In this document: positions 1 to 51,456 of the stretch, piece after piece
Numbering within the stretch: position 1 is the stretch's first letter
Layout of the letters: each line of letters begins with the position of its first letter
Origin: a virus
Strand: one strand, 5' to 3'
Virus record (IMG/VR): IMGVR_UViG_3300010430_000064
Coordinates: 1 to 51,456 of that record
Length of the DNA stretch: 51,456 bases
Program-made: the position numbers and the translations under genes
The notes under the pieces: model-generated
Seen by the model: only the letters and a program-made list of their open reading frames with translations
Told to the model about the DNA's origin: nothing
Databases searched by the model: none

Positions 1-74
1 CAACGTTGGCTTCAACTAGCTTGATACAACAAGGGGTGAACACATTATCGAGAGATTTATCAAGATTATTATAA
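1..74 (+). CDS. 3' end of an upstream gene (5'-truncated)
   Basis: A frame open from the window edge (codons from base 3) runs to TAA at 72-74, giving about 23 residues ending in SRDLSRLL. Its stop overlaps the ATG of the next gene as TAATG, a junction seen at several other places in this window, so it is probably a real gene end. It sits just before baseplate genes and is probably a tail or baseplate component. Too little is visible to name a family. Confidence 0.55.
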   Translation, partial: TLASTSLIQQGVNTLSRDLSRLL

Positions 75-1000
75 TGGATGATTTGTTAAATGAATTTTTG
101 AGAATAACGAAATACGATCTTCGGGTCTTCTTTGAAGGCTACGTTGATTTTGTGGGGAATAATTACCAAAATTTTATAGAATATTATTCTGGAGAGGCAG
201 AAATTGACAGGGAGTCAATAGACAAATTAGCTTCATTACGGGCGGAAGCAATTAGAATTGATGAATTATTCAATATTCATTCAAGAAATCTCACTGCCAC
301 CACTGAGTTTTGGGATTTATTGGAAAGGTTTGAAGATGTAAGTATTAAACTTGATACGATTTTCAACACTCCTAAATGGTTAAGGAGTAATCTTACTGCT
401 GGAGTTTATGAACCTAATGTCAATTTTACTAGGGTTTTAAAACAGAATGAAACTTTTGAAGATGTAGCGGATTCTTTAGGGTTTGAAGATCCGGATAATG
501 ATTGGGTATCTTTAGCATTAAAGAATGATATCAACGAAGAAAAATATACTGCTTCCGGAGGAAGAATTCTCAGTGTTTCTTTGCAGAATAATTCCACAGT
601 GAATGTGAGGTCGGTTGTAGATAGTATCGTTGGGAAAAGAATTTATGGGGCGGATATCCAGAAGAAGATAGAATTTACCCGAGGAGATGATGGGGATTTA
701 GTTTTTTTGAATAATGATGAAACGATTAACCAAGCTTTTTCAATTTTACTTGGTATAAACAGGGGTGGTGTGCCTGAGTTCCCACAAGATGGGATTGATA
801 AAAGGGCTTTTGTAGGTGTGAATTTCAATTCTATTTCATTCCCTTCAATTTTCAGGCAATTGGTTCAACTATTCAATAAGGATGATACATTTAATTCTTT
901 AAATATCGTAAACGTAACACAGCAGTTAGATTCTACTATCATAGAGGTTAGTGCTGAGACAAAATTGGGGGAAACTATCACAGGAGAATTAATAGTATGA
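74..1000 (+). CDS. Baseplate wedge protein with LysM-like and gp25-like parts
   Basis: The 308-aa protein appears to have three parts. The N-terminal third is of unknown fold. Residues about 120-170 look LysM-like, with a 'ETFEDVADSLG' opening and a later 'GGRILSV'. The C-terminal ~95 residues resemble the GPW/gp25 family of contractile-tail baseplates: a glycine/proline loop (RGGVPEFPQDG), a phenylalanine-rich helix region and a terminal beta pair ending in TKLGETI. gp25-type proteins form the wedge that joins sheath and baseplate. The neighbour downstream is a gpJ-like protein, the usual partner of gp25. The start is set by TAATG overlap with the upstream gene, and the stop overlaps the next ATG. 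The gp25 call rests on pattern and context, not on a strong motif. Confidence 0.65.
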   Translation: MDDLLNEFLRITKYDLRVFFEGYVDFVGNNYQNFIEYYSGEAEIDRESIDKLASLRAEAIRIDELFNIHSRNLTATTEFWDLLERFEDVSIKLDTIFNTPKWLRSNLTAGVYEPNVNFTRVLKQNETFEDVADSLGFEDPDNDWVSLALKNDINEEKYTASGGRILSVSLQNNSTVNVRSVVDSIVGKRIYGADIQKKIEFTRGDDGDLVFLNNDETINQAFSILLGINRGGVPEFPQDGIDKRAFVGVNFNSISFPSIFRQLVQLFNKDDTFNSLNIVNVTQQLDSTIIEVSAETKLGETITGELIV

Positions 1001-2154
1001 TCACAAGACCGTCAACGACTACTGAATTAAAAGAACTATTGATTGAAATATTCGTTAATAGGCAGAATAAGGTCACGAAAGTTTCGGATGAGAGCGTATT
1101 GAATGCGATCTTTTATGGTATCGCAAAAGTCGCCCAAAAGGCTGAGAAGGATATTGCAATAACTGAATCAAGGTTGTTCCCAGATAATGCAAGTGGGGAG
1201 ATATTAGATCAGGTTGCTTCTACTTTTGGGATATCCCCAAGGTTTGGTGCTTCCGGATCATCGACATATGTACGTGTTTTTGCAGATCCTGGGACACAAT
1301 ATACAATTGCGGGACATACCTTTTCCAGTACCAGTGGGATACAATTCCAAGTTGAAGAAGACACAACAGTCGATACAACAGGTTTTGCATATATTAAAGT
1401 CCGTAGTGTAGATACTGGGGCGAAAACTAATGTCAACGCAATTTCTATCAACACAGTTAGCCCAGAACCAACAGGACATCGATCAGTAACAAATGAGTAT
1501 GCTGCTTTTGGTGGCAGGGATGCTGAACAGGATGATGTTTTTAGGCAAAGGATTAAGGATAATCCAAATGTTGTAGCCCAAAGAACAGTTGCTAATTTAG
1601 TAGAAGTTTTTAGGGGAATAAATAATGATGTTTTGGACGTTATCCGTGAAGGGATCAGCACTGATGGAAAATTAATTTTATCGGTTGTTAGCCAAAATGG
1701 TGTTGATTTTACTTCAACCGAATTGGATGGGCTCTTAGAAGGGGTGGTAAATTTCTTATCACTCACAGAATTAAGGCAAACTGGGGATAATTTTAGTGTC
1801 CAAATAAAAAATGTTGAATGGTTCCCTATCGATGTTGATTTTAGGTTAGATATTTTTAATAACTTTAACCCAGATGATGTCCGTAAGGATATCCAAACTC
1901 AGTTCAGTAAACAATTGGATTTTAGATTTTGGAAATCTACCGATAGGGTAGAATGGGATGATTTATTGGGTATCGTGAAAAATGTGAATGGTGTGAGATT
2001 TGTCCCAGATCAATTTTTCAGCCCAAGAGTAGATATCTCAGTACCAAATACAATGTTACCTAGATTTAGATCTTTTATCATGAGGGATTTACAAGGGAAT
2101 ATAATTTCGGATTCACAAGGGATTTTAAGCCCTGTTTTTTACCCAGTACAATAA
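997..2154 (+). CDS. Baseplate J-like protein
   Basis: The 385-aa protein has the hallmarks of the Baseplate_J (P2 gpJ / T4 gp6) family. It has an N-terminal helical part in which a conserved 'GEILDQVASTFGI' segment (about residues 67-80) precedes the J domain. A beta-rich core contains 'FQVEEDTT' and 'GAKTNVNAISI', followed by 'FGGRDAEQDDVFRQRI', the typical junction before a helical segment. Family members form the baseplate periphery or wedge of contractile tails. The start ATG overlaps the stop of the gp25-like gene by 4 nt, indicating translational coupling. Together the two genes support a myovirus-type contractile tail. Confidence 0.9.
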   Translation: MITRPSTTTELKELLIEIFVNRQNKVTKVSDESVLNAIFYGIAKVAQKAEKDIAITESRLFPDNASGEILDQVASTFGISPRFGASGSSTYVRVFADPGTQYTIAGHTFSSTSGIQFQVEEDTTVDTTGFAYIKVRSVDTGAKTNVNAISINTVSPEPTGHRSVTNEYAAFGGRDAEQDDVFRQRIKDNPNVVAQRTVANLVEVFRGINNDVLDVIREGISTDGKLILSVVSQNGVDFTSTELDGLLEGVVNFLSLTELRQTGDNFSVQIKNVEWFPIDVDFRLDIFNNFNPDDVRKDIQTQFSKQLDFRFWKSTDRVEWDDLLGIVKNVNGVRFVPDQFFSPRVDISVPNTMLPRFRSFIMRDLQGNIISDSQGILSPVFYPVQ

Positions 2155-2155
2155 A

Positions 2156-2455
2156 ATGGCAGCGGAAACAAGAGTATTACCTACAATTACACAGATTAAT
2201 GTCTCTGGTAATCAAATAAGTATTTTGACTTATTATAGCCAGAGCCAAGAGGTTATCACTGCTTTTATTTCTGAATTGCAGCAATCTATTGGGGGTGTCA
2301 ATTTCATTGAAGGGGAAGGTGGTATCACAGTACAAGGTGTGGAACTGAATTTCTTTGTTAACAGTGATGATGATGGGGACTTAATTGTAATCGGCGAAAA
2401 TGCAGGCCAGTTTTCTTTAGATGAAGATACTGGCCAATTAGTACAAAATACTTAA
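2156..2455 (+). CDS. Small probable tail/baseplate protein, unknown
   Basis: A 99-aa acidic protein that I do not recognise. It looks beta-rich, with alternating hydrophobic stretches and a glycine cluster (IEGEGGITVQG), and ends in an acidic segment (DDDGDL, DEDTG). It starts one base after the stop of the baseplate J gene, and its TAA overlaps the ATG of the giant fibre gene as TAATG. It is therefore part of the tail operon. A connector or chaperone of the fibre is possible, but nothing in the sequence shows this directly. Confidence 0.75.
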   Translation: MAAETRVLPTITQINVSGNQISILTYYSQSQEVITAFISELQQSIGGVNFIEGEGGITVQGVELNFFVNSDDDGDLIVIGENAGQFSLDEDTGQLVQNT

Positions 2456-5400
2456 TGGCAACGATAAATTTAGGATGGATAAAATCTATTAAAAGAGGAT
2501 CTACACCACCGACCAACTTAGAGATGCTCTGGTATGATACTAACTTGACAGGGAGTGGTATCAAAATAAAATATTACGATGAAGTTTTGGGGCTTTGGTT
2601 GTTAACAGCTATTGATATTGATAACGAATCATTGCAGTTTGACTCTAGCAGTAAGGTTGAGGTTAATAGATCTGATGATGTTAATTCTAATAGTTCTAAC
2701 ATTTTAGCATCTACTGCTTTGACTAATCAATTACAGCAGCTGATCACACCGAATACAACTTATCGAAATATTGGGCATATTCCGTTATCCCAAAAAGGGG
2801 CAACAGATGGTGTAGCAACATTGGGTTCAGACACAAGAATTCCAGCAGCCCAAATGCCTTTGACCCCTACTTTTGACCAAATTACTTTAAATAACGCTGC
2901 CACTATGCCAAGTGGTGCTGTAAGGTTGGATCAATTGAATAGTGCAATCTTAGGGCAGCATTGGCAAACACCAGCGGATGATATTTTATCAACTCCACCA
3001 ACTTCACCCGTTTTGGATTCAAGGTATATTATTAATCCAACTGGGACTGGTGCTTGGGCTGGGCATGATAATGAAATCGCCCAATGGAATGGGGCAGATT
3101 GGGATTTTACAACACCACAAGAAGGTTGGACTCTTTGGGTTAGGGATGTTGATACTAACTACAATTACAATGGTACAGCTTGGGTTGAGTTTGGGACGAC
3201 TGTAACTCACAATAATTTAACGGGGCTACAAGGGGGTCAAGCAGGTGAATATTATCACTTGACAGCAGCTCAGCACGCAGCAGCTATCACTACCCCTACC
3301 CTTCAAACTGTTACAGTTGCAGGGGCTACATCAGATCAAGATTTAATACTTACAGGGGGGATATCTTCAACAGCAAGTGGAAGTAATTCTGAGAGATTTG
3401 GAGATGGAGCTTTGGCTAATGTTGTTGCTTTAGATGGTAATGGGTTTTACAATACTGCTTTTGGTAAAAATGCTCTGAATTCCCTTAACAATGGATTCAG
3501 GAATACAGCATTTGGGGAAGCAGCGTTGCAAAGTGCTACGACAGCTTCGAGTTGTTCTGCTTTTGGTAGATTTGCGCTTGGTGGGGGTGTCCTCACAGGT
3601 TCGAATAATTCAGCATTCGGAATTTCTGCTTTAGCGAGTGCAACATCAGGTGCAAATAATGACGCATTTGGGAATTCTGCTTTAGGTGCTACTACAACAG
3701 GAGAAAGTAATTGTGCTTTTGGTGGGACAACGATGAGTTCTAATACAACTGGATCTTTTAATTCTGCCTTTGGTAGATCAGCCCTCAGCCAAAATAGAGA
3801 GGGAACAAATAACACTGCAATTGGATTTGAAGCGTTAAGGAATTCAAGACCTACAAGTGGCACTATGGATAATTCTACAGCAGTAGGGTATCAAGCAGGG
3901 ATAAATCAGCAAGGTGATAATAACTTATTCTTAGGTTATAGGGCAGGATATCACGCTTCAAATATCACAAGTTTCACTAATTCAGTTGCAATTGGTGCTA
4001 ATTCAAATATAGATGCGAGTAACCAAATTGTATTTGGGGATGCAAATGTTACTGAGATAAAAACTGCAGCCTCATTCAATAGTTCAAATGCTTCCCCAAT
4101 AGGGTCGGCTCCTGGGGGAACAAATGTCCCTTCTGGATCTGTATTAAGGGCTGATGGGTCCGGAGGGTCTTCTTGGCAACAATCTTCTGGGTATGAAACT
4201 TTTGTAGTAGGCACTTATAACGAACTTACTTCTGCTCTTACTTCTGCACAGACAGCAGGGGCAGGGTTGATATTATTTTCTGCAGATATTGCGGTCCCTG
4301 CAACCACAGTTATGAATTACGATTATTCAGGTGTTACAATTGACCTTGGTGGGTTTGCATTAGATTTAGGTTCGAATGCTAGAATTTCTCACCAATCAAG
4401 TAATGATAGGAGTATGGTTCTATTCACTAATGGTGCCATACGGGGGGATGTAACATCAACAAGCAAGTTATTCTTCGAAACTGTAACAACTGGGTATTGT
4501 AGGGTTGTATTTGATGATATAAGTTTCGATAACATTGTTCAAAATGATGATGCATCTAGAACCAATAACCATATCCAATTAAGTTCTACAACAGGAAGGA
4601 GTACAAGAATTGAATTCTTAAGAAATATAATTTTCACTAATAATGAAGATATTTCCGCAGGGCAACTTGAAATTAGGAATGTTGCATCATTTGAGCTTCA
4701 CGTTGTTACATTATTCAACAAATATGTAACTGATACAGAAAGAACGAATAGGATTGCAATTGTAGGTTCTTCACCTGCACAATTAGCTGATTCTGACATA
4801 TTAAATGATGGTAGTTGGGATGTAGTTTCTATAACTGGGAGTTTGGCGATTTCAGAATTTAATCTCTATGATTTCACGTCAGGAACACCAACCTTACAGC
4901 AGGTTACAACTGCTGGTGCTTCTACAACAGATGGGATAACAATTGGGGATACATTGAATTTAGGGGCTGGAACTAATACTGTGAATAAAACTATATTCGC
5001 AAATAATGGGGATGCCAGTAAACCTGCGATTAGATATAATGAAACTACCAATGCTTGGCAGTTTTCTGACGATGGATCAATATTCACAAATTTTGGTGGG
5101 GGTGCCGTTGCATCATTATCTCCTGAAGTTACTGATACTTATAGGGATTATACAGATCATTTGACTGTAACAGGAATAATCGGATCAGATGTGATGCAAG
5201 GCTTAACCTATTTCAATGGATTTTGGTATTGGGGTCAAAACTTAGGTGCTGGGGTTAATGGTAGGATTTATAAGATTAACGCAACAACTGGGGCTGTTGA
5301 TTCTAACTTTGCAGGACCCCCTCACGCTGCTACAGGTGATGTCAGGGAAGACCATAATACTATGATCTGGGGATCTGGTGGTGATGATGTACCTGCTGCT

Positions 5401-6321
5401 TGGGAAATAGATGGGAATGGGACTCTTATCAGGCAATGGACATTTACTGGGACTACTTACAACAGGGGTGGTGCGGTTGTTTATGTTAGTGAAAATAAAA
5501 TTTTATTATATTCTTCATCGAATTGGAATTTTGATTTACGAGAAGTTACAATTAATGATGATGGCACTTGGGTTTACGGATCAGTTGTCGCAACTGGAAC
5601 TCGTAGTATGGGTAGACCTCAAGGATTTGATTATAAAGATGGATTCCTTTACTACCTTTGTGATGAGTATAATATAGCTGCCGATTCCGCAGATGAAACT
5701 GTAAAAGTCATTTACAAGTTAAGGATGCCAGATGCAAGTGGTCCTGTTGAAGTTGTGAATGCTTGGAAATATCAGACTGGTACAACATTTGATGAAGCGG
5801 AAGGATTAACTTTCGTTGGGGATGAACTATATTTTGGGGCACATGATTCTAAGAAAATTAGGCAAGCCCATTTCCCTACAACAAGCCGAAGTGTAACAAC
5901 TAATTATTTACACATTGGGGAAGAGAGGTTAGCAGGGATTAGTTTAGCTGCATTGATTGAAGGTGATGTTACATCCACTGGGGTATTCAGGGGAGATAAC
6001 ATTTGGCCAGTAAATTACCGAACTTTGTCAGGGACTTCAGTAAGTATGAATGCAAGCACTTCACTCAATGCGATAATTACCCTATCCGCTGCCACAACCA
6101 CAATAAATATGAGTGGTTTAGTTAGTGGGATGAGTGGTAATATAATCGTGAATCAGGATGCTACTGGGGGGAGATTATTAGCTATAACCCCGACCCCTAA
6201 AGTAATCAATGGTGGAGGTGGAAATATTCCATTAACAAGCGCAGCTAATGCTAGGGATATTGTATCTTGGACTTATGATGGCACTAATTTGAATGTGAAT
6301 GTAGGACCTAATTATACTTAA
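2455..6321 (+). CDS. Giant tail fibre / adhesin protein with YadA-like repeats
   Basis: A 1288-aa virion protein, the longest in the window. Residues about 166-250 match a DUF2793-like phage tail module (repeated W/G pattern, 'GTGAWAGHDNEIAQW', 'NYNGTAWVEFG'). Residues about 333-482 hold eight or nine units of ~17 aa of the form N-x-AFG-xx-AL, as in the heads of YadA-type trimeric adhesins. Residues about 580-800 look like a beta-helix/fibre region. Residues about 880-1160 resemble a propeller or scraper-like binding domain ('GLTYFNGFWYWG', 'EAEGLTFVGDELYFG'). It is probably a trimeric fibre that contacts the cell surface. It starts by TAATG overlap, and the next gene starts two bases after its stop. 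The modular design suggests domain exchange between phages. Confidence 0.85.
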   Translation: MATINLGWIKSIKRGSTPPTNLEMLWYDTNLTGSGIKIKYYDEVLGLWLLTAIDIDNESLQFDSSSKVEVNRSDDVNSNSSNILASTALTNQLQQLITPNTTYRNIGHIPLSQKGATDGVATLGSDTRIPAAQMPLTPTFDQITLNNAATMPSGAVRLDQLNSAILGQHWQTPADDILSTPPTSPVLDSRYIINPTGTGAWAGHDNEIAQWNGADWDFTTPQEGWTLWVRDVDTNYNYNGTAWVEFGTTVTHNNLTGLQGGQAGEYYHLTAAQHAAAITTPTLQTVTVAGATSDQDLILTGGISSTASGSNSERFGDGALANVVALDGNGFYNTAFGKNALNSLNNGFRNTAFGEAALQSATTASSCSAFGRFALGGGVLTGSNNSAFGISALASATSGANNDAFGNSALGATTTGESNCAFGGTTMSSNTTGSFNSAFGRSALSQNREGTNNTAIGFEALRNSRPTSGTMDNSTAVGYQAGINQQGDNNLFLGYRAGYHASNITSFTNSVAIGANSNIDASNQIVFGDANVTEIKTAASFNSSNASPIGSAPGGTNVPSGSVLRADGSGGSSWQQSSGYETFVVGTYNELTSALTSAQTAGAGLILFSADIAVPATTVMNYDYSGVTIDLGGFALDLGSNARISHQSSNDRSMVLFTNGAIRGDVTSTSKLFFETVTTGYCRVVFDDISFDNIVQNDDASRTNNHIQLSSTTGRSTRIEFLRNIIFTNNEDISAGQLEIRNVASFELHVVTLFNKYVTDTERTNRIAIVGSSPAQLADSDILNDGSWDVVSITGSLAISEFNLYDFTSGTPTLQQVTTAGASTTDGITIGDTLNLGAGTNTVNKTIFANNGDASKPAIRYNETTNAWQFSDDGSIFTNFGGGAVASLSPEVTDTYRDYTDHLTVTGIIGSDVMQGLTYFNGFWYWGQNLGAGVNGRIYKINATTGAVDSNFAGPPHAATGDVREDHNTMIWGSGGDDVPAAWEIDGNGTLIRQWTFTGTTYNRGGAVVYVSENKILLYSSSNWNFDLREVTINDDGTWVYGSVVATGTRSMGRPQGFDYKDGFLYYLCDEYNIAADSADETVKVIYKLRMPDASGPVEVVNAWKYQTGTTFDEAEGLTFVGDELYFGAHDSKKIRQAHFPTTSRSVTTNYLHIGEERLAGISLAALIEGDVTSTGVFRGDNIWPVNYRTLSGTSVSMNASTSLNAIITLSAATTTINMSGLVSGMSGNIIVNQDATGGRLLAITPTPKVINGGGGNIPLTSAANARDIVSWTYDGTNLNVNVGPNYT
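3451..3900 (+). repeat. Tandem ~51-bp coding repeats (AFGxxAL units)
   Basis: Inside the giant fibre gene, eight to nine consecutive units of about 51 bp encode NTAFGKNAL, NTAFGEAAL, CSAFGRFAL, NSAFGISAL, NDAFGNSAL, NCAFGGTTM, NSAFGRSAL, NTAIGFEAL and a final TAVGYQAG. The protein period is constant while the DNA has diverged, which indicates old duplication under selection for a left-handed parallel beta-roll stalk. Copy number may vary among relatives. Confidence 0.85.
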
Positions 6322-6322
6322 A

Positions 6323-7459
6323 ATGGGGAATAATGTAATGTTTTTCGGGCACAACAGGGTGTTCGGTACAGGACCTGCCGAGAACCAAGCGAGGGTAACT
6401 ATTCGTGCTGCTAGGAGAATTACTTCTACTAGCGTACGATTTAGTGTCCTCCTTACGATAGATCAACCATTATCTGTTGTTTCGGATATTAGGGTTAGCC
6501 TATCAAGACCAGGAGGGGGTATATTCACCCTGTTTTATAATATCCCAATTGGGGCGTATTCTGATACAGTAGATATATTGATGACGGATGCACCTACGGA
6601 TAACACTTTTGTTGCAACTGCGGAAATAACAACAATTAACACCGCTGGTGTTACAGGTTTAGGGAACACTGATACTATTTCTCCATCTGATATCCCTGAT
6701 ATTGCTTCCCCTACATTTGTTGTAGCAAGTAGTTCAGTTGGGGATTCATCCCCAAGGGGCATGGCTTTCAGTTTAGATGGGTCTAAGATGTTCGTGATGG
6801 GGGGAACAGCAGATAGCGTAAGGGAATTTAACTTGCCTACTCCATATTCTGTTTCAACGATATCGTTTACTAATGTCACCGTAAATGTTAATCCTCAAGA
6901 CCAATTCCCAAGGGGCGTCAGATTTAACAATGACGGTAGAAGAATGTATATTACAGGTAGTGACCTTGATACCGTGGCGCAATATAATTTATCAACCCCT
7001 TGGGTTTTGAATACTGCGGTTTTTAATAATCAAATAGCTGTAACTGCCCAAGATGGAACTCCAAGATCTTTATTTTTCCGGAATGATGGGGAGAAAATGT
7101 GGGTTGTAGGCACTGATAATGATACTATTTTCGAATATGATTTATCAACCGCTTGGGAAATATCAACAGCAACTTATAACAATGTATCAATGGCTCTTAA
7201 CACTGCTAACACAAATCCGGAAGGTGTGTCTATTGATCCTTCGGGGTTAAGAATTTGGGCTACTGATGATACTAATGACAGGATATATCAATATGACCTA
7301 ACTACGGCATTCGATATAACAACAATGGTTTATAATAATGTTTCATTTTCCACAGCATCCCAAGCCAGCCAGCCAAGAGATGTTGTCTTCAGCTTAGATG
7401 GGTCTAAGATGTTTATAATGGATGGAAATTTAGACAGGGTAAACGAGTATAATGTATAA
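6323..7459 (+). CDS. Virion protein with beta-propeller repeats
   Basis: A 378-aa protein. Residues about 20-130 look like an Ig-like or fibre-attachment beta domain. From about residue 140 to the end there are five units of ~52-55 aa with the pattern 'PRGMAFSLDGSKMFVMG...VREFNL' and a spacer ending in 'YNNVS' or 'FTNVT'. This is an NHL/YVTN-like beta-propeller blade pattern. The first and last units are very similar in DNA as well (around 6768-6793 and 7388-7413), consistent with later duplication or gene conversion. It follows the giant fibre gene after two bases and is probably a receptor-binding or accessory fibre protein. Which sugar or protein it binds cannot be told. Confidence 0.8.
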   Translation: MGNNVMFFGHNRVFGTGPAENQARVTIRAARRITSTSVRFSVLLTIDQPLSVVSDIRVSLSRPGGGIFTLFYNIPIGAYSDTVDILMTDAPTDNTFVATAEITTINTAGVTGLGNTDTISPSDIPDIASPTFVVASSSVGDSSPRGMAFSLDGSKMFVMGGTADSVREFNLPTPYSVSTISFTNVTVNVNPQDQFPRGVRFNNDGRRMYITGSDLDTVAQYNLSTPWVLNTAVFNNQIAVTAQDGTPRSLFFRNDGEKMWVVGTDNDTIFEYDLSTAWEISTATYNNVSMALNTANTNPEGVSIDPSGLRIWATDDTNDRIYQYDLTTAFDITTMVYNNVSFSTASQASQPRDVVFSLDGSKMFIMDGNLDRVNEYNV

Positions 7460-7497
7460 TTATTAGTATATTTAAATAAATTTTAAATAATTGTAAA

Positions 7498-7968
7498 ATG
7501 AAGAATAAAGAATTGTATGAATTAGTTACCGTAATTGGTAGGCTGAATAATTTTGAAAACCTTGACCTTGGGTGGAAATTTGCAGAAATGAATATGCAAA
7601 TTGAAGAGAAGATTGAAAAGATTGATTTCTTGAAAAAATCCTTCAAGTACAATGACGAAGAAAATGAACTTGTACAGAAAATCCAAAAATTGGAAGGTAA
7701 GAAAGCTATGAGTACATCTAATATGGAACTCTATAAGAAGCTTGATGAAGAGCTTGAGGCTTTATTGGAATCGGAAAAAGATCTTTTAGATTCAATGAAA
7801 AATAAAAGAGAAAAGGTTGCCGAGATTGATGAGTTAAGTGTTGACGAAGGTGAGGAATCAGGATTCAAACTTGTCCCTATCAAACTTTCCCAAGTGAAGA
7901 AAGAAGAAAAATTGATCAAGGCATTATCTACTTCGGATAAAAAATGGTTGCTAAAGGTCTGTAAATAA
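7498..7968 (+). CDS. Coiled-coil protein next to holin-like gene, unknown
   Basis: A 156-aa highly charged protein, probably mostly helical. Residues about 30-115 show heptad-like spacing (MQIEEKIEKIDFLKK, KKLDEELEALLESEKDLLDSMKNK), suggesting a coiled coil. There is no signal peptide or membrane segment. Its TAA overlaps the ATG of the holin-like gene, so the two are co-translated. A role in lysis control or tail assembly is possible from position only. The 38-nt gap upstream is AT-only and has no recognisable promoter. Confidence 0.7.
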   Translation: MKNKELYELVTVIGRLNNFENLDLGWKFAEMNMQIEEKIEKIDFLKKSFKYNDEENELVQKIQKLEGKKAMSTSNMELYKKLDEELEALLESEKDLLDSMKNKREKVAEIDELSVDEGEESGFKLVPIKLSQVKKEEKLIKALSTSDKKWLLKVCK

Positions 7969-8471
7969 TGGGTGATTATAAAGAAGAAAAAGGTACAACT
8001 AGAGTTGGGGATTTCTTAAGGAGTCTTGGTAACGTCGGGAAACCTATTTTAAAGGCAGCTGCTGGCTTAACAGGGCAAGAGTGGTTGAGTAACGTCGTTG
8101 ATGGTATTAAAACCTCTAAGGAACTCTCTGAGGAGCAAAAAAATTACGCCCTTGAACTCCATACATTGGATGCTAAAGATAGGGCAAGTGCTCGTGAAAT
8201 GAACATTGAAATTCAAAAGTCCGAACATTCTTCTTGGTTAGCAAAAAATACTGGTTATATTTTAGATATGGCCAGTATCTTGATAGTTGCTGGAATACTG
8301 GTTGCGATTTTCACCACAACCGTTCCGGAAGCGAACTCCGAGATTGCTTATTTGATTTTGGGGTATGTTATCAATGAATGTTTAAGCACTTGGAAATACC
8401 ATAGGGGAAGCTCTGAAGGGAGTAAGTCTAAAACTTTGGAAATGTTCAGGTCTTTAAGGGGGAAGAGGTAA
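7968..8471 (+). CDS. Holin-like membrane protein (3TM/GTA holin type)
   Basis: A 167-aa protein. The N-terminal half is soluble and amphipathic (LTGQEWLSNVVDGI, then a charged helix with 'DAKDRASAREM', a segment typical of the GTA/3TM holin family). Two hydrophobic stretches follow at about residues 91-111 (ILDMASILIVAGILVAIFTT) and 119-136 (IAYLILGYVINECLSTW), and then a basic tail. Such proteins accumulate in the inner membrane and trigger lysis by opening it. No endolysin is visible next to it in this window. The call rests on the topology and the conserved charged segment. Confidence 0.7.
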   Translation: MGDYKEEKGTTRVGDFLRSLGNVGKPILKAAAGLTGQEWLSNVVDGIKTSKELSEEQKNYALELHTLDAKDRASAREMNIEIQKSEHSSWLAKNTGYILDMASILIVAGILVAIFTTTVPEANSEIAYLILGYVINECLSTWKYHRGSSEGSKSKTLEMFRSLRGKR

Positions 8472-10031
8472 ATGGCGATTATAGAGAATAGATCTACTAC
8501 AGAAGGGGATGTGTTAATTATACGGACTGAAGAGCCGATAGTTGGGCTTGTCTCCCTTCTTGGGTTTACTGACCAAACGGTTGGTGAAACCCCACAGGAT
8601 TATTTTCGTAAAGAATTTAGATATTCTGTTAATGGGGGGCTAACTTATACCCCATGGGTAGAATTGACTTCCGCTAATATTATGTCAGCTAATGTTAGCA
8701 AAAAAGATAATTTCATCATTGAATATAGGTATATCCGAGTTGGTAATGTTGGAGAACTTGCATTTGAAAATATTTTATTGAATGGGCAATTTGAAGAATT
8801 AAATTACCCTATTTATGATAGGTTGCCATTTAGTGATTTCTTCCCAATAAAAGACCCAAATGTATTTGGGTGGGCTTTAAATGTTTTGGAGAAGCTTTAC
8901 CAAAAAGGAATTCTTCCGGATTATGTTGAAAGGTTAGAAACAGGGGCTGTTGACGAAGATGAAGATTTTATCGCTTTCTGGAATTCAATTACAGAATTCT
9001 TTGCAATCCTTGTCTATTTTTCGAGACAATTCCAAAATTTGCATACTAATACAACCTTGTTAAGATTATTTGTAGAAACAAGAGGGTTGTTTACTTGTGA
9101 TACTCAAGATTTAGAACAATTGAATTTCTTAGCTTCTAACCTTTACGATGAATATCGTAAGCGTGGGACTAGACAAATAAATTTACCAAAGTCTGGGGAT
9201 GTTCCTGTTGATGGTGAATTATTGAGATTACTTTGTTGGGAAGCTAAAGATGAATTTATTTTTGCCCTTACTAAAAGGGGCGAGATGGGCTGGTGCCTTG
9301 GTAATTCATCCCCAATGTACACAGGGGCGGATGAGATTGTCAATATTAACAAATCTTATGAATTTACCCGTGAAGTTTTAGATCTCACCAAATATCCCCT
9401 AATAAACAGCAATGATATCACATTAGAACAGAAGAACGGAATTTCTATGATGAAATTAACTACTTCCGGAGCTGATGCTGGTATTGGGAATTCTACAGAA
9501 ACGGATAAGTTAATCCCAATTGATAGTGGATTAGATTATATGTTGATGTTTAGGGTTATCGCTGAAGATTTAACGGCTGATTTAGATTTTGGTGTAGTAG
9601 TTTTCAATAAGGATAGGCAGATTATTGGCATACAATCAATTGTGGATGGTTCCATTTCCAATATGTTCTTTGAAAATCAAGGGGTGAACCAAGCTGATGT
9701 AGAATATTGGGTTCGGGGTATTATTTTTAATTCGGGGAAAGCATTGAATTCTTCGGATTCCTTACCAATTGGATTTGGTAACAATCTAAGGTTCGTTGAA
9801 GGTGCAGAGTATATCCTACCCGTAATCAAATGTAGTAATTCTACAAAATTTATCAATAGTATTGATGTGAGACCTTTAGCATTACCAATTTCTAGGGGGG
9901 TGCTCACCCCAAAGAATTTTACCTTTGGATATTTTGAAAATAATGGCAGCTTGAATGACGATGATGCTAAACTCGAGATAAATTCCAAACTGATTTCTTA
10001 TAATCAGTTTATAAAAATAAAATGGTTGTAA
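8472..10031 (+). CDS. Tail/baseplate protein, probably P2 gpI-like N-terminal part
   Basis: A 519-aa protein starting directly at the base after the holin stop. The N-terminal ~110 residues are beta-rich. Residues about 120-270 are helical, with 'FWNSITEFFAILVYFSRQF' and 'NLYDEYRKRGT', which resemble tail protein I/wedge proteins that link baseplate and fibres. The C-terminal ~200 residues look like a beta-sandwich, possibly a carbohydrate-binding-type module ('LDYMLMFRVIAED', 'FGVVVFNKDRQIIG'). It lies immediately before a tail fibre gene, as gpI precedes fibre gpH in P2-like phages. I am confident it is structural and less sure of the subfamily. Confidence 0.65.
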   Translation: MAIIENRSTTEGDVLIIRTEEPIVGLVSLLGFTDQTVGETPQDYFRKEFRYSVNGGLTYTPWVELTSANIMSANVSKKDNFIIEYRYIRVGNVGELAFENILLNGQFEELNYPIYDRLPFSDFFPIKDPNVFGWALNVLEKLYQKGILPDYVERLETGAVDEDEDFIAFWNSITEFFAILVYFSRQFQNLHTNTTLLRLFVETRGLFTCDTQDLEQLNFLASNLYDEYRKRGTRQINLPKSGDVPVDGELLRLLCWEAKDEFIFALTKRGEMGWCLGNSSPMYTGADEIVNINKSYEFTREVLDLTKYPLINSNDITLEQKNGISMMKLTTSGADAGIGNSTETDKLIPIDSGLDYMLMFRVIAEDLTADLDFGVVVFNKDRQIIGIQSIVDGSISNMFFENQGVNQADVEYWVRGIIFNSGKALNSSDSLPIGFGNNLRFVEGAEYILPVIKCSNSTKFINSIDVRPLALPISRGVLTPKNFTFGYFENNGSLNDDDAKLEINSKLISYNQFIKIKWL

Positions 10032-11524
10032 TGGATAAAAGTGGAAATTTAAATATATATAGAAATCTGTTTTTAGATGTAGAAGAATTGAATAGATTTT
10101 TTGATTTCAATGAAAACTCTGTTTCAAACCTACTATTCACGATAAATGCTCAGAATTTTGGTGTGATAAATACAGCTCCGAATTTATCTGCGAATCAAAG
10201 TTTTTTGCTTTCATCTGGTAGTGTTCCTGGGACTATTAGGTTGACGGATACTTCTTACGGTTTGGATAGTGGGGGACAATTCATTTTCCAAGAGCCTTTT
10301 GATAATTTACCTATTCAGGACACTAATGGCAATGCTATACAGGATCAATGGGCTTGGGTTGTTATCCAACATAAGGAGGTGAAATATGAAGAGGGGATTG
10401 TTTCAATAGACGTTGATGGTAATCTCCGTGGAGTAAACACAGAATTCACAAGAGTTTTGAGGGGGCAAGGTAGTGGATTTTCTACATTTGTGAGGCTTTA
10501 CACCCAAGGTGATGACCGTGAAATTACACTTTCTACGTTGAATAGCCAATTATATGAGGTTACAGATTTGGTAGATGATACCTCTGTTATTTTAAGTGGG
10601 GATTTCCAAGCTGAGAGTAATCTAAGGTATGTTGTTTTTGGGACATTTGCTTTGGGGCAAGATTCTTCAGCGATAGCAGCAGGTGGTATCTACAATTACA
10701 ATGGGACTAGAATTACATTTATTCCGGAAGTCTTAACTGATTTCCCTCCTGTTGATTCAATAACCGCTGGGGAACAATTTTTTGTGGCAAGAGTATTTTG
10801 GAATACAACTACAAACATTGTTGAGGTTCAGGATAAAAGGAGTTTTACAGCGGTGAACCCTTTGACTTCAGAATCTACCACATTCAATAATTATTACCAA
10901 TTGAATTTTGGGGATATTATTGTGAACAATAAAGCTAATATTGATGCTTCAAATATCCCTACAGAATTTGCGGATGAATGGAGGGCAGCACTTTCTTTAT
11001 TCTCTCAAGATGAAATAAATAATGCTTTAGGTAATAAAGCCAATCGTGGGGGGGATAATCTCCAAAACGTAGCAACATGGAGGCAGAATTTGGAAGTCCC
11101 TTCTAATACTGAATTTGCGAATAAAGCGAATAAGGATGCCACGGGAATGAATACAGCCCAAATTAATGCTTGGAAGGCATTATTGGAGGTTCAAGCAGCA
11201 CCAAGTGATACAGGCTGGATAGCTTGTGAGAATCCAAGTGGGCTTTCAAGTTTCAGTATTAGGGCAAGGCAAATAGGAAAACATATTATCATTGCAGGGA
11301 GTGTTTCATTTACTGGTGGGAGTGATACAACCGTGTTTAGATTGCCAAGTGCAATACCAAACCCACCGTATGCAATGGGGTATTGTGCCCATACAGGAAC
11401 TGGCGGAGAAAATAACAGGGCAGTCAACATAAGGATGCTAGCAAATGCGAACACTTGTGTTGCATACGATGCTGATGAAGACCTTGCTATCTACATCAAT
11501 TTTTCTTACTTTACAAGTAATTAA
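10022..11524 (+). CDS. Tail fibre protein
   Basis: A 500-aa protein. Residues about 1-290 form a phage-fibre attachment region ('NLRGVNTEFTRVLRGQGSGF', 'FFVARVFWNTTTNIVEVQD'). A shaft follows with repeated 'NKAN' segments (NNKANIDAS, GNKANRGGDNL, ANKANKDATG), common in caudoviral fibres. Residues about 400-500 form a compact C-terminal head beginning 'GWIACENPSGLSSF', like small collar/receptor-binding domains. An alternative ATG at 10031 would create the TAATG junction used elsewhere and removes only three residues. It probably forms trimers and carries host recognition. Confidence 0.8.
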   Translation: MVVMDKSGNLNIYRNLFLDVEELNRFFDFNENSVSNLLFTINAQNFGVINTAPNLSANQSFLLSSGSVPGTIRLTDTSYGLDSGGQFIFQEPFDNLPIQDTNGNAIQDQWAWVVIQHKEVKYEEGIVSIDVDGNLRGVNTEFTRVLRGQGSGFSTFVRLYTQGDDREITLSTLNSQLYEVTDLVDDTSVILSGDFQAESNLRYVVFGTFALGQDSSAIAAGGIYNYNGTRITFIPEVLTDFPPVDSITAGEQFFVARVFWNTTTNIVEVQDKRSFTAVNPLTSESTTFNNYYQLNFGDIIVNNKANIDASNIPTEFADEWRAALSLFSQDEINNALGNKANRGGDNLQNVATWRQNLEVPSNTEFANKANKDATGMNTAQINAWKALLEVQAAPSDTGWIACENPSGLSSFSIRARQIGKHIIIAGSVSFTGGSDTTVFRLPSAIPNPPYAMGYCAHTGTGGENNRAVNIRMLANANTCVAYDADEDLAIYINFSYFTSN

Positions 11525-11526
11525 TT

Positions 11527-12081
11527 ATGAGATTATTCTATACAATAACAAGTGGGGTTGATCAAATTCAACCAAAGCCGAGTAATTCACTGGGGGGGTT
11601 CAGGTCTTCTTCACCTGTCCCAAATGGCACATTTAGTAATCTATTTGGGGAAATCAGTAAGTTAACTGTACAGCGTGGGGATAGACCTCAGTACATTGGG
11701 TTGATTTTAAGGAATGAAACAGGGGCAGCCGTAACAAATGTTGAGATTTGGTTTGATTATCCTGAGGGGGCTTATTCTACATTTAGAATCGCTGCTGTTG
11801 CTTTGACAGCAAATGGGCAAATGGAAGATGTTCCGAATTCATATTCTAAACCCCTTAACGCAACATTCTTTGAAGCTAACGGATCAGCTAATCTAGTTGG
11901 GGTTGGTGATATTGCACAAGATGGGCAATTGGGGATATGGATTGAACGTACTTTGGACATTGATTTAATCAGGCAAACTCAAGCTAATATTTATGAGCCA
12001 ACCGCCGAAGACCCTAGGAGATTCCAACCTATTGAATTAGATAAAGTGGAAGATATAAAAATTAATATTAAATGGGATTAA
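11527..12081 (+). CDS. Probable virion structural protein, unknown
   Basis: A 184-aa protein with an Ig-like beta-sandwich look: 'YIGLILRNETGAAVTNVEIWFDYP' followed by 'RIAAVALTANGQMEDVPNSY'. The C-terminus has 'DGQLGIWIERTLDID', which resembles decoration or fibre-associated proteins next to tail fibres. It is the last gene of the tail cluster, and its stop codon lies in the loop of an intrinsic terminator. A fibre accessory or decorating protein is the best guess. I do not recognise a named family. Confidence 0.7.
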   Translation: MRLFYTITSGVDQIQPKPSNSLGGFRSSSPVPNGTFSNLFGEISKLTVQRGDRPQYIGLILRNETGAAVTNVEIWFDYPEGAYSTFRIAAVALTANGQMEDVPNSYSKPLNATFFEANGSANLVGVGDIAQDGQLGIWIERTLDIDLIRQTQANIYEPTAEDPRRFQPIELDKVEDIKINIKWD

Positions 12082-12102
12082 TTCCCGTTTAATATTTTTA
12101 TT
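12067..12102 (+). terminator. Intrinsic terminator ending the tail operon
   Basis: An 11-bp stem pairs ATTAAATGGGA (12067-12077) with TCCCGTTTAAT (12083-12093), with one G-T wobble and a 5-nt loop. ATTTTTATT follows. The stop codon of the preceding gene (12079-12081) falls in the loop, so transcription ends right at the end of translation. Confidence 0.85.
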
Positions 12103-12114
12103 AACTTTACTTTT

Positions 12115-12636
12115 ATGAAGCAAAAAATCGTAACATTGTACCAGATATTTGTTCGGTACACATCCGGAAACTTTCTCTATTATTTCTCCCCATCCAAAAG
12201 GGAAGAAACGATGATATTGAATTTCGTCACAACCTTTGCAAAGGATTATGACGATGATTCATTATTTGATTATTTCACATTCCAATTTTTTAGGTATAAT
12301 GATATTGAAACTAAGTTCGACAGGGTAATGTTGAATTGGGTTATTGGGAAGGCAGCAATTGAAAAATGGAATAAGAAAAGTGATAGCCATTTATTTAAGG
12401 CGAAAGAATTTGCTTATAAAAATGGGATTCAAAACCCATTTAGGGATACTAAGATAAAAAAGAGTAAATCTGAGGGATTTACCTTAGGAGATACCCCCTT
12501 TTATAATCGTGAACGGAAAAGGTTCTACGGGAAGAAAAGGGGTTTGATACATTGTATAGAAATGGGGCTTTTTAATTCAGAATTGGATATTTGTAAAAAG
12601 TGCCCTAATTTTAAAGTTTGCGATGGTCAAGTATGA
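12115..12636 (+). CDS. Unknown protein with C-terminal Cys cluster
   Basis: A 173-aa basic protein I cannot assign. The N-terminal half is rich in aromatic residues (LYQIF, FLYYF, FDYFTFQFFRY). The middle is lysine-rich. The C-terminus has a short 'CKKCPNFKVC' cluster (CxxCxxxxxC) after a more distant Cys, which could bind zinc or an iron-sulphur cluster. It is the first gene after the tail-operon terminator and overlaps the HNH-like gene by 14 nt, so it belongs to the terminase/replication transcription unit. No promoter of the TTTG type is visible before it. Confidence 0.7.
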   Translation: MKQKIVTLYQIFVRYTSGNFLYYFSPSKREETMILNFVTTFAKDYDDDSLFDYFTFQFFRYNDIETKFDRVMLNWVIGKAAIEKWNKKSDSHLFKAKEFAYKNGIQNPFRDTKIKKSKSEGFTLGDTPFYNRERKRFYGKKRGLIHCIEMGLFNSELDICKKCPNFKVCDGQV

Positions 12637-13117
12637 AGAAGAACCGTGTGCCTGTGGAAACCATTATATCCAAAACAGGACAAAGTGGCTTTGCTCAGAT
12701 TGTGTTTATAAAAGGAACCATGGGGGGAAGGCCAGAAGAGAGGTAGCTCTAGAAAAGGAAAAAGAAAAACAGATTAATTTTAAAAATAAAAAGCGAAAGA
12801 AAAATAAGAAGAAATCATCAAAGAAAAAGAAGGAGCCTACGGGGGAATATGATTTGTTTTTGGTGATTTGGGGAGAGCGAGAGCATATTTGCCATAATTG
12901 TAAGATGAACCTAGATAGGTTTGTTGATACGGAGACTGGTAATCCCTCTGCTATGTTATTCATGCATATGGTTAGTAAAGGGGCAAATGGGAGATTGAGG
13001 TTGAAAAAGAAAAATATAAAATTGGGTTGCCCAGAATGCCATTATGCTCATGATCACCAAGGGAAGAAGGCATTTAAGAAACGCAAAAATCTGTATAAAA
13101 ATGAACAAATATTTTAG
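12623..13117 (+). CDS. HNH-like nuclease / zinc-finger protein
   Basis: A 164-aa very basic protein. The N-terminus has a CxC...CxxC zinc motif (CACG...CSDC). A long lysine-rich linker follows at about residues 45-70. The C-terminal ~80 residues look like an HNH fold: 'HICHNCK', then 'LFMHMVSKGANGRLRLKKKNIKLGC', then 'CPECHYAHD'. This arrangement of two CxxC pairs around a His-containing strand resembles phage HNH nucleases. HNH proteins near the terminase often assist packaging, although TerL here is 1.2 kb away. It could also be a recombination nuclease. Overlaps on both sides show tight coupling. Confidence 0.6.
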   Translation: MVKYEEEPCACGNHYIQNRTKWLCSDCVYKRNHGGKARREVALEKEKEKQINFKNKKRKKNKKKSSKKKKEPTGEYDLFLVIWGEREHICHNCKMNLDRFVDTETGNPSAMLFMHMVSKGANGRLRLKKKNIKLGCPECHYAHDHQGKKAFKKRKNLYKNEQIF

Positions 13118-13646
13118 GAGCGCAGTAGATAGGTTTAATAAAAAGTTTAAGAAAGAATCTTTCATTAGCCCTATTTCTGAGAAGGATGTCAAAATTATTG
13201 AGTATATTAAAGTTGCATTGGAAGAATCTCCTGCATACGGGGGGTTGATTGCCATTTTAGATGAATGGAAAGGGATTGCAGATGAAGAAATACTTGGGAA
13301 TGTTGAGAATTGGCTTGTAGAAACTTCTGGGGATGATGAAGAAGAGGGAGAGGAAAAGGAAGAAAGTAAACTTGAAAAGATGCTCAAACGACCCCCAATT
13401 GTTGTTTTAAATGGGGAGCGTATCCAACTACAACTTATCTACAGTTATGCTAAGTATGAACTTTATGATGATAATGGGGATTTTGATAGCTATTGTATAA
13501 AGCTAAATGAAACCCCAGAGGAAGTGAAAAGAATTCCTCTCTTTGCCAACTATCTAGTTAAATTCTACGATGAAGATTTAAGGGATGAAACAATTGAAAA
13601 ATTAGATAAATGGTTCAAAGAGTTTAATACTAATATTTTAAAATAA
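13101..13646 (+). CDS. Unknown acidic protein
   Basis: A 181-aa protein counted from ATG 13101. An upstream in-frame ATG at 13044 would add 19 basic residues wholly inside the HNH gene, so the later start (17-nt overlap) is preferred. The N-terminus is basic and amphipathic (MNKYFRSAVDRFNKKFKK). A strongly acidic linker lies at about residues 73-89 (DDEEEGEEKEE). The C-terminal half is helical (FANYLVKFYDEDLRDETIEKLDKWF). I do not recognise the family. Its position before the exonuclease and terminase suggests a replication or packaging accessory role. Confidence 0.65.
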   Translation: MNKYFRSAVDRFNKKFKKESFISPISEKDVKIIEYIKVALEESPAYGGLIAILDEWKGIADEEILGNVENWLVETSGDDEEEGEEKEESKLEKMLKRPPIVVLNGERIQLQLIYSYAKYELYDDNGDFDSYCIKLNETPEEVKRIPLFANYLVKFYDEDLRDETIEKLDKWFKEFNTNILK

Positions 13647-13650
13647 TTTT

Positions 13651-14310
13651 ATGTATTCACCGTATCAAAATTTTGCTGTGGTCGATGTCGAAACGGGAGG
13701 GCTCCTGACTAAGGAGAAGAAAGCCGTGTATGATATCGCTCTCACAGAGATCGCAATAGTTATTGTTGATAGCAATTTGGAAATAGTCCATAAGGATAGT
13801 TGGTTGATAAAGCCTTATAATGATGCTGAGTATCAGCCAGGAGCGGAAAAGGTGTCCGGAATATCTAAAAAGATGTGTGAGGAAGATGGTGTCGATATTG
13901 AATTTGCTTGTAAAGAATTCATAAAGGTAGCCAAGAAATATAAGGTTCATTCCAAGCCACCTACTTTAGTTGGGCATAATTATATCAAGTTTGATAAGTT
14001 TTTTGTTGAGAATTTCTTAGCTTATTGTGGGGAAGATATCAACAAGTATTTCAATAAAGAACCTGAGGATACCATTAAATTTGCTAGGATGAAAAAGCCT
14101 GAGGCAAGTGGGTATAGCTTAGGGGAAAGTTGTGTTGGTGCAGAAATTAATTTGGTACAAGCCCACAGGGCATTGCCAGATACGATAGCAACAGCAGAGC
14201 TTTGGATTTCCTACCTAAAGGGATTAAGGGGGCTGAATTCTCCTAAAAAGTCCAAAAAAGGTAAAAAGGAAAAACCAGAAAAACGGTTTAGACAAAAATT
14301 TGAAATTTAA
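13651..14310 (+). CDS. DEDDh 3'-5' exonuclease (DnaQ/epsilon-like)
   Basis: A 219-aa protein with all three exonuclease motifs: Exo I 'DVETGG' (about residue 12), Exo II 'GHNYIKFDKFF' (about 108) and Exo III 'AHRALPDT' (about 171, HxxxxD). This is the DEDDh class, as in the epsilon proofreading subunit of Pol III. The tail is lysine-rich (PKKSKKGKKEKPEK). The phage also encodes a Pol III alpha without internal exonuclease at 27255-30644, so this protein is a good candidate for proofreading. Its stop overlaps the terminase ATG as TAATG. It could instead be a repair or host-DNA degradation enzyme. Confidence 0.88.
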   Translation: MYSPYQNFAVVDVETGGLLTKEKKAVYDIALTEIAIVIVDSNLEIVHKDSWLIKPYNDAEYQPGAEKVSGISKKMCEEDGVDIEFACKEFIKVAKKYKVHSKPPTLVGHNYIKFDKFFVENFLAYCGEDINKYFNKEPEDTIKFARMKKPEASGYSLGESCVGAEINLVQAHRALPDTIATAELWISYLKGLRGLNSPKKSKKGKKEKPEKRFRQKFEI

Positions 14311-15977
14311 TGCTAATTCCCCCAACACTGTCTACAGTTCAGTTACATAATTCTTTCAATTATGCGGAAGATATTGTAAAGAATTTGTCCGACAAAGCAA
14401 TTACAGAATTGCTAGAGGGGTACGGCAATGACATAGATAAACTATTAGATTCTATATTGGTTGAAACAAATAATATTATTAATTTTAACCACGAAAAAAT
14501 AGAATCAAGCAATCTTCACTACCTATCACATTTAGAGCAATCTATGCATAGTGAGTTGAAGAGGGTTTGCTACAATTATTTTAAAACAACTTGCCTCCCA
14601 GAATTTGATCAAAACTGGAGAAATTTAGAATGGGGGAATATGGCTCAGCTTTATTCCCATTTAGGTTTATTGGCAAGCCGTTCTTCCGGAAAAAGTTATG
14701 AATTTAGTTTAGCTTATCCGATATGGAAAATGTATAGGTATCGTCGCCCAAATATGGGTCGTGATACTTATGACAATAAAATGTCAAAGGAAGGGGTAAT
14801 TGTAACAAATGCTTTGAATTTAGGTAGAAAGCTCTTATCTAAGATTAATGAGGAAATCATGGTAAATGATATTCTTCGTGAAGAATTAGTTGGGGTAAAA
14901 AGGTCAGAATCACAATTAGGTGCTGATAAAATTATCACAAAGAAAGGCTCAATGGTTGAACTTAGGTCTTTCGGGAACTCTATTCGTGGTTTGCACCCAG
15001 GATGGATAGTCGTAGATGATTTCCTTGATAAATCAGCTATCTATTCCCAGGAGCAAAGGGAAAAATTTAAAGAGGTTTTCACAGCGGAAATTATGCCCGC
15101 ATTGGAACCTAAAGGGAATATAATCGTAGTAGGTACACCATTTCACCCAGAGGACTTGTATGGTCTTGTATTAAGGAAAGATGGTCGCTTCATGCTGTTT
15201 GAATATCCTTCAATTTTCCCTGATGGAAGATTATTAGCACCTGACCGTTATGACTACGATAAGTTGATGCAAGAAAAGAATACTCTTGGGTCAATGGTTT
15301 TTGCTCGTGAGTATTTGATTACACCGATTTCAGATACTTCTTCTATTTTCCCTTGGGAATTTCTTAAGAAGTCATTTATCGGGATGGAGAATATCAACTT
15401 TGCTGATAATATTTCATCATATCCAATAAAGCTGAAACGTGTTATCACGGCGTGTGACCTTGCAATTACTGGTAATGTAGGTGGTGACTATTGTGCTTTT
15501 ATTACTTTAGGGGTTGATAATGATAATAATATCTATATCATTAACGTTTGGCATAAACACGGTGCTTCTTACGATGAGCAAATTAATCAAATTGCAAGCA
15601 TCAATCAAAGGTTTAAGCCTAATAAAATTGTAATAGAAAATAATGGCTTCCAAAGAGTAATCGCTGATTTAGCAAGGAATATGGGGTTAAAGAATATCTC
15701 AGAATTCCATCAAGGTACTTTGAAGAAAGATTTAAGAGAAGGATTTCCAGCATTGAGTGCAACGTTTGAGAGGGGTGCTATAAAAATCCCATATAAGGAT
15801 GGGGCAACTCGCAACATGGCAAGTGTACTATGTAGGGAATTAAATTCGATAACTTTCCATGAGGATAGTGGTAAGCTAGAAGCAGCGTCAGGGCATGATG
15901 ATTTAGCCCATGCACTTTATATTGGATTCCATGAATTAATTTTCAATAAACGGAATATTAATTTCCATTTAATTTAA
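14310..15977 (+). CDS. terL: Terminase large subunit
   Basis: A 555-aa DNA packaging motor. The ATPase part has a Walker A 'SRSSGKS' (about residues 122-128), a Walker B 'WIVVDDF' (about 232) and a coupling-type motif 'IVVGTPFHPEDLYG'. The RNase H-like nuclease part shows acidic residues in 'ITACDLAI' (about 378), 'IVIENNG' (about 441) and 'SGHDDLAHAL' (about 527). The enzyme cuts concatemers and pumps DNA into the capsid. No small terminase, portal or capsid gene lies in this window, which is unusual next to terL. Those genes must lie elsewhere, probably upstream of the tail cluster. Length is normal for the family. Confidence 0.93.
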   Translation: MLIPPTLSTVQLHNSFNYAEDIVKNLSDKAITELLEGYGNDIDKLLDSILVETNNIINFNHEKIESSNLHYLSHLEQSMHSELKRVCYNYFKTTCLPEFDQNWRNLEWGNMAQLYSHLGLLASRSSGKSYEFSLAYPIWKMYRYRRPNMGRDTYDNKMSKEGVIVTNALNLGRKLLSKINEEIMVNDILREELVGVKRSESQLGADKIITKKGSMVELRSFGNSIRGLHPGWIVVDDFLDKSAIYSQEQREKFKEVFTAEIMPALEPKGNIIVVGTPFHPEDLYGLVLRKDGRFMLFEYPSIFPDGRLLAPDRYDYDKLMQEKNTLGSMVFAREYLITPISDTSSIFPWEFLKKSFIGMENINFADNISSYPIKLKRVITACDLAITGNVGGDYCAFITLGVDNDNNIYIINVWHKHGASYDEQINQIASINQRFKPNKIVIENNGFQRVIADLARNMGLKNISEFHQGTLKKDLREGFPALSATFERGAIKIPYKDGATRNMASVLCRELNSITFHEDSGKLEAASGHDDLAHALYIGFHELIFNKRNINFHLI

Positions 15978-15986
15978 AATCGTAAT

Positions 15987-17366
15987 ATGAATTTAACGGA
16001 TTCGTTTTTGGATGAGATTTTCAAATTGTGCTTTATAAAGAAGCCTATTATGGAAATTGTAAATTCTCAACTAGAATATGAGTACATCCCAGTAGAGCTA
16101 AAGGAATATAAATTCATTCTTAAATCCATTAAGAATTTTTATAGCCTGAATAATGCCCTACCTTCAATTGGGGTGGTTAGCCAACAATTCAGCACTAAGC
16201 CTGAAATCCAGAATGCCTTGAAAAAGATTCAAGATGCCAAGGTTGCTGATGATTTTGCAATCCTTACACAATTGCAAAAATTTATCCAAGATAGCAAATT
16301 ACAGTTATTGATAGAAGATGTTGTTGAAACATATAATAATGATCAAACAGATTTAGCTTTTAGGAAATTATCGGATGGTGTTGAAAGTGTAAACAAAGTT
16401 GCAATAGGTGTCATGAAAGATCAGTTCATGAAAGTGTTTGCTGATTTTGACCATGATATGAAAGAAAATAGGGAGGAATCCGAAGAAGGTAATTATTATG
16501 AAGATAAAGTGCCTTTTGGGATTACTCCCTTAGATATGCTTACAGATGGAGGGTTAGATAAAGAAGATATCGCCCTTTGGATTATGCGTTCTGGGGTTGG
16601 TAAATCAACGGCTTTAAAACATTCTGGAATGTACGCTTGTAGATTAGGATATAATGTTTTACATATACAAGCAGAGGGCACTAAAAAAGAATGCAAAGTG
16701 AAATATAACCAAGTATGGTCTGGGCTTACATTTAGGCAAATTCAAACTGGTGATATTCCTGTTAAAAAATATAAGAAAATTCAGAAGGCTCTACAAAAAT
16801 TAAAGGCTAAGAAAAGGGAATTATCCGTTTATGCCTTTGAGCAATTTGGGGAGCCGTCAATGCTTGATATCCGAGAAATTGTGTTTGATTATTTTAAGGT
16901 GAACGGCTTCTTTCCGGATTTATTAATTATCGATTCCCTTGACCTTATCCATCCTGGAGATGGGTTGAAGTATGGTGTAGATACTCAGTCAATAAAAATG
17001 AAGCTTCAAAATACGGCTAAGAAAATGAAGAACTTGGCTGTTGAGGTTGGGACTAGGGTGTTAACAGCCACACAAACAAGTGATATCGCTGAGCAAGTAT
17101 GGAATGATAAGAATAAAGTGATTACCCGTTCAAATACAATGGGGGACCGAAATCTTGTAAATCCATTTAGTTATGTATTCACAGGCAATCAGACTAGGGA
17201 AGAGAGGAAGAAGAAACAGATGAGGATCTACGTTGATAAGTTAAGGAATTATGATACTAAAGGTGCTATCTATCCTATTGTGACTAATTATGGCCAAGGT
17301 AGGTTCTTTAACGTCAAGAAATCTTTTGAATTATTCCAAGAAGAGTATGAAGAAATTGCGGCTTGA
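15987..17366 (+). CDS. Replicative DNA helicase (DnaB-like)
   Basis: A 459-aa SF4 helicase. The N-terminal ~150 residues form a helical DnaB-like region. The RecA-like motor domain has a Walker A 'RSGVGKST' (about residues 201-208), 'HIQAEG' (motif Ia region), a Walker B 'LLIIDSLDLI' (about 312) and 'ATQTSD' (motif III/sensor). It is expected to unwind the phage fork as a hexamer together with the primase that follows. The leader contains 'AAAATCGTAAT', one of the recurrent AATCG start signals. Its end overlaps the primase start by 20 nt. Confidence 0.9.
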   Translation: MNLTDSFLDEIFKLCFIKKPIMEIVNSQLEYEYIPVELKEYKFILKSIKNFYSLNNALPSIGVVSQQFSTKPEIQNALKKIQDAKVADDFAILTQLQKFIQDSKLQLLIEDVVETYNNDQTDLAFRKLSDGVESVNKVAIGVMKDQFMKVFADFDHDMKENREESEEGNYYEDKVPFGITPLDMLTDGGLDKEDIALWIMRSGVGKSTALKHSGMYACRLGYNVLHIQAEGTKKECKVKYNQVWSGLTFRQIQTGDIPVKKYKKIQKALQKLKAKKRELSVYAFEQFGEPSMLDIREIVFDYFKVNGFFPDLLIIDSLDLIHPGDGLKYGVDTQSIKMKLQNTAKKMKNLAVEVGTRVLTATQTSDIAEQVWNDKNKVITRSNTMGDRNLVNPFSYVFTGNQTREERKKKQMRIYVDKLRNYDTKGAIYPIVTNYGQGRFFNVKKSFELFQEEYEEIAA

Positions 17367-18351
17367 GAAAATTAGGGAATTTTATGGCTTGAGGCTATTC
17401 GGCCAGAAGGGGTGGTTATATAATCCACACTTCAATTGTGTTAGCTGCGGTAAGCATGGTAAATTTGGATTCAAGATCAGTAAAAAGGGCGGTGTTGTGC
17501 ATTGCTTTAAATGTGAATTCAAAACTTCTATATTCAAGTTCTTAAAAGAACAGGGGAAAGAAGATTTTATCATTTATGATAGGGAAAGGTCATTAAAAGA
17601 AAAGCTACCTAACATAAATACGGAAACTCAGGTTGAAAGAAAAGAATTAAAAGAGGTTGATTTACCATTAGGGTTTAAACGGTTGAAACAAGATGATTAC
17701 CTTGATAGTCGTGGATTTCAACCTTGGCAATATAAGCAATTCAAAGTTGGGGAAACAGACTCTATTCTAGAAGAAAAATTGAATGATGGGTTGATATTCC
17801 AAATATTTCAAAAGGGGAAAAGGGTTGCTTGGCTATTCCGGAGTAGGAAAGATAAAGATTGGCATGAAGAAAATATTCAACGGGCTAAACTCGGGAATGA
17901 AAAATTGGTCCTAAGATATCGGAATAGTGATGATACTGATTTTGATGGTATTTTAGGTGGTGTGGATGAAATCAAAAAGAAAACAAAAAGATTAATATTA
18001 GTTGAAGGGCTATTTGATAAAGCAAATGTGGATAAACTCTTGAAGTTGAATGAGCGGAAAGATATGAAATGTTGTTTTACATTTGGGAACAAAGTATCAG
18101 ATGAACAGATAAGATTAATAGAAGAAACCAACGTTGAGGAGATAATTTTGATGTATGATCCTGGGACAATAAAACAGATTAAAACTTATTCCTCAAGGCT
18201 TTCAAAAAAATTTAAGGTGTGGGTGGCTGAGATTAAGGGAGATGACATAGATCCTGGAAATATTAGTTTAAAATACTTAGAAGAAATTATGAACAATCTA
18301 GTTGATTTTTTATATTTTTATAAAAATCGGATAGACTTAAAATTTAAGTGA
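17347..18351 (+). CDS. DNA primase (zinc-binding and Toprim domains)
   Basis: A 334-aa protein from ATG 17347. A further in-frame ATG at 17290 lies deep in the helicase gene and is less likely. The N-terminal zinc module has 'CVSCGKHG' and 'HCFKCEF' (about residues 31-57). A Toprim-like core follows, with 'LILVEGLFDK' (about 216, catalytic Glu) and 'ILMYDPGTI' (about 267). Only one Asp of the usual DxD is evident there, followed later by 'DDIDPGN'. It would lay RNA primers at the fork. The 20-nt overlap with the DnaB-like gene argues for coupled synthesis. Confidence 0.85.
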   Translation: MKKLRLEKIREFYGLRLFGQKGWLYNPHFNCVSCGKHGKFGFKISKKGGVVHCFKCEFKTSIFKFLKEQGKEDFIIYDRERSLKEKLPNINTETQVERKELKEVDLPLGFKRLKQDDYLDSRGFQPWQYKQFKVGETDSILEEKLNDGLIFQIFQKGKRVAWLFRSRKDKDWHEENIQRAKLGNEKLVLRYRNSDDTDFDGILGGVDEIKKKTKRLILVEGLFDKANVDKLLKLNERKDMKCCFTFGNKVSDEQIRLIEETNVEEIILMYDPGTIKQIKTYSSRLSKKFKVWVAEIKGDDIDPGNISLKYLEEIMNNLVDFLYFYKNRIDLKFK

Positions 18352-18353
18352 AT

Positions 18354-18848
18354 ATGGCAAACAAAAGTAGGCACATTCCTATTTCGGAATATTATTCTAT
18401 TTTGCAATTAGAATATATATCGTTTAGGCTTCGTGAAGCTATTTATCAAAAGAAGTACTCAGAGAAGTACAAACCTTATTGTGAAGGTAAAAAAGAAAAG
18501 ATTGAAAGTATTGCATTGCAAAATTGTTTACCTTCAATTTTTAATTCGGAAACCTCAAGAGAAAAATATTTGGGGAAGTTTTTCAATGAATTTGGATTGC
18601 CCAATTTTACCTATAAGAATGAAGATTCTAAGGAGAAAATGGGTAAGTGGGATAAGTATTATTATTTTTCTCCTGGGACTTCCGTTAAATTTAAGGTAGA
18701 AGATAGCAAGGATATCCAAATCGGGACTATCGTTTCTAATTTGATTGAGGAAGAATCAGTTGTTGTAAAAACAATTGAAAAAGAAGAATTCACGTTGGCA
18801 TATAGCAAAGTTGCCCGTATGCTCGTGGAAAGTTTGTTTAATTTTTAA
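18354..18848 (+). CDS. Unknown protein
   Basis: A 164-aa protein from ATG 18354; a GTG two codons earlier is possible. The N-terminal half is helical and basic. The C-terminal half has an SH3-like beta pattern ('GTSVKFKVEDSKDIQIGTIVSNLIEEESVVVKTI'), resembling small domains that sense or bind nucleic acid. It lies between primase and dUTPase. I do not recognise it, and the link to replication is by location only. Confidence 0.65.
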   Translation: MANKSRHIPISEYYSILQLEYISFRLREAIYQKKYSEKYKPYCEGKKEKIESIALQNCLPSIFNSETSREKYLGKFFNEFGLPNFTYKNEDSKEKMGKWDKYYYFSPGTSVKFKVEDSKDIQIGTIVSNLIEEESVVVKTIEKEEFTLAYSKVARMLVESLFNF

Positions 18849-18858
18849 TTTTTGGAAA

Positions 18859-19374
18859 ATGTTAAATGTAAAAATCAAGCCTGAAAGAATCAATTTTCAG
18901 AAACCAGTAAAAGGAAGTAAAGATGCAGCGTGTTGGGATGTTTATGCTTCCAAAATTGAAGAAAAGCCAGATGGGTTGGTGATTGTTTATTTAGGGTTCA
19001 GTACTGAAATCCCTGTTGGCTATAAGGGTGTTATCGTAGCCCGTTCCAATATCACTAAATATGGCTGGTGTATTCCTAATGCTCCTGGACAAATTGATCC
19101 AGATTTCCGCAATGAGTGGCAAGTTAGATTCCGCAGATTGCCTATGTTCCGTGAAAAAGAATTAGTGGGGAATCCACGTTGTAAAAACGGGGAAGGGGAA
19201 TTGTATTCCAAAACTCAAGATTTCTTAGAGATGCATTCGTTCCCTTATAAGCAAGGTGAAAGGGTTGCCCAAATCTACTTTGAAAAAGAAGAAGAAGTTG
19301 TTTGGCAAGAAGTTAAAGAAACCAATGATACCGAGCGTGGCTTGGGTGGCTTTGAAAGCACTGGGAGATCATAA
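18859..19374 (+). CDS. dut: dUTPase
   Basis: A 171-aa trimeric-type dUTP diphosphatase, counted from ATG 18859. An upstream in-frame start lies inside the previous gene. All five motifs are visible: I 'AACWDVYAS', II 'ARSNITK', III 'GQIDPDFRNEW', IV 'GERVAQIYF' and V 'ERGLGGFESTGR'. A ~20-aa insertion sits between III and IV (NPRCKNGEGELYSKTQDF). The enzyme hydrolyses dUTP to dUMP. That keeps uracil out of DNA and supplies the substrate of the thymidylate-synthase-like enzyme at 24454-25479. It ends the upstream transcription unit: a dyad element and terminator follow at once. Confidence 0.92.
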   Translation: MLNVKIKPERINFQKPVKGSKDAACWDVYASKIEEKPDGLVIVYLGFSTEIPVGYKGVIVARSNITKYGWCIPNAPGQIDPDFRNEWQVRFRRLPMFREKELVGNPRCKNGEGELYSKTQDFLEMHSFPYKQGERVAQIYFEKEEEVVWQEVKETNDTERGLGGFESTGRS

Positions 19375-19376
19375 TC

Positions 19377-19399
19377 TTATTTAAATTCATTATAAATAG
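19377..19399. promoter_or_regulatory. Dyad element copy 1 (TTATTTA-N9-TAAATAG)
   Basis: This inverted repeat starts three bases after the dUTPase stop. Near-identical elements occur at 30647, 38490 and 42039, always with a 9-nt centre and always at a gene end. Its right half contains TATAAATA (19391-19398), the T4-type late promoter octamer. It could be a phage-specific promoter or an operator for a dimeric regulator. No direct evidence separates the two. Confidence 0.55.
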
Positions 19400-19406
19400 G
19401 TGTTCT

Positions 19407-19433
19407 AGAGGGGGAAATCTCCCCTTTTATTTT
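19407..19433 (+). terminator. Intrinsic terminator after dUTPase gene
   Basis: A GGGGA (19411-19415) / TCCCC (19420-19424) stem with a 4-nt loop, extendable by A-T and G-T pairs, is followed by TTTTATTTTG. The T-tract overlaps the TTTG box of the promoter that follows, so terminator and promoter share bases. Confidence 0.8.
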
Positions 19434-19461
19434 GTAGATAAAAATCTAAAGATTAATTTTG
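19431..19461 (+). promoter_or_regulatory. Bacteroidota-type promoter TTTG-N19-TAATTTTG
   Basis: TTTG at 19431-19434 and TAATTTTG at 19454-19461 are separated by exactly 19 nt. This matches the TTTG/TAnnTTTG (-33/-7) consensus of the Bacteroidota primary sigma factor. The start of the next gene is about 41 nt downstream of the -7 box. It probably drives the 19503-30644 unit, including the hypermodification cassette, with host RNA polymerase. Confidence 0.85.
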
Positions 19462-19502
19462 AATCATCAAGAAGTCAAATTTTAATCTAAAAAATAGAAA
19501 AA

Positions 19503-20477
19503 ATGGGCGTAAGCGTAAAAGATGTATTGAAAAGAAAATACAAGAAACTGAAAGATGATGAGATCATCGATATGTTATCAACTGAGTTGAAAGAAGAAGA
19601 ACGTGAAGTTCTTTTGGAACTTGCTAAGAAAAGGAAAATCATTAATGATATTCCGGAATCTACTGAGGAAGTTGAAGAAATTCCTTATGAAAAACCTGAC
19701 GCTAAATTGGTGAAAAAGGCTGTGAAAATTTTTGATGATTTTGCCGAAAATCAGGAAACTGATCTTTACGGTAAGGCAGCGGAGATCATTAAAGATCGTG
19801 AAATTTCTGAACTTTCTAAGCATGAAGTTGAAGCGATTATTGCTTTGAAACCTGCTACAAAACGTAAAAAGGCTCCAGCAAAGGCAAAAACTGAAAAACC
19901 TGAAAAAGCGGAGAAAAGTGAAAAGGCTGCTAAATCCGGAAAGGGAAAAGGCAAGGAGAAAGAAAAGGTTGAAGAGCCTAAAGCTGAAGAAAAAGTAGAA
20001 AAGCCTGAAAAAACGGAAAAGAAAGAAAAAGCTGTTTCGTTTAAAGCCTTTAAGGATCTTGCCATGAAAGCGGAAAACGTGAACGATTTTTATGAAGCCG
20101 TTAAGGAAATGAAAGATGTTCCTAAGAAAACTGTCGATAAGTTTTATAAGAAGTACGGTCAGGATGGTAAATTGGCGGAGTTTGAAGCCCTTAAAGTTTT
20201 CTATGATGAAACTATGGAAAAGAAAGAAAAGGCTAAAACAAGCAGCAAGCGTAAGCCATTTGTGGAGCTTGATGAATCTGCTGAGGTTAAAGGTTTGAAA
20301 CTTGGTTCAAAAGTTTCTTTCAAAGCTCACCACCTTTCTAAAAAAGCAGGTGAACAAATTAAGGGTAAAGTTACCCGTATCATCATTGCTAATCGTGATA
20401 GCAAGGAGTACATCAAAATTGAAACCAAAAATGATGGTGAATTCCACAAGAGAGCGAATTCTGTAGAAATATTATAA
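19503..20477 (+). CDS. K/E-rich protein with C-terminal KOW/SH3-like domain
   Basis: A 324-aa protein, unassigned. The N-terminal ~115 residues are helical (VLKRKYKKLKDDEIIDMLS). Residues about 120-180 are a low-complexity Lys/Glu/Pro/Ala linker (repeated KPEKAEK/EKPEKTEK), a second helical block follows, and the last ~65 residues look like a small beta-barrel with KOW/SH3-like spacing ('LKLGSKVSFKAHHLSKKAGEQ', 'GKVTRIIIANRD'). It has its own strong promoter, so it may be abundant early. Similar charged linkers occur in the GT fusion protein and SSB. A DNA- or RNA-binding scaffold is a reasonable guess. Confidence 0.75.
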   Translation: MGVSVKDVLKRKYKKLKDDEIIDMLSTELKEEEREVLLELAKKRKIINDIPESTEEVEEIPYEKPDAKLVKKAVKIFDDFAENQETDLYGKAAEIIKDREISELSKHEVEAIIALKPATKRKKAPAKAKTEKPEKAEKSEKAAKSGKGKGKEKEKVEEPKAEEKVEKPEKTEKKEKAVSFKAFKDLAMKAENVNDFYEAVKEMKDVPKKTVDKFYKKYGQDGKLAEFEALKVFYDETMEKKEKAKTSSKRKPFVELDESAEVKGLKLGSKVSFKAHHLSKKAGEQIKGKVTRIIIANRDSKEYIKIETKNDGEFHKRANSVEIL

Positions 20478-20486
20478 AAAGTTTCT

Positions 20487-21548
20487 ATGTATAATAATCG
20501 TATTGTCATTGATTTAGATGACACAATATCCGTTACATTTGATAGGGACTGGGAAAATTCAACCCCAGTCCTTCCTGTCATTGGAAAAATTAATCAACTG
20601 TATGATTTAGGTTGGGAGATTTGCATTGTTACTGCAAGGGGTCAATTAAGTTGTAAAGGAGATTCAAAAAAAGCCGATGATAAATACCGTACTCAAATTG
20701 AAACTTGGCTCAAGAAACACGGAGTCAAATACACTTCTTTATCATTTGAGAAAGTATTAGCCACATATTATGTTGATGATAAATCATTGTCACCTGAGGA
20801 TTTCACAAAATTGAATGTTGTGGGATTACAGGGGGGATTGTCTGGCGCCAAAATTGAAAAGGTGGGGGATAAGGTTTACAAGACACATAAAAACTCTCTT
20901 CAGGCTGTTAAATGGTATTCCATAATTGAAAACTATGATATTCGTATTCCTAAAATACATAGTATTATTGGGGATACTATTTGCATGGAATATATAGAGG
21001 ATTGCCCAATAAAGCAACCCCATTTCCCTAGCCTTACAAAAGCCATTGATATTTTTTCTGGGATTAAGGTGAAAGGGGTTCCGTTTGATAATTATATTGA
21101 GCGTATCCATAAGCATGCGGAATATCATGGTGAGTTTTCTGAGATAGTTGACGAATTGGTTTTACATTCAAAATTTTATGAGGAGTTTTCTTCATTTTGT
21201 CATGGGGATTTTTCTATTGATAACATTTTAATCGATAGGAAAGGTTCCCATTATTTGATTGACCCAATTTATGAAGAAGATTCATGGAGTTCATGGCTTT
21301 TGGATGTTTCTAAATTGGCTCATTCTTATAGAAGGTATGATAAAGTTGATACCCTTTGGAATATTTATGAGCATTATAGGCATAAGGTAGACTGGAATCA
21401 TCTTAAACTATTAGAAATAACTCAATGGATCAGGGTGCTAAAATACCTTAAAGACCAGAGGGAGATAAACAGATTTAGAAACACAATAGACGTTATGATG
21501 TATGAATATTTTGGTAGAAATAGAAAACCTAAAACTAAATGGTTCTAA
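20487..21548 (+). CDS. HAD phosphatase fused to APH/choline-kinase-like kinase
   Basis: A 353-aa two-domain protein. Residues 1-110 are a HAD phosphatase of the short capsule-biosynthesis type: motif I 'IDLDDTIS' (about residues 8-15), motif II 'VTARGQ' and motif III 'YYVDDKS'. Residues about 115-340 resemble aminoglycoside/choline kinases: 'CHGDFSIDNILID' (Brenner-type HxDxxxxN catalytic loop, about 238-250) and 'YLIDPI' (metal-binding DxD-like site). One polypeptide could thus both phosphorylate and dephosphorylate small metabolites. A cytidylyltransferase overlaps it by 47 nt, so together they suggest a route to an NDP-activated alcohol or sugar. Substrates are unknown. Confidence 0.82.
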   Translation: MYNNRIVIDLDDTISVTFDRDWENSTPVLPVIGKINQLYDLGWEICIVTARGQLSCKGDSKKADDKYRTQIETWLKKHGVKYTSLSFEKVLATYYVDDKSLSPEDFTKLNVVGLQGGLSGAKIEKVGDKVYKTHKNSLQAVKWYSIIENYDIRIPKIHSIIGDTICMEYIEDCPIKQPHFPSLTKAIDIFSGIKVKGVPFDNYIERIHKHAEYHGEFSEIVDELVLHSKFYEEFSSFCHGDFSIDNILIDRKGSHYLIDPIYEEDSWSSWLLDVSKLAHSYRRYDKVDTLWNIYEHYRHKVDWNHLKLLEITQWIRVLKYLKDQREINRFRNTIDVMMYEYFGRNRKPKTKWF

Positions 21549-21939
21549 AATAGGCTTCACTGCAAGCTCTTTTGATTTGATGCATCCTGGACATATCGCA
21601 ATGTTATCAGAAGCAAAATCAAAATGTGATTACTTGATAGTGGGGTTGTTGACAGACCCAACAATTTCTAGGTACGGTTCAAAAAATAAGCCTGTCCAAA
21701 CTACTTTTGAAAGGTTCATTCAGGCTCAAGCTTTAGGCTGTGTTGATTTCATAATCCCATTTGATACCGAAGAAGATTTGGAGCAAATGTTGAAATTGAT
21801 AATGCCTGACATTCGGTTCGTTGGTGAGGAGTATAAAGATAAAGATCACACGGGTAAAAATATCGATGGGATTGAAATCTTTTACAATAAGCGAAAGCAT
21901 AATTATAGTTCTTCAGAATTAAGGGGGAGGTTAAAATGA
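21502..21939 (+). CDS. Cytidylyltransferase-like nucleotidyltransferase
   Basis: A 145-aa enzyme of the TagD/GCT and RfaE/HldE C-domain superfamily. It has 'SSFDLMHPGHI' (about residues 22-32; the HxGH signature is HPGH), 'VGLLTDP', 'PVQTTFERFI' and the C-terminal 'SSSELRGR' that replaces the usual ISSTxIR. Such enzymes join CTP (or ATP) to a phosphorylated alcohol or sugar and release pyrophosphate. It overlaps the kinase gene by 47 nt and the next gene by 4 nt (ATGA), so it is clearly part of the cassette. The product could be a CDP-alcohol or nucleotide sugar for the glycosyltransferase that follows. Confidence 0.85.
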   Translation: MNILVEIENLKLNGSKIGFTASSFDLMHPGHIAMLSEAKSKCDYLIVGLLTDPTISRYGSKNKPVQTTFERFIQAQALGCVDFIIPFDTEEDLEQMLKLIMPDIRFVGEEYKDKDHTGKNIDGIEIFYNKRKHNYSSSELRGRLK

Positions 21940-24449
21940 AAAGATATAAAATAGCATATATGGTGCATCGTGGGGATACCAATGGAGGATTCCCACAGCA
22001 CACGGAAACTATTATCCATGCCTTAAAGGAATTAGGGCATCAGGTTAAATTCTTCTATCTGGATTATTGCGTTGGGGATAAAGCTTCTTTTATGGCTAAG
22101 AAAGTAGAACTTTTCCAGAATGGAGAGCTGATGCGTCAGGGTCATGAATTGCAAATCACCAAAGGGATAGGGACAGGGGAGTTTTACGATTCTGAAAAGG
22201 GTTGGTTTTGTCCAGTAACTCCATATAAAAATATGGATGATAAAAAGAAGCTGAAAGCAGAGTTGGAAGAATACGACGCTGTATTTTGGCATACTCCATT
22301 TTGGTTCAAACAAAAGCCTACATTAATGGATACGGATTGGCCAATGTTATTGGATTTGGAAAACCCAGTAAATATTGGAATGGTTCACGATGCTAATTTA
22401 AGGGCAAATGGGGCGTGGCAGTATTTTATAAGCAAATACTTTGACAAAATAATTACAGTCCATTTTGCTTCCTACAATTCAGCCTCAGTGCTACCTGTAA
22501 AACGTACCTTGATATTCAATCCTCAGGATTTATCAAAAGTGGATGAATCCCATACTAATTTCAAGAATATCAAGAAAACGGGGAAGATATTCTCACTCCA
22601 GAATTGGAAGGGTAGCAAGCATGTTGATGATTTGATTCGTGCAGTACCTTACTTTTCAAAGAAGGTGAAAACAGTCGTTGCAGGGGATGGGATTGAAGCC
22701 CGTTATATGTTTGGCTCCAAGGAAAAGATGAAACCTCAGTATTATTGTACTAAGGCTAAGGATCCGGATTTGCCTGAAAAATTAGAGGGTAAATTGACAA
22801 TTGCTGAAAGGGCTCAGGAAACTGGACGATTTGAAAAATTGTTTTGGCTTGATTCAGATAATCGTGATAAACAAATGTCTGAAGCTGCTTTCTTTATTGA
22901 TACAGCTTGGTATAGTGTGAATAAAGAATTGGGAAGCCACTTTTCTAGAACGTTAATTGAAGCCATGATGGCAGGTTGTGTACCTATCGCCAGAAACTTT
23001 GGATTAAGTGATAATGCGGAAGGGTTGGGTGAGTTATTTAAATCCAATATAAATTACATAATGATCCCCCATGATGCAACCCCTGCTGAATTCGCTGAAA
23101 TTGTTAACAATGCGTTCAAAATGGACAAGAAAGAGTACAAGCGTATTGTAAAAAACAATTATAAACTCTTGGAAAATTTTTGTATGCTTAATGTAGCAAA
23201 GCAATATATCAAGTTAATAGAAGATAAAAAGACTGGATTCTTTGATAAATATGAAGTTGGTGAACCGACTGAGGAGTTTATCAAAAAGGCTGAATTGCAA
23301 TGGTTCGGTACTGGAGATAAAAGGACTTTTAACTTCAAAAAAGAAGAAAGCATGGTTGAAGAAACCCCAGAGGATAAAAAGCCTAAAAAAGAAAAGGCTG
23401 AAAAACCTAAAAATGAAGAGGGCAAAAAGGAAAAGAAGTCAAAGTCCCCAAAACCAAAAGGGAAATGTGAGTTCACCCCTAATGAGAATTTCAAATATTA
23501 TTTCTATTGGATTAGTGAGCGAATGAAAATATTCTGGGAACGGAATAAGGGTGAGGAAGCTCCTTGGACTGAGGATAAGATTTTGAATGATCATAAATTT
23601 ACCAACGTTTATCGCTGCTTGGATCGTACAAGCCAATATTTGATAAAGCATATTATCAACGATACGAAGAAACGTTCCAAAGAAGAATTGTTTTGGAGAA
23701 TATTATTATTCAAACATTTCAATTCTCCTGATACTTGGATAGCCTTAGAAAAGAAATTCGGGGATATTACCTTAGAAACTAAGGTGAAGAAAATTATTAA
23801 GTTCCTTGAAAAGTACAAGAATGAAGGGAATACCATTTACAGTAATGCTTATATGATGACAGCTTCCTTTATGAAGAAGCCAGAATTCATGAAAAAGTAT
23901 AAAATGGGGGATTCAAGGAGTAAGCATGAAGCCTATCTTAAAATGCTTTGGAATGTCTTTATTGAGGAAGGGCTTGCAAAGAAAATTATTAAAAGTAAAT
24001 CTTTGGAAGAGGTACAAGGTAAATTTAAGGAGGTTATTACTATTGGTGATTTCTTAGCGATGCAATATACCATTGATATCAATTACAGTAAGTTGATTGA
24101 TTTTAGTGAAAACGATTTTATCGTTGCAGGTCCTGGGGCTATACGTGGAATTGACCGTACATTCGATATTGAGAGTGCTCCAGATTATCAAAAGATCATC
24201 AAGTGGGTTCACAAGAACTTTGATAAGCTGGCTAACGAATACGGGTATAAATTTAAGCCCCTCCCAAAACGTGCCTTGACTTTAATTGATTTGCAGAATT
24301 GCTTCTGTGAAACGGATAAATATTTGAGAGGGCGTGGTATCGATAATCCTAAAAAGGAAGTCGGTGGAAAACGCATCAAACAAGTATTCACTCAAAACAC
24401 AGATAAAATTGAATATGTACTTCCCGAGAAGTGGGAAATAAAATTGTAA
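21936..24449 (+). CDS. Glycosyltransferase fused to DNA-base hypermodification domain
   Basis: An 837-aa fusion. Residues 1-440 look like a GT-B (GT4-like) glycosyltransferase: an N-terminal Rossmann half, and a C-terminal donor half with 'SRTLIEAMMAGCVPIA' (about 336-351), the usual donor-site Glu motif. Residues about 470-510 are a K/E/P-rich linker. Residues about 511-815 match the family annotated as putative DNA base hypermodification protein (5-hmdU kinase helical domain / thymine pyrophosphorylase-like): 'ERMKIFWERN', 'APWTEDKIL', 'FTNVYRCLDRTSQY', 'IGDFLAMQ', 'AGPGAIRGIDRTF' and 'LIDLQNCFCETDKY'. I infer that the protein acts on a hydroxymethyl-pyrimidine in DNA and transfers a group made by the neighbouring kinase and cytidylyltransferase. 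The biochemical order is not shown by sequence. Confidence 0.87.
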   Translation: MKRYKIAYMVHRGDTNGGFPQHTETIIHALKELGHQVKFFYLDYCVGDKASFMAKKVELFQNGELMRQGHELQITKGIGTGEFYDSEKGWFCPVTPYKNMDDKKKLKAELEEYDAVFWHTPFWFKQKPTLMDTDWPMLLDLENPVNIGMVHDANLRANGAWQYFISKYFDKIITVHFASYNSASVLPVKRTLIFNPQDLSKVDESHTNFKNIKKTGKIFSLQNWKGSKHVDDLIRAVPYFSKKVKTVVAGDGIEARYMFGSKEKMKPQYYCTKAKDPDLPEKLEGKLTIAERAQETGRFEKLFWLDSDNRDKQMSEAAFFIDTAWYSVNKELGSHFSRTLIEAMMAGCVPIARNFGLSDNAEGLGELFKSNINYIMIPHDATPAEFAEIVNNAFKMDKKEYKRIVKNNYKLLENFCMLNVAKQYIKLIEDKKTGFFDKYEVGEPTEEFIKKAELQWFGTGDKRTFNFKKEESMVEETPEDKKPKKEKAEKPKNEEGKKEKKSKSPKPKGKCEFTPNENFKYYFYWISERMKIFWERNKGEEAPWTEDKILNDHKFTNVYRCLDRTSQYLIKHIINDTKKRSKEELFWRILLFKHFNSPDTWIALEKKFGDITLETKVKKIIKFLEKYKNEGNTIYSNAYMMTASFMKKPEFMKKYKMGDSRSKHEAYLKMLWNVFIEEGLAKKIIKSKSLEEVQGKFKEVITIGDFLAMQYTIDINYSKLIDFSENDFIVAGPGAIRGIDRTFDIESAPDYQKIIKWVHKNFDKLANEYGYKFKPLPKRALTLIDLQNCFCETDKYLRGRGIDNPKKEVGGKRIKQVFTQNTDKIEYVLPEKWEIKL

Positions 24450-24453
24450 TTAT

Positions 24454-25479
24454 ATGTATATTTTTGAAAACTTGAATTCGGCTTTAGTTGGGATGTGTTC
24501 TAACTTACTGGAGTATGGGGAAACAAGGGAAACAAGGGGGCATCATTGCGTTGAGATACCTTATCCCGTTTTAATCTGTATTAACAACCCGACTGACAGG
24601 TATGTGACTATCCCTGAAAGAAAATGGAATAAGGTCTTGCCGTTTGCGGAAAGCCTTTGGTTGGCGTTGGGGTTAAATGATTTGGATGAATTGCCAGGAA
24701 ATTATGTGAAGAATTTGTATAATTTTTCAGATAATGGTAGAACGTGGCGTGCAGGTTATGGTCCGAGAATGAGATACTTTAGTGGGCATGGTTCTGATTA
24801 TGATATTAGTAAACGTGATGAGGCTAAAGTTTACTCTGGGGATATTAACCATACTGACCAGTTGAAGTTTGTTATTGATACTTTAAATAGGGATATCAAT
24901 AGCCGACAAGCTATCATTACAATCCATGACCCTGCAAAGGATGACTTTGATCGTGATGGTGGGCTAAAGGTTACAAAAGACCAACCTTGCACACGTAGCA
25001 TCCATTTCCAAGTAAATACCAAGGGGGAATTGGATTGCATCGTTGACATCCGTTCTAACGATGTTTTGTGGGGATTCTCAGCGGTTAACGTCATTAACTT
25101 TGCTATCATGCAAGAATACGTTGCTAATATTATGGGGCTGCCTATTGGTAAATATTATCATTTTGCCCATAATTTCCATTATTATGAAGATTTTGAAAGT
25201 AGAGTAGTTGAGCTGAGAGATGTTGGGTTTTCTGACCCTAATTACCATAAAGAAAGTGTTAAGTTCCAATATAAGGATCCGATTGGGGACCTTGAGAACT
25301 TTGATTTCCTATTGGATTTATTGTTTGATTATGAGAAATCACTTCGTGAGGGATATTCGTTGCCTTGTGATTTAGGTAATGATATGTTCAATGACTGGGC
25401 TAAAGTGTTCTATAACTATTGGACTAAGCAGCCAGTGTATTTTGAAAATCCACATTTAAATAAATTGTTTAATATTTAA
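24454..25479 (+). CDS. Thymidylate synthase / dUMP hydroxymethylase homologue
   Basis: A 341-aa protein, longer than the usual ~265 aa. Key residues of the TS fold are present: nucleophile Cys179 in 'DQPCTRSIHF', 'RSNDVLWGFSAVN' (Arg200, Ser201, Asp203, Asn212), and 'FHYYE', where His242 and Tyr244 fit the HxY pair. The conserved Asn rather than Asp suggests dUMP rather than dCMP. It could make dTMP or 5-hydroxymethyl-dUMP; sequence alone cannot decide. Its place directly after a DNA-base hypermodification protein and near a dNMP kinase favours a modified base. One extra residue occurs between Gly207 and Asn212 relative to canonical TS. Confidence 0.85.
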   Translation: MYIFENLNSALVGMCSNLLEYGETRETRGHHCVEIPYPVLICINNPTDRYVTIPERKWNKVLPFAESLWLALGLNDLDELPGNYVKNLYNFSDNGRTWRAGYGPRMRYFSGHGSDYDISKRDEAKVYSGDINHTDQLKFVIDTLNRDINSRQAIITIHDPAKDDFDRDGGLKVTKDQPCTRSIHFQVNTKGELDCIVDIRSNDVLWGFSAVNVINFAIMQEYVANIMGLPIGKYYHFAHNFHYYEDFESRVVELRDVGFSDPNYHKESVKFQYKDPIGDLENFDFLLDLLFDYEKSLREGYSLPCDLGNDMFNDWAKVFYNYWTKQPVYFENPHLNKLFNI

Positions 25480-25486
25480 TTCGTAA

Positions 25487-26158
25487 ATGGCATTAAATGA
25501 CTATCGATATAAGTATATTTATGCAACATTTAATTTAGTGAATGGTAAATTTTATGTCGGTAGCCATATGTCCAATAAAGATCCTAATTCTGATAAATAC
25601 CTTGGCTCTGGTGTTAGGATTAAATACGCCATAAGGAAATATGGTAGGGTTAATTTCAAAAGGGAAATTATTGAATTTTACCACGGAGAAGATATTGAAG
25701 AATTTAGGGATTTAGAAACTTATTGGATAAATTCTTTAGAAGCCGTAACATTAGGGTATAATCTAAAAGAATCAGCTAATTCCCCTTATACTGAAGGTAA
25801 AAGTGTTGGGGATAAAATAGCAAAAACATTGAGGGGTGTCCCAAAATCAGAATCCCATAAACGGAACCTTAGTAAAAGTAAACAAGGTTCAAAGCCATGG
25901 AATTTAGGGGTCCCATGTAGGGAAGAAGTGAAAAAGAAGATACAAGCCACTTCTAAGAAAAGGGTCATCCCTAGGGAACATATTGAGAAAATGCATAAAG
26001 CTGTTACAGGTGTTCCGAAGAGTAAAAGGTTCAAGAAAATTATATCTGATTCTTGGAAGAATAGGGAGGAAATAAAATGCCCTCATTGTGGGTTAAAAAG
26101 TAAAAGTTTAGGTAACATGAATCGTTACCATTTTAATAATTGTAAATCAAAATCGTAA
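25487..26158 (+). CDS. GIY-YIG homing endonuclease with NUMOD-like motifs
   Basis: A 223-aa free-standing endonuclease. The N-terminal GIY-YIG module reads 'YIYATFNLVNGKFYVGSH' (variant GIY as YIY, YIG as YVG), with catalytic Arg in 'RIKYAIRKYG' and Glu in 'LETYWINS'. The middle holds NUMOD3-like repeats ('KSESHKRNLSKSKQG', 'VPKSKRFKKIISDSW'). The C-terminus has a CPHCG...HFNNC zinc finger. It probably cuts a site in a related phage and spreads itself. It sits between the TS homologue and the HD hydrolase without disrupting either, so it is a recent-looking insertion into the cassette. Confidence 0.88.
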   Translation: MALNDYRYKYIYATFNLVNGKFYVGSHMSNKDPNSDKYLGSGVRIKYAIRKYGRVNFKREIIEFYHGEDIEEFRDLETYWINSLEAVTLGYNLKESANSPYTEGKSVGDKIAKTLRGVPKSESHKRNLSKSKQGSKPWNLGVPCREEVKKKIQATSKKRVIPREHIEKMHKAVTGVPKSKRFKKIISDSWKNREEIKCPHCGLKSKSLGNMNRYHFNNCKSKS

Positions 26159-26162
26159 AATT

Positions 26163-26678
26163 ATGCTAAGCATTGGTTATTATCGTAAAATGAAAAGGGT
26201 TAAAAGGCTCGGGCTATCATTCATCCATAGGGAGTATTCGCTATTGGAGCACCAATATATGGTAGGTATGTTGTTTAAGTATTTTGCATCAAAGGAAAAT
26301 GTCCCTTATGATATTCACGTTTGGGATTTAGTTCTTCACCACGATGCATTGGAAGTCGAAACAACAGATTTAATTTCAACCGTGAAAAAACTTTCCAAGA
26401 AAACTCAAGAAGCTTGGGAAGTCATTGAGGAGGAAGTTATCAACAAACATTTCCAGTTAGAAAAATACAGTGATAAAAGATTTAAGGAAGGCATGACACC
26501 CCTCCAGCATAAGCTGTTTAAAGCTTGTGATTATCTTGACTTGTGGATTTTTATCAAGGAAGAAGTAGCCATCGGAAACAAATCAAAAGATATTTTGGAA
26601 ATCCTAGGGCGGTGTGACGAAATGATAGGCACGGATTTCCTACATATCCGTAAATTCATGGAGGGATTTAAATGCTAA
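26163..26678 (+). CDS. HD-domain nucleotide phosphohydrolase (YfbR-like)
   Basis: A 171-aa protein with the HD signature: His in 'LLEHQYMVG' (about residue 31), His-Asp in 'LHHDALEVETTD' (about 59-60) with following Glu, and the distal Asp in 'ACDYLDLW' (about 122-125). It resembles YfbR/HDDC-type 5'-nucleotidases acting on deoxynucleoside monophosphates. In a modification cassette it could remove an unwanted canonical nucleotide, for example a dNMP competing with the modified one. The leader carries 'AATCGTAAA'. Its stop overlaps the dNMP kinase start by 7 nt. The exact substrate is inference. Confidence 0.8.
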   Translation: MLSIGYYRKMKRVKRLGLSFIHREYSLLEHQYMVGMLFKYFASKENVPYDIHVWDLVLHHDALEVETTDLISTVKKLSKKTQEAWEVIEEEVINKHFQLEKYSDKRFKEGMTPLQHKLFKACDYLDLWIFIKEEVAIGNKSKDILEILGRCDEMIGTDFLHIRKFMEGFKC

Positions 26679-27301
26679 ATGTATGGGTATATTTAGGAGT
26701 AAATGGGTCTGGAAAAGACTTTCAGGCTAAATTGAAATCTGAGGAGTTAAAGGTTTTACCTTTTGATTTTAGTGATGGAGTTCGGGAATACACGTTTGCT
26801 TTCCTGGGTTGGACTCCCCCCAATAAAGATGATTATGAGGCTTGGAAATCAGGTCAATCAACTATGTTTATGCCAGAGGGGCTGAGTGCCTATTCCATAA
26901 AAATGCGCAAGGGGCGTGAGTTCTTAGATAATGTTGGCAAAAAGATGAGGGATTTTGACCCTGATTTTTGGGCAAAACATACCGTAAGTAAAGCCACTGA
27001 ATATTATCAACAGGGGGTGGAGAATATTATCTTTTCTTCTTGTAGGTATATAAATGAAGCAAAAGCAATTTTAGATTTCGTTTATAGTGCAGGTGGGGAT
27101 GATGCAAATGTTAATTTCATATTCTGTGATTACCAATCAACGAAATATGATGACACTTACAGGGAATATCAAGAATTAGCCTTAATCCTTAGAGATATGG
27201 GGGCTGGTGACCTTGAGAAAGTTAACGAAAAAATTTATTATTTAATTGCCAATTATGAAAAAGTTGCTCAAGTTTTTAGAAGCGAATCGGATAGAGCATA
27301 A
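26672..27301 (+). CDS. Deoxynucleoside monophosphate kinase
   Basis: A 209-aa P-loop kinase with N-terminal 'GVNGSGKDF' (Walker A with SGKD, as in T4 gp1-type dNMP kinases). 'MRKGREFLDNVGKKMRDFDPDFW' (about residues 70-92) is the region that in this family binds substrate and precedes 'FW'. Phage dNMP kinases are broad and accept hydroxymethylated monophosphates. Here it would raise the TS-homologue product to the diphosphate. It lies in the same operon, and the next gene (Pol III alpha) starts 47 nt before its end. Confidence 0.82.
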   Translation: MLNVWVYLGVNGSGKDFQAKLKSEELKVLPFDFSDGVREYTFAFLGWTPPNKDDYEAWKSGQSTMFMPEGLSAYSIKMRKGREFLDNVGKKMRDFDPDFWAKHTVSKATEYYQQGVENIIFSSCRYINEAKAILDFVYSAGGDDANVNFIFCDYQSTKYDDTYREYQELALILRDMGAGDLEKVNEKIYYLIANYEKVAQVFRSESDRA

Positions 27302-30300
27302 ACAGCATAACAAGAAGATGGTGATTATCGGTGGGGAGAAATTTGAACTGATAAAACCAGACGATGATGGGAAGATTTTCACCCCTTCTTTTACACTGAT
27401 GGCTGATTCAACTAAGGCTGAAAATTATGTGTTTTCATTTGGTGGCAATTACTACTTTACACCCGAAGGCACGGAAGATGACCCCAAGCTTAACAACCTA
27501 CGCTATTACGGGAAATGTTCTGAAAAACAAAAGAATAAATCCTTCTTAGGTGTTAGGGGTGGATTTGAGATCCTTAACGGCTCAGGGCAATATAAAGATT
27601 GGGTTAAGAAAGCTAAATTTTTAGGTCTTGAAACTTTAGGTATTTGTGAGAAAAATACTTTGGCAGGTGCCTTGAAGTTCCAGAGTGCCTGTAAAAGTGG
27701 TGGAATTGAATCTATTATTGGTGAAACTGTTACTGTATTCCGGAAATCAGAAGATTTAAGGTATGATTTGAAATTATACGTTAAAAATGAAAAGGGGTAT
27801 CGGAATCTCTTACTTATAAATAAAAAAATCAATGTTGATGAATTGTCATTTATAAAGGAAGAGGATCTATTCAAAATGTTGGATGGGTTATACATTGTCC
27901 TTGACCCAAAATCATTGCCATATGAAAAGGTATTCCCAATTGATCTTGATAATGATGTGTTTTACCAAATTGACCCTGTAATATGGGAAGACAATGAAGT
28001 TGATAAAACTTATTTGGAAAACCTAAAGCAATATGTGCTTGAAAAAAGATTTAAGCCAATTGCAATTTGGGATGCTTTCTATTTAGAAAAGGATCATAAT
28101 CACATCAAACAAATCCTAAACGGGATAGCGAAGAAATTCGAATATATTTCAAAGGATCAATGGTTCAAGACTTGGGGGGAATATGAAAGCGGTTGCTCAG
28201 ATATTTTCTCTGAAGAGCGTATTGGGATACTGAAGAAAGCCAAGAAGAATTTGGAATTAGTTGCGAGCGTTTGCAAGAATTTTAATATACCTACTGGGGA
28301 ACGTCATTTGCCTAAATACAAAATGACCAAAAAAGAGGCTAAAAAGTATAAAACAAATAAGGATCTTTTCTGGGGATTGGTTGAAGATGGGTTGAAGCGT
28401 AAAACCCCAAAAGGTAAAAAGAAAGAATACCTAAAGCGTGTTGAAATAGAATGGGATGTTATTGAATATGGGGATGTAATGGATTATTTCTTAATTCTAT
28501 ATGATATCATCAAGTGGTGCCGCAAAAAGAATATACTCGTGGGTATTGGTCGTGGTTCTGCTGGAGGTTCTTTAGTATCTTATCTATTGGATATTACTCA
28601 GCTTGACCCAATTGAATACGGGTTACTTTTTGAGAGATTTTTGAATAAAGGTCGTATTGAAAAGTCACTACCCGATATTGATGTGGATTTCCCTGCTAAG
28701 AAACGTGGGCTGATTAAAGCCTATATTGAGAAACGATACGGGCATGATCAGGTTTGTTCAGTAGGCACTTACACCGCATTACAGTTGAGGGCTGCCTTAA
28801 AGGATATTGCGAGGCAGTATTCAATCCCGTTTGATGAAACAAATAGGGTTACTGCTTATCTTGAAGGTTGCAAATCACTGGAAGATATTTTCCGGAAATC
28901 AGCTTCGGATAAATTTGTTTACACTTTTGTTAGCAAATATCCGTATGTGATAAACGATATCCCATTAGTTTTAGGGCAACCAAAAGCTAAATCAATCCAC
29001 GCTTGTGCCATGATGGTATTCCCGAAAGAGAAAACCATGTACGAGTGGGCTCCTGTTAGGGAACAGGACGGACAAATAGTAAGTGAGTGGGAAGGTAATG
29101 AGTTGGATGAAGCAGGATTCCTTAAAGAGGATATTTTGGGGGTTAAACAGTTAGATAAATATGAGGATATTTTGGAATCCATCAAAAAGGTGGAAGGCAA
29201 AGAAATTGACTTGTATTCATTAAAGCTTAATCACGATAAATGCTATAAGTATTTCCAGAAGGGGTGGAATGGTGATGTATTCCACTTTGGTAGTCGGGGA
29301 TTGACAGGGTACTGTAAGGAATTACTCCCTGAAGATATTAATGATTTGATTGCTGGAATCTCCCTTTATCGTCCTGGAGCGATGGAGAATAACTTCCATA
29401 ACGAATATGTCCTACGTAAAAATGGGGATCGTGAGGTAGAATATTTTGTCGGTTCTGAGGAAATCCTTAAAGATACTTATGGGGTATTTGTTTATCAGGA
29501 GCAGATTATGAAGCTTTGTCAGGTTTTAGGTGGATTATCCCTTGTAGAAGCGGATGATGTACGTAAAGCGATGGTAAAGAAAAAGTATGAAGCACTCCAG
29601 CAGTATAAAGTTAGATTTATCCCACATTATGTGAAAGAATTTGGGGTATCTAAACAATATGCCGAAGGAGTTTGGGAGGCTATTGATAAAGCTGCAACTT
29701 ATCTGTTCAATAAATCCCATGCATCTGCTTATTCCATTACAGGATACTGGGGGCAATACCTCAAAGTATTTTACCCTGTACACTATTGGAAAACAGCTAT
29801 TAATTATGCTGATGAAGATCAATTCCCTCATTACATTAATGAAGTCCATAAAACAGGTGATATAGAAATCAAGCCACCTGATATAAATGAATCCGGAGAA
29901 GGGGTAACTGCTGATTTCAAAGCAAATAAAATTTACTGGTCAATAGGTGGTATCAAAAATGTTGGGGGAACAGCCCTTCATCAAATAATTGAAGACCGAA
30001 AAAAGAGCGGTGAATACTTTGATTTGAAGGAATTCTATTCACGCCATAAGTTTACTGGGACTAAGGTAAACAAGCGTACAATCGAATGCTTAATTTTATC
30101 TGGTGCTTTTGATCAGGTTTGTGATATTGATTTACCTAAAAGGAGATTTAAATTAATTGAAGAATTTAGGGAGATTGGTAAGATCAAAATTGATGATGAG
30201 AAAGATCTTTTCTCTGCCAATAAATCTATGTTAAAAGATAACCAATGGTGGGTATTCCAACAGAAGTTGTTATCCGGAATTGCTTATTTTGATTATAAGG

Positions 30301-30644
30301 ATCTTTGTGGTAGGTTAGAAGTGGAAGGGTATAAATTCATGAACCCAGAAAAGTTCATGAGGGAAAACTCAGCTGGCAAAGATGCCAGAATTGGGGGGTA
30401 CATTTCCGAAATTAAGCTACGTAAGAATCAGAAAGGGCAATGGGCTTCCATAGTTCTGGAAAGTAATTACGAATTCATTAGGGTTCAGATTTGGCCAGAG
30501 CAATTCTCTAGGTTAGAGGGTAGGATTCACTCTAAATCTAAGGCTGTTATTGTTTTAAATGGCAAAATTAAGTTTGATGAAAAGTATTCTAAGGAAAATA
30601 ATCTACAAACCACCGAAGATACTGAATTCTTAGTTTTAGAATAG
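27255..30644 (+). CDS. DNA polymerase III alpha subunit (C-family)
   Basis: A 1129-aa polymerase. The start is taken at ATG 27255; a TTG at 27246 is possible. Catalytic core motifs are 'GIGRGSAGGSLVSYL' (about residue 430) and 'LPDIDVDF' (about 472-479, the catalytic Asp pair). Further on are 'SLYRPGAME', 'YGVFVYQEQIMKL' and 'NKSHASAYS'. C-terminal residues about 1040-1129 look like an OB fold. The N-terminal PHP region (about 100-190) is degenerate: 'RGGFEILNGSGQ' and 'GICEKNTLAG' replace the His-rich metal ligands, so intrinsic PHP exonuclease is probably lost. Proofreading may come from the DEDDh protein at 13651-14310. It is somewhat shorter than the ~1160-aa E. coli enzyme. Confidence 0.93.
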   Translation: MKKLLKFLEANRIEHKQHNKKMVIIGGEKFELIKPDDDGKIFTPSFTLMADSTKAENYVFSFGGNYYFTPEGTEDDPKLNNLRYYGKCSEKQKNKSFLGVRGGFEILNGSGQYKDWVKKAKFLGLETLGICEKNTLAGALKFQSACKSGGIESIIGETVTVFRKSEDLRYDLKLYVKNEKGYRNLLLINKKINVDELSFIKEEDLFKMLDGLYIVLDPKSLPYEKVFPIDLDNDVFYQIDPVIWEDNEVDKTYLENLKQYVLEKRFKPIAIWDAFYLEKDHNHIKQILNGIAKKFEYISKDQWFKTWGEYESGCSDIFSEERIGILKKAKKNLELVASVCKNFNIPTGERHLPKYKMTKKEAKKYKTNKDLFWGLVEDGLKRKTPKGKKKEYLKRVEIEWDVIEYGDVMDYFLILYDIIKWCRKKNILVGIGRGSAGGSLVSYLLDITQLDPIEYGLLFERFLNKGRIEKSLPDIDVDFPAKKRGLIKAYIEKRYGHDQVCSVGTYTALQLRAALKDIARQYSIPFDETNRVTAYLEGCKSLEDIFRKSASDKFVYTFVSKYPYVINDIPLVLGQPKAKSIHACAMMVFPKEKTMYEWAPVREQDGQIVSEWEGNELDEAGFLKEDILGVKQLDKYEDILESIKKVEGKEIDLYSLKLNHDKCYKYFQKGWNGDVFHFGSRGLTGYCKELLPEDINDLIAGISLYRPGAMENNFHNEYVLRKNGDREVEYFVGSEEILKDTYGVFVYQEQIMKLCQVLGGLSLVEADDVRKAMVKKKYEALQQYKVRFIPHYVKEFGVSKQYAEGVWEAIDKAATYLFNKSHASAYSITGYWGQYLKVFYPVHYWKTAINYADEDQFPHYINEVHKTGDIEIKPPDINESGEGVTADFKANKIYWSIGGIKNVGGTALHQIIEDRKKSGEYFDLKEFYSRHKFTGTKVNKRTIECLILSGAFDQVCDIDLPKRRFKLIEEFREIGKIKIDDEKDLFSANKSMLKDNQWWVFQQKLLSGIAYFDYKDLCGRLEVEGYKFMNPEKFMRENSAGKDARIGGYISEIKLRKNQKGQWASIVLESNYEFIRVQIWPEQFSRLEGRIHSKSKAVIVLNGKIKFDEKYSKENNLQTTEDTEFLVLE

Positions 30645-30646
30645 TC

Positions 30647-30669
30647 TTATTTAAAATTGTTATAAATAA
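30647..30669. promoter_or_regulatory. Dyad element copy 2 (TTATTTA-N9-TAAATAA)
   Basis: A perfect 7-bp inverted repeat starts just after the TAG of Pol III alpha. It contains TATAAATA at 30661-30668, 45 nt before the next start codon. Unlike copies 1 and 4 there is no terminator or TTTG promoter after it. If it is a promoter, it would be the only visible one for the recombination genes. Confidence 0.55.
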
Positions 30670-30712
30670 GGGTTAAAATGCCTTTTACGTTTAATTTTTA
30701 AGTAATTTTAAA

Positions 30713-31315
30713 ATGGCGAAAGATAAAGATAAGAAGAAGAATAAGAAGAATCGTGATGTAGATAATGACTCGAAGAATATTACAGTATTCATAAACGATA
30801 AACCAATTGTTTTAAGGTATAAAGAATTTCAAGACGAAATTGATGTTGATGAGATTACCAAAATTCAATATGAGAATATCTATGGTGAAAGTGTTACGGT
30901 TGCAGTGTTGATGAATCAGGTTGGGGCTTTGAAAGCAGAAGCAGAACATGAGTATGGTTTGAAAAAGTTAGAATTTGAAATTTTCGAAGCCGACCTGAAA
31001 AAAAGATTCCGCAGGGAAGCAAGCCAAAACGCTGGTAAAATAAAGATGGAAGGGGAACTTGTAAAGTTAACTGAATCAGCTTTGATTGACGCTGTAACCC
31101 TTGATGAAGGGTGGCAGGTTAAAAAGAAGAATAAATACAGGGCTAAAAGGAACCTTGATGTTGTTGAATCTCTAATGTGGGCTGTAAATAGTAAGGATAA
31201 GAAATTGAATAACTTAGTAAAAGCAGTAACTCCGGAAGAATTCTATGATCAAATTGTTGAAGGTAGGGTGAACGGTATATTGATAAAGAAAAGAAAAAGT
31301 TTAACTGGAAAATAA
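30713..31315 (+). CDS. Possible UvsY-like recombination mediator
   Basis: A 200-aa basic protein. It opens with a Lys-rich tail (KDKDKKKNKKN), then 'ITVFINDKPIVLRYKEFQDEI', then a long helix (about residues 75-115; LKAEAEHEYGLKKLEFEIFEADLKKRF) and 'KLTESALIDAVTLDEGWQ...KRNLDVVESLMWAVNSKDKKLNNL'. This order (long helix, KLTE-type segment, helix with 'L..L') resembles UvsY-type mediators that load recombinase onto SSB-coated DNA. The next genes are SSB, Mre11, RecA and Rad50, which fits. No diagnostic residue confirms it, so the name is tentative. Confidence 0.6.
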   Translation: MAKDKDKKKNKKNRDVDNDSKNITVFINDKPIVLRYKEFQDEIDVDEITKIQYENIYGESVTVAVLMNQVGALKAEAEHEYGLKKLEFEIFEADLKKRFRREASQNAGKIKMEGELVKLTESALIDAVTLDEGWQVKKKNKYRAKRNLDVVESLMWAVNSKDKKLNNLVKAVTPEEFYDQIVEGRVNGILIKKRKSLTGK

Positions 31316-31325
31316 TTTTAAAATT

Positions 31326-32450
31326 ATGGGAAAAGGTAAAGACAAAAAGGAAAAGAAAAAATTCCAAGGGGCTAAACGCTCTGCACAAAAAGCAGTTGTT
31401 GCTGATGCCGAAAGTAAGAATATCCACATTGGTGGAGGGGGAGGCTATGTTTCCTTCCATAGTGTTGATGAGGGTAAGAACATTTTTAGAATGGCACCGC
31501 CCCATAATCCTGACCACCCTAGTTATGAAGCTTGCCGAACCACTATGCTGGATTGTGAAGTTGAAGTTCGTGACAAGGAAGGTAATCCAACGGGGGAAAA
31601 GGAAATTAAGCGTAAAAAGATTTACGTTGCTACTCAGCACTTAGATGGAGCCGAAATCGACCCAACTGAACTTTACATTAAGTATGTGAGCGAATATGCT
31701 AATGAAGCATACGATGATAAAGAAGAAAGGAAGAAATACTTGAAGCACATTACTGGGTATAAAGGTCCGGATAAGAAATGGGTTTGGGGTATTATCCCAG
31801 GAACTTCTTATGTTGGTTATGCTTGGAAAAAGGGGGTTCTTGGTAGAATTGACCTTTGGAAGAAATGGACTGACGAAATGGAGAAGGAAGCAGCCAATTT
31901 AGATAGTGATGATACTATCATTGTAGATCCATTCTCTGATCCAGAAGAAGGGTATCCATTAAGCATTGAAAAGGCTAAAAATGATAAGGGTAAATTTGAA
32001 TACACTGTCAAGGCTGTAATTCCTGGAAAGAAAGAATCTTGGGAGGATTTCTTTGAAAGTAATGCACTTACTGATAAAATGTCAGAAGAATTGGCAGCGG
32101 TGGATTCATTGCATGATATGTACACCAATAATTACACCATGCGTGATTTCGATTTAGCTTTGGATGGGTTGAAACGTTTTGATAAAAAGCATGGCTATGA
32201 TGTCTTTAAAAATGAAGATTTCCTTGAAGAGCTTGCTGAATTCAAAAAGACCGTACCTGTGAAGGATGATTCTGAAAAGTCTGATTCTGAAAAGTCTGGT
32301 AAAAAAGACAAAAAAGAAAAGAAGGACAAAAAAGATAAATCTGAAAAAGAGGGGAAATCTGAGGAGTCTGAAAAGTCTGAAAAGAAAGACAAAAAGGGCA
32401 AAAAGGATAAAAAAGAAAAGAAAGACAAGAAGAATAAGAAAGATAAATAA
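31326..32450 (+). CDS. Single-stranded DNA-binding protein
   Basis: A 374-aa protein similar to large phage SSBs of the gp32-like type. It has an N-terminal basic stretch, then 'FRMAPPHNP', 'KKWVWGIIPG' and 'DPFSDPEEGYPLSI', motifs common in Bacteroidota-phage SSBs. The last ~60 residues are a low-complexity Lys/Asp/Glu/Ser tail (repeats such as KKDKKEKKDKK) that ends basic (NKKDK) and lacks the acidic tip typical of SSB tails. It coats unwound DNA for replication and for the RecA/SbcCD system encoded next to it. A terminator follows. Confidence 0.8.
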   Translation: MGKGKDKKEKKKFQGAKRSAQKAVVADAESKNIHIGGGGGYVSFHSVDEGKNIFRMAPPHNPDHPSYEACRTTMLDCEVEVRDKEGNPTGEKEIKRKKIYVATQHLDGAEIDPTELYIKYVSEYANEAYDDKEERKKYLKHITGYKGPDKKWVWGIIPGTSYVGYAWKKGVLGRIDLWKKWTDEMEKEAANLDSDDTIIVDPFSDPEEGYPLSIEKAKNDKGKFEYTVKAVIPGKKESWEDFFESNALTDKMSEELAAVDSLHDMYTNNYTMRDFDLALDGLKRFDKKHGYDVFKNEDFLEELAEFKKTVPVKDDSEKSDSEKSGKKDKKEKKDKKDKSEKEGKSEESEKSEKKDKKGKKDKKEKKDKKNKKDK

Positions 32451-32481
32451 TTCCTCTAGTTTTAATTTTGTTCCAATTCGT

Positions 32482-32511
32482 GAGGGGGGAGGGTGACCTC
32501 CCTCTATTTTA
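32482..32511 (+). terminator. Intrinsic terminator after SSB gene
   Basis: A G-rich stem (GGGAGG pairing CCTCCC around a GTGA loop, with further G-T/G-C pairs) is followed by TCTATTTT. It separates SSB from the Mre11-like gene. A TAATTTTG-like -7 box precedes it at 32463-32470, but the expected upstream TTTG is absent, so I do not call a promoter. Confidence 0.65.
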
Positions 32512-32522
32512 AATTGTAAAAT

Positions 32523-33560
32523 ATGTCAGCATTAACGATAATATCAACAGATTGGCATTTAAAACCCGAAAATCTAGAAGAGATTATAGATTTAGTCCGC
32601 CAAAAATGCAAGCTAGCAAAAAAGCTAGGGATTAAAGATATATTCTGTCTCGGTGATGTTTTTGATAGCCGTATTGCCCAAAGGCAATCTGTGTTGAAAG
32701 CATTTGAGCGTATCCTCGGGATAATTGAGGAATACGGGTTGGTATTCCATTTGATCCCAGGAAATCACGACAAAACGGTTTACCCTTCCATGGACTCATT
32801 TCTAGATGCGTTCAAAACATACCCTTGCCTAAGATTATATCGCAAACACTCAATAGTGAAATTAGGTAAATTCAATTTCCATTTAATCCCATTCTTTGAA
32901 GAAAAAGTTTGGTTAGAAATATTCCACGGAATTGAAAAGGGTGGTAAAAATGATATCCTATTATCACACATGGCTGTAGAAGGCTCAAGGAACAATGATG
33001 GTTCTTTAGTTTCCTCAGGATTAACTCCTAAAATGTTTGAAAATTGGCTCATGGTGCTGTTAGGGCATTATCATGATGAACAACAAATTGGAAAGAATAT
33101 TTTCCATATCCCTTCCATAAAGCAAAATAATTATGGGGAGGACGAAAACAAGGGATTTACTGTCCTAAATAGTGATGGGAGCTATGAAGTATTCAAAAGT
33201 AATTACAAAGCCTTTAAACGTCTTAAAATTAACATTGACGAAACTCCACAAAAGGAGCTTGAAAAATTAGTAAAAACTTATTCTAAAAATGAGGATAGAA
33301 TTAGATTTGAATTTACAGGGGATTCCACTAAGCTGAAAGCCTTAGATAAATCTAAATTCAATAAACATGGTATTGAAATCAAGACAAAAGTAAAAGAAAT
33401 TGAAGAATCCATTGTAGAATGTGAGAAGCAGGATGTCAAAATCCATAACCAGTCTACAATTATGAGTGAATTCAAAAAGTATCATGAAATCAAATCTGAT
33501 TTTAACTTAAAACTCGGGACTAAATATTTAAAAGAGCATTTCAATGGCGAAGAAAAATAA
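32523..33560 (+). CDS. SbcD/Mre11-like nuclease subunit (T4 gp47-like)
   Basis: A 345-aa calcineurin-like phosphoesterase with the full set of metal ligands: 'STDWH' (about residues 9-13, DxH), 'LGDVFD' (about 43), 'GNHDK' (about 80), 'SHMAVE' (about 149) and 'GHYHDE' (about 181). With the Rad50/SbcC partner at 34568 it would form the end-processing nuclease complex for recombination-dependent replication. The RecA gene lies between the two subunits and overlaps this gene by 17 nt. The C-terminal ~130 residues would hold the partner-binding part. Confidence 0.9.
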
Positions 33561-34566
33561 GAAAAAAGATAAAGGTGGACAAAGTTATACCGAAGATTTA
33601 AAACGAGCCATCAGTGAGATCGATAAAAGATTCGGGGAAGGTTCTATTATGAATCTCCAAGAAGGGGCAGCAAATGTAGCCCGTGTGTCCAGTGGGTCAA
33701 TTGCTTTGGATATAGCACTTGGTGGGGGATTCCCTAAAGGTAGAATTATTGAAATATACGGTCCGGAATCATCAGGGAAAACAACCCTAGCATTACACCT
33801 GACTAAAGAGGTGCAGAAAGCAGGGGGAGTAGCAGCATTGATTGATGTTGAAAATGCTTTTGACCCTGAATATGCTGAAGACGGAATTGGGGTGGATATT
33901 TCTCCAGATAAATTCTTGATATCTCAACCAGAATGTGGTGAAGATGCTTTGGAAATTACTAATACTTTAATTGAATCAGGAGGGATTGATCTTGCCATTA
34001 TTGACTCGGTAGCTGCATTGACCCCTAGGGCAGAATTAGATGGGGACTTTGGTGAATCCAAAATGGGGTTGCAAGCCCGTATGATGTCTCAGGCTATGCG
34101 TAAATTGGTAAGTAAAATTAAACAGTCAGAATGTACGGTTATTTTCATCAACCAATTACGTGATAAAATTGGGGTAATGTTTGGTAATCCGGAAACAACT
34201 ACTGGTGGGAATGCTTTGAAATTCTATGCTTCTGTACGTTTAGATATTCGTAGGGTAGGGCAAATCAAAGATGGTGAAGAAGTTATTGGGAACCGTACCC
34301 GTGTAAAAGTTGTTAAAAATAAAGTTGCACCACCTTTCCGGAAAGCTGAATTTGATATTCGATACGGGGAAGGGATTGATTATATTAAAGAGATAATGGA
34401 TTTTGCGGTGGAATTTGATATAATCAAAAAGTCAGGCTCTTGGTTTTCATACGATGAAACTAAACTGGGGCAAGGTGAAGCAAACGTTCGTAATTTACTG
34501 GAAGATAATTTTGAGCTTCTAGAAGAGATTGAAAAGAAAGTTATCAAAAAATTGAATAAATCGTAA
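33544..34566 (+). CDS. recA: RecA recombinase (bacterial type)
   Basis: A 340-aa RecA with a Lys-rich N-terminal extension of about 15 residues. It has the Walker A 'GPESSGKTT' (about residue 73), '[12 protein letters not shown]' (usual DAEHALDPxYA), '[13 protein letters not shown]' (Walker B/L1 start), '[28 protein letters not shown]' split over L2, and a typical C-terminal lobe ('[19 protein letters not shown]'). It is much closer to cellular RecA than to T4 UvsX, which suggests acquisition from a host. It performs strand exchange together with SSB and the mediator candidate upstream. Confidence 0.95.
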
Positions 34567-34567
34567 G

Positions 34568-36562
34568 ATGTTTATAGAATCGTTAATAGCAAGCAATTTT
34601 TTATCATTAGGGGGAGTTGATTATACTTTTAAGGATATCGCAACCCTGATACAAGGGGAGAACCTTGAGGATGATGATCAAGAAAGTAATGGGTCAGGCA
34701 AAAGTGCTTTCTTAGTCTTGTTAAAATATGCCATTTACGGGATAACTCCTAAAGATAAACTTTTAAAAGAATTGATTAAATTCGGGGAGGAGTTAACTGA
34801 AACGAAAGTGATAATTAATTGCCCGATACGAAAGCAGAAATTGGTTATTTCAAGGGAAATAAGGTTAAAGGGTTCTGCCAAATTAACGATAGACTCAATA
34901 GGGGGTAAAAGTCCAGAATTCTCTACAGTTCCAGATGGGAACAAAGAAATCATAAAATGGATAGGGATATCCAAGGAGGATTTTGAGAATTTCTATGTTA
35001 TCGATGGGGAATCCTATACTTCATTCATAACAGCTCCAAATGCGGAAAAGATTGATTTTATTAGCCGTTTCAGTAATAGCAAAATAATCCATGGGGTTTG
35101 GGATTTACCTAAAAAAGAAGCTTTGGAGCTTGAGGGGACTCTCAATACTGTAAACGAAGATAAAATTAAATCTGAATCTAGGCTTGAGGTTTATAAAGAT
35201 CAATTAAGGGAAGAAAAATCTAGGGATATTGATAAGGAGAAAGAAGAAGAAATCTCCAAGAAAAAAGTGGAGATTGCTGGACATAAGGCTGCAATAAAAA
35301 TCCTTGAAGATGAAAAAGAAAGCTGGGGCGGTGATGTTGAAAAATTAACTGATAAAGTCACCTCAGCAAAAGAAATATTCGATGAACTTTCCTTAAAACT
35401 TGATAATTTTAAATCCAGTGACCTTGGGGATAAAAAGAAGAAACTATTTGATAAGCAGCAAAAGGCTAATTCTAAAAAATCTAAAGCCTTTAGGAAGGAA
35501 ATGGAATTAGGCAACGAAAAAAGTGCTTTATCAAATGAACTTGAGGAGATAAACAATATTCTTGCTGGATTAATTACCTGCCCTAAATGTAGCCATCAGT
35601 TTAAAATTGATGAGGATGTTGATGTTAAGGAGCTCAAGTCCAAGAAAAAGAAATTAAAGAAAAGTGTAGAGGGGAAGGAAAAGGAGATTGCAGATGCCAT
35701 TGCTGATGTCGATACCTTAAAAGGTAAAGTTGAATCCATAACTAGCAAAATTGATAAGATTGAAACTAAACAGGATAAGGATCGCAAAAAGAAAGATTCT
35801 ATTCGTAGTAAAATGGAAAAGGCTAGTAGTAAGTTATCAGATTTAAAGCAGGAATTGGTAGAAGCTGAGGGGGAAATCACGGATTGTGATAACAAAATAA
35901 AATCCTCTAAAAAGGTGATTGGAAATTTAGAGGATACTATCAAGTCGATTAAAGCTTCTAAACGTAGCAATCAAAAAGAAATTGATGCTATCGAAGCTAA
36001 AATTGAAAAGGAGAAAAAAGAATTCAAAAGGCTTAAAAAGGAAGCTAATAAAATTGAAAATAGTATATTTGAAGTAAAGGCTGTCGAGAATGAATTAAAG
36101 AAGTTTTATTCACATCTTGCAAATCAGTTCATTAAGGTGATTCAGGGTTATGTGAATAAAAATCTTAAGGATATGGGGAGTGATCTCCAAATATCATGGG
36201 AGGGCTACAAAGTAAACGGTGATGGCAACCTAAGTGAAAAAATTACCCCGTATATCACTCGTGGTGGAAGGGTAAGGTCTTGGGGCTCCTTTAGTAAGGG
36301 GGAACGTCAACGTATGCAGTATGCTAACATTCTCGCCAACCAAGAAATATTAAACTCTACTAATGAGTGGGGAGGGCTTAATTTCCTTTTCACTGATGAA
36401 GTAACCGAAGGGACTGATGCCAAGGGGATAGGCAAATTGATGAAATCATTAGCTCGCAAAAACTTCCCTATTTTTGTTACAACCCATGTAACGGATAGGA
36501 ACGTCCATTCGAATATAATGGTGATCCAAAAGGATCAATTTGGAACAAGTAAAATTTTATAA
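34568..36562 (+). CDS. SbcC/Rad50-like ATPase (T4 gp46-like)
   Basis: A 664-aa SMC-type ATPase. The N-terminal Walker A is 'SNGSGKS' (about residues 41-47). Long coiled coils follow at about 190-330 and 350-510, separated by a zinc-hook 'CPKCSHQF' (about 338). The C-terminal part has the ABC signature 'SFSKGERQRM' (about 574), Walker B 'FLFTDEV' (about 606) and the H-loop 'TTHVTD'. It partners the Mre11-like nuclease at 32523. The hook coil is short compared with cellular Rad50 but usual for phage gp46. Its start follows the RecA stop after one base. Confidence 0.92.
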   Translation: MFIESLIASNFLSLGGVDYTFKDIATLIQGENLEDDDQESNGSGKSAFLVLLKYAIYGITPKDKLLKELIKFGEELTETKVIINCPIRKQKLVISREIRLKGSAKLTIDSIGGKSPEFSTVPDGNKEIIKWIGISKEDFENFYVIDGESYTSFITAPNAEKIDFISRFSNSKIIHGVWDLPKKEALELEGTLNTVNEDKIKSESRLEVYKDQLREEKSRDIDKEKEEEISKKKVEIAGHKAAIKILEDEKESWGGDVEKLTDKVTSAKEIFDELSLKLDNFKSSDLGDKKKKLFDKQQKANSKKSKAFRKEMELGNEKSALSNELEEINNILAGLITCPKCSHQFKIDEDVDVKELKSKKKKLKKSVEGKEKEIADAIADVDTLKGKVESITSKIDKIETKQDKDRKKKDSIRSKMEKASSKLSDLKQELVEAEGEITDCDNKIKSSKKVIGNLEDTIKSIKASKRSNQKEIDAIEAKIEKEKKEFKRLKKEANKIENSIFEVKAVENELKKFYSHLANQFIKVIQGYVNKNLKDMGSDLQISWEGYKVNGDGNLSEKITPYITRGGRVRSWGSFSKGERQRMQYANILANQEILNSTNEWGGLNFLFTDEVTEGTDAKGIGKLMKSLARKNFPIFVTTHVTDRNVHSNIMVIQKDQFGTSKIL

Positions 36563-36563
36563 C

Positions 36564-36794
36564 ATGGCTAAACCAAAACCAATAATTGCGATTACCATCC
36601 CCCACTATATGGCTCAGGAGGGTGTTGATAAGATCTCAAAAAGTGTTAAAGAAACAGTGAAGGAAGAATATCATGTATTTATCATTACGAATAACAGTGA
36701 TGAAATAAACTTCCAAGTCTTTTATGAAAAAGACTTCAACGAGGTAAAGTACAAAGAGTTGAAAACAATAATTAAGGAATTATGCAAAAGGTAA
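36564..36794 (+). CDS. Small unknown protein
   Basis: A 76-aa protein from ATG 36564, one base after the Rad50 stop. The longer reading from 36540 would overlap the Rad50 gene. It looks like a compact alpha/beta protein ('IIAITIPHYMAQEGVDKISKSVKE', 'YHVFIITNNSDEINFQVFYE'), reminiscent of small helper proteins seen near phage recombination genes. No family is recognised. It overlaps the next gene by 13 nt. Confidence 0.65.
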   Translation: MAKPKPIIAITIPHYMAQEGVDKISKSVKETVKEEYHVFIITNNSDEINFQVFYEKDFNEVKYKELKTIIKELCKR

Positions 36795-37282
36795 AATTAG
36801 AAATTGAACAGCTTGATGATGCTGTTTATAAGGGCATATGCTTCCAATATGGGATGAATGTTACTATGGCTTCCCCTGAATTGCTTGTAGAACAATTGCA
36901 AAAGCATATTGAATACAAGGATAAAGATTACTCTGATATGGGGATTTCAGATCTTGGGTCCGGAATTGATTTTTCAGGTGATTGGGTAGAAATTTCTTTA
37001 TTTGAAAGGAGATTTGGTTTTGTTAAAATTGCCATTACTGGATTTAATAAAGCTTGTGTGGATTTAAGGAAGGTGTTATTTACTGAGGTGACCCCAATAT
37101 TCATTAAAGAGGAATTAAACAACTTCATGAGACCTGATCATGTAGTTTTAGGGCACTCCGAAAAATTCCGTATCGTAAAAACAGGGGAAAAGATTCCTTT
37201 TTATGAAGCAACCGTTCATTCAAAAGAAGATGGCACTCATACAATCGATTTTAAGGAAGTTCAAAGTTTAAATGGCAAGTAA
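36782..37282 (+). CDS. Unknown protein
   Basis: A 166-aa protein, unassigned. It is a mixed alpha/beta sequence with a glycine-rich segment near residue 57 (GISDLGSGIDFSGDW) and an aromatic 'ISLFERRFGFVKIAI'. It sits between recombination genes and the RuvC-type resolvase, overlapping both neighbours (13 and 11 nt). A role in recombination is inferred from position only. Confidence 0.65.
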   Translation: MQKVKLEIEQLDDAVYKGICFQYGMNVTMASPELLVEQLQKHIEYKDKDYSDMGISDLGSGIDFSGDWVEISLFERRFGFVKIAITGFNKACVDLRKVLFTEVTPIFIKEELNNFMRPDHVVLGHSEKFRIVKTGEKIPFYEATVHSKEDGTHTIDFKEVQSLNGK

Positions 37283-37820
37283 ATTAGTATATGGTGGAAT
37301 TGATCCTGGGAAAGCAGGGGTTATTTGTTTGATGTATGAATCAGGTAAGGTGGAACACCACCAAATCCCATTATTGAACAAAGATTACGATCAAGTGGCA
37401 TTGGCTAACTTCTTCCGGAATTTAAAGGGGGTCTACAGCCGTAAGCGTATTCACTTTGTTCTTGAAGATGTAAATTGTGATCCTAACTGGGGAGCCAAGC
37501 AGAATTGGAGTATGGGTGGCTGTATCCATTTATTCAAACAAATATTCGCTTGTTATAGGATTCCTTTCACCTTAGTACACGCTAAGACTTGGCAAAAAGA
37601 GATGCATCAGGGAGTGAAACCGATTTTTAAACCACTGACAGCCGTTCAAAAGAAAGCAAATAGGGTTAACGGTGCTAAGGATGTAAAAGCAATGTCAATT
37701 GCCGCAGCAATGCGTTTGTTCCCTGATATAGATTTTCGTAAAAGCACTAGATGCAAAAATCTCGATGACAATAAAGTAGATGCCACACTTTTGGCACTCT
37801 ATGGTAAAAGGCATTTTTAA
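37272..37820 (+). CDS. RuvC-like Holliday junction resolvase
   Basis: A 182-aa RNase H-fold nuclease. Acidic residues expected for RuvC are visible: 'GGIDPGKAGV' (first Asp, about residue 9), 'VLEDVNC' (Glu, about 63) and 'LDDNKVDATLLA' (last Asp pair, about 165-171). It also has 'HAKTWQKEM', which resembles the RuvC 'P..VK' substrate-loop area. It would cut branched recombination or replication intermediates before packaging. Its stop overlaps the next ATG as TAATG. Confidence 0.85.
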   Translation: MASKLVYGGIDPGKAGVICLMYESGKVEHHQIPLLNKDYDQVALANFFRNLKGVYSRKRIHFVLEDVNCDPNWGAKQNWSMGGCIHLFKQIFACYRIPFTLVHAKTWQKEMHQGVKPIFKPLTAVQKKANRVNGAKDVKAMSIAAAMRLFPDIDFRKSTRCKNLDDNKVDATLLALYGKRHF

Positions 37821-38149
37821 TGAATTTTTATTGTAAAAATGAAGAATGTAAGGAATTTAATAAACCTGTATTTGTAGAACCATCATTATTCGCCTATAAC
37901 GTTGGGGAAGAAAGGGAGAAACTCATAACCTGTAAGGGATGCGGTGGCAAAATTGTAGCAGAAATTCCTGAAGATAATGGGGAGATAAATGCAAACTATG
38001 CTAAGTTTAAATCCCTATCTGATGCGGATAAAAAGAAAGTGATTGGCAAAAGGGCTGAAAAGCACTATCAAAAATTCGCCAAGGATGAAGTTGAATCCAA
38101 GAGAAAAGATACTGTTAACGAAATAAAGAAAACATTTTTAAGGGGGTGA
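37820..38149 (+). CDS. Small zinc-ribbon-like protein
   Basis: A 109-aa protein. It has an N-terminal zinc-ribbon pattern, CKNEEC ... CKGCGGK, with the two Cys pairs about 29 residues apart, and a helical Lys/Glu-rich C-terminal half. It could bind nucleic acid or other proteins. I do not recognise a family. It directly follows the resolvase by TAATG overlap. Confidence 0.65.
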   Translation: MNFYCKNEECKEFNKPVFVEPSLFAYNVGEEREKLITCKGCGGKIVAEIPEDNGEINANYAKFKSLSDADKKKVIGKRAEKHYQKFAKDEVESKRKDTVNEIKKTFLRG

Positions 38150-38152
38150 TAT

Positions 38153-38497
38153 ATGTTAAGTAAAAAAGCAACACAAGTAAGGGATATTGCCTTTGATAAG
38201 GCAAAAGAATATGCAGCGTTTATTCACCCTAGAAAGATAATTTGTATAACTGGGCTCCCTAACCAAGTAGAGGATGAATACCTATTTGCGGCTGTGGAGA
38301 GTTATACAAGTGCCAAACCAAATCAATACTTATACGATAGTGAATTCACTATCAGAATTATTGATAACCTGTTAAATGATTCAAGGGTATTAACAAAAGA
38401 AGGCTTTGAAACCTCTTTAGGGAAGATTGACCCTATCATGTTGACTATCCCTTTTGAATCAAAAATTAACTTCTTTATGATCAATTCTGTTATTTAA
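38153..38497 (+). CDS. Small unknown protein
   Basis: A 114-aa protein with no clear family. The N-terminal part is basic and helical (SKKATQVRDIAFDKAKEYAAF), and the rest is mixed. The start is preceded by GGGGGTG, one of the few Shine-Dalgarno-like stretches here, but it also encodes the end of the previous gene. Its stop codon lies inside dyad element copy 3. Confidence 0.65.
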   Translation: MLSKKATQVRDIAFDKAKEYAAFIHPRKIICITGLPNQVEDEYLFAAVESYTSAKPNQYLYDSEFTIRIIDNLLNDSRVLTKEGFETSLGKIDPIMLTIPFESKINFFMINSVI

Positions 38498-38512
38498 AAT
38501 CATTATAAATAA
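38490..38512. promoter_or_regulatory. Dyad element copy 3 (TTATTTA-N9-TAAATAA)
   Basis: A perfect 7-bp inverted repeat, same spacing as copies 1, 2 and 4. It overlaps the stop codon of the previous gene (38495-38497) and includes TATAAATA at 38504-38511. A weaker TTTG-type promoter candidate lies just downstream at 38523-38553. Confidence 0.55.
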
Positions 38513-38522
38513 TGGGTTTTCT

Positions 38523-38553
38523 ATTGTTTTGTAATCTAAATGGGTTAATTTTG
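38523..38553 (+). promoter_or_regulatory. Weak Bacteroidota-type promoter ATTG-N19-TAATTTTG
   Basis: TAATTTTG (38546-38553) is an exact -7 box. At the right 19-nt distance the upstream box is ATTG (38523-38526), one mismatch from TTTG. If used, transcription starts near 38560, which favours ATG 38587 as the true start of the membrane protein gene. Confidence 0.45.
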
Positions 38554-38586
38554 TACAAAAATAAATTCATTTTAAAACAAATTTCT

Positions 38587-38802
38587 ATGGGAGCAGATTT
38601 TAAAATTTTGCTTATAGTTGTGTTATCTGTTGTTTTAATAGATTCTATAATTAGGGCAAGTCAAAAACGTAGGAAAGTCAAATTTCAGACTTTAGTGAAC
38701 CCATATCATTATTCCTTACCTAAAGAAAAGGGAGTATTGGTATTTCATTATGTAGTGATAGCTATTTTAGCAGTATCAATAATAGTAACATTGTTAATAT
38801 AA
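38587..38802 (+). CDS. Small membrane protein, two TM segments
   Basis: A 71-aa protein from ATG 38587. A longer reading from 38512 would start inside dyad copy 3 and upstream of the predicted transcript start. Two hydrophobic helices at about residues 6-20 (ILLIVVLSVVLIDSI) and 51-71 (VFHYVVIAILAVSIIVTLLI) flank a basic loop (RASQKRRKVKF). It is probably an inner-membrane protein. Superinfection exclusion or a lysis role is conceivable, but nothing specific shows it. Confidence 0.6.
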   Translation: MGADFKILLIVVLSVVLIDSIIRASQKRRKVKFQTLVNPYHYSLPKEKGVLVFHYVVIAILAVSIIVTLLI

Positions 38803-38811
38803 AATCGTAAA

Positions 38812-39453
38812 ATGGAGCATTTTTCAACGCTTAAAGAGATAGTCTTGAAAAAGATTACCTTTCGGAATCAATTCAGGTTTAACGAAGTATTAAGGTTAAA
38901 CACTGATATTCGGATAATAGAGGGTCAATTTGGACATTTAGCAGATAGGCAATTATGCCAAATTGATATGCACATTTATGGGCAAGAGGATAAACAAGTT
39001 TATTCTACAACTTATACAGTCCCTGATGGGTGGTTCCAATGCTTTAAGGAAGAAGTATTGAAAGGTAAACGGGGGAGGCTGTTTAAATGGTTCCTCAAAA
39101 AGTACCCTATTCAGTATCGAGATCAAAAAAGGGAATTTGAATTCAGCCACAGAGCCTTATTTGATGAATTGATTACCAGTAATCCTACTCACCGCATTGT
39201 GATGCAATCTGAGCCAAACGTTACGGCTCATAATTTAGTTTGCAAAACCCCAGCCAAATCAACAAATGAAGTGAAAAGGGATAGGAGATTCCTTAAACAT
39301 AAATTTGCTACAGAACATGGGATCCATGATGCCCCATTTGTTTGGTGGGAAAGTATGGATCTAAAAGCCCAAGAAGAATTACTTCTTGAAAATGGGTTTG
39401 CTCCGGATACCACAGTGGATAGTGATATTATCAAGAAATTATTTAATGATTAA
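38812..39453 (+). CDS. Unknown protein
   Basis: A 213-aa basic protein, unassigned. It has a beta-rich centre ('DRQLCQIDMHIYGQEDKQVYSTTY') and a Lys/Arg-rich stretch (about residues 84-103), then a His/Trp-rich segment (EHGIHDAPFVWWESM). The leader reads AAAATCGTAAAATG, the clearest case of the recurrent AATCG start signal. It forms a unit with the next two genes, ending in DNA ligase. Confidence 0.65.
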   Translation: MEHFSTLKEIVLKKITFRNQFRFNEVLRLNTDIRIIEGQFGHLADRQLCQIDMHIYGQEDKQVYSTTYTVPDGWFQCFKEEVLKGKRGRLFKWFLKKYPIQYRDQKREFEFSHRALFDELITSNPTHRIVMQSEPNVTAHNLVCKTPAKSTNEVKRDRRFLKHKFATEHGIHDAPFVWWESMDLKAQEELLLENGFAPDTTVDSDIIKKLFND

Positions 39454-39464
39454 AAATCGGGATA

Positions 39465-39974
39465 ATGGAAAATTATTTAATAGCAAATGGGAAAAGAATT
39501 GATTTAACTTCTGAAGAGGTTAGGCAATTAAAAGAGAAGTTGGGGCTCCCTCTCAGTTATGAGGATATCTGTATGGAAATGGATCCTGATAGGATTGCAG
39601 ATTGGTTTGCGATAAATGAATTTGGGGATGTAGTCCCAATTGAAGAAATGACATTGCCAACTTCAAATATTGCTATGTCGGAAGCCCAATTAGAACAAAT
39701 TTTAGCGTTGAATAAATTATTCACTATTGCTAAATGTTTGAACAAAAATTGGGAGCCTAGATTAGATTCTCAACAATACAAGTACAAATTGACTTTCCAA
39801 CCTAATAAAAAACAAAGGTCAGGGGAGAAATGGTACGGGGGATTACATGCCTCAAAGATTCTTACTCAATTTGAATCTACCCCTTATTTCCGGACTAAGC
39901 AATTAGCCTATCAGGCAGTTGATATATTAGGCATTGAAGAGACTCTGAAAGCAATGGGGGTTAATAATGGTTGA
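39465..39974 (+). CDS. Unknown phage protein (NLNKLFTIAKCLN type)
   Basis: A 169-aa protein. The N-terminus reads like a short 'IANGKRIDLTSEEVRQLKEKLGL' helix. The C-terminal ~90 residues ('LNKLFTIAKCLNKNWEPR', 'YRTKQLAYQAVDIL'-like 'FRTKQLAYQAVDILG') follow a pattern common in proteins of Bacteroidota phages and mobile elements, without known function. It overlaps the DNA ligase by 8 nt. Confidence 0.65.
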   Translation: MENYLIANGKRIDLTSEEVRQLKEKLGLPLSYEDICMEMDPDRIADWFAINEFGDVVPIEEMTLPTSNIAMSEAQLEQILALNKLFTIAKCLNKNWEPRLDSQQYKYKLTFQPNKKQRSGEKWYGGLHASKILTQFESTPYFRTKQLAYQAVDILGIEETLKAMGVNNG

Positions 39975-42030
39975 TTTCAAAAAGCATATGAAGAAGAAAC
40001 AGGAAGAGCTTCGGAATAAAATTCTGAAGGCGAATAAGAAATATCGGAAAGGTAAGCCGATAATGAGTGATTCTGAATTTGATGAACTTCTTGAGGGGTA
40101 TATCAAGAAATATCCTAATGATAAAAAACTGAAGAAAGTTCTCGGGTATAAAATATCCAGAAAAGAAGAATTATTCGAACAGATGATGTCATTAGATAAA
40201 CTCAAAAGTTATGAGGCAGCGGTTAGTTGGCTTGAATCTAAAGGGGTTAAACTTTCTGATGCTATCGTAATTTCAGGAAAATTAGATGGAATTTCTTTAT
40301 TGGTTAAAGAGTACCAGAGGGAAGCATGGACAAGGGGTGATGGATTAGTGGGGCAAAGGTCTCATGAACATTTCAGAGCTATGAATCATAAGGAATCAAC
40401 GATAAATGATTTAAAGACTTATGGGGAAGCGATAATCTCCCATAGCAATTGGAATAAGCATTTTAAAGGTAAAATTGACCCGATATCTAAAAAGCCTTAT
40501 AAGGTTCCTCGTAATACGGTGGCAGGATTGTTCAACCGTAATGAACCAGGAGATATGCTCCAATACGTTGACTATGTTAGGTATGGGATAGTTGGCTCCA
40601 AAAATGGCAAGGCAATGATTCATTCAGAGCTTGAAGAATTAGGCTTGGATTTTGCACCAATTGAAATGATGCCATTTAGTGCGTTTAAATCATTTGAAGA
40701 CCCCGTTGCAGAATTAGATGCAATCTATGAAAGGCTTGGGAGTAAATACCAAATAGATGGGCTTGTAATTGATATAAACTCTGTGGATACTAGGGAGAAA
40801 CTAGGTAGAGAAGAAAACGGAAATCCTGCTTATGCTAGGGCAATAAAATTACCCCATTGGTCGGAACAAGAAGATTCTGATACGGTAATCCGGAAACTAC
40901 ATTTAAAAGTTAGTAAGCAGGGTAAAATTAAGGGGAAAGTAGAATTTGATCCGCTTATTATAGATGGATCAGAAGTAAAACAGGCATCATTCTACAATGC
41001 TAAATTCCTAACCCAATTCGTGCTGAATAAAGGTAGGAAAATCAAGGTTAAGAAATCTGGTGATATTATCCCTAAGATAATCGAAGTTGAAGGGGTGAGG
41101 GTTCCTATGAAGGAAGACTACACGAAAGGTAAGGATTTCGAAAAGGCTTTAGAAGGAGCTCAAGAAAAAGTCCAAAAAATAGTTGGAATTGAAGAATTTG
41201 CTGAATTATCTGATAGCCTTACTGCTTGCCCTTGCTGTGGAACAGTTACCAAATGGGATTCAACCTTAACAGAATTACTTTGTACCAATAAAAAATGCCC
41301 TTCAATAAGGCTAATGAAAATAGTCAATTTCTTTGCTAAAATGGAGATTGAAGATTTTGGTGAGCAGGAAATATCTAAACTATATGAAAGGGGTTATGTA
41401 AGAATAGAAGATATTCTTAGGATGTCTCTTGAAGATTTCGTAGGTATTGAAGGTTGGGGCAAAAAATCTGCTAAGAAATTACTCAAGCAGTTTGCTGCAA
41501 TGAGTAATTGCACTGTGCCGTTGGCTAGAATTCTGGATGCTTTAGATTTATTTAAAGGTAAGCTTGGGGAGAAAACTATTCAGTTAATATTGGATAATAC
41601 CACTATTGAAGAGGAATATTCTATTGAAGATCTTTGTAAAATAAAAGGTGTATCCGATATAACAGCCAAATTGTTTATAAAGGGGATGGGCAAATACAAT
41701 AAATTGTCAAAGAAATTCCTTAAAAAATGGGAATGCTGTGAATTTTATTTGGATATTGTTCCTGCTTATATAGATACCCCTGCGAAAAAGGCAGCTTCTG
41801 ATAATCTTGCTGGGGTGTGTGCTTGCTTTAGTGGGGTCAGGGATAAATCCCTTGAGGAAAAAATTAAAGACAATGGTGGCACCATAAGCACAGGAGTAAG
41901 CAAGAAAACTACTCATTTAATAGTAAAAGATTTGAGTGAAAAAGTTTTAGCTTCCGCAAAATGTATGAAGGCTAAAGAATTGAATATCCCGATAATCCCA
42001 ATTGATGGGGCTTGGGATAAGCTTGAATAA
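39967..42030 (+). CDS. ligA: NAD-dependent DNA ligase
   Basis: A 687-aa enzyme with the full LigA layout. The adenylation domain has the lysine motif 'GKLDGIS' (about residues 104-110) and 'RGDGLVG'. An OB fold follows. The zinc finger has 'CPCCG' and 'CTNKKC' (about 421-440). Helix-hairpin-helix repeats come next ('EGWGKKSAKKLL', 'IKGVSDITAKLF'), and a C-terminal BRCT domain covers about 610-687 ('GVCACFSGVRD', 'THLIVKD'). The N-terminal Ia domain is short but present ('YRKGKPIMSDSEFDEL'). It seals nicks during phage replication. A terminator/promoter module follows. Confidence 0.95.
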   Translation: MVDFKKHMKKKQEELRNKILKANKKYRKGKPIMSDSEFDELLEGYIKKYPNDKKLKKVLGYKISRKEELFEQMMSLDKLKSYEAAVSWLESKGVKLSDAIVISGKLDGISLLVKEYQREAWTRGDGLVGQRSHEHFRAMNHKESTINDLKTYGEAIISHSNWNKHFKGKIDPISKKPYKVPRNTVAGLFNRNEPGDMLQYVDYVRYGIVGSKNGKAMIHSELEELGLDFAPIEMMPFSAFKSFEDPVAELDAIYERLGSKYQIDGLVIDINSVDTREKLGREENGNPAYARAIKLPHWSEQEDSDTVIRKLHLKVSKQGKIKGKVEFDPLIIDGSEVKQASFYNAKFLTQFVLNKGRKIKVKKSGDIIPKIIEVEGVRVPMKEDYTKGKDFEKALEGAQEKVQKIVGIEEFAELSDSLTACPCCGTVTKWDSTLTELLCTNKKCPSIRLMKIVNFFAKMEIEDFGEQEISKLYERGYVRIEDILRMSLEDFVGIEGWGKKSAKKLLKQFAAMSNCTVPLARILDALDLFKGKLGEKTIQLILDNTTIEEEYSIEDLCKIKGVSDITAKLFIKGMGKYNKLSKKFLKKWECCEFYLDIVPAYIDTPAKKAASDNLAGVCACFSGVRDKSLEEKIKDNGGTISTGVSKKTTHLIVKDLSEKVLASAKCMKAKELNIPIIPIDGAWDKLE

Positions 42031-42038
42031 TATTGATA

Positions 42039-42061
42039 TTATCTATAATCAATTTAAATAA
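42039..42061. promoter_or_regulatory. Dyad element copy 4 (TTATCTA-N9-TAAATAA)
   Basis: The same dyad with one mismatch in the left arm, 8 nt after the ligase stop. The octamer here is TTTAAATA rather than TATAAATA, so the inverted repeat is better conserved than the T4-like octamer. It abuts the terminator stem at 42061. Confidence 0.5.
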
Positions 42062-42096
42062 GGAGGTCTAAATAAAATTAGATCTCCTTTTATTTT
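42061..42096 (+). terminator. Intrinsic terminator after ligA
   Basis: An 11-bp stem pairs AGGAGGTCTAA (42061-42071) with TTAGATCTCCT (42078-42088), with one G-T wobble and a 6-nt loop. TTTTATTTT follows. As at 19407, the T-tract runs into the TTTG box of the next promoter. Confidence 0.88.
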
Positions 42097-42124
42097 GTAG
42101 ATAATTTTATCCGCATTATATTTG
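42094..42124 (+). promoter_or_regulatory. Bacteroidota-type promoter TTTG-N19-TATATTTG
   Basis: TTTG at 42094-42097 and TATATTTG at 42117-42124, spacing exactly 19 nt. The next gene starts about 36 nt after the -7 box with an A-rich leader. It serves the 42161-45377 unit. Confidence 0.88.
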
Positions 42125-42160
42125 AAGTATAAATTAATAATCATTCAAAAAACAAAAATC

Positions 42161-42436
42161 ATGGAATTTAATCCTTACGTTATCGAATTAAAAACTCTAA
42201 ATAGATTAGAAAACCTTATCAAAAAAGCTGCAAATTTTGTTTTTGAAAGAAACGGAATGAGGGCGGTAAGAACTAAAGATGGAACTCTAGATACTAGGAC
42301 CCATAATATTGACCTTAATTTAGAAGAAATGACTGTCTCTTACGAGGGCGGTGCTAGTAAATGGTATTACCATAAATTTGAAACCCCTGAGGCTGCCCAA
42401 AAATGGTGGAATACTCATATTATTAACGCTAAATAA
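42161..42436 (+). CDS. Small unknown protein under strong promoter
   Basis: A 91-aa protein from ATG 42161. The in-frame TTG at 42122 lies inside the -7 box and cannot be the start. It has the helix 'LNRLENLIKKAANFVFERNG', then 'TKDGTLDTRTHNIDLNLEEMTVSYEGG' and 'WYYHKFETPEAAQKWWNTHI'. A compact alpha/beta fold with an aromatic C-terminus is likely. It is the first gene after a consensus host-type promoter and is probably expressed early. No family recognised. Confidence 0.65.
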   Translation: MEFNPYVIELKTLNRLENLIKKAANFVFERNGMRAVRTKDGTLDTRTHNIDLNLEEMTVSYEGGASKWYYHKFETPEAAQKWWNTHIINAK

Positions 42437-42444
42437 TCGGAACA

Positions 42445-44424
42445 ATGGCTAATATAGAATTTAAACCGAATCATAATACGCCTGAACATATGGCGAAGGT
42501 ATTGGAAGTCATCCAAGAAGGTACACCCGAAGCGGTCGGGATAAGGATCGGTCAGGTATATGTGGATAAAAGTTCCAGTGCATACAGCGGATTCATTGAT
42601 TTAGTTAAGGACATAACTATTGAAACTCGCAACAAGTTTCGTTCTGAAGAAACATACGAACACGTTTTGGTACATATTTATTCGTATGACCATATTGAAG
42701 ATGCAGGGAAAACTCCAGAAAATTCTAAGCATTATGCTAAAGAAAGTAAATCAAGCATCCATGATTTCTATTACTACCATATGAGGAATCATTTTAAATT
42801 TGAATCAGTAAAAGAAATGAAAGATTATTTTCAGGTAATTGATTCAGATTCATTTGATATCACTCAATATGAAGTGCATACGGTTCAGGAAAATGCCCTA
42901 GTACACATTGGGTCGGCAGACCATTTAAAAGCCATGAAAGAGGGCATGGATACCAAAAAAGATGCACTAGATAAATTCATCGGGGCAATACAGGTTAAGG
43001 CAACACAACAAAGGCTTGTACTGGAAAAATTCAAAAGCCAATTAGAAGCCCGTATGGCTAAATTCCAAGATGAAATCAGGAGAGTTGAATCAGTCCTTTG
43101 GACAATTGAGCTTTACTTAGGTATTGAGGAAACGGTTGTACAAATACAAGAGGGAACCCCTGCGTCGGCTGAGGAGCCATTACACTTATTCCAAACACCA
43201 TCGTTTATGGATGAAGAAGTTGGTGATCCGTGGGATGGGGGATTAGATTTTAAAAACGTGAGGGATTTTGATGATTGGCTGGTACGCAAGAATCATAAGG
43301 GGGTGCGTAATTATGAAGAGATTCTTTACCCTCGTTCAGTAATGTTATTCCGAGTACGTAGGCATGAAAAAGATTACGGTGATATAAATCCTTATTTAAA
43401 ATTAGAATTGGATACCAAAAATCAAAAGACTTATATTTTGATTCGTAATGGTGATCAAATTTACCGTATTTGGGCAGATATCAATATTCGTAAGTTCTTC
43501 CCTGATCAAGATGAATTCCAAAAAATGAAGGAAGATCGTTGGTACAATAATGATCCTGAAAAAATGGAGAATAGGCTTAAAGATGCTTTCTTAAAGTACC
43601 AACGCCATATGATCCTCCTGCAAGGTTTAATTGACCGTACTGAAGTATTTAGCCCTATGCCTAAAATAAGGCTACAAGATCTCCCAGAACAAGTAAAATA
43701 CCTATACACAGGTCGCATGATGCTGCCTACTGAACGTCCAATGTTTAAAGATTGGGTAAAATCTATCAATGAAAAATTAACTGACGGATGTAGAATCGTT
43801 TGGCCAAACTGGAGTGACATGGGTTATAGATCAAACGGAAGGCATTCTGATTTAAAAGAACAGGATAGATTCAGTGAACAATATTACACTTGGAGAGGTG
43901 AAAATTATAATCTCCCAGACCCACCACTTCCTGGATTATATCAAGTTGAAGGGCTTGATAGCAGTAAATGGGATTACCCTTTTATCAAAATCAGGAACAA
44001 GAAAAGTTGGGAACGTGAAGAAGATTGTAAGGGACGTCGTAAAATCCAATATCGTATTCATTTTGAAGAAGATTGCTTGATAAATTATGATCTTTGTACA
44101 TTGGACGACGTGGAGTATTACCTAAATTCACGTGCAGACCGACCTCAATATCTGTACATGATGCCATTGCTATTTGAAATTAGGAAGTACTTATTAAAAG
44201 ATAAGGAACGTGAGGAGAAGTTTGGTGAAATGGTGAAGGGGGTATTCCTTAAGGAAGGTGTCACTGTTGAAGATTGGGTTATAATCAAAAATATTGATTG
44301 GTGGAAAACCAAAAACAAGTGGAAGCGTTCATTAGAAATTGATGATTCCAAGGCTTTCCGTATGATCGTAAAGAAAATTTGTAGTGAACTTAAAATTAAT
44401 TCTAAATCTATTTTAAAATTCTAG
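42445..44424 (+). CDS. Large unknown protein with central coiled coil
   Basis: A 659-aa protein without a recognised family. Residues about 1-150 are alpha/beta with many aromatic residues. Residues about 160-225 form a probable coiled coil (KATQQRLVLEKFKSQLEARMAK). Beyond this lie a Trp/Tyr-rich central region (DPWDGGLDFKNV, DFDDWLVRKNHKG) and a basic C-terminus (WKTKNKWKRSLE). It has no membrane segment. It follows the early-type promoter at 42094 and may act on the host or on DNA. It is the largest orphan in the window. Confidence 0.7.
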   Translation: MANIEFKPNHNTPEHMAKVLEVIQEGTPEAVGIRIGQVYVDKSSSAYSGFIDLVKDITIETRNKFRSEETYEHVLVHIYSYDHIEDAGKTPENSKHYAKESKSSIHDFYYYHMRNHFKFESVKEMKDYFQVIDSDSFDITQYEVHTVQENALVHIGSADHLKAMKEGMDTKKDALDKFIGAIQVKATQQRLVLEKFKSQLEARMAKFQDEIRRVESVLWTIELYLGIEETVVQIQEGTPASAEEPLHLFQTPSFMDEEVGDPWDGGLDFKNVRDFDDWLVRKNHKGVRNYEEILYPRSVMLFRVRRHEKDYGDINPYLKLELDTKNQKTYILIRNGDQIYRIWADINIRKFFPDQDEFQKMKEDRWYNNDPEKMENRLKDAFLKYQRHMILLQGLIDRTEVFSPMPKIRLQDLPEQVKYLYTGRMMLPTERPMFKDWVKSINEKLTDGCRIVWPNWSDMGYRSNGRHSDLKEQDRFSEQYYTWRGENYNLPDPPLPGLYQVEGLDSSKWDYPFIKIRNKKSWEREEDCKGRRKIQYRIHFEEDCLINYDLCTLDDVEYYLNSRADRPQYLYMMPLLFEIRKYLLKDKEREEKFGEMVKGVFLKEGVTVEDWVIIKNIDWWKTKNKWKRSLEIDDSKAFRMIVKKICSELKINSKSILKF

Positions 44425-44426
44425 TT

Positions 44427-44693
44427 ATGGCAGCAGATTGTGAACAATGTGGGGCATTAGTCCACGCCAAAAATGGTAAAATGGTAATGCTCAAAGATGA
44501 GCTTTGGCTTTCAATAGCTAAGAAAGAAGAATTTATTTGTGATTGCTGTATTGAAAAACGTCTTGGGAGACCAATAACCGTTGAAGATTTCAAAGAACCC
44601 TCTGAGAAATACAAAAAGCATTATGGAATCAATTTCATCCTAGTCAATTACCTATTCGCTATGGAGAAAGGGTTAAAATTCAATCCACTATGA
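44427..44693 (+). CDS. Small zinc-binding protein (CxxC...CDCCIEKRLGRP)
   Basis: An 88-aa protein with 'CEQC' near the N-terminus and 'CDCCIEKRLGRP' around residues 39-50, a pattern recurrent in phage proteins of unknown function ('C..CIE.RLGR'). It probably binds zinc. Its stop overlaps the next ATG (ATGA), so the small genes here are co-translated. Confidence 0.65.
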   Translation: MAADCEQCGALVHAKNGKMVMLKDELWLSIAKKEEFICDCCIEKRLGRPITVEDFKEPSEKYKKHYGINFILVNYLFAMEKGLKFNPL

Positions 44694-45022
44694 GCAAAGA
44701 ATCCGAAGTAAAAGTGATGGGGCTTAACAGTATGCACAAGAATACTACCCTCAAATTCAATGCAAACGGCATGGAAATAGCGGTGAGCCTAAATATTGAA
44801 CCAAGTATGAAGCCATATTTATCACCAAATAACGTTTTCAAGGGGGATAAGCACTTAGTTTATTCCCTCCGGAAACATATTCCATCAAGATATATTTGTG
44901 CTAATACCATCAATATGTGGCAGGAAACGCTGTTAAATAGGTGTATGATCCTATGCCGTGAAGCTAAAATAAAAGTAAAACAATCTGAAATCAAAAAACT
45001 AAAAAGCAATGAACAAAATTAG
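44690..45022 (+). CDS. Small unknown protein
   Basis: A 110-aa basic protein. The N-terminal half is beta-like ('NTTLKFNANGMEIAVSLNIEP'). The C-terminal half is helical and Lys-rich and contains three Cys residues. No family is recognised. It overlaps both neighbours, so it belongs to the same operon as the 659-aa orphan. Confidence 0.6.
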   Translation: MSKESEVKVMGLNSMHKNTTLKFNANGMEIAVSLNIEPSMKPYLSPNNVFKGDKHLVYSLRKHIPSRYICANTINMWQETLLNRCMILCREAKIKVKQSEIKKLKSNEQN

Positions 45023-45377
45023 AAGGTTTTTAATCGGTTGGCTATTTAAGCCTGAAATGGAACAAATTGAAAACACCCTCAAAAAAATTGATGAGACTGC
45101 AGCTAAAATAGTTGAGTTGAAACATGAACATGAGGAATCCCTTAAATTATCCAAGAATCTATTTGAAAATATAGGGGTTGGGGTTGATGTTCACCAATAT
45201 TCTCCAAGTTGGGCAGTGGTATGTATTCAAGGTAAGGGAACAGATTTTGTGAAATTTTGCCACCTTAGTCAACGGGATGCACATTCTATCAGGCAATTCA
45301 TTTCACAATTTGACAGAACCCGAACCAATGTTGACTTACCTATGGGTACAAGAAAGAGTCAATTTTTATCATTTTAA
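45009..45377 (+). CDS. Small unknown protein
   Basis: A 122-aa protein. It opens with a basic, hydrophobic helix (KIRRFLIGWLF), which may associate with the membrane but is too short for a clear TM segment. A charged helix (IENTLKKIDETAAKIVELKHEHEE) and a beta-rich C-terminal half ('SWAVVCIQGKG') follow. It is the last gene before a promoter region. Function unknown. Confidence 0.6.
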   Translation: MNKIRRFLIGWLFKPEMEQIENTLKKIDETAAKIVELKHEHEESLKLSKNLFENIGVGVDVHQYSPSWAVVCIQGKGTDFVKFCHLSQRDAHSIRQFISQFDRTRTNVDLPMGTRKSQFLSF

Positions 45378-45409
45378 AAATAAATCTAATTTTATTTTGT
45401 TTTTAAAAT
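45371..45409. repeat. AT-only inverted repeat overlapping a promoter
   Basis: ATTTTAAAAA (45371-45380) and TTTTTAAAAT (45400-45409) are perfect inverted arms around 19 nt that include the TTTG box. It could form a weak hairpin or a binding site. With no G-C pairs it is not a convincing terminator. Confidence 0.5.
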
Positions 45410-45426
45410 AATTTGACATACATTTG
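45396..45426 (+). promoter_or_regulatory. Bacteroidota-type promoter TTTG-N19-TACATTTG
   Basis: TTTG at 45396-45399 and TACATTTG at 45419-45426, again exactly 19 nt apart. It drives the DUF932-like gene, whose ATG is 48 nt beyond the -7 box. Third exact match in the window. Confidence 0.88.
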
Positions 45427-45474
45427 AATTATCAAATTAAAATTAAATCTATTTTTAAATAAAAAATCGAAATC

Positions 45475-46302
45475 ATGTTACAAGAACTTACATTTGAAGC
45501 AATTGAAGCCCCTATCTTTTATGACGTAAACGGGCAGAAAATTCAATCTCCAGAACATAAGGCGATTGTAAGAAGTGACGATAACTCGGCTTTATCTATT
45601 ATGAAGAAAAGTTATCACCCTATGTTCAACAAGGATTTTATGAAATCTGTTGAACAAATGATGGCTATCAGTAATTTTGATTTCACTGGTTATAGTGAAA
45701 TTAACGGTGGAAGAATAGTTATCGCTCACCTTAAAAATAACAAGGAGAATTTAGCTATTAACGGTCATGAAATCAAGGATTACTTGGTTATGGGTAATAG
45801 TTTTGATGGGAGTTCACCTTTCTTTATTGGTACAACTACTGAATTATTGCGTTGCAAAAATCAATTCAGCCGTATCAATAGAATGGAAAGAGTTCGCCAT
45901 ACTAAATCATCTCCAAAGCGTAGAGATGAATTGTTCCGTGCCCTTGAAGTTTACTTCAAACAACGTGACCAAATGTATCAGAATTTCAATCAGCTTACTA
46001 AGGTTCAAGTTGATGAGGCTACTCGTAAATTGGCAGCGGATTATATTATGGGTATCAAGGAAGAAGATCGCCTTGCTGGATTAAGTACTCGTAAAGAAAA
46101 TCAAGTGATTTTACTTGACAATCGCATGATTCAAGAAATGAACGATGTTGGGCAAACTGCTTGGGGATTACTTCAAGGTTCAACTTACTATACTACTCAC
46201 GATATGAGTGAGAAATCAAGGGAAAGATCTGGTTTTGGTAGCCTATTTGGCAAACCTGCTGAAATCAACCAAAAAGCCCTTTCATTCTGCAATAATCTAT
46301 AA
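45475..46302 (+). CDS. DUF932-like protein
   Basis: A 275-aa protein similar to the DUF932 / phage-plasmid TIGR03299-like family: 'YHPMFNKDFMKSVEQMM', 'GGRIVIAHLKN', 'DYLVMGNSFDGSSPFFIGTTTELLRCKNQF' (split), then a helical region with 'VQVDEATRKLAADYI' and a C-terminal 'STYYTTHDMSEKSRERSGFGSLFG' (split). Members are common in phages and plasmids, often highly expressed, function unsettled. It has its own consensus promoter and an 'AATCG' leader. A role in early takeover or DNA protection is speculation. Confidence 0.75.
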   Translation: MLQELTFEAIEAPIFYDVNGQKIQSPEHKAIVRSDDNSALSIMKKSYHPMFNKDFMKSVEQMMAISNFDFTGYSEINGGRIVIAHLKNNKENLAINGHEIKDYLVMGNSFDGSSPFFIGTTTELLRCKNQFSRINRMERVRHTKSSPKRRDELFRALEVYFKQRDQMYQNFNQLTKVQVDEATRKLAADYIMGIKEEDRLAGLSTRKENQVILLDNRMIQEMNDVGQTAWGLLQGSTYYTTHDMSEKSRERSGFGSLFGKPAEINQKALSFCNNL

Positions 46303-46304
46303 TT

Positions 46305-46508
46305 ATGGGAGAGGCTTTTCCTAAGTTAAACAGCAAAAGGGTTGAAGCTAATAAGCAAGTAAATGAAATTAAGGCAGAAATTTACAAAGCCGTTGACAGT
46401 AAATTCAAAGATCTGGATTACCATAATTTCAACAAAGCCCTTATAGAAATTTTATCTGAAAATCAAACGAGAGTTTTAGACCACTATCACGGCAAATTAA
46501 TCGATTGA
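46305..46508 (+). CDS. Small unknown protein
   Basis: A 67-aa helical charged protein ('FPKLNSKRVEANKQVNEIKAEIYKAV' in two helices, then 'NFNKALIEILSENQTRVLDHYH'). It follows the DUF932-like gene after two bases and is co-transcribed with it. Not recognised. Confidence 0.6.
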   Translation: MGEAFPKLNSKRVEANKQVNEIKAEIYKAVDSKFKDLDYHNFNKALIEILSENQTRVLDHYHGKLID

Positions 46509-46517
46509 TATACAATA

Positions 46518-46551
46518 CCCCCACTTTAAGCGTAAACGTTTCAGGTGGGGG
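46518..46551 (+). promoter_or_regulatory. Strong 15-bp hairpin before the HTH gene
   Basis: CCCCCAC...GTGGGGG pairs to form a stem of 15 positions with one mismatch and two G-T wobbles, capped by TAAA. It is not followed by a T-tract, so a simple terminator is unlikely. It may stabilise mRNA, block readthrough, or act as part of the replication-control region just downstream. Confidence 0.6.
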
Positions 46552-46567
46552 ATTAAATGTCTAAAAT

Positions 46568-46873
46568 ATGGGAAATAGGAATTTTAAACAACATAAAAAG
46601 AATGGGTACACCGTTGTGGATAACTCCATAATGATGAACAAGAATATTTCTTTGAGGGCTAAAGGGTTGCTTATCGTAATGTTGAGCCTCCCACCTGATT
46701 GGAATTTTACTGAAACAGGATTAGTTTCAATAGGGATTGAAGGTCGGGATGCAATCAGGAGCACATTACAGGAGCTTGAAAAACACAAATACTTGAAGCG
46801 TACAAGGGAACGTGGTGATAATGGTAGGTTGAAAAAGATCTTCTATGATATCTATGAAGAGCCGTATGAATAA
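46568..46873 (+). CDS. RepA/DnaD-like winged-helix replication protein
   Basis: A 101-aa protein that matches the helix-turn-helix domain of plasmid/phage initiators. It has 'YTVVDNSIMMNKNISLRAKGLL' (split), 'VMLSLPPDWNFTETGL' and 'GRDAIRSTLQELEKHKYLKRTRERG' (split). This 'SLRAKGL...SLPxDW' order is typical of RepA-N/DnaD-like proteins. Only the DNA-binding part is present. Three equally spaced repeats lie 59-100 bp downstream of its stop, so it may bind them to start replication or to repress transcription. A helicase operon follows. Confidence 0.8.
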   Translation: MGNRNFKQHKKNGYTVVDNSIMMNKNISLRAKGLLIVMLSLPPDWNFTETGLVSIGIEGRDAIRSTLQELEKHKYLKRTRERGDNGRLKKIFYDIYEEPYE

Positions 46874-46907
46874 TTCACCTAACGACGGGTTGCCCAACTT
46901 AGGTGAA
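46874..46907. repeat. Inverted repeat TTCACCTAA / TTAGGTGAA with nested GGG-CCC
   Basis: Perfect 9-bp arms at 46874-46882 and 46899-46907. The centre contains GGGTTGCCC, a nested smaller stem. It starts at the end of the HTH gene (stop at 46871-46873). No T-tract follows. It could be a cruciform at a candidate origin. Confidence 0.7.
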
Positions 46908-46931
46908 AGCTATATAGGCAAAACCCCTACA

Positions 46932-46973
46932 ATAAAGTACTATATGTATAAAGTACTAATATTATAAAGTACT
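46932..46973. repeat. Three iteron-like direct repeats ATAAAGTACT, 16-bp period
   Basis: Exact copies of ATAAAGTACT lie at 46932-46941, 46948-46957 and 46964-46973, with start-to-start distances of 16 and 16 bp. Each contains the palindrome AGTACT. Equal spacing on an AT-rich tract next to an initiator-like gene fits iterons or a multi-site operator. Confidence 0.75.
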
Positions 46974-47004
46974 CTCCTTTTATTCATGATATTCATAAAA
47001 GGAG
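46974..47004. repeat. Inverted repeat CTCCTTTTAT / ATAAAAGGAG
   Basis: Perfect 10-bp arms at 46974-46983 and 46995-47004 around an 11-nt spacer, directly after the third ATAAAGTACT repeat. The sequence after it is A-rich, so it is not a + strand terminator. Two shorter perfect hairpins follow at 47029-47042 (GAATC/GATTC) and 47054-47066 (GAAGC/GCTTC). Confidence 0.7.
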
Positions 47005-47087
47005 GAAAAAATCAGTTGATAATTTCGTGAATCTGACGATTCCCTCAAGATGTGAAGCTGCGCTTCCCCCTCTTTTATTTTTAAGTT

Positions 47088-48722
47088 ATGAAGAGAACCT
47101 TTTACATAGATCAAAATTTCATTCACTTTAAATTTGAATACAACCCTGATATTAAGGAGTTGATCAAAAAGATTGAAGGTGCACATTGGAATCCTGAATT
47201 AAAGGAGTGGTATCTTGAGAGAACCCTACATAACAGGCCTGATATTTCTAAAATCGTAAAGAAATACGAATTTCAGAATATCTCAGCGAAGAGGAAAAAG
47301 AAAAACGGCAAAAACGCTAAATTGCCCGTTCAGAAAATTAAAGTCCCCAAATCCTTTAAAAAGTCCCTTAAAAAGCTACCATTAAAATTGACCCCTCGTA
47401 AATACCAAGTCAAGGGGATTTATTACATGGTAGAGAATGAAAAGGTTATTAATGGGGACGATGTAGGTTTAGGGAAAACAGGGCAGAGTATTTGCTCAAT
47501 AGAATTTAATAAATCATTCCCTTGTTTAGTCGTTCCACCTGCTTCCCTAAAATTCCAATGGGAAGATGAGTGGAATAAATGGATTGATGGAAGGGATATC
47601 TCTGTTATTGACGGAAGGGATAAGAATTTTGATGCCGAAGTAATCATCATTAATTTCGATTTATTAAATAAATTTAAGAAAGAACTCCTTAGCCTAGATT
47701 TAAAGGGTTTAATTGTGGATGAGAGCCACTTTTGTAAAAACCCTAAAAGTTTACGCTCAAAAGTTCTGAAAGAAGTTGGGAAGGGCATTAGGTTTAAGTT
47801 CCTACTTACGGGAACTCTGATTAAAAATAGACCTTTGGAAATTGTGTCACAAATTGGAATTCTTGGAATATTCGAGGAATTGTTTGGGAATTTTAATAAA
47901 TTTGTATATCGATTTTGTAATGCAAGGAGAACAAAGTATGGGCTTGATACTAAGGGTGCTAGCAAAACTTTAGAGTTGAACCAAATACTCAGAGAATATT
48001 GTTACATACGTAGGGAGAAGGGGGAAGTTAAAAAAGAATTGCCTCCTCATCAAGAAATTCCATTAAAAGTTAAGATTACAAATAAAACAATTTATAAGAA
48101 AGCCGAATCAGATTTGATTGGGTATATTCGTGAAAATATTGGGGAGATTGAAGCAGAGAATGCTCAGCGTGCTGAGGCTATTGTGAAAATCAATCTATTA
48201 AGGCAGTTAACAAGTAAGGGTAAAATCAAGACCGTTTTTGAAATGGTCGATAACTGGATAGAAGAAACTGATTATAAAATCTGTATCTTCGGTACGTATG
48301 TTGACACTTTAGAGGAAATTTCAGATTATTATAAATCCCCTTTAATTTACGGGGGTACAAGCCCAAAGAAAAAGAGGCAAATTGTTAAGGATTTCCAAGA
48401 TAGTGAAGACAGGGTAATAGTAGGGAATATTGAGAGTATGGGGACTGGAACCGATGGTTTGCAGTATTGCTCATCTATCCTGCTGATAATTGATTTACCT
48501 GATTGCCCTACTGATATTGATCAGGTGATAGGTAGATTAGTGAGGGAAGGGCAGCTTGATTTTGTTAAAGCCTATATGTTGATAAGTCCAAAGACTATCG
48601 ATGCTAGGATTTGGAAGGTGTTACAAGAAAAGAAAAAGATTACTGATGCAGTAAATAAGGGGATTGAGATTAATTCATTTGATAAGTCATTTTATGGCGA
48701 ATTAATAAAAAGCTATACATGA
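47088..48722 (+). CDS. SNF2-family helicase (SMARCAL1/HARP-like)
   Basis: A 544-aa SF2 protein. The first ~60 residues look like a HARP-like module ('HFKFEYNPDIKELIKKI', 'WNPELKEWYLE'). Helicase motifs are I 'DDVGLGKT' (about residues 123-130), II 'VDESHF' (about 210), III 'LTGTLIKNRP' (about 240), V 'GTGTDGLQ' and VI 'QVIGRLVREGQ' (about 479). SMARCAL1-like enzymes rewind or reverse replication forks. Here it begins an operon with RNase H and a UvrD-like helicase, directly beside the candidate origin. It is compact compared with cellular relatives. Confidence 0.9.
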   Translation: MKRTFYIDQNFIHFKFEYNPDIKELIKKIEGAHWNPELKEWYLERTLHNRPDISKIVKKYEFQNISAKRKKKNGKNAKLPVQKIKVPKSFKKSLKKLPLKLTPRKYQVKGIYYMVENEKVINGDDVGLGKTGQSICSIEFNKSFPCLVVPPASLKFQWEDEWNKWIDGRDISVIDGRDKNFDAEVIIINFDLLNKFKKELLSLDLKGLIVDESHFCKNPKSLRSKVLKEVGKGIRFKFLLTGTLIKNRPLEIVSQIGILGIFEELFGNFNKFVYRFCNARRTKYGLDTKGASKTLELNQILREYCYIRREKGEVKKELPPHQEIPLKVKITNKTIYKKAESDLIGYIRENIGEIEAENAQRAEAIVKINLLRQLTSKGKIKTVFEMVDNWIEETDYKICIFGTYVDTLEEISDYYKSPLIYGGTSPKKKRQIVKDFQDSEDRVIVGNIESMGTGTDGLQYCSSILLIIDLPDCPTDIDQVIGRLVREGQLDFVKAYMLISPKTIDARIWKVLQEKKKITDAVNKGIEINSFDKSFYGELIKSYT

Positions 48723-49201
48723 AAAAATATGTGATTTTTACAGATGGGAGTTGTAACGCTAAAACTAAACAGGGTGGGAGTGGGGTTTTCATAGCGAAGC
48801 CAAAAGAAAAAAGAATTGGTATTGGGTATTGCCCGACAAGGACAGGGAGGACAGAAGTCAACGCCCTTTTGTTAGCTTTGAAGGAAATCCCCAAGGATAA
48901 GAAAACCAATGTCCTCATCTATTCTGATAGCCAATACGTGGTGAAATCAATCATGGAGAATTGGGTTTACAATTGGGAAAAGATGGGGTGGATTGACCGT
49001 AAAAATGTAGACCTTTGGAAGAAGATTCTTAAGAGAATCAGAAATCGACCAAAAATGAAATTAAAATTAATCCATATCAAAGGGCACCAAAAGGATCTTT
49101 CAAATGAATTGATTGCTGGAAATAATGAGGCTGACAAGTTAGCTTCATACAAAAATTTTAAAGAATTCGTAAAAACTGACCCAAGTACTTGGGATAAATA
49201 A
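48719..49201 (+). CDS. Ribonuclease HI
   Basis: A 160-aa RNase H type 1. The catalytic set is visible: Asp in 'FTDGSC' (about residue 8), Glu in 'RTEVNAL' (about 45), Asp in 'YSDSQYV' (about 69) and Asp in 'GNNEADKLA' (about 136). It also has 'HIKGHQ', the handle region. It removes RNA primers or R-loops, consistent with a phage that runs its own replication fork. Its ATG overlaps the SNF2 stop by 4 nt. Confidence 0.92.
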   Translation: MKKYVIFTDGSCNAKTKQGGSGVFIAKPKEKRIGIGYCPTRTGRTEVNALLLALKEIPKDKKTNVLIYSDSQYVVKSIMENWVYNWEKMGWIDRKNVDLWKKILKRIRNRPKMKLKLIHIKGHQKDLSNELIAGNNEADKLASYKNFKEFVKTDPSTWDK

Positions 49202-49207
49202 ATCGAA

Positions 49208-50740
49208 ATGGCGCACAAACTATCTAAGTTTCAGAAAAAGATTATAAAAGTTTACAAGAAATTTAATTGTAACATCTTCATAAAGGCAGGTCCTGGGAGT
49301 GGTAAGACATTTATCATTACTCAATTGGTAAAGATGACTCCTAGGTATAAAAAAGGCTTAATCACTGCATTCAATAAAGCCATTCAAGAGGATTTGAGCA
49401 AGAAAATAGTTCTCCCTAATATGAAAGTCTCAACTTTGCATAGTCTAGGGCTCAGCATCCTGAGGTACAACAAACCAGATAAATACAAAATAACATCTTC
49501 AAAAATATGGATTCTATGTAAAATGAATCTAAATTTACTTGTATTCAAAGATGAAGGGGAAAGGAATGCCCATTTAATCATTGTTTGCAAGTTGGTTGAT
49601 TTATTTAGAATGAACTTAGGGTCTACCAAAGAGGATTTGGTTAATCTATCCGACCAGTATAACGTTATGGCATCTTCTGCCCAAATAAACGATGCGATGT
49701 ACATTGTGGAGAAAATGGGGGAATACAATGAGGGGATGCATGAGGAATTTATGATTGACTTTGTAGATATGATTTATTTACCAGTCACAATGATCCGGAA
49801 AAGGCTTTTCCCTAAGTACGATGTTGTATTTATTGATGAGGTTCAGGACTTGAACCCGTTACAGAAAAGGCTGGTGGATAACTGTATAAAACCTAAAGGG
49901 AGATTTATTGCAGTTGGTGATGAGAAGCAAGCCATCTATTCATTTATGGGGAGTAACTTAGATTCGTTCAATGAATTTTCTGAGCGTGAGGATACTAAGA
50001 TATTACCACTTTCAATCAGTTACCGTTGTTCAAAGAAAATAGTCGATGAGGCTAACAAAGTATTTCCTGGATTAAAGGCTCATGAAGAAGCACCTGATGG
50101 GGTAGTTAGGAATGGGGATTTAAGCGAAGCTCAGGATGGGGATTTCATTATTTGTAGGAATAATCTGCCATTGGTATCCGCATTCATTCAGCTCCTCAAA
50201 CAGAACAAGAAATGTTATATCATGGGGAAAGATTATGGCACAGGATTAGTGCTTGTTTTGAATAAGATCAAGAAGCACCCTACATTCGGTGTTGGGAGGA
50301 AAGCTGTACTTGATGAAGTAAAGGAAAAATTGAAGGAAAAAGGGGTCACAAACCCCCGAAGCCACCCTTCTTACCAAAAAGTCTTTGAACGTACAGAAAT
50401 TTTAGCTATATTAATGACTGAGTTCCTGAGTATCAATAAAGTAGAAGAAATAATAGAGGAATTATTCAGTGATGGTGAAGATGGTGGAATCCGTTTAAGT
50501 ACTATACATAAGTCTAAAGGGTTAGAAGCCGATAAAATATTCTTTTTGAATAGGGAGCTTATTCCTAGTGAATATGCTGTAACGGAATTAGAATTGTATC
50601 AAGAAAAGTGTTTGAAATTTGTCGCTGTGACTAGGGCGATAAGTGAACTCATTTATTGTAAAATAAAAGTACCGAAAAAGCCTAATAAAAGGGCTAAGAG
50701 AATTGAAACTAGGAGGAATCCAAATTTAAACAATTTGTAA
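49208..50740 (+). CDS. UvrD/Rep-like SF1 DNA helicase
   Basis: A 510-aa SF1A helicase. It has motif I 'AGPGSGKT' (about residues 26-33), Ia region 'ITAFNKAIQ', II 'FIDEVQDLNP' (about 208), III 'AVGDEKQAIYSF' (about 235), IV 'SISYRCSKKI', V 'STIHKSKGLEADKIFF' (about 432) and VI 'VAVTRA' (about 472). It probably helps origin opening, repair or recombination, as Dda does in T4. The leader contains 'AATCGAAATG'. Confidence 0.92.
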   Translation: MAHKLSKFQKKIIKVYKKFNCNIFIKAGPGSGKTFIITQLVKMTPRYKKGLITAFNKAIQEDLSKKIVLPNMKVSTLHSLGLSILRYNKPDKYKITSSKIWILCKMNLNLLVFKDEGERNAHLIIVCKLVDLFRMNLGSTKEDLVNLSDQYNVMASSAQINDAMYIVEKMGEYNEGMHEEFMIDFVDMIYLPVTMIRKRLFPKYDVVFIDEVQDLNPLQKRLVDNCIKPKGRFIAVGDEKQAIYSFMGSNLDSFNEFSEREDTKILPLSISYRCSKKIVDEANKVFPGLKAHEEAPDGVVRNGDLSEAQDGDFIICRNNLPLVSAFIQLLKQNKKCYIMGKDYGTGLVLVLNKIKKHPTFGVGRKAVLDEVKEKLKEKGVTNPRSHPSYQKVFERTEILAILMTEFLSINKVEEIIEELFSDGEDGGIRLSTIHKSKGLEADKIFFLNRELIPSEYAVTELELYQEKCLKFVAVTRAISELIYCKIKVPKKPNKRAKRIETRRNPNLNNL

Positions 50741-50741
50741 A

Positions 50742-51071
50742 ATGAAAAAATTGAAAAACACAAAATTGTATGTGCCCTTGGGAATGCCTATGGGTGGAAC
50801 TACCATGGTAAGGGTAGATAATATGGAAGAAGTCTCATCTAAATTACCCAGCGCAGAACAAATGAGGATGCATATGCTTAGCCAAGCATTGGCAATAAAG
50901 ACTAACGGTTATGCAAAGCCGTATGTTGTTTTGGTTGAAAAGGAAGTGATGAAGGAGATTTTCCGGAAAATAGCAAGGAAGGTCGGGGGGAAGCCCTTTG
51001 ACTTTAAGTTGCTGAATATTGTTTTGGACAGCCAAAGTGCTGCTGTCTTTCAATTTAAAATAAAAGAATAA
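50742..51071 (+). CDS. Small unknown protein
   Basis: A 109-aa basic protein with a methionine-rich N-terminus (LGMPMGGTTMVRVDNMEE, EQMRMHMLSQAL). The C-terminal half is alpha/beta ('YVVLVEKEVMKEIFRKIARKVGG', 'FDFKLLNIVLDSQ'). It starts one base after the UvrD-like gene stop and precedes ribonucleotide reductase. Not recognised. Confidence 0.65.
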   Translation: MKKLKNTKLYVPLGMPMGGTTMVRVDNMEEVSSKLPSAEQMRMHMLSQALAIKTNGYAKPYVVLVEKEVMKEIFRKIARKVGGKPFDFKLLNIVLDSQSAAVFQFKIKE

Positions 51072-51073
51072 CT

Positions 51074-51456
51074 ATGTTGAATTTTGAAGACGTTTATCAA
51101 TCAACACTTTCTTACTTTAATGGTGATGAGCTAAAAGCAAATGTCTGGATGGCAAAGTATTGCCTAAAAGATAGGAAGGGCAATCATCTGGAATTAAACC
51201 CAGACCTTATGTTCAGGAGAATAGCAAAAGAAATTGCTAGGGCTGAAAAGAAGTATCCTAATCCAATGCTAGAAGGGGAATTGTATGAATTGATGAAAGA
51301 TTTCGGATATATTATTCCAGGAGGTAGCCCGTTGGCTGGCATAGGGAATAATACACAAATAACATCTCTTTCAAATTGCTTCGTTATCGAAAGTGCGGAA
51401 GATTCCTATGGGGGGATTATGAAGACGGATGAGGAGCAAGTTCAGTTGATGAAAAG
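51074..51456 (+). CDS. Ribonucleotide reductase, probably class II (3'-truncated)
   Basis: The first 127 codons of a large enzyme, cut by the window end. 'NVWMAKYCLKDRKGNHLE' and 'LMFRRIAKEIARAEKKYP' (split) are typical of the N-terminus of B12-dependent (class II) reductases. 'IIPGGSPLAGIGN', 'SLSNCFVIES' (active-site Cys of the first pair) and 'DSYGGIMKTDEEQVQLMK' follow. It reduces ribonucleotides to deoxyribonucleotides and so feeds dUTPase, TS homologue and dNMP kinase. Class II rather than class I is inferred from these segments only. Confidence 0.85.
   Translation, partial: MLNFEDVYQSTLSYFNGDELKANVWMAKYCLKDRKGNHLELNPDLMFRRIAKEIARAEKKYPNPMLEGELYELMKDFGYIIPGGSPLAGIGNNTQITSLSNCFVIESAEDSYGGIMKTDEEQVQLMK

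Follow-up and report, generated by a model that had tools for sequence, protein, structure and literature searches.

The window, the whole 51,456-nt stretch of viral DNA that was analysed, matches a section of a 108,320-bp IMG/VR contig at 100% identity. All six open reading frames (ORFs) of a putative DNA-base hypermodification operon were present in the ORF list, on the + strand and at the positions that the original prediction had assigned to them, but a seventh gene, for a GIY-YIG/NUMOD3 homing endonuclease between the TS and HD genes, had been overlooked (Table 1). Neighbouring cassette genes are spaced by -47 to +9 nt, the run adjoins a PolC gene on the same strand, and the sole good terminator-like stem nearby (19406-19429) lies upstream of the cassette.

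Table 1 Genes and domains of the predicted hypermodification cassette and its flanks
Feature	Coordinates	Strand	Evidence and remarks
dUTPase	18775..19374	+	PF00692 1e-11, PHROG 135 2e-28; true start maybe inside listed ORF
HAD phosphatase (residues 1-118) fused to APH-type kinase (119-353)	20487..21548	+	PHROG 1238 1e-19, TIGR01689 4e-16
HldE/GCT-type nucleotidyltransferase (NT)	21502..21939	+	PF01467 (CTP_transf_like) 5e-12, TIGR02199 (HldE adenylyltransferase domain) 9e-24
GT4-type (GT-B) glycosyltransferase (GT) domain, residues 1-470 of 837-aa protein	21936..23345	+	PF00534 (Glycos_transf_1) 3e-7
KKEK-rich charged linker between GT and HEL	23346..23450	+	Sequence
HMUDK_hel domain (HEL), HhH DNA-glycosylase-like fold	23436..24449	+	PF18723 1e-85
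TS-family dUMP 5-hydroxymethylase (proposed)	24454..25479	+	PF00303 2e-20, PHROG 5131 1e-58
GIY-YIG/NUMOD3 homing endonuclease	25487..26158	+	PHROG 314 2e-30, NUMOD3 2e-5
YfbR-like HD 5'-deoxynucleotidase	26163..26678	+	PF12917 3e-15, exceeds cut-off
dNMP kinase (proposed hmdUMP kinase)	26672..27301	+	PHROG 139 4e-13; without Pfam match
PolC-type DNA polymerase, directly downstream	27246..30644	+	ORF; true start downstream of listed TTG

The TS homologue falls by sequence among the TS-family pyrimidine hydroxymethylases, with the active-site Cys retained and the CMP hydroxymethylase MilA as its best PDB match (2e-17). It carries the dUMP-type Asn rather than the dCMP-type Asp, as do the TS homologues of the hmU phages Goe26, LuckyBarnes and Vibrio D506. 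Among the compared loci (numbered with L), a pattern-scan collection with a bias toward the query families, the TS of other loci with HEL carried Asn in 50 cases and Asp in 2, and that of HAD-APH loci without HEL carried Asp in 55 of 55, like the T4 gp42 dCMP hydroxymethylase (D179); after clustering at 70% identity, the counts were 40 Asn to 2 Asp and 0 Asn to 13 Asp, respectively. The T4 Asp fell one column off in a 10-sequence TS alignment, and we used a larger alignment together with the GFRND motif located by eye (residue 179). HAD-APH and HEL occur together in only three lineages (the window, L196 and L197); the TS of both the window and L197 has Asn, and no TS was seen in the L196 sequence examined. 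A cytosine version of the system along T-even lines, with hmdCMP as the product of the TS homologue and hmC as the base glycosylated by the GT, would agree with the Asp-type, T4 gp42-like hydroxymethylases that accompany most HAD-APH cassettes. We consider it distinctly unlikely, given the Asn shared with hmU phages and the fusion of the GT to HEL, with its strong association with Asn-type TS. The most probable modified base is 5-hydroxymethyluracil (hmU).

The fusion of a GT to a DNA-base-hypermodification domain, anticipated by the original prediction, was borne out by the presence of both the GT4 domain and HMUDK_hel in one 837-aa protein. Scans with the whole protein or the GT alone matched the same phage only, so alignment-based searches were needed; that for HEL used a 2-sequence alignment, an 8-sequence one being too divergent. 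The GT alone had no match among PDB sequences, and the HEL profile had only chance-level matches there, which made a fold comparison of HEL necessary. The AlphaFold2 model of HEL (pLDDT 90) was closest to the phage 5-PmdU glycinyltransferase PUGT (8z2n, Z 11.5), followed by HhH DNA glycosylases (Z 6-9), so that the C-terminal domain does fall with DNA-modification enzymes, as had been expected. For the GT, the PF00534 match exceeded its cut-off, and a GT-B fold was seen in a model of modest confidence (pLDDT 60, 4 sequences), which reached Z values of up to 19.5 with GT4 enzymes and of 17.0 with the hmU-DNA complex of T4 AGT; the first Glu of the GT4 EX7E motif is not conserved within this subfamily of GTs. 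The GT domain shares 59% and 54% identity with the stand-alone GTs of L196 and L197, respectively. GT and HEL are separate adjacent genes in L196, the order in L197 is HEL, HAD-APH, NT and GT with TS farther along, and the fusion occurs in the window only. We propose from the fusion, the folds and the gene neighbourhoods that HEL would be the hmU-DNA binding and base-flipping half of the protein, and that the GT4 domain is a candidate for acting on DNA, given its fusion to a DNA-modification domain and its T4 AGT-like fold.

Upstream of the fusion lie the HAD-APH and NT genes. The TIGR01689 (EcbF/BcbF) match of the HAD part falls under that model's cut-off, and a profile search against PDB matched it to 1xpj (8e-21). 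The APH part has a sub-threshold Pfam match only, and its HGDxxxxN and IDP motifs are kept in at least 95% of 61 aligned family members. HAD-APH has at least 188 viral relatives, and the HAD-APH plus NT module recurs across no fewer than 80 viral loci, which fall into 25 clusters at 70% identity. An NT adjoins HAD-APH in 77 of the 80 loci, a GT was detected in 71 and a TS in 54 (24, 22 and 15 of the clusters, respectively). Hydroxymethylases accompany HAD-APH/NT loci where the contigs allow them to be seen, and the TS of the Agathobaculum phages AB434P2/P3, isolates with the donor module, is Asp-type. A literature search on the HAD-APH/NT cassette returned no paper. The exact gene set had been thought to be without precedent; the fusion of GT to HEL and its predicted association with hmU appear novel, but the donor module is recurrent.

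That the GT and donor genes serve the host surface or virion and stand beside nucleotide genes by chance is very unlikely. Cyanophage clusters read as surface-polysaccharide genes do contain related nucleotidyltransferases (PMC7824862); against this stand the fusion of the GT to a DNA-modification domain, the PolC gene immediately downstream, and the absence of TS near NT in all 74 loci lacking HAD-APH, compared with its frequency in HAD-APH loci. In addition, when bacterial genomes were scanned by pattern, HAD-APH turned up in two contigs only, both with a TS-GT-HAD-APH-NT cassette and phage-like genes.

Regarding the donor, we propose from domain homology that HAD-APH would act as a sugar kinase plus phosphatase yielding a sugar 1-phosphate, and that NT may be an NDP-sugar synthase. 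In Serratia phage LC53, separate HAD and APH parts match those of the window (1e-24 and 1e-11) and stand beside an arabinose-5-phosphate isomerase. Neither the window nor the 108-kb contig gave a match to a sugar isomerase (SIS), and we therefore assume that the sugar comes from the host. The earlier label of cytidylyltransferase was right in naming a nucleotidyltransferase, but the HldE/GCT type describes the protein better. Similarity of NT to glycerol-3-phosphate and ethanolamine-phosphate cytidylyltransferases, the inclusion of choline kinases in the APH fold, and phage SP-15, in which a sugar is carried on thymine derivatives via a phosphate link (PMC5977210), would all fit a CDP-alcohol donor (glycerol, ethanolamine or choline type) with phospho-alcohol transfer, or a phosphate-linked sugar. 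We regard this as unlikely, since the transferase is of the GT4 type, which works with NDP-sugars, and a sugar 1-phosphate route suits both the HAD part and the HldE match, which is the stronger one. Of the NDP-activated alcohol or sugar originally suggested, the sugar is thus most likely because of the GT4 domain.

In related loci, the slot of the window's HAD-APH, NT and GT holds 5-hmdU DNA kinase 2 (HMUD2; L111, L113, L114 and L115) and also the amino acid:DNA transferase ADDT (L111, L113 and L114). The window shares with this kinase route a dUMP-type (Asn) hydroxymethylase and the HMUDK_hel domain. Because HEL is named after 5-hmdU DNA kinases and the kinase route occurs in relatives of the core, one could imagine a canonical 5-hmdU DNA kinase with amino-acid transfer, HEL being the transferase on the phosphorylated base. 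However, a search of the window and of the 108-kb contig, which may be incomplete, yielded neither HMUD2, the kinase clade searched for and matched in control contigs, nor ADDT, and no other kinase-route gene was seen in the 108-kb contig; this reading appears extremely improbable. TAGT was likewise not found in the 108-kb contig.

The neighbouring genes recur around such cores. The dUTPase, proposed to supply dUMP and exclude uracil from DNA, adjoins HEL cores also in L111, L112, L114 and L115. The HD gene is kept next to the hmU TS in five loci (L111, L112, L113, L114 and L119), and its product is proposed, from its family, to clear a competing dNMP, probably dTMP; a relative of the dNMP kinase, a putative hmdUMP kinase by sequence, occupies the same place in L113. 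PolC comes after the core in L111 and L114 and after HEL in L196, as does a polymerase III-like ORF after the cassettes in L003 and L019. The GIY-YIG/NUMOD3 gene, a relative of which comes after HD in L114, is a mobile insert outside the pathway. We also considered the HD protein as DatZ, based on a weak dATP triphosphohydrolase PHROG match and a gene resembling PurZ/PurA in the 108-kb contig. We did not favour this reading: the PurA-like protein retains the Asp of the PurA GDEGKG motif and has adenylosuccinate synthetases as its PDB matches, whereas the HD protein resembles YfbR and stays with the hmU core.

Taken together, gene content, domain homology, conserved motifs, synteny, the fusion and the predicted fold suggest that the cassette is probably a thymine-replacing, sugar-decorating system, in which hmU in DNA is glycosylated by GT-HEL with a phage-made NDP-sugar. 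The original prediction of DNA-base hypermodification with phage-encoded donor synthesis is supported by the HEL fold, the TS Asn, and the donor module found with GTs and hydroxymethylases in many phages. In the proposed pathway, dUTPase would yield dUMP, the TS homologue would convert it to 5-hydroxymethyl-dUMP, the HD protein would strip the competing monophosphate, and the dNMP kinase with a host kinase would produce hmdUTP for incorporation into DNA by the phage polymerase. In parallel, a host sugar phosphate would be phosphorylated at its anomeric position by the APH domain and lose its other phosphate to the HAD domain, and NT would make the NDP-sugar, following the logic of the ADP-heptose route. 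HEL would then bind DNA and flip out hmU, and the GT4 domain would put the sugar on the hydroxymethyl oxygen of the flipped base. We lean, somewhat less firmly, towards the wider reading that thymine, or part of it, gives way to hmU bearing a self-made sugar through a one-polypeptide enzyme whose DNA-glycosylase-like domain presents the base to GT4, and that HEL and the donor module are of general use.

No description of glycosylated hmU (base J like) in phages was found in the literature searched. If our reading is true, the cassette would represent a DNA decoration of a new kind together with a new route to it, HEL would be a general hmU-DNA docking module paired with either the kinase/amino-acid route or glycosyltransferases, and the HAD-APH/NT module would feed hmC or hmU glycosylation in many uncultivated phages. 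The Asn/Asp and HEL rules would make the modified base predictable from sequence alone, and testable. With at least 25 sequence clusters, mostly metagenomic, the donor module predicts sugar decoration in a large set of phage genomes whose chemistry has yet to be explored; its commonness in uncharacterised viruses therefore points to a group of DNA decorations not yet sought chemically. Such decorations would bear on restriction, CRISPR evasion and type IV defence, and the enzymes could serve to label hmU or hmC.

Among known systems, thymidine hypermodification in M6, ViI, SP10 and phiW-14 proceeds through 5-hmdU, a 5-hmdU DNA kinase and amino-acid or alkylamine transfer, and sister contigs with the window's core use this route. 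The window shares its dUMP-type TS homologue, HMUDK_hel, replication-gene neighbourhood and, as predicted, hmdU as the handle, but has a GT and donor-synthesis genes where the 5-hmdU DNA kinase and ADDT would stand. Loci with HEL, TS and TAGT, such as that of Brevibacterium phage LuckyBarnes, also place HMUDK_hel next to a dUMP-type TS and glycosyltransferases, although with TAGT-type GTs, a stand-alone HEL and no donor-synthesis genes. The T-even glucosyl-hmC system (T4 gp42 plus alpha/beta-GT) likewise combines a TS homologue with a GT for post-replicative DNA glycosylation, predicted here, and its GT-B enzyme AGT, crystallised together with hmU DNA, is matched by the window's GT model; the window differs in its TS Asn instead of Asp, in the fusion of its GT to a predicted DNA-binding HEL, and in a donor that would be phage-made, whereas T-even phages use host UDP-glucose. 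The arabinosyl-cytosine cassette of T4-like phages (RB69, NP, Serratia CHI14/LC53) has phage-encoded donor synthesis with homologous HAD and APH parts, but the window has an NT of another fold, other domain fusions, no isomerase found, and a predicted thymine rather than cytosine acceptor. Finally, the ADP-heptose route (GmhA, HldE kinase, GmhB HAD phosphatase and HldE nucleotidyltransferase) offers the same logic of kinase, HAD phosphatase and nucleotidyltransferase, and the window's NT is closest to the HldE domain, whereas its APH-type kinase is fused to HAD and its context is DNA, not LPS.

The cassette stands on the + strand, its neighbouring ORFs spaced by -47 to +9 nt, and a PolC DNA polymerase gene lies directly downstream. 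Six of its ORFs had been proposed with the coordinates and strand confirmed here, and that list lacked a seventh gene, for a GIY-YIG/NUMOD3 homing endonuclease, a relative of which comes after the HD gene in locus L114. Immediately 5' of the cassette (19503-20477) lies a gene for a 324-aa lysine/glutamate-rich protein with no convincing family match. The window, itself the IMG/VR record, matches positions 41,488-92,943 of a 108,320-bp contig at 100% identity.

Genes of the cassette, with products by domain assignment
Product	Coordinates	Strand	Remark
HAD + APH	20487-21548	+	
HldE/GCT-type nucleotidyltransferase (NT)	21502-21939	+	
GT4 + HMUDK_hel (GT-HEL)	21936-24449	+	
TS family	24454-25479	+	
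GIY-YIG/NUMOD3 homing endonuclease	25487-26158		inside cassette, between TS and HD
YfbR-like HD	26163-26678	+	
dNMP kinase	26672-27301	+	

Enzymes of the TS family keep Asn for dUMP and Asp for dCMP, as established for TS and T4 gp42, in which we read the Asp as D179. Among 111 TS homologues from fetched loci, a set of shared ancestry obtained by pattern scans and counting the window twice (L110 and L189), HEL-carrying loci had 50 Asn and 2 Asp, with one unread, and HAD-APH loci without HEL had Asp in 55/55; the two loci with both HAD-APH and HEL, the window and L197, had Asn. Clustering at 70% identity left 40 Asn and 2 Asp with HEL versus 0 Asn and 13 Asp without it, a strong association, not proof. 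Because the window TS carries Asn and Asn goes with HEL across loci, the modified base is predicted to be 5-hydroxymethyluracil (hmU).

The C-terminal domain of the 837-aa GT-HEL protein had been assigned to DNA-base hypermodification, and the structure search proposed for it bore this out: the top match of an AlphaFold2 HEL model (18 sequences, pLDDT 90) was PUGT (8z2n; Z 11.5, 232 residues), the 5-phosphomethyl-dU glycinyltransferase of Pseudomonas phage PaMx11. DUF2419 queuine salvage enzymes followed (Z 9.8-10.7), above HhH DNA glycosylases (Z 6-9). For a helical protein such modelled similarities are suggestive alone, and the assignment becomes convincing through agreement with the Pfam family and gene context. 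All 18 invariant HEL positions are kept in the window. HEL adjoins the 5-hmdU DNA kinase HMUD2 in L111, L113, L114 and L115, TAGT glycosyltransferases in 22/79 loci, and also the HAD-APH module. Since hmU in DNA is common to these settings, HEL putatively binds hmU-containing DNA and flips out the base.

Residues 1-470 have a GT4 match. Modelled from four sequences (pLDDT 60, pTM 0.66), this part resembled GT4 enzymes (Z up to 19.5) and, at Z 17.0, the DNA enzyme T4 alpha-glucosyltransferase, which has been crystallized with an HMU-containing 13-mer. As a stand-alone gene the GT has orthologues in L196 (59% identical; GT, stand-alone HEL, PolC) and L197 (54% identical; HEL - HAD-APH - NT - GT - TS), so by sequence the window protein is a fusion of two genes separate in relatives; no second fusion was found among the loci scanned. 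The L196 HAD-APH frame (6989-7837) stops early compared with relatives, at 282 aa, through a frameshift or sequencing error.

HAD-APH had at least 188 viral relatives, and within 7 kb of the best 80, many on short contigs, lay NT (77), a recognised GT (71), a C5-cytosine-methyltransferase-like gene (64) and a TS homologue (54); at 70% identity, 25 clusters contained NT in 24, GT in 22 and TS in 15. TS occurred near NT-family genes lacking HAD-APH in 0/74 loci. Across 84,980 bacterial and archaeal genomes scanned there were only two relatives, and the contig of each carries this cassette along with phage-like genes. The order dNMP kinase - HAD-APH - NT - GT - TS - polymerase recurs in Agathobaculum phages AB434P2/P3 and one faecal phage scaffold. 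Kinase, phosphatase and nucleotidyltransferase combine here by the same logic as in the ADP-heptose route. Serratia phage LC53 has homologous, separate HAD and APH parts adjoining an arabinose-5-phosphate isomerase, and arabinosylated cytosine has been linked to the related modules of RB69 and NP (PMC6024577, PMC13390438). As no sugar isomerase was found in the window or its 108-kb contig, the pathway presumably draws on a sugar phosphate of the host.

A widespread cassette combines a T4 gp42-like Asp-type hydroxymethylase, GT, HAD-APH, NT and the C5-cytosine-methyltransferase-like gene (L031, L032, L038, L042, L200-L268 and others), often with a dCMP-deaminase-like gene; it is probably an undescribed hmC (cytosine counterpart) glycosylation system.

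The window shares a HEL-TS-HD core with L111, L113 and L114 (HEL 47-49% identical), followed by PolC in L111 and L114 and by dNMP kinase in L113. Their slot upstream of HEL holds, in varying subsets, HMUD2, ADDT (amino acid:DNA transferase), GATase_6, amidoligase or GNAT genes. These genes represent the known kinase/amino-acid route, and such thymidine hypermodification sets possibly make new amino-acid decorations. The window's 108-kb contig yielded no HMUD2, ADDT or TAGT. The HMUD2 search, which recovered its targets in the contigs of L111 and L114, likewise gave nothing in those of L196, L197, L155 and L112. In L115, HEL and HMUD2 lie at the end of a contig, and L112 has TAGT as well as an FkbM methyltransferase. 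On an unchanged hmU basis, the phage of the window has apparently replaced one route of decoration with another.

In the HEL phage L155, positions 1929-9955 span HEL, a distant GT of the window's kind, an Asn-type TS (686 aa, apparent intein) and an ORF that, by reading its sequence, resembles UDP-galactopyranose mutase; galactofuranose on hmU is possible there. Beyond the window, the 108-kb contig (L008:5858-6976) encodes a PurA/PurZ-like adenylosuccinate synthetase (PHROG 1211, 7e-56) that keeps the PurA catalytic Asp and has relatives in mycobacteriophages and in the Vibrio phages Va1/pv27; the evidence does not favour 2-aminoadenine DNA. Phage pv27 (L016) and relatives carry both the closest PurA-like gene and an NT 54% identical to the window's.

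The original prediction of hypermodification thus gains support and a specific form: GT-HEL would attach the sugar of a phage-made NDP-sugar to hmU in DNA, a reading we consider likely. GT-HEL pairs might have earlier mention. The system would be phage pyrimidine hypermodification, a known kind, here with a new enzyme architecture and a widespread donor module on which the literature searched gave no publication.
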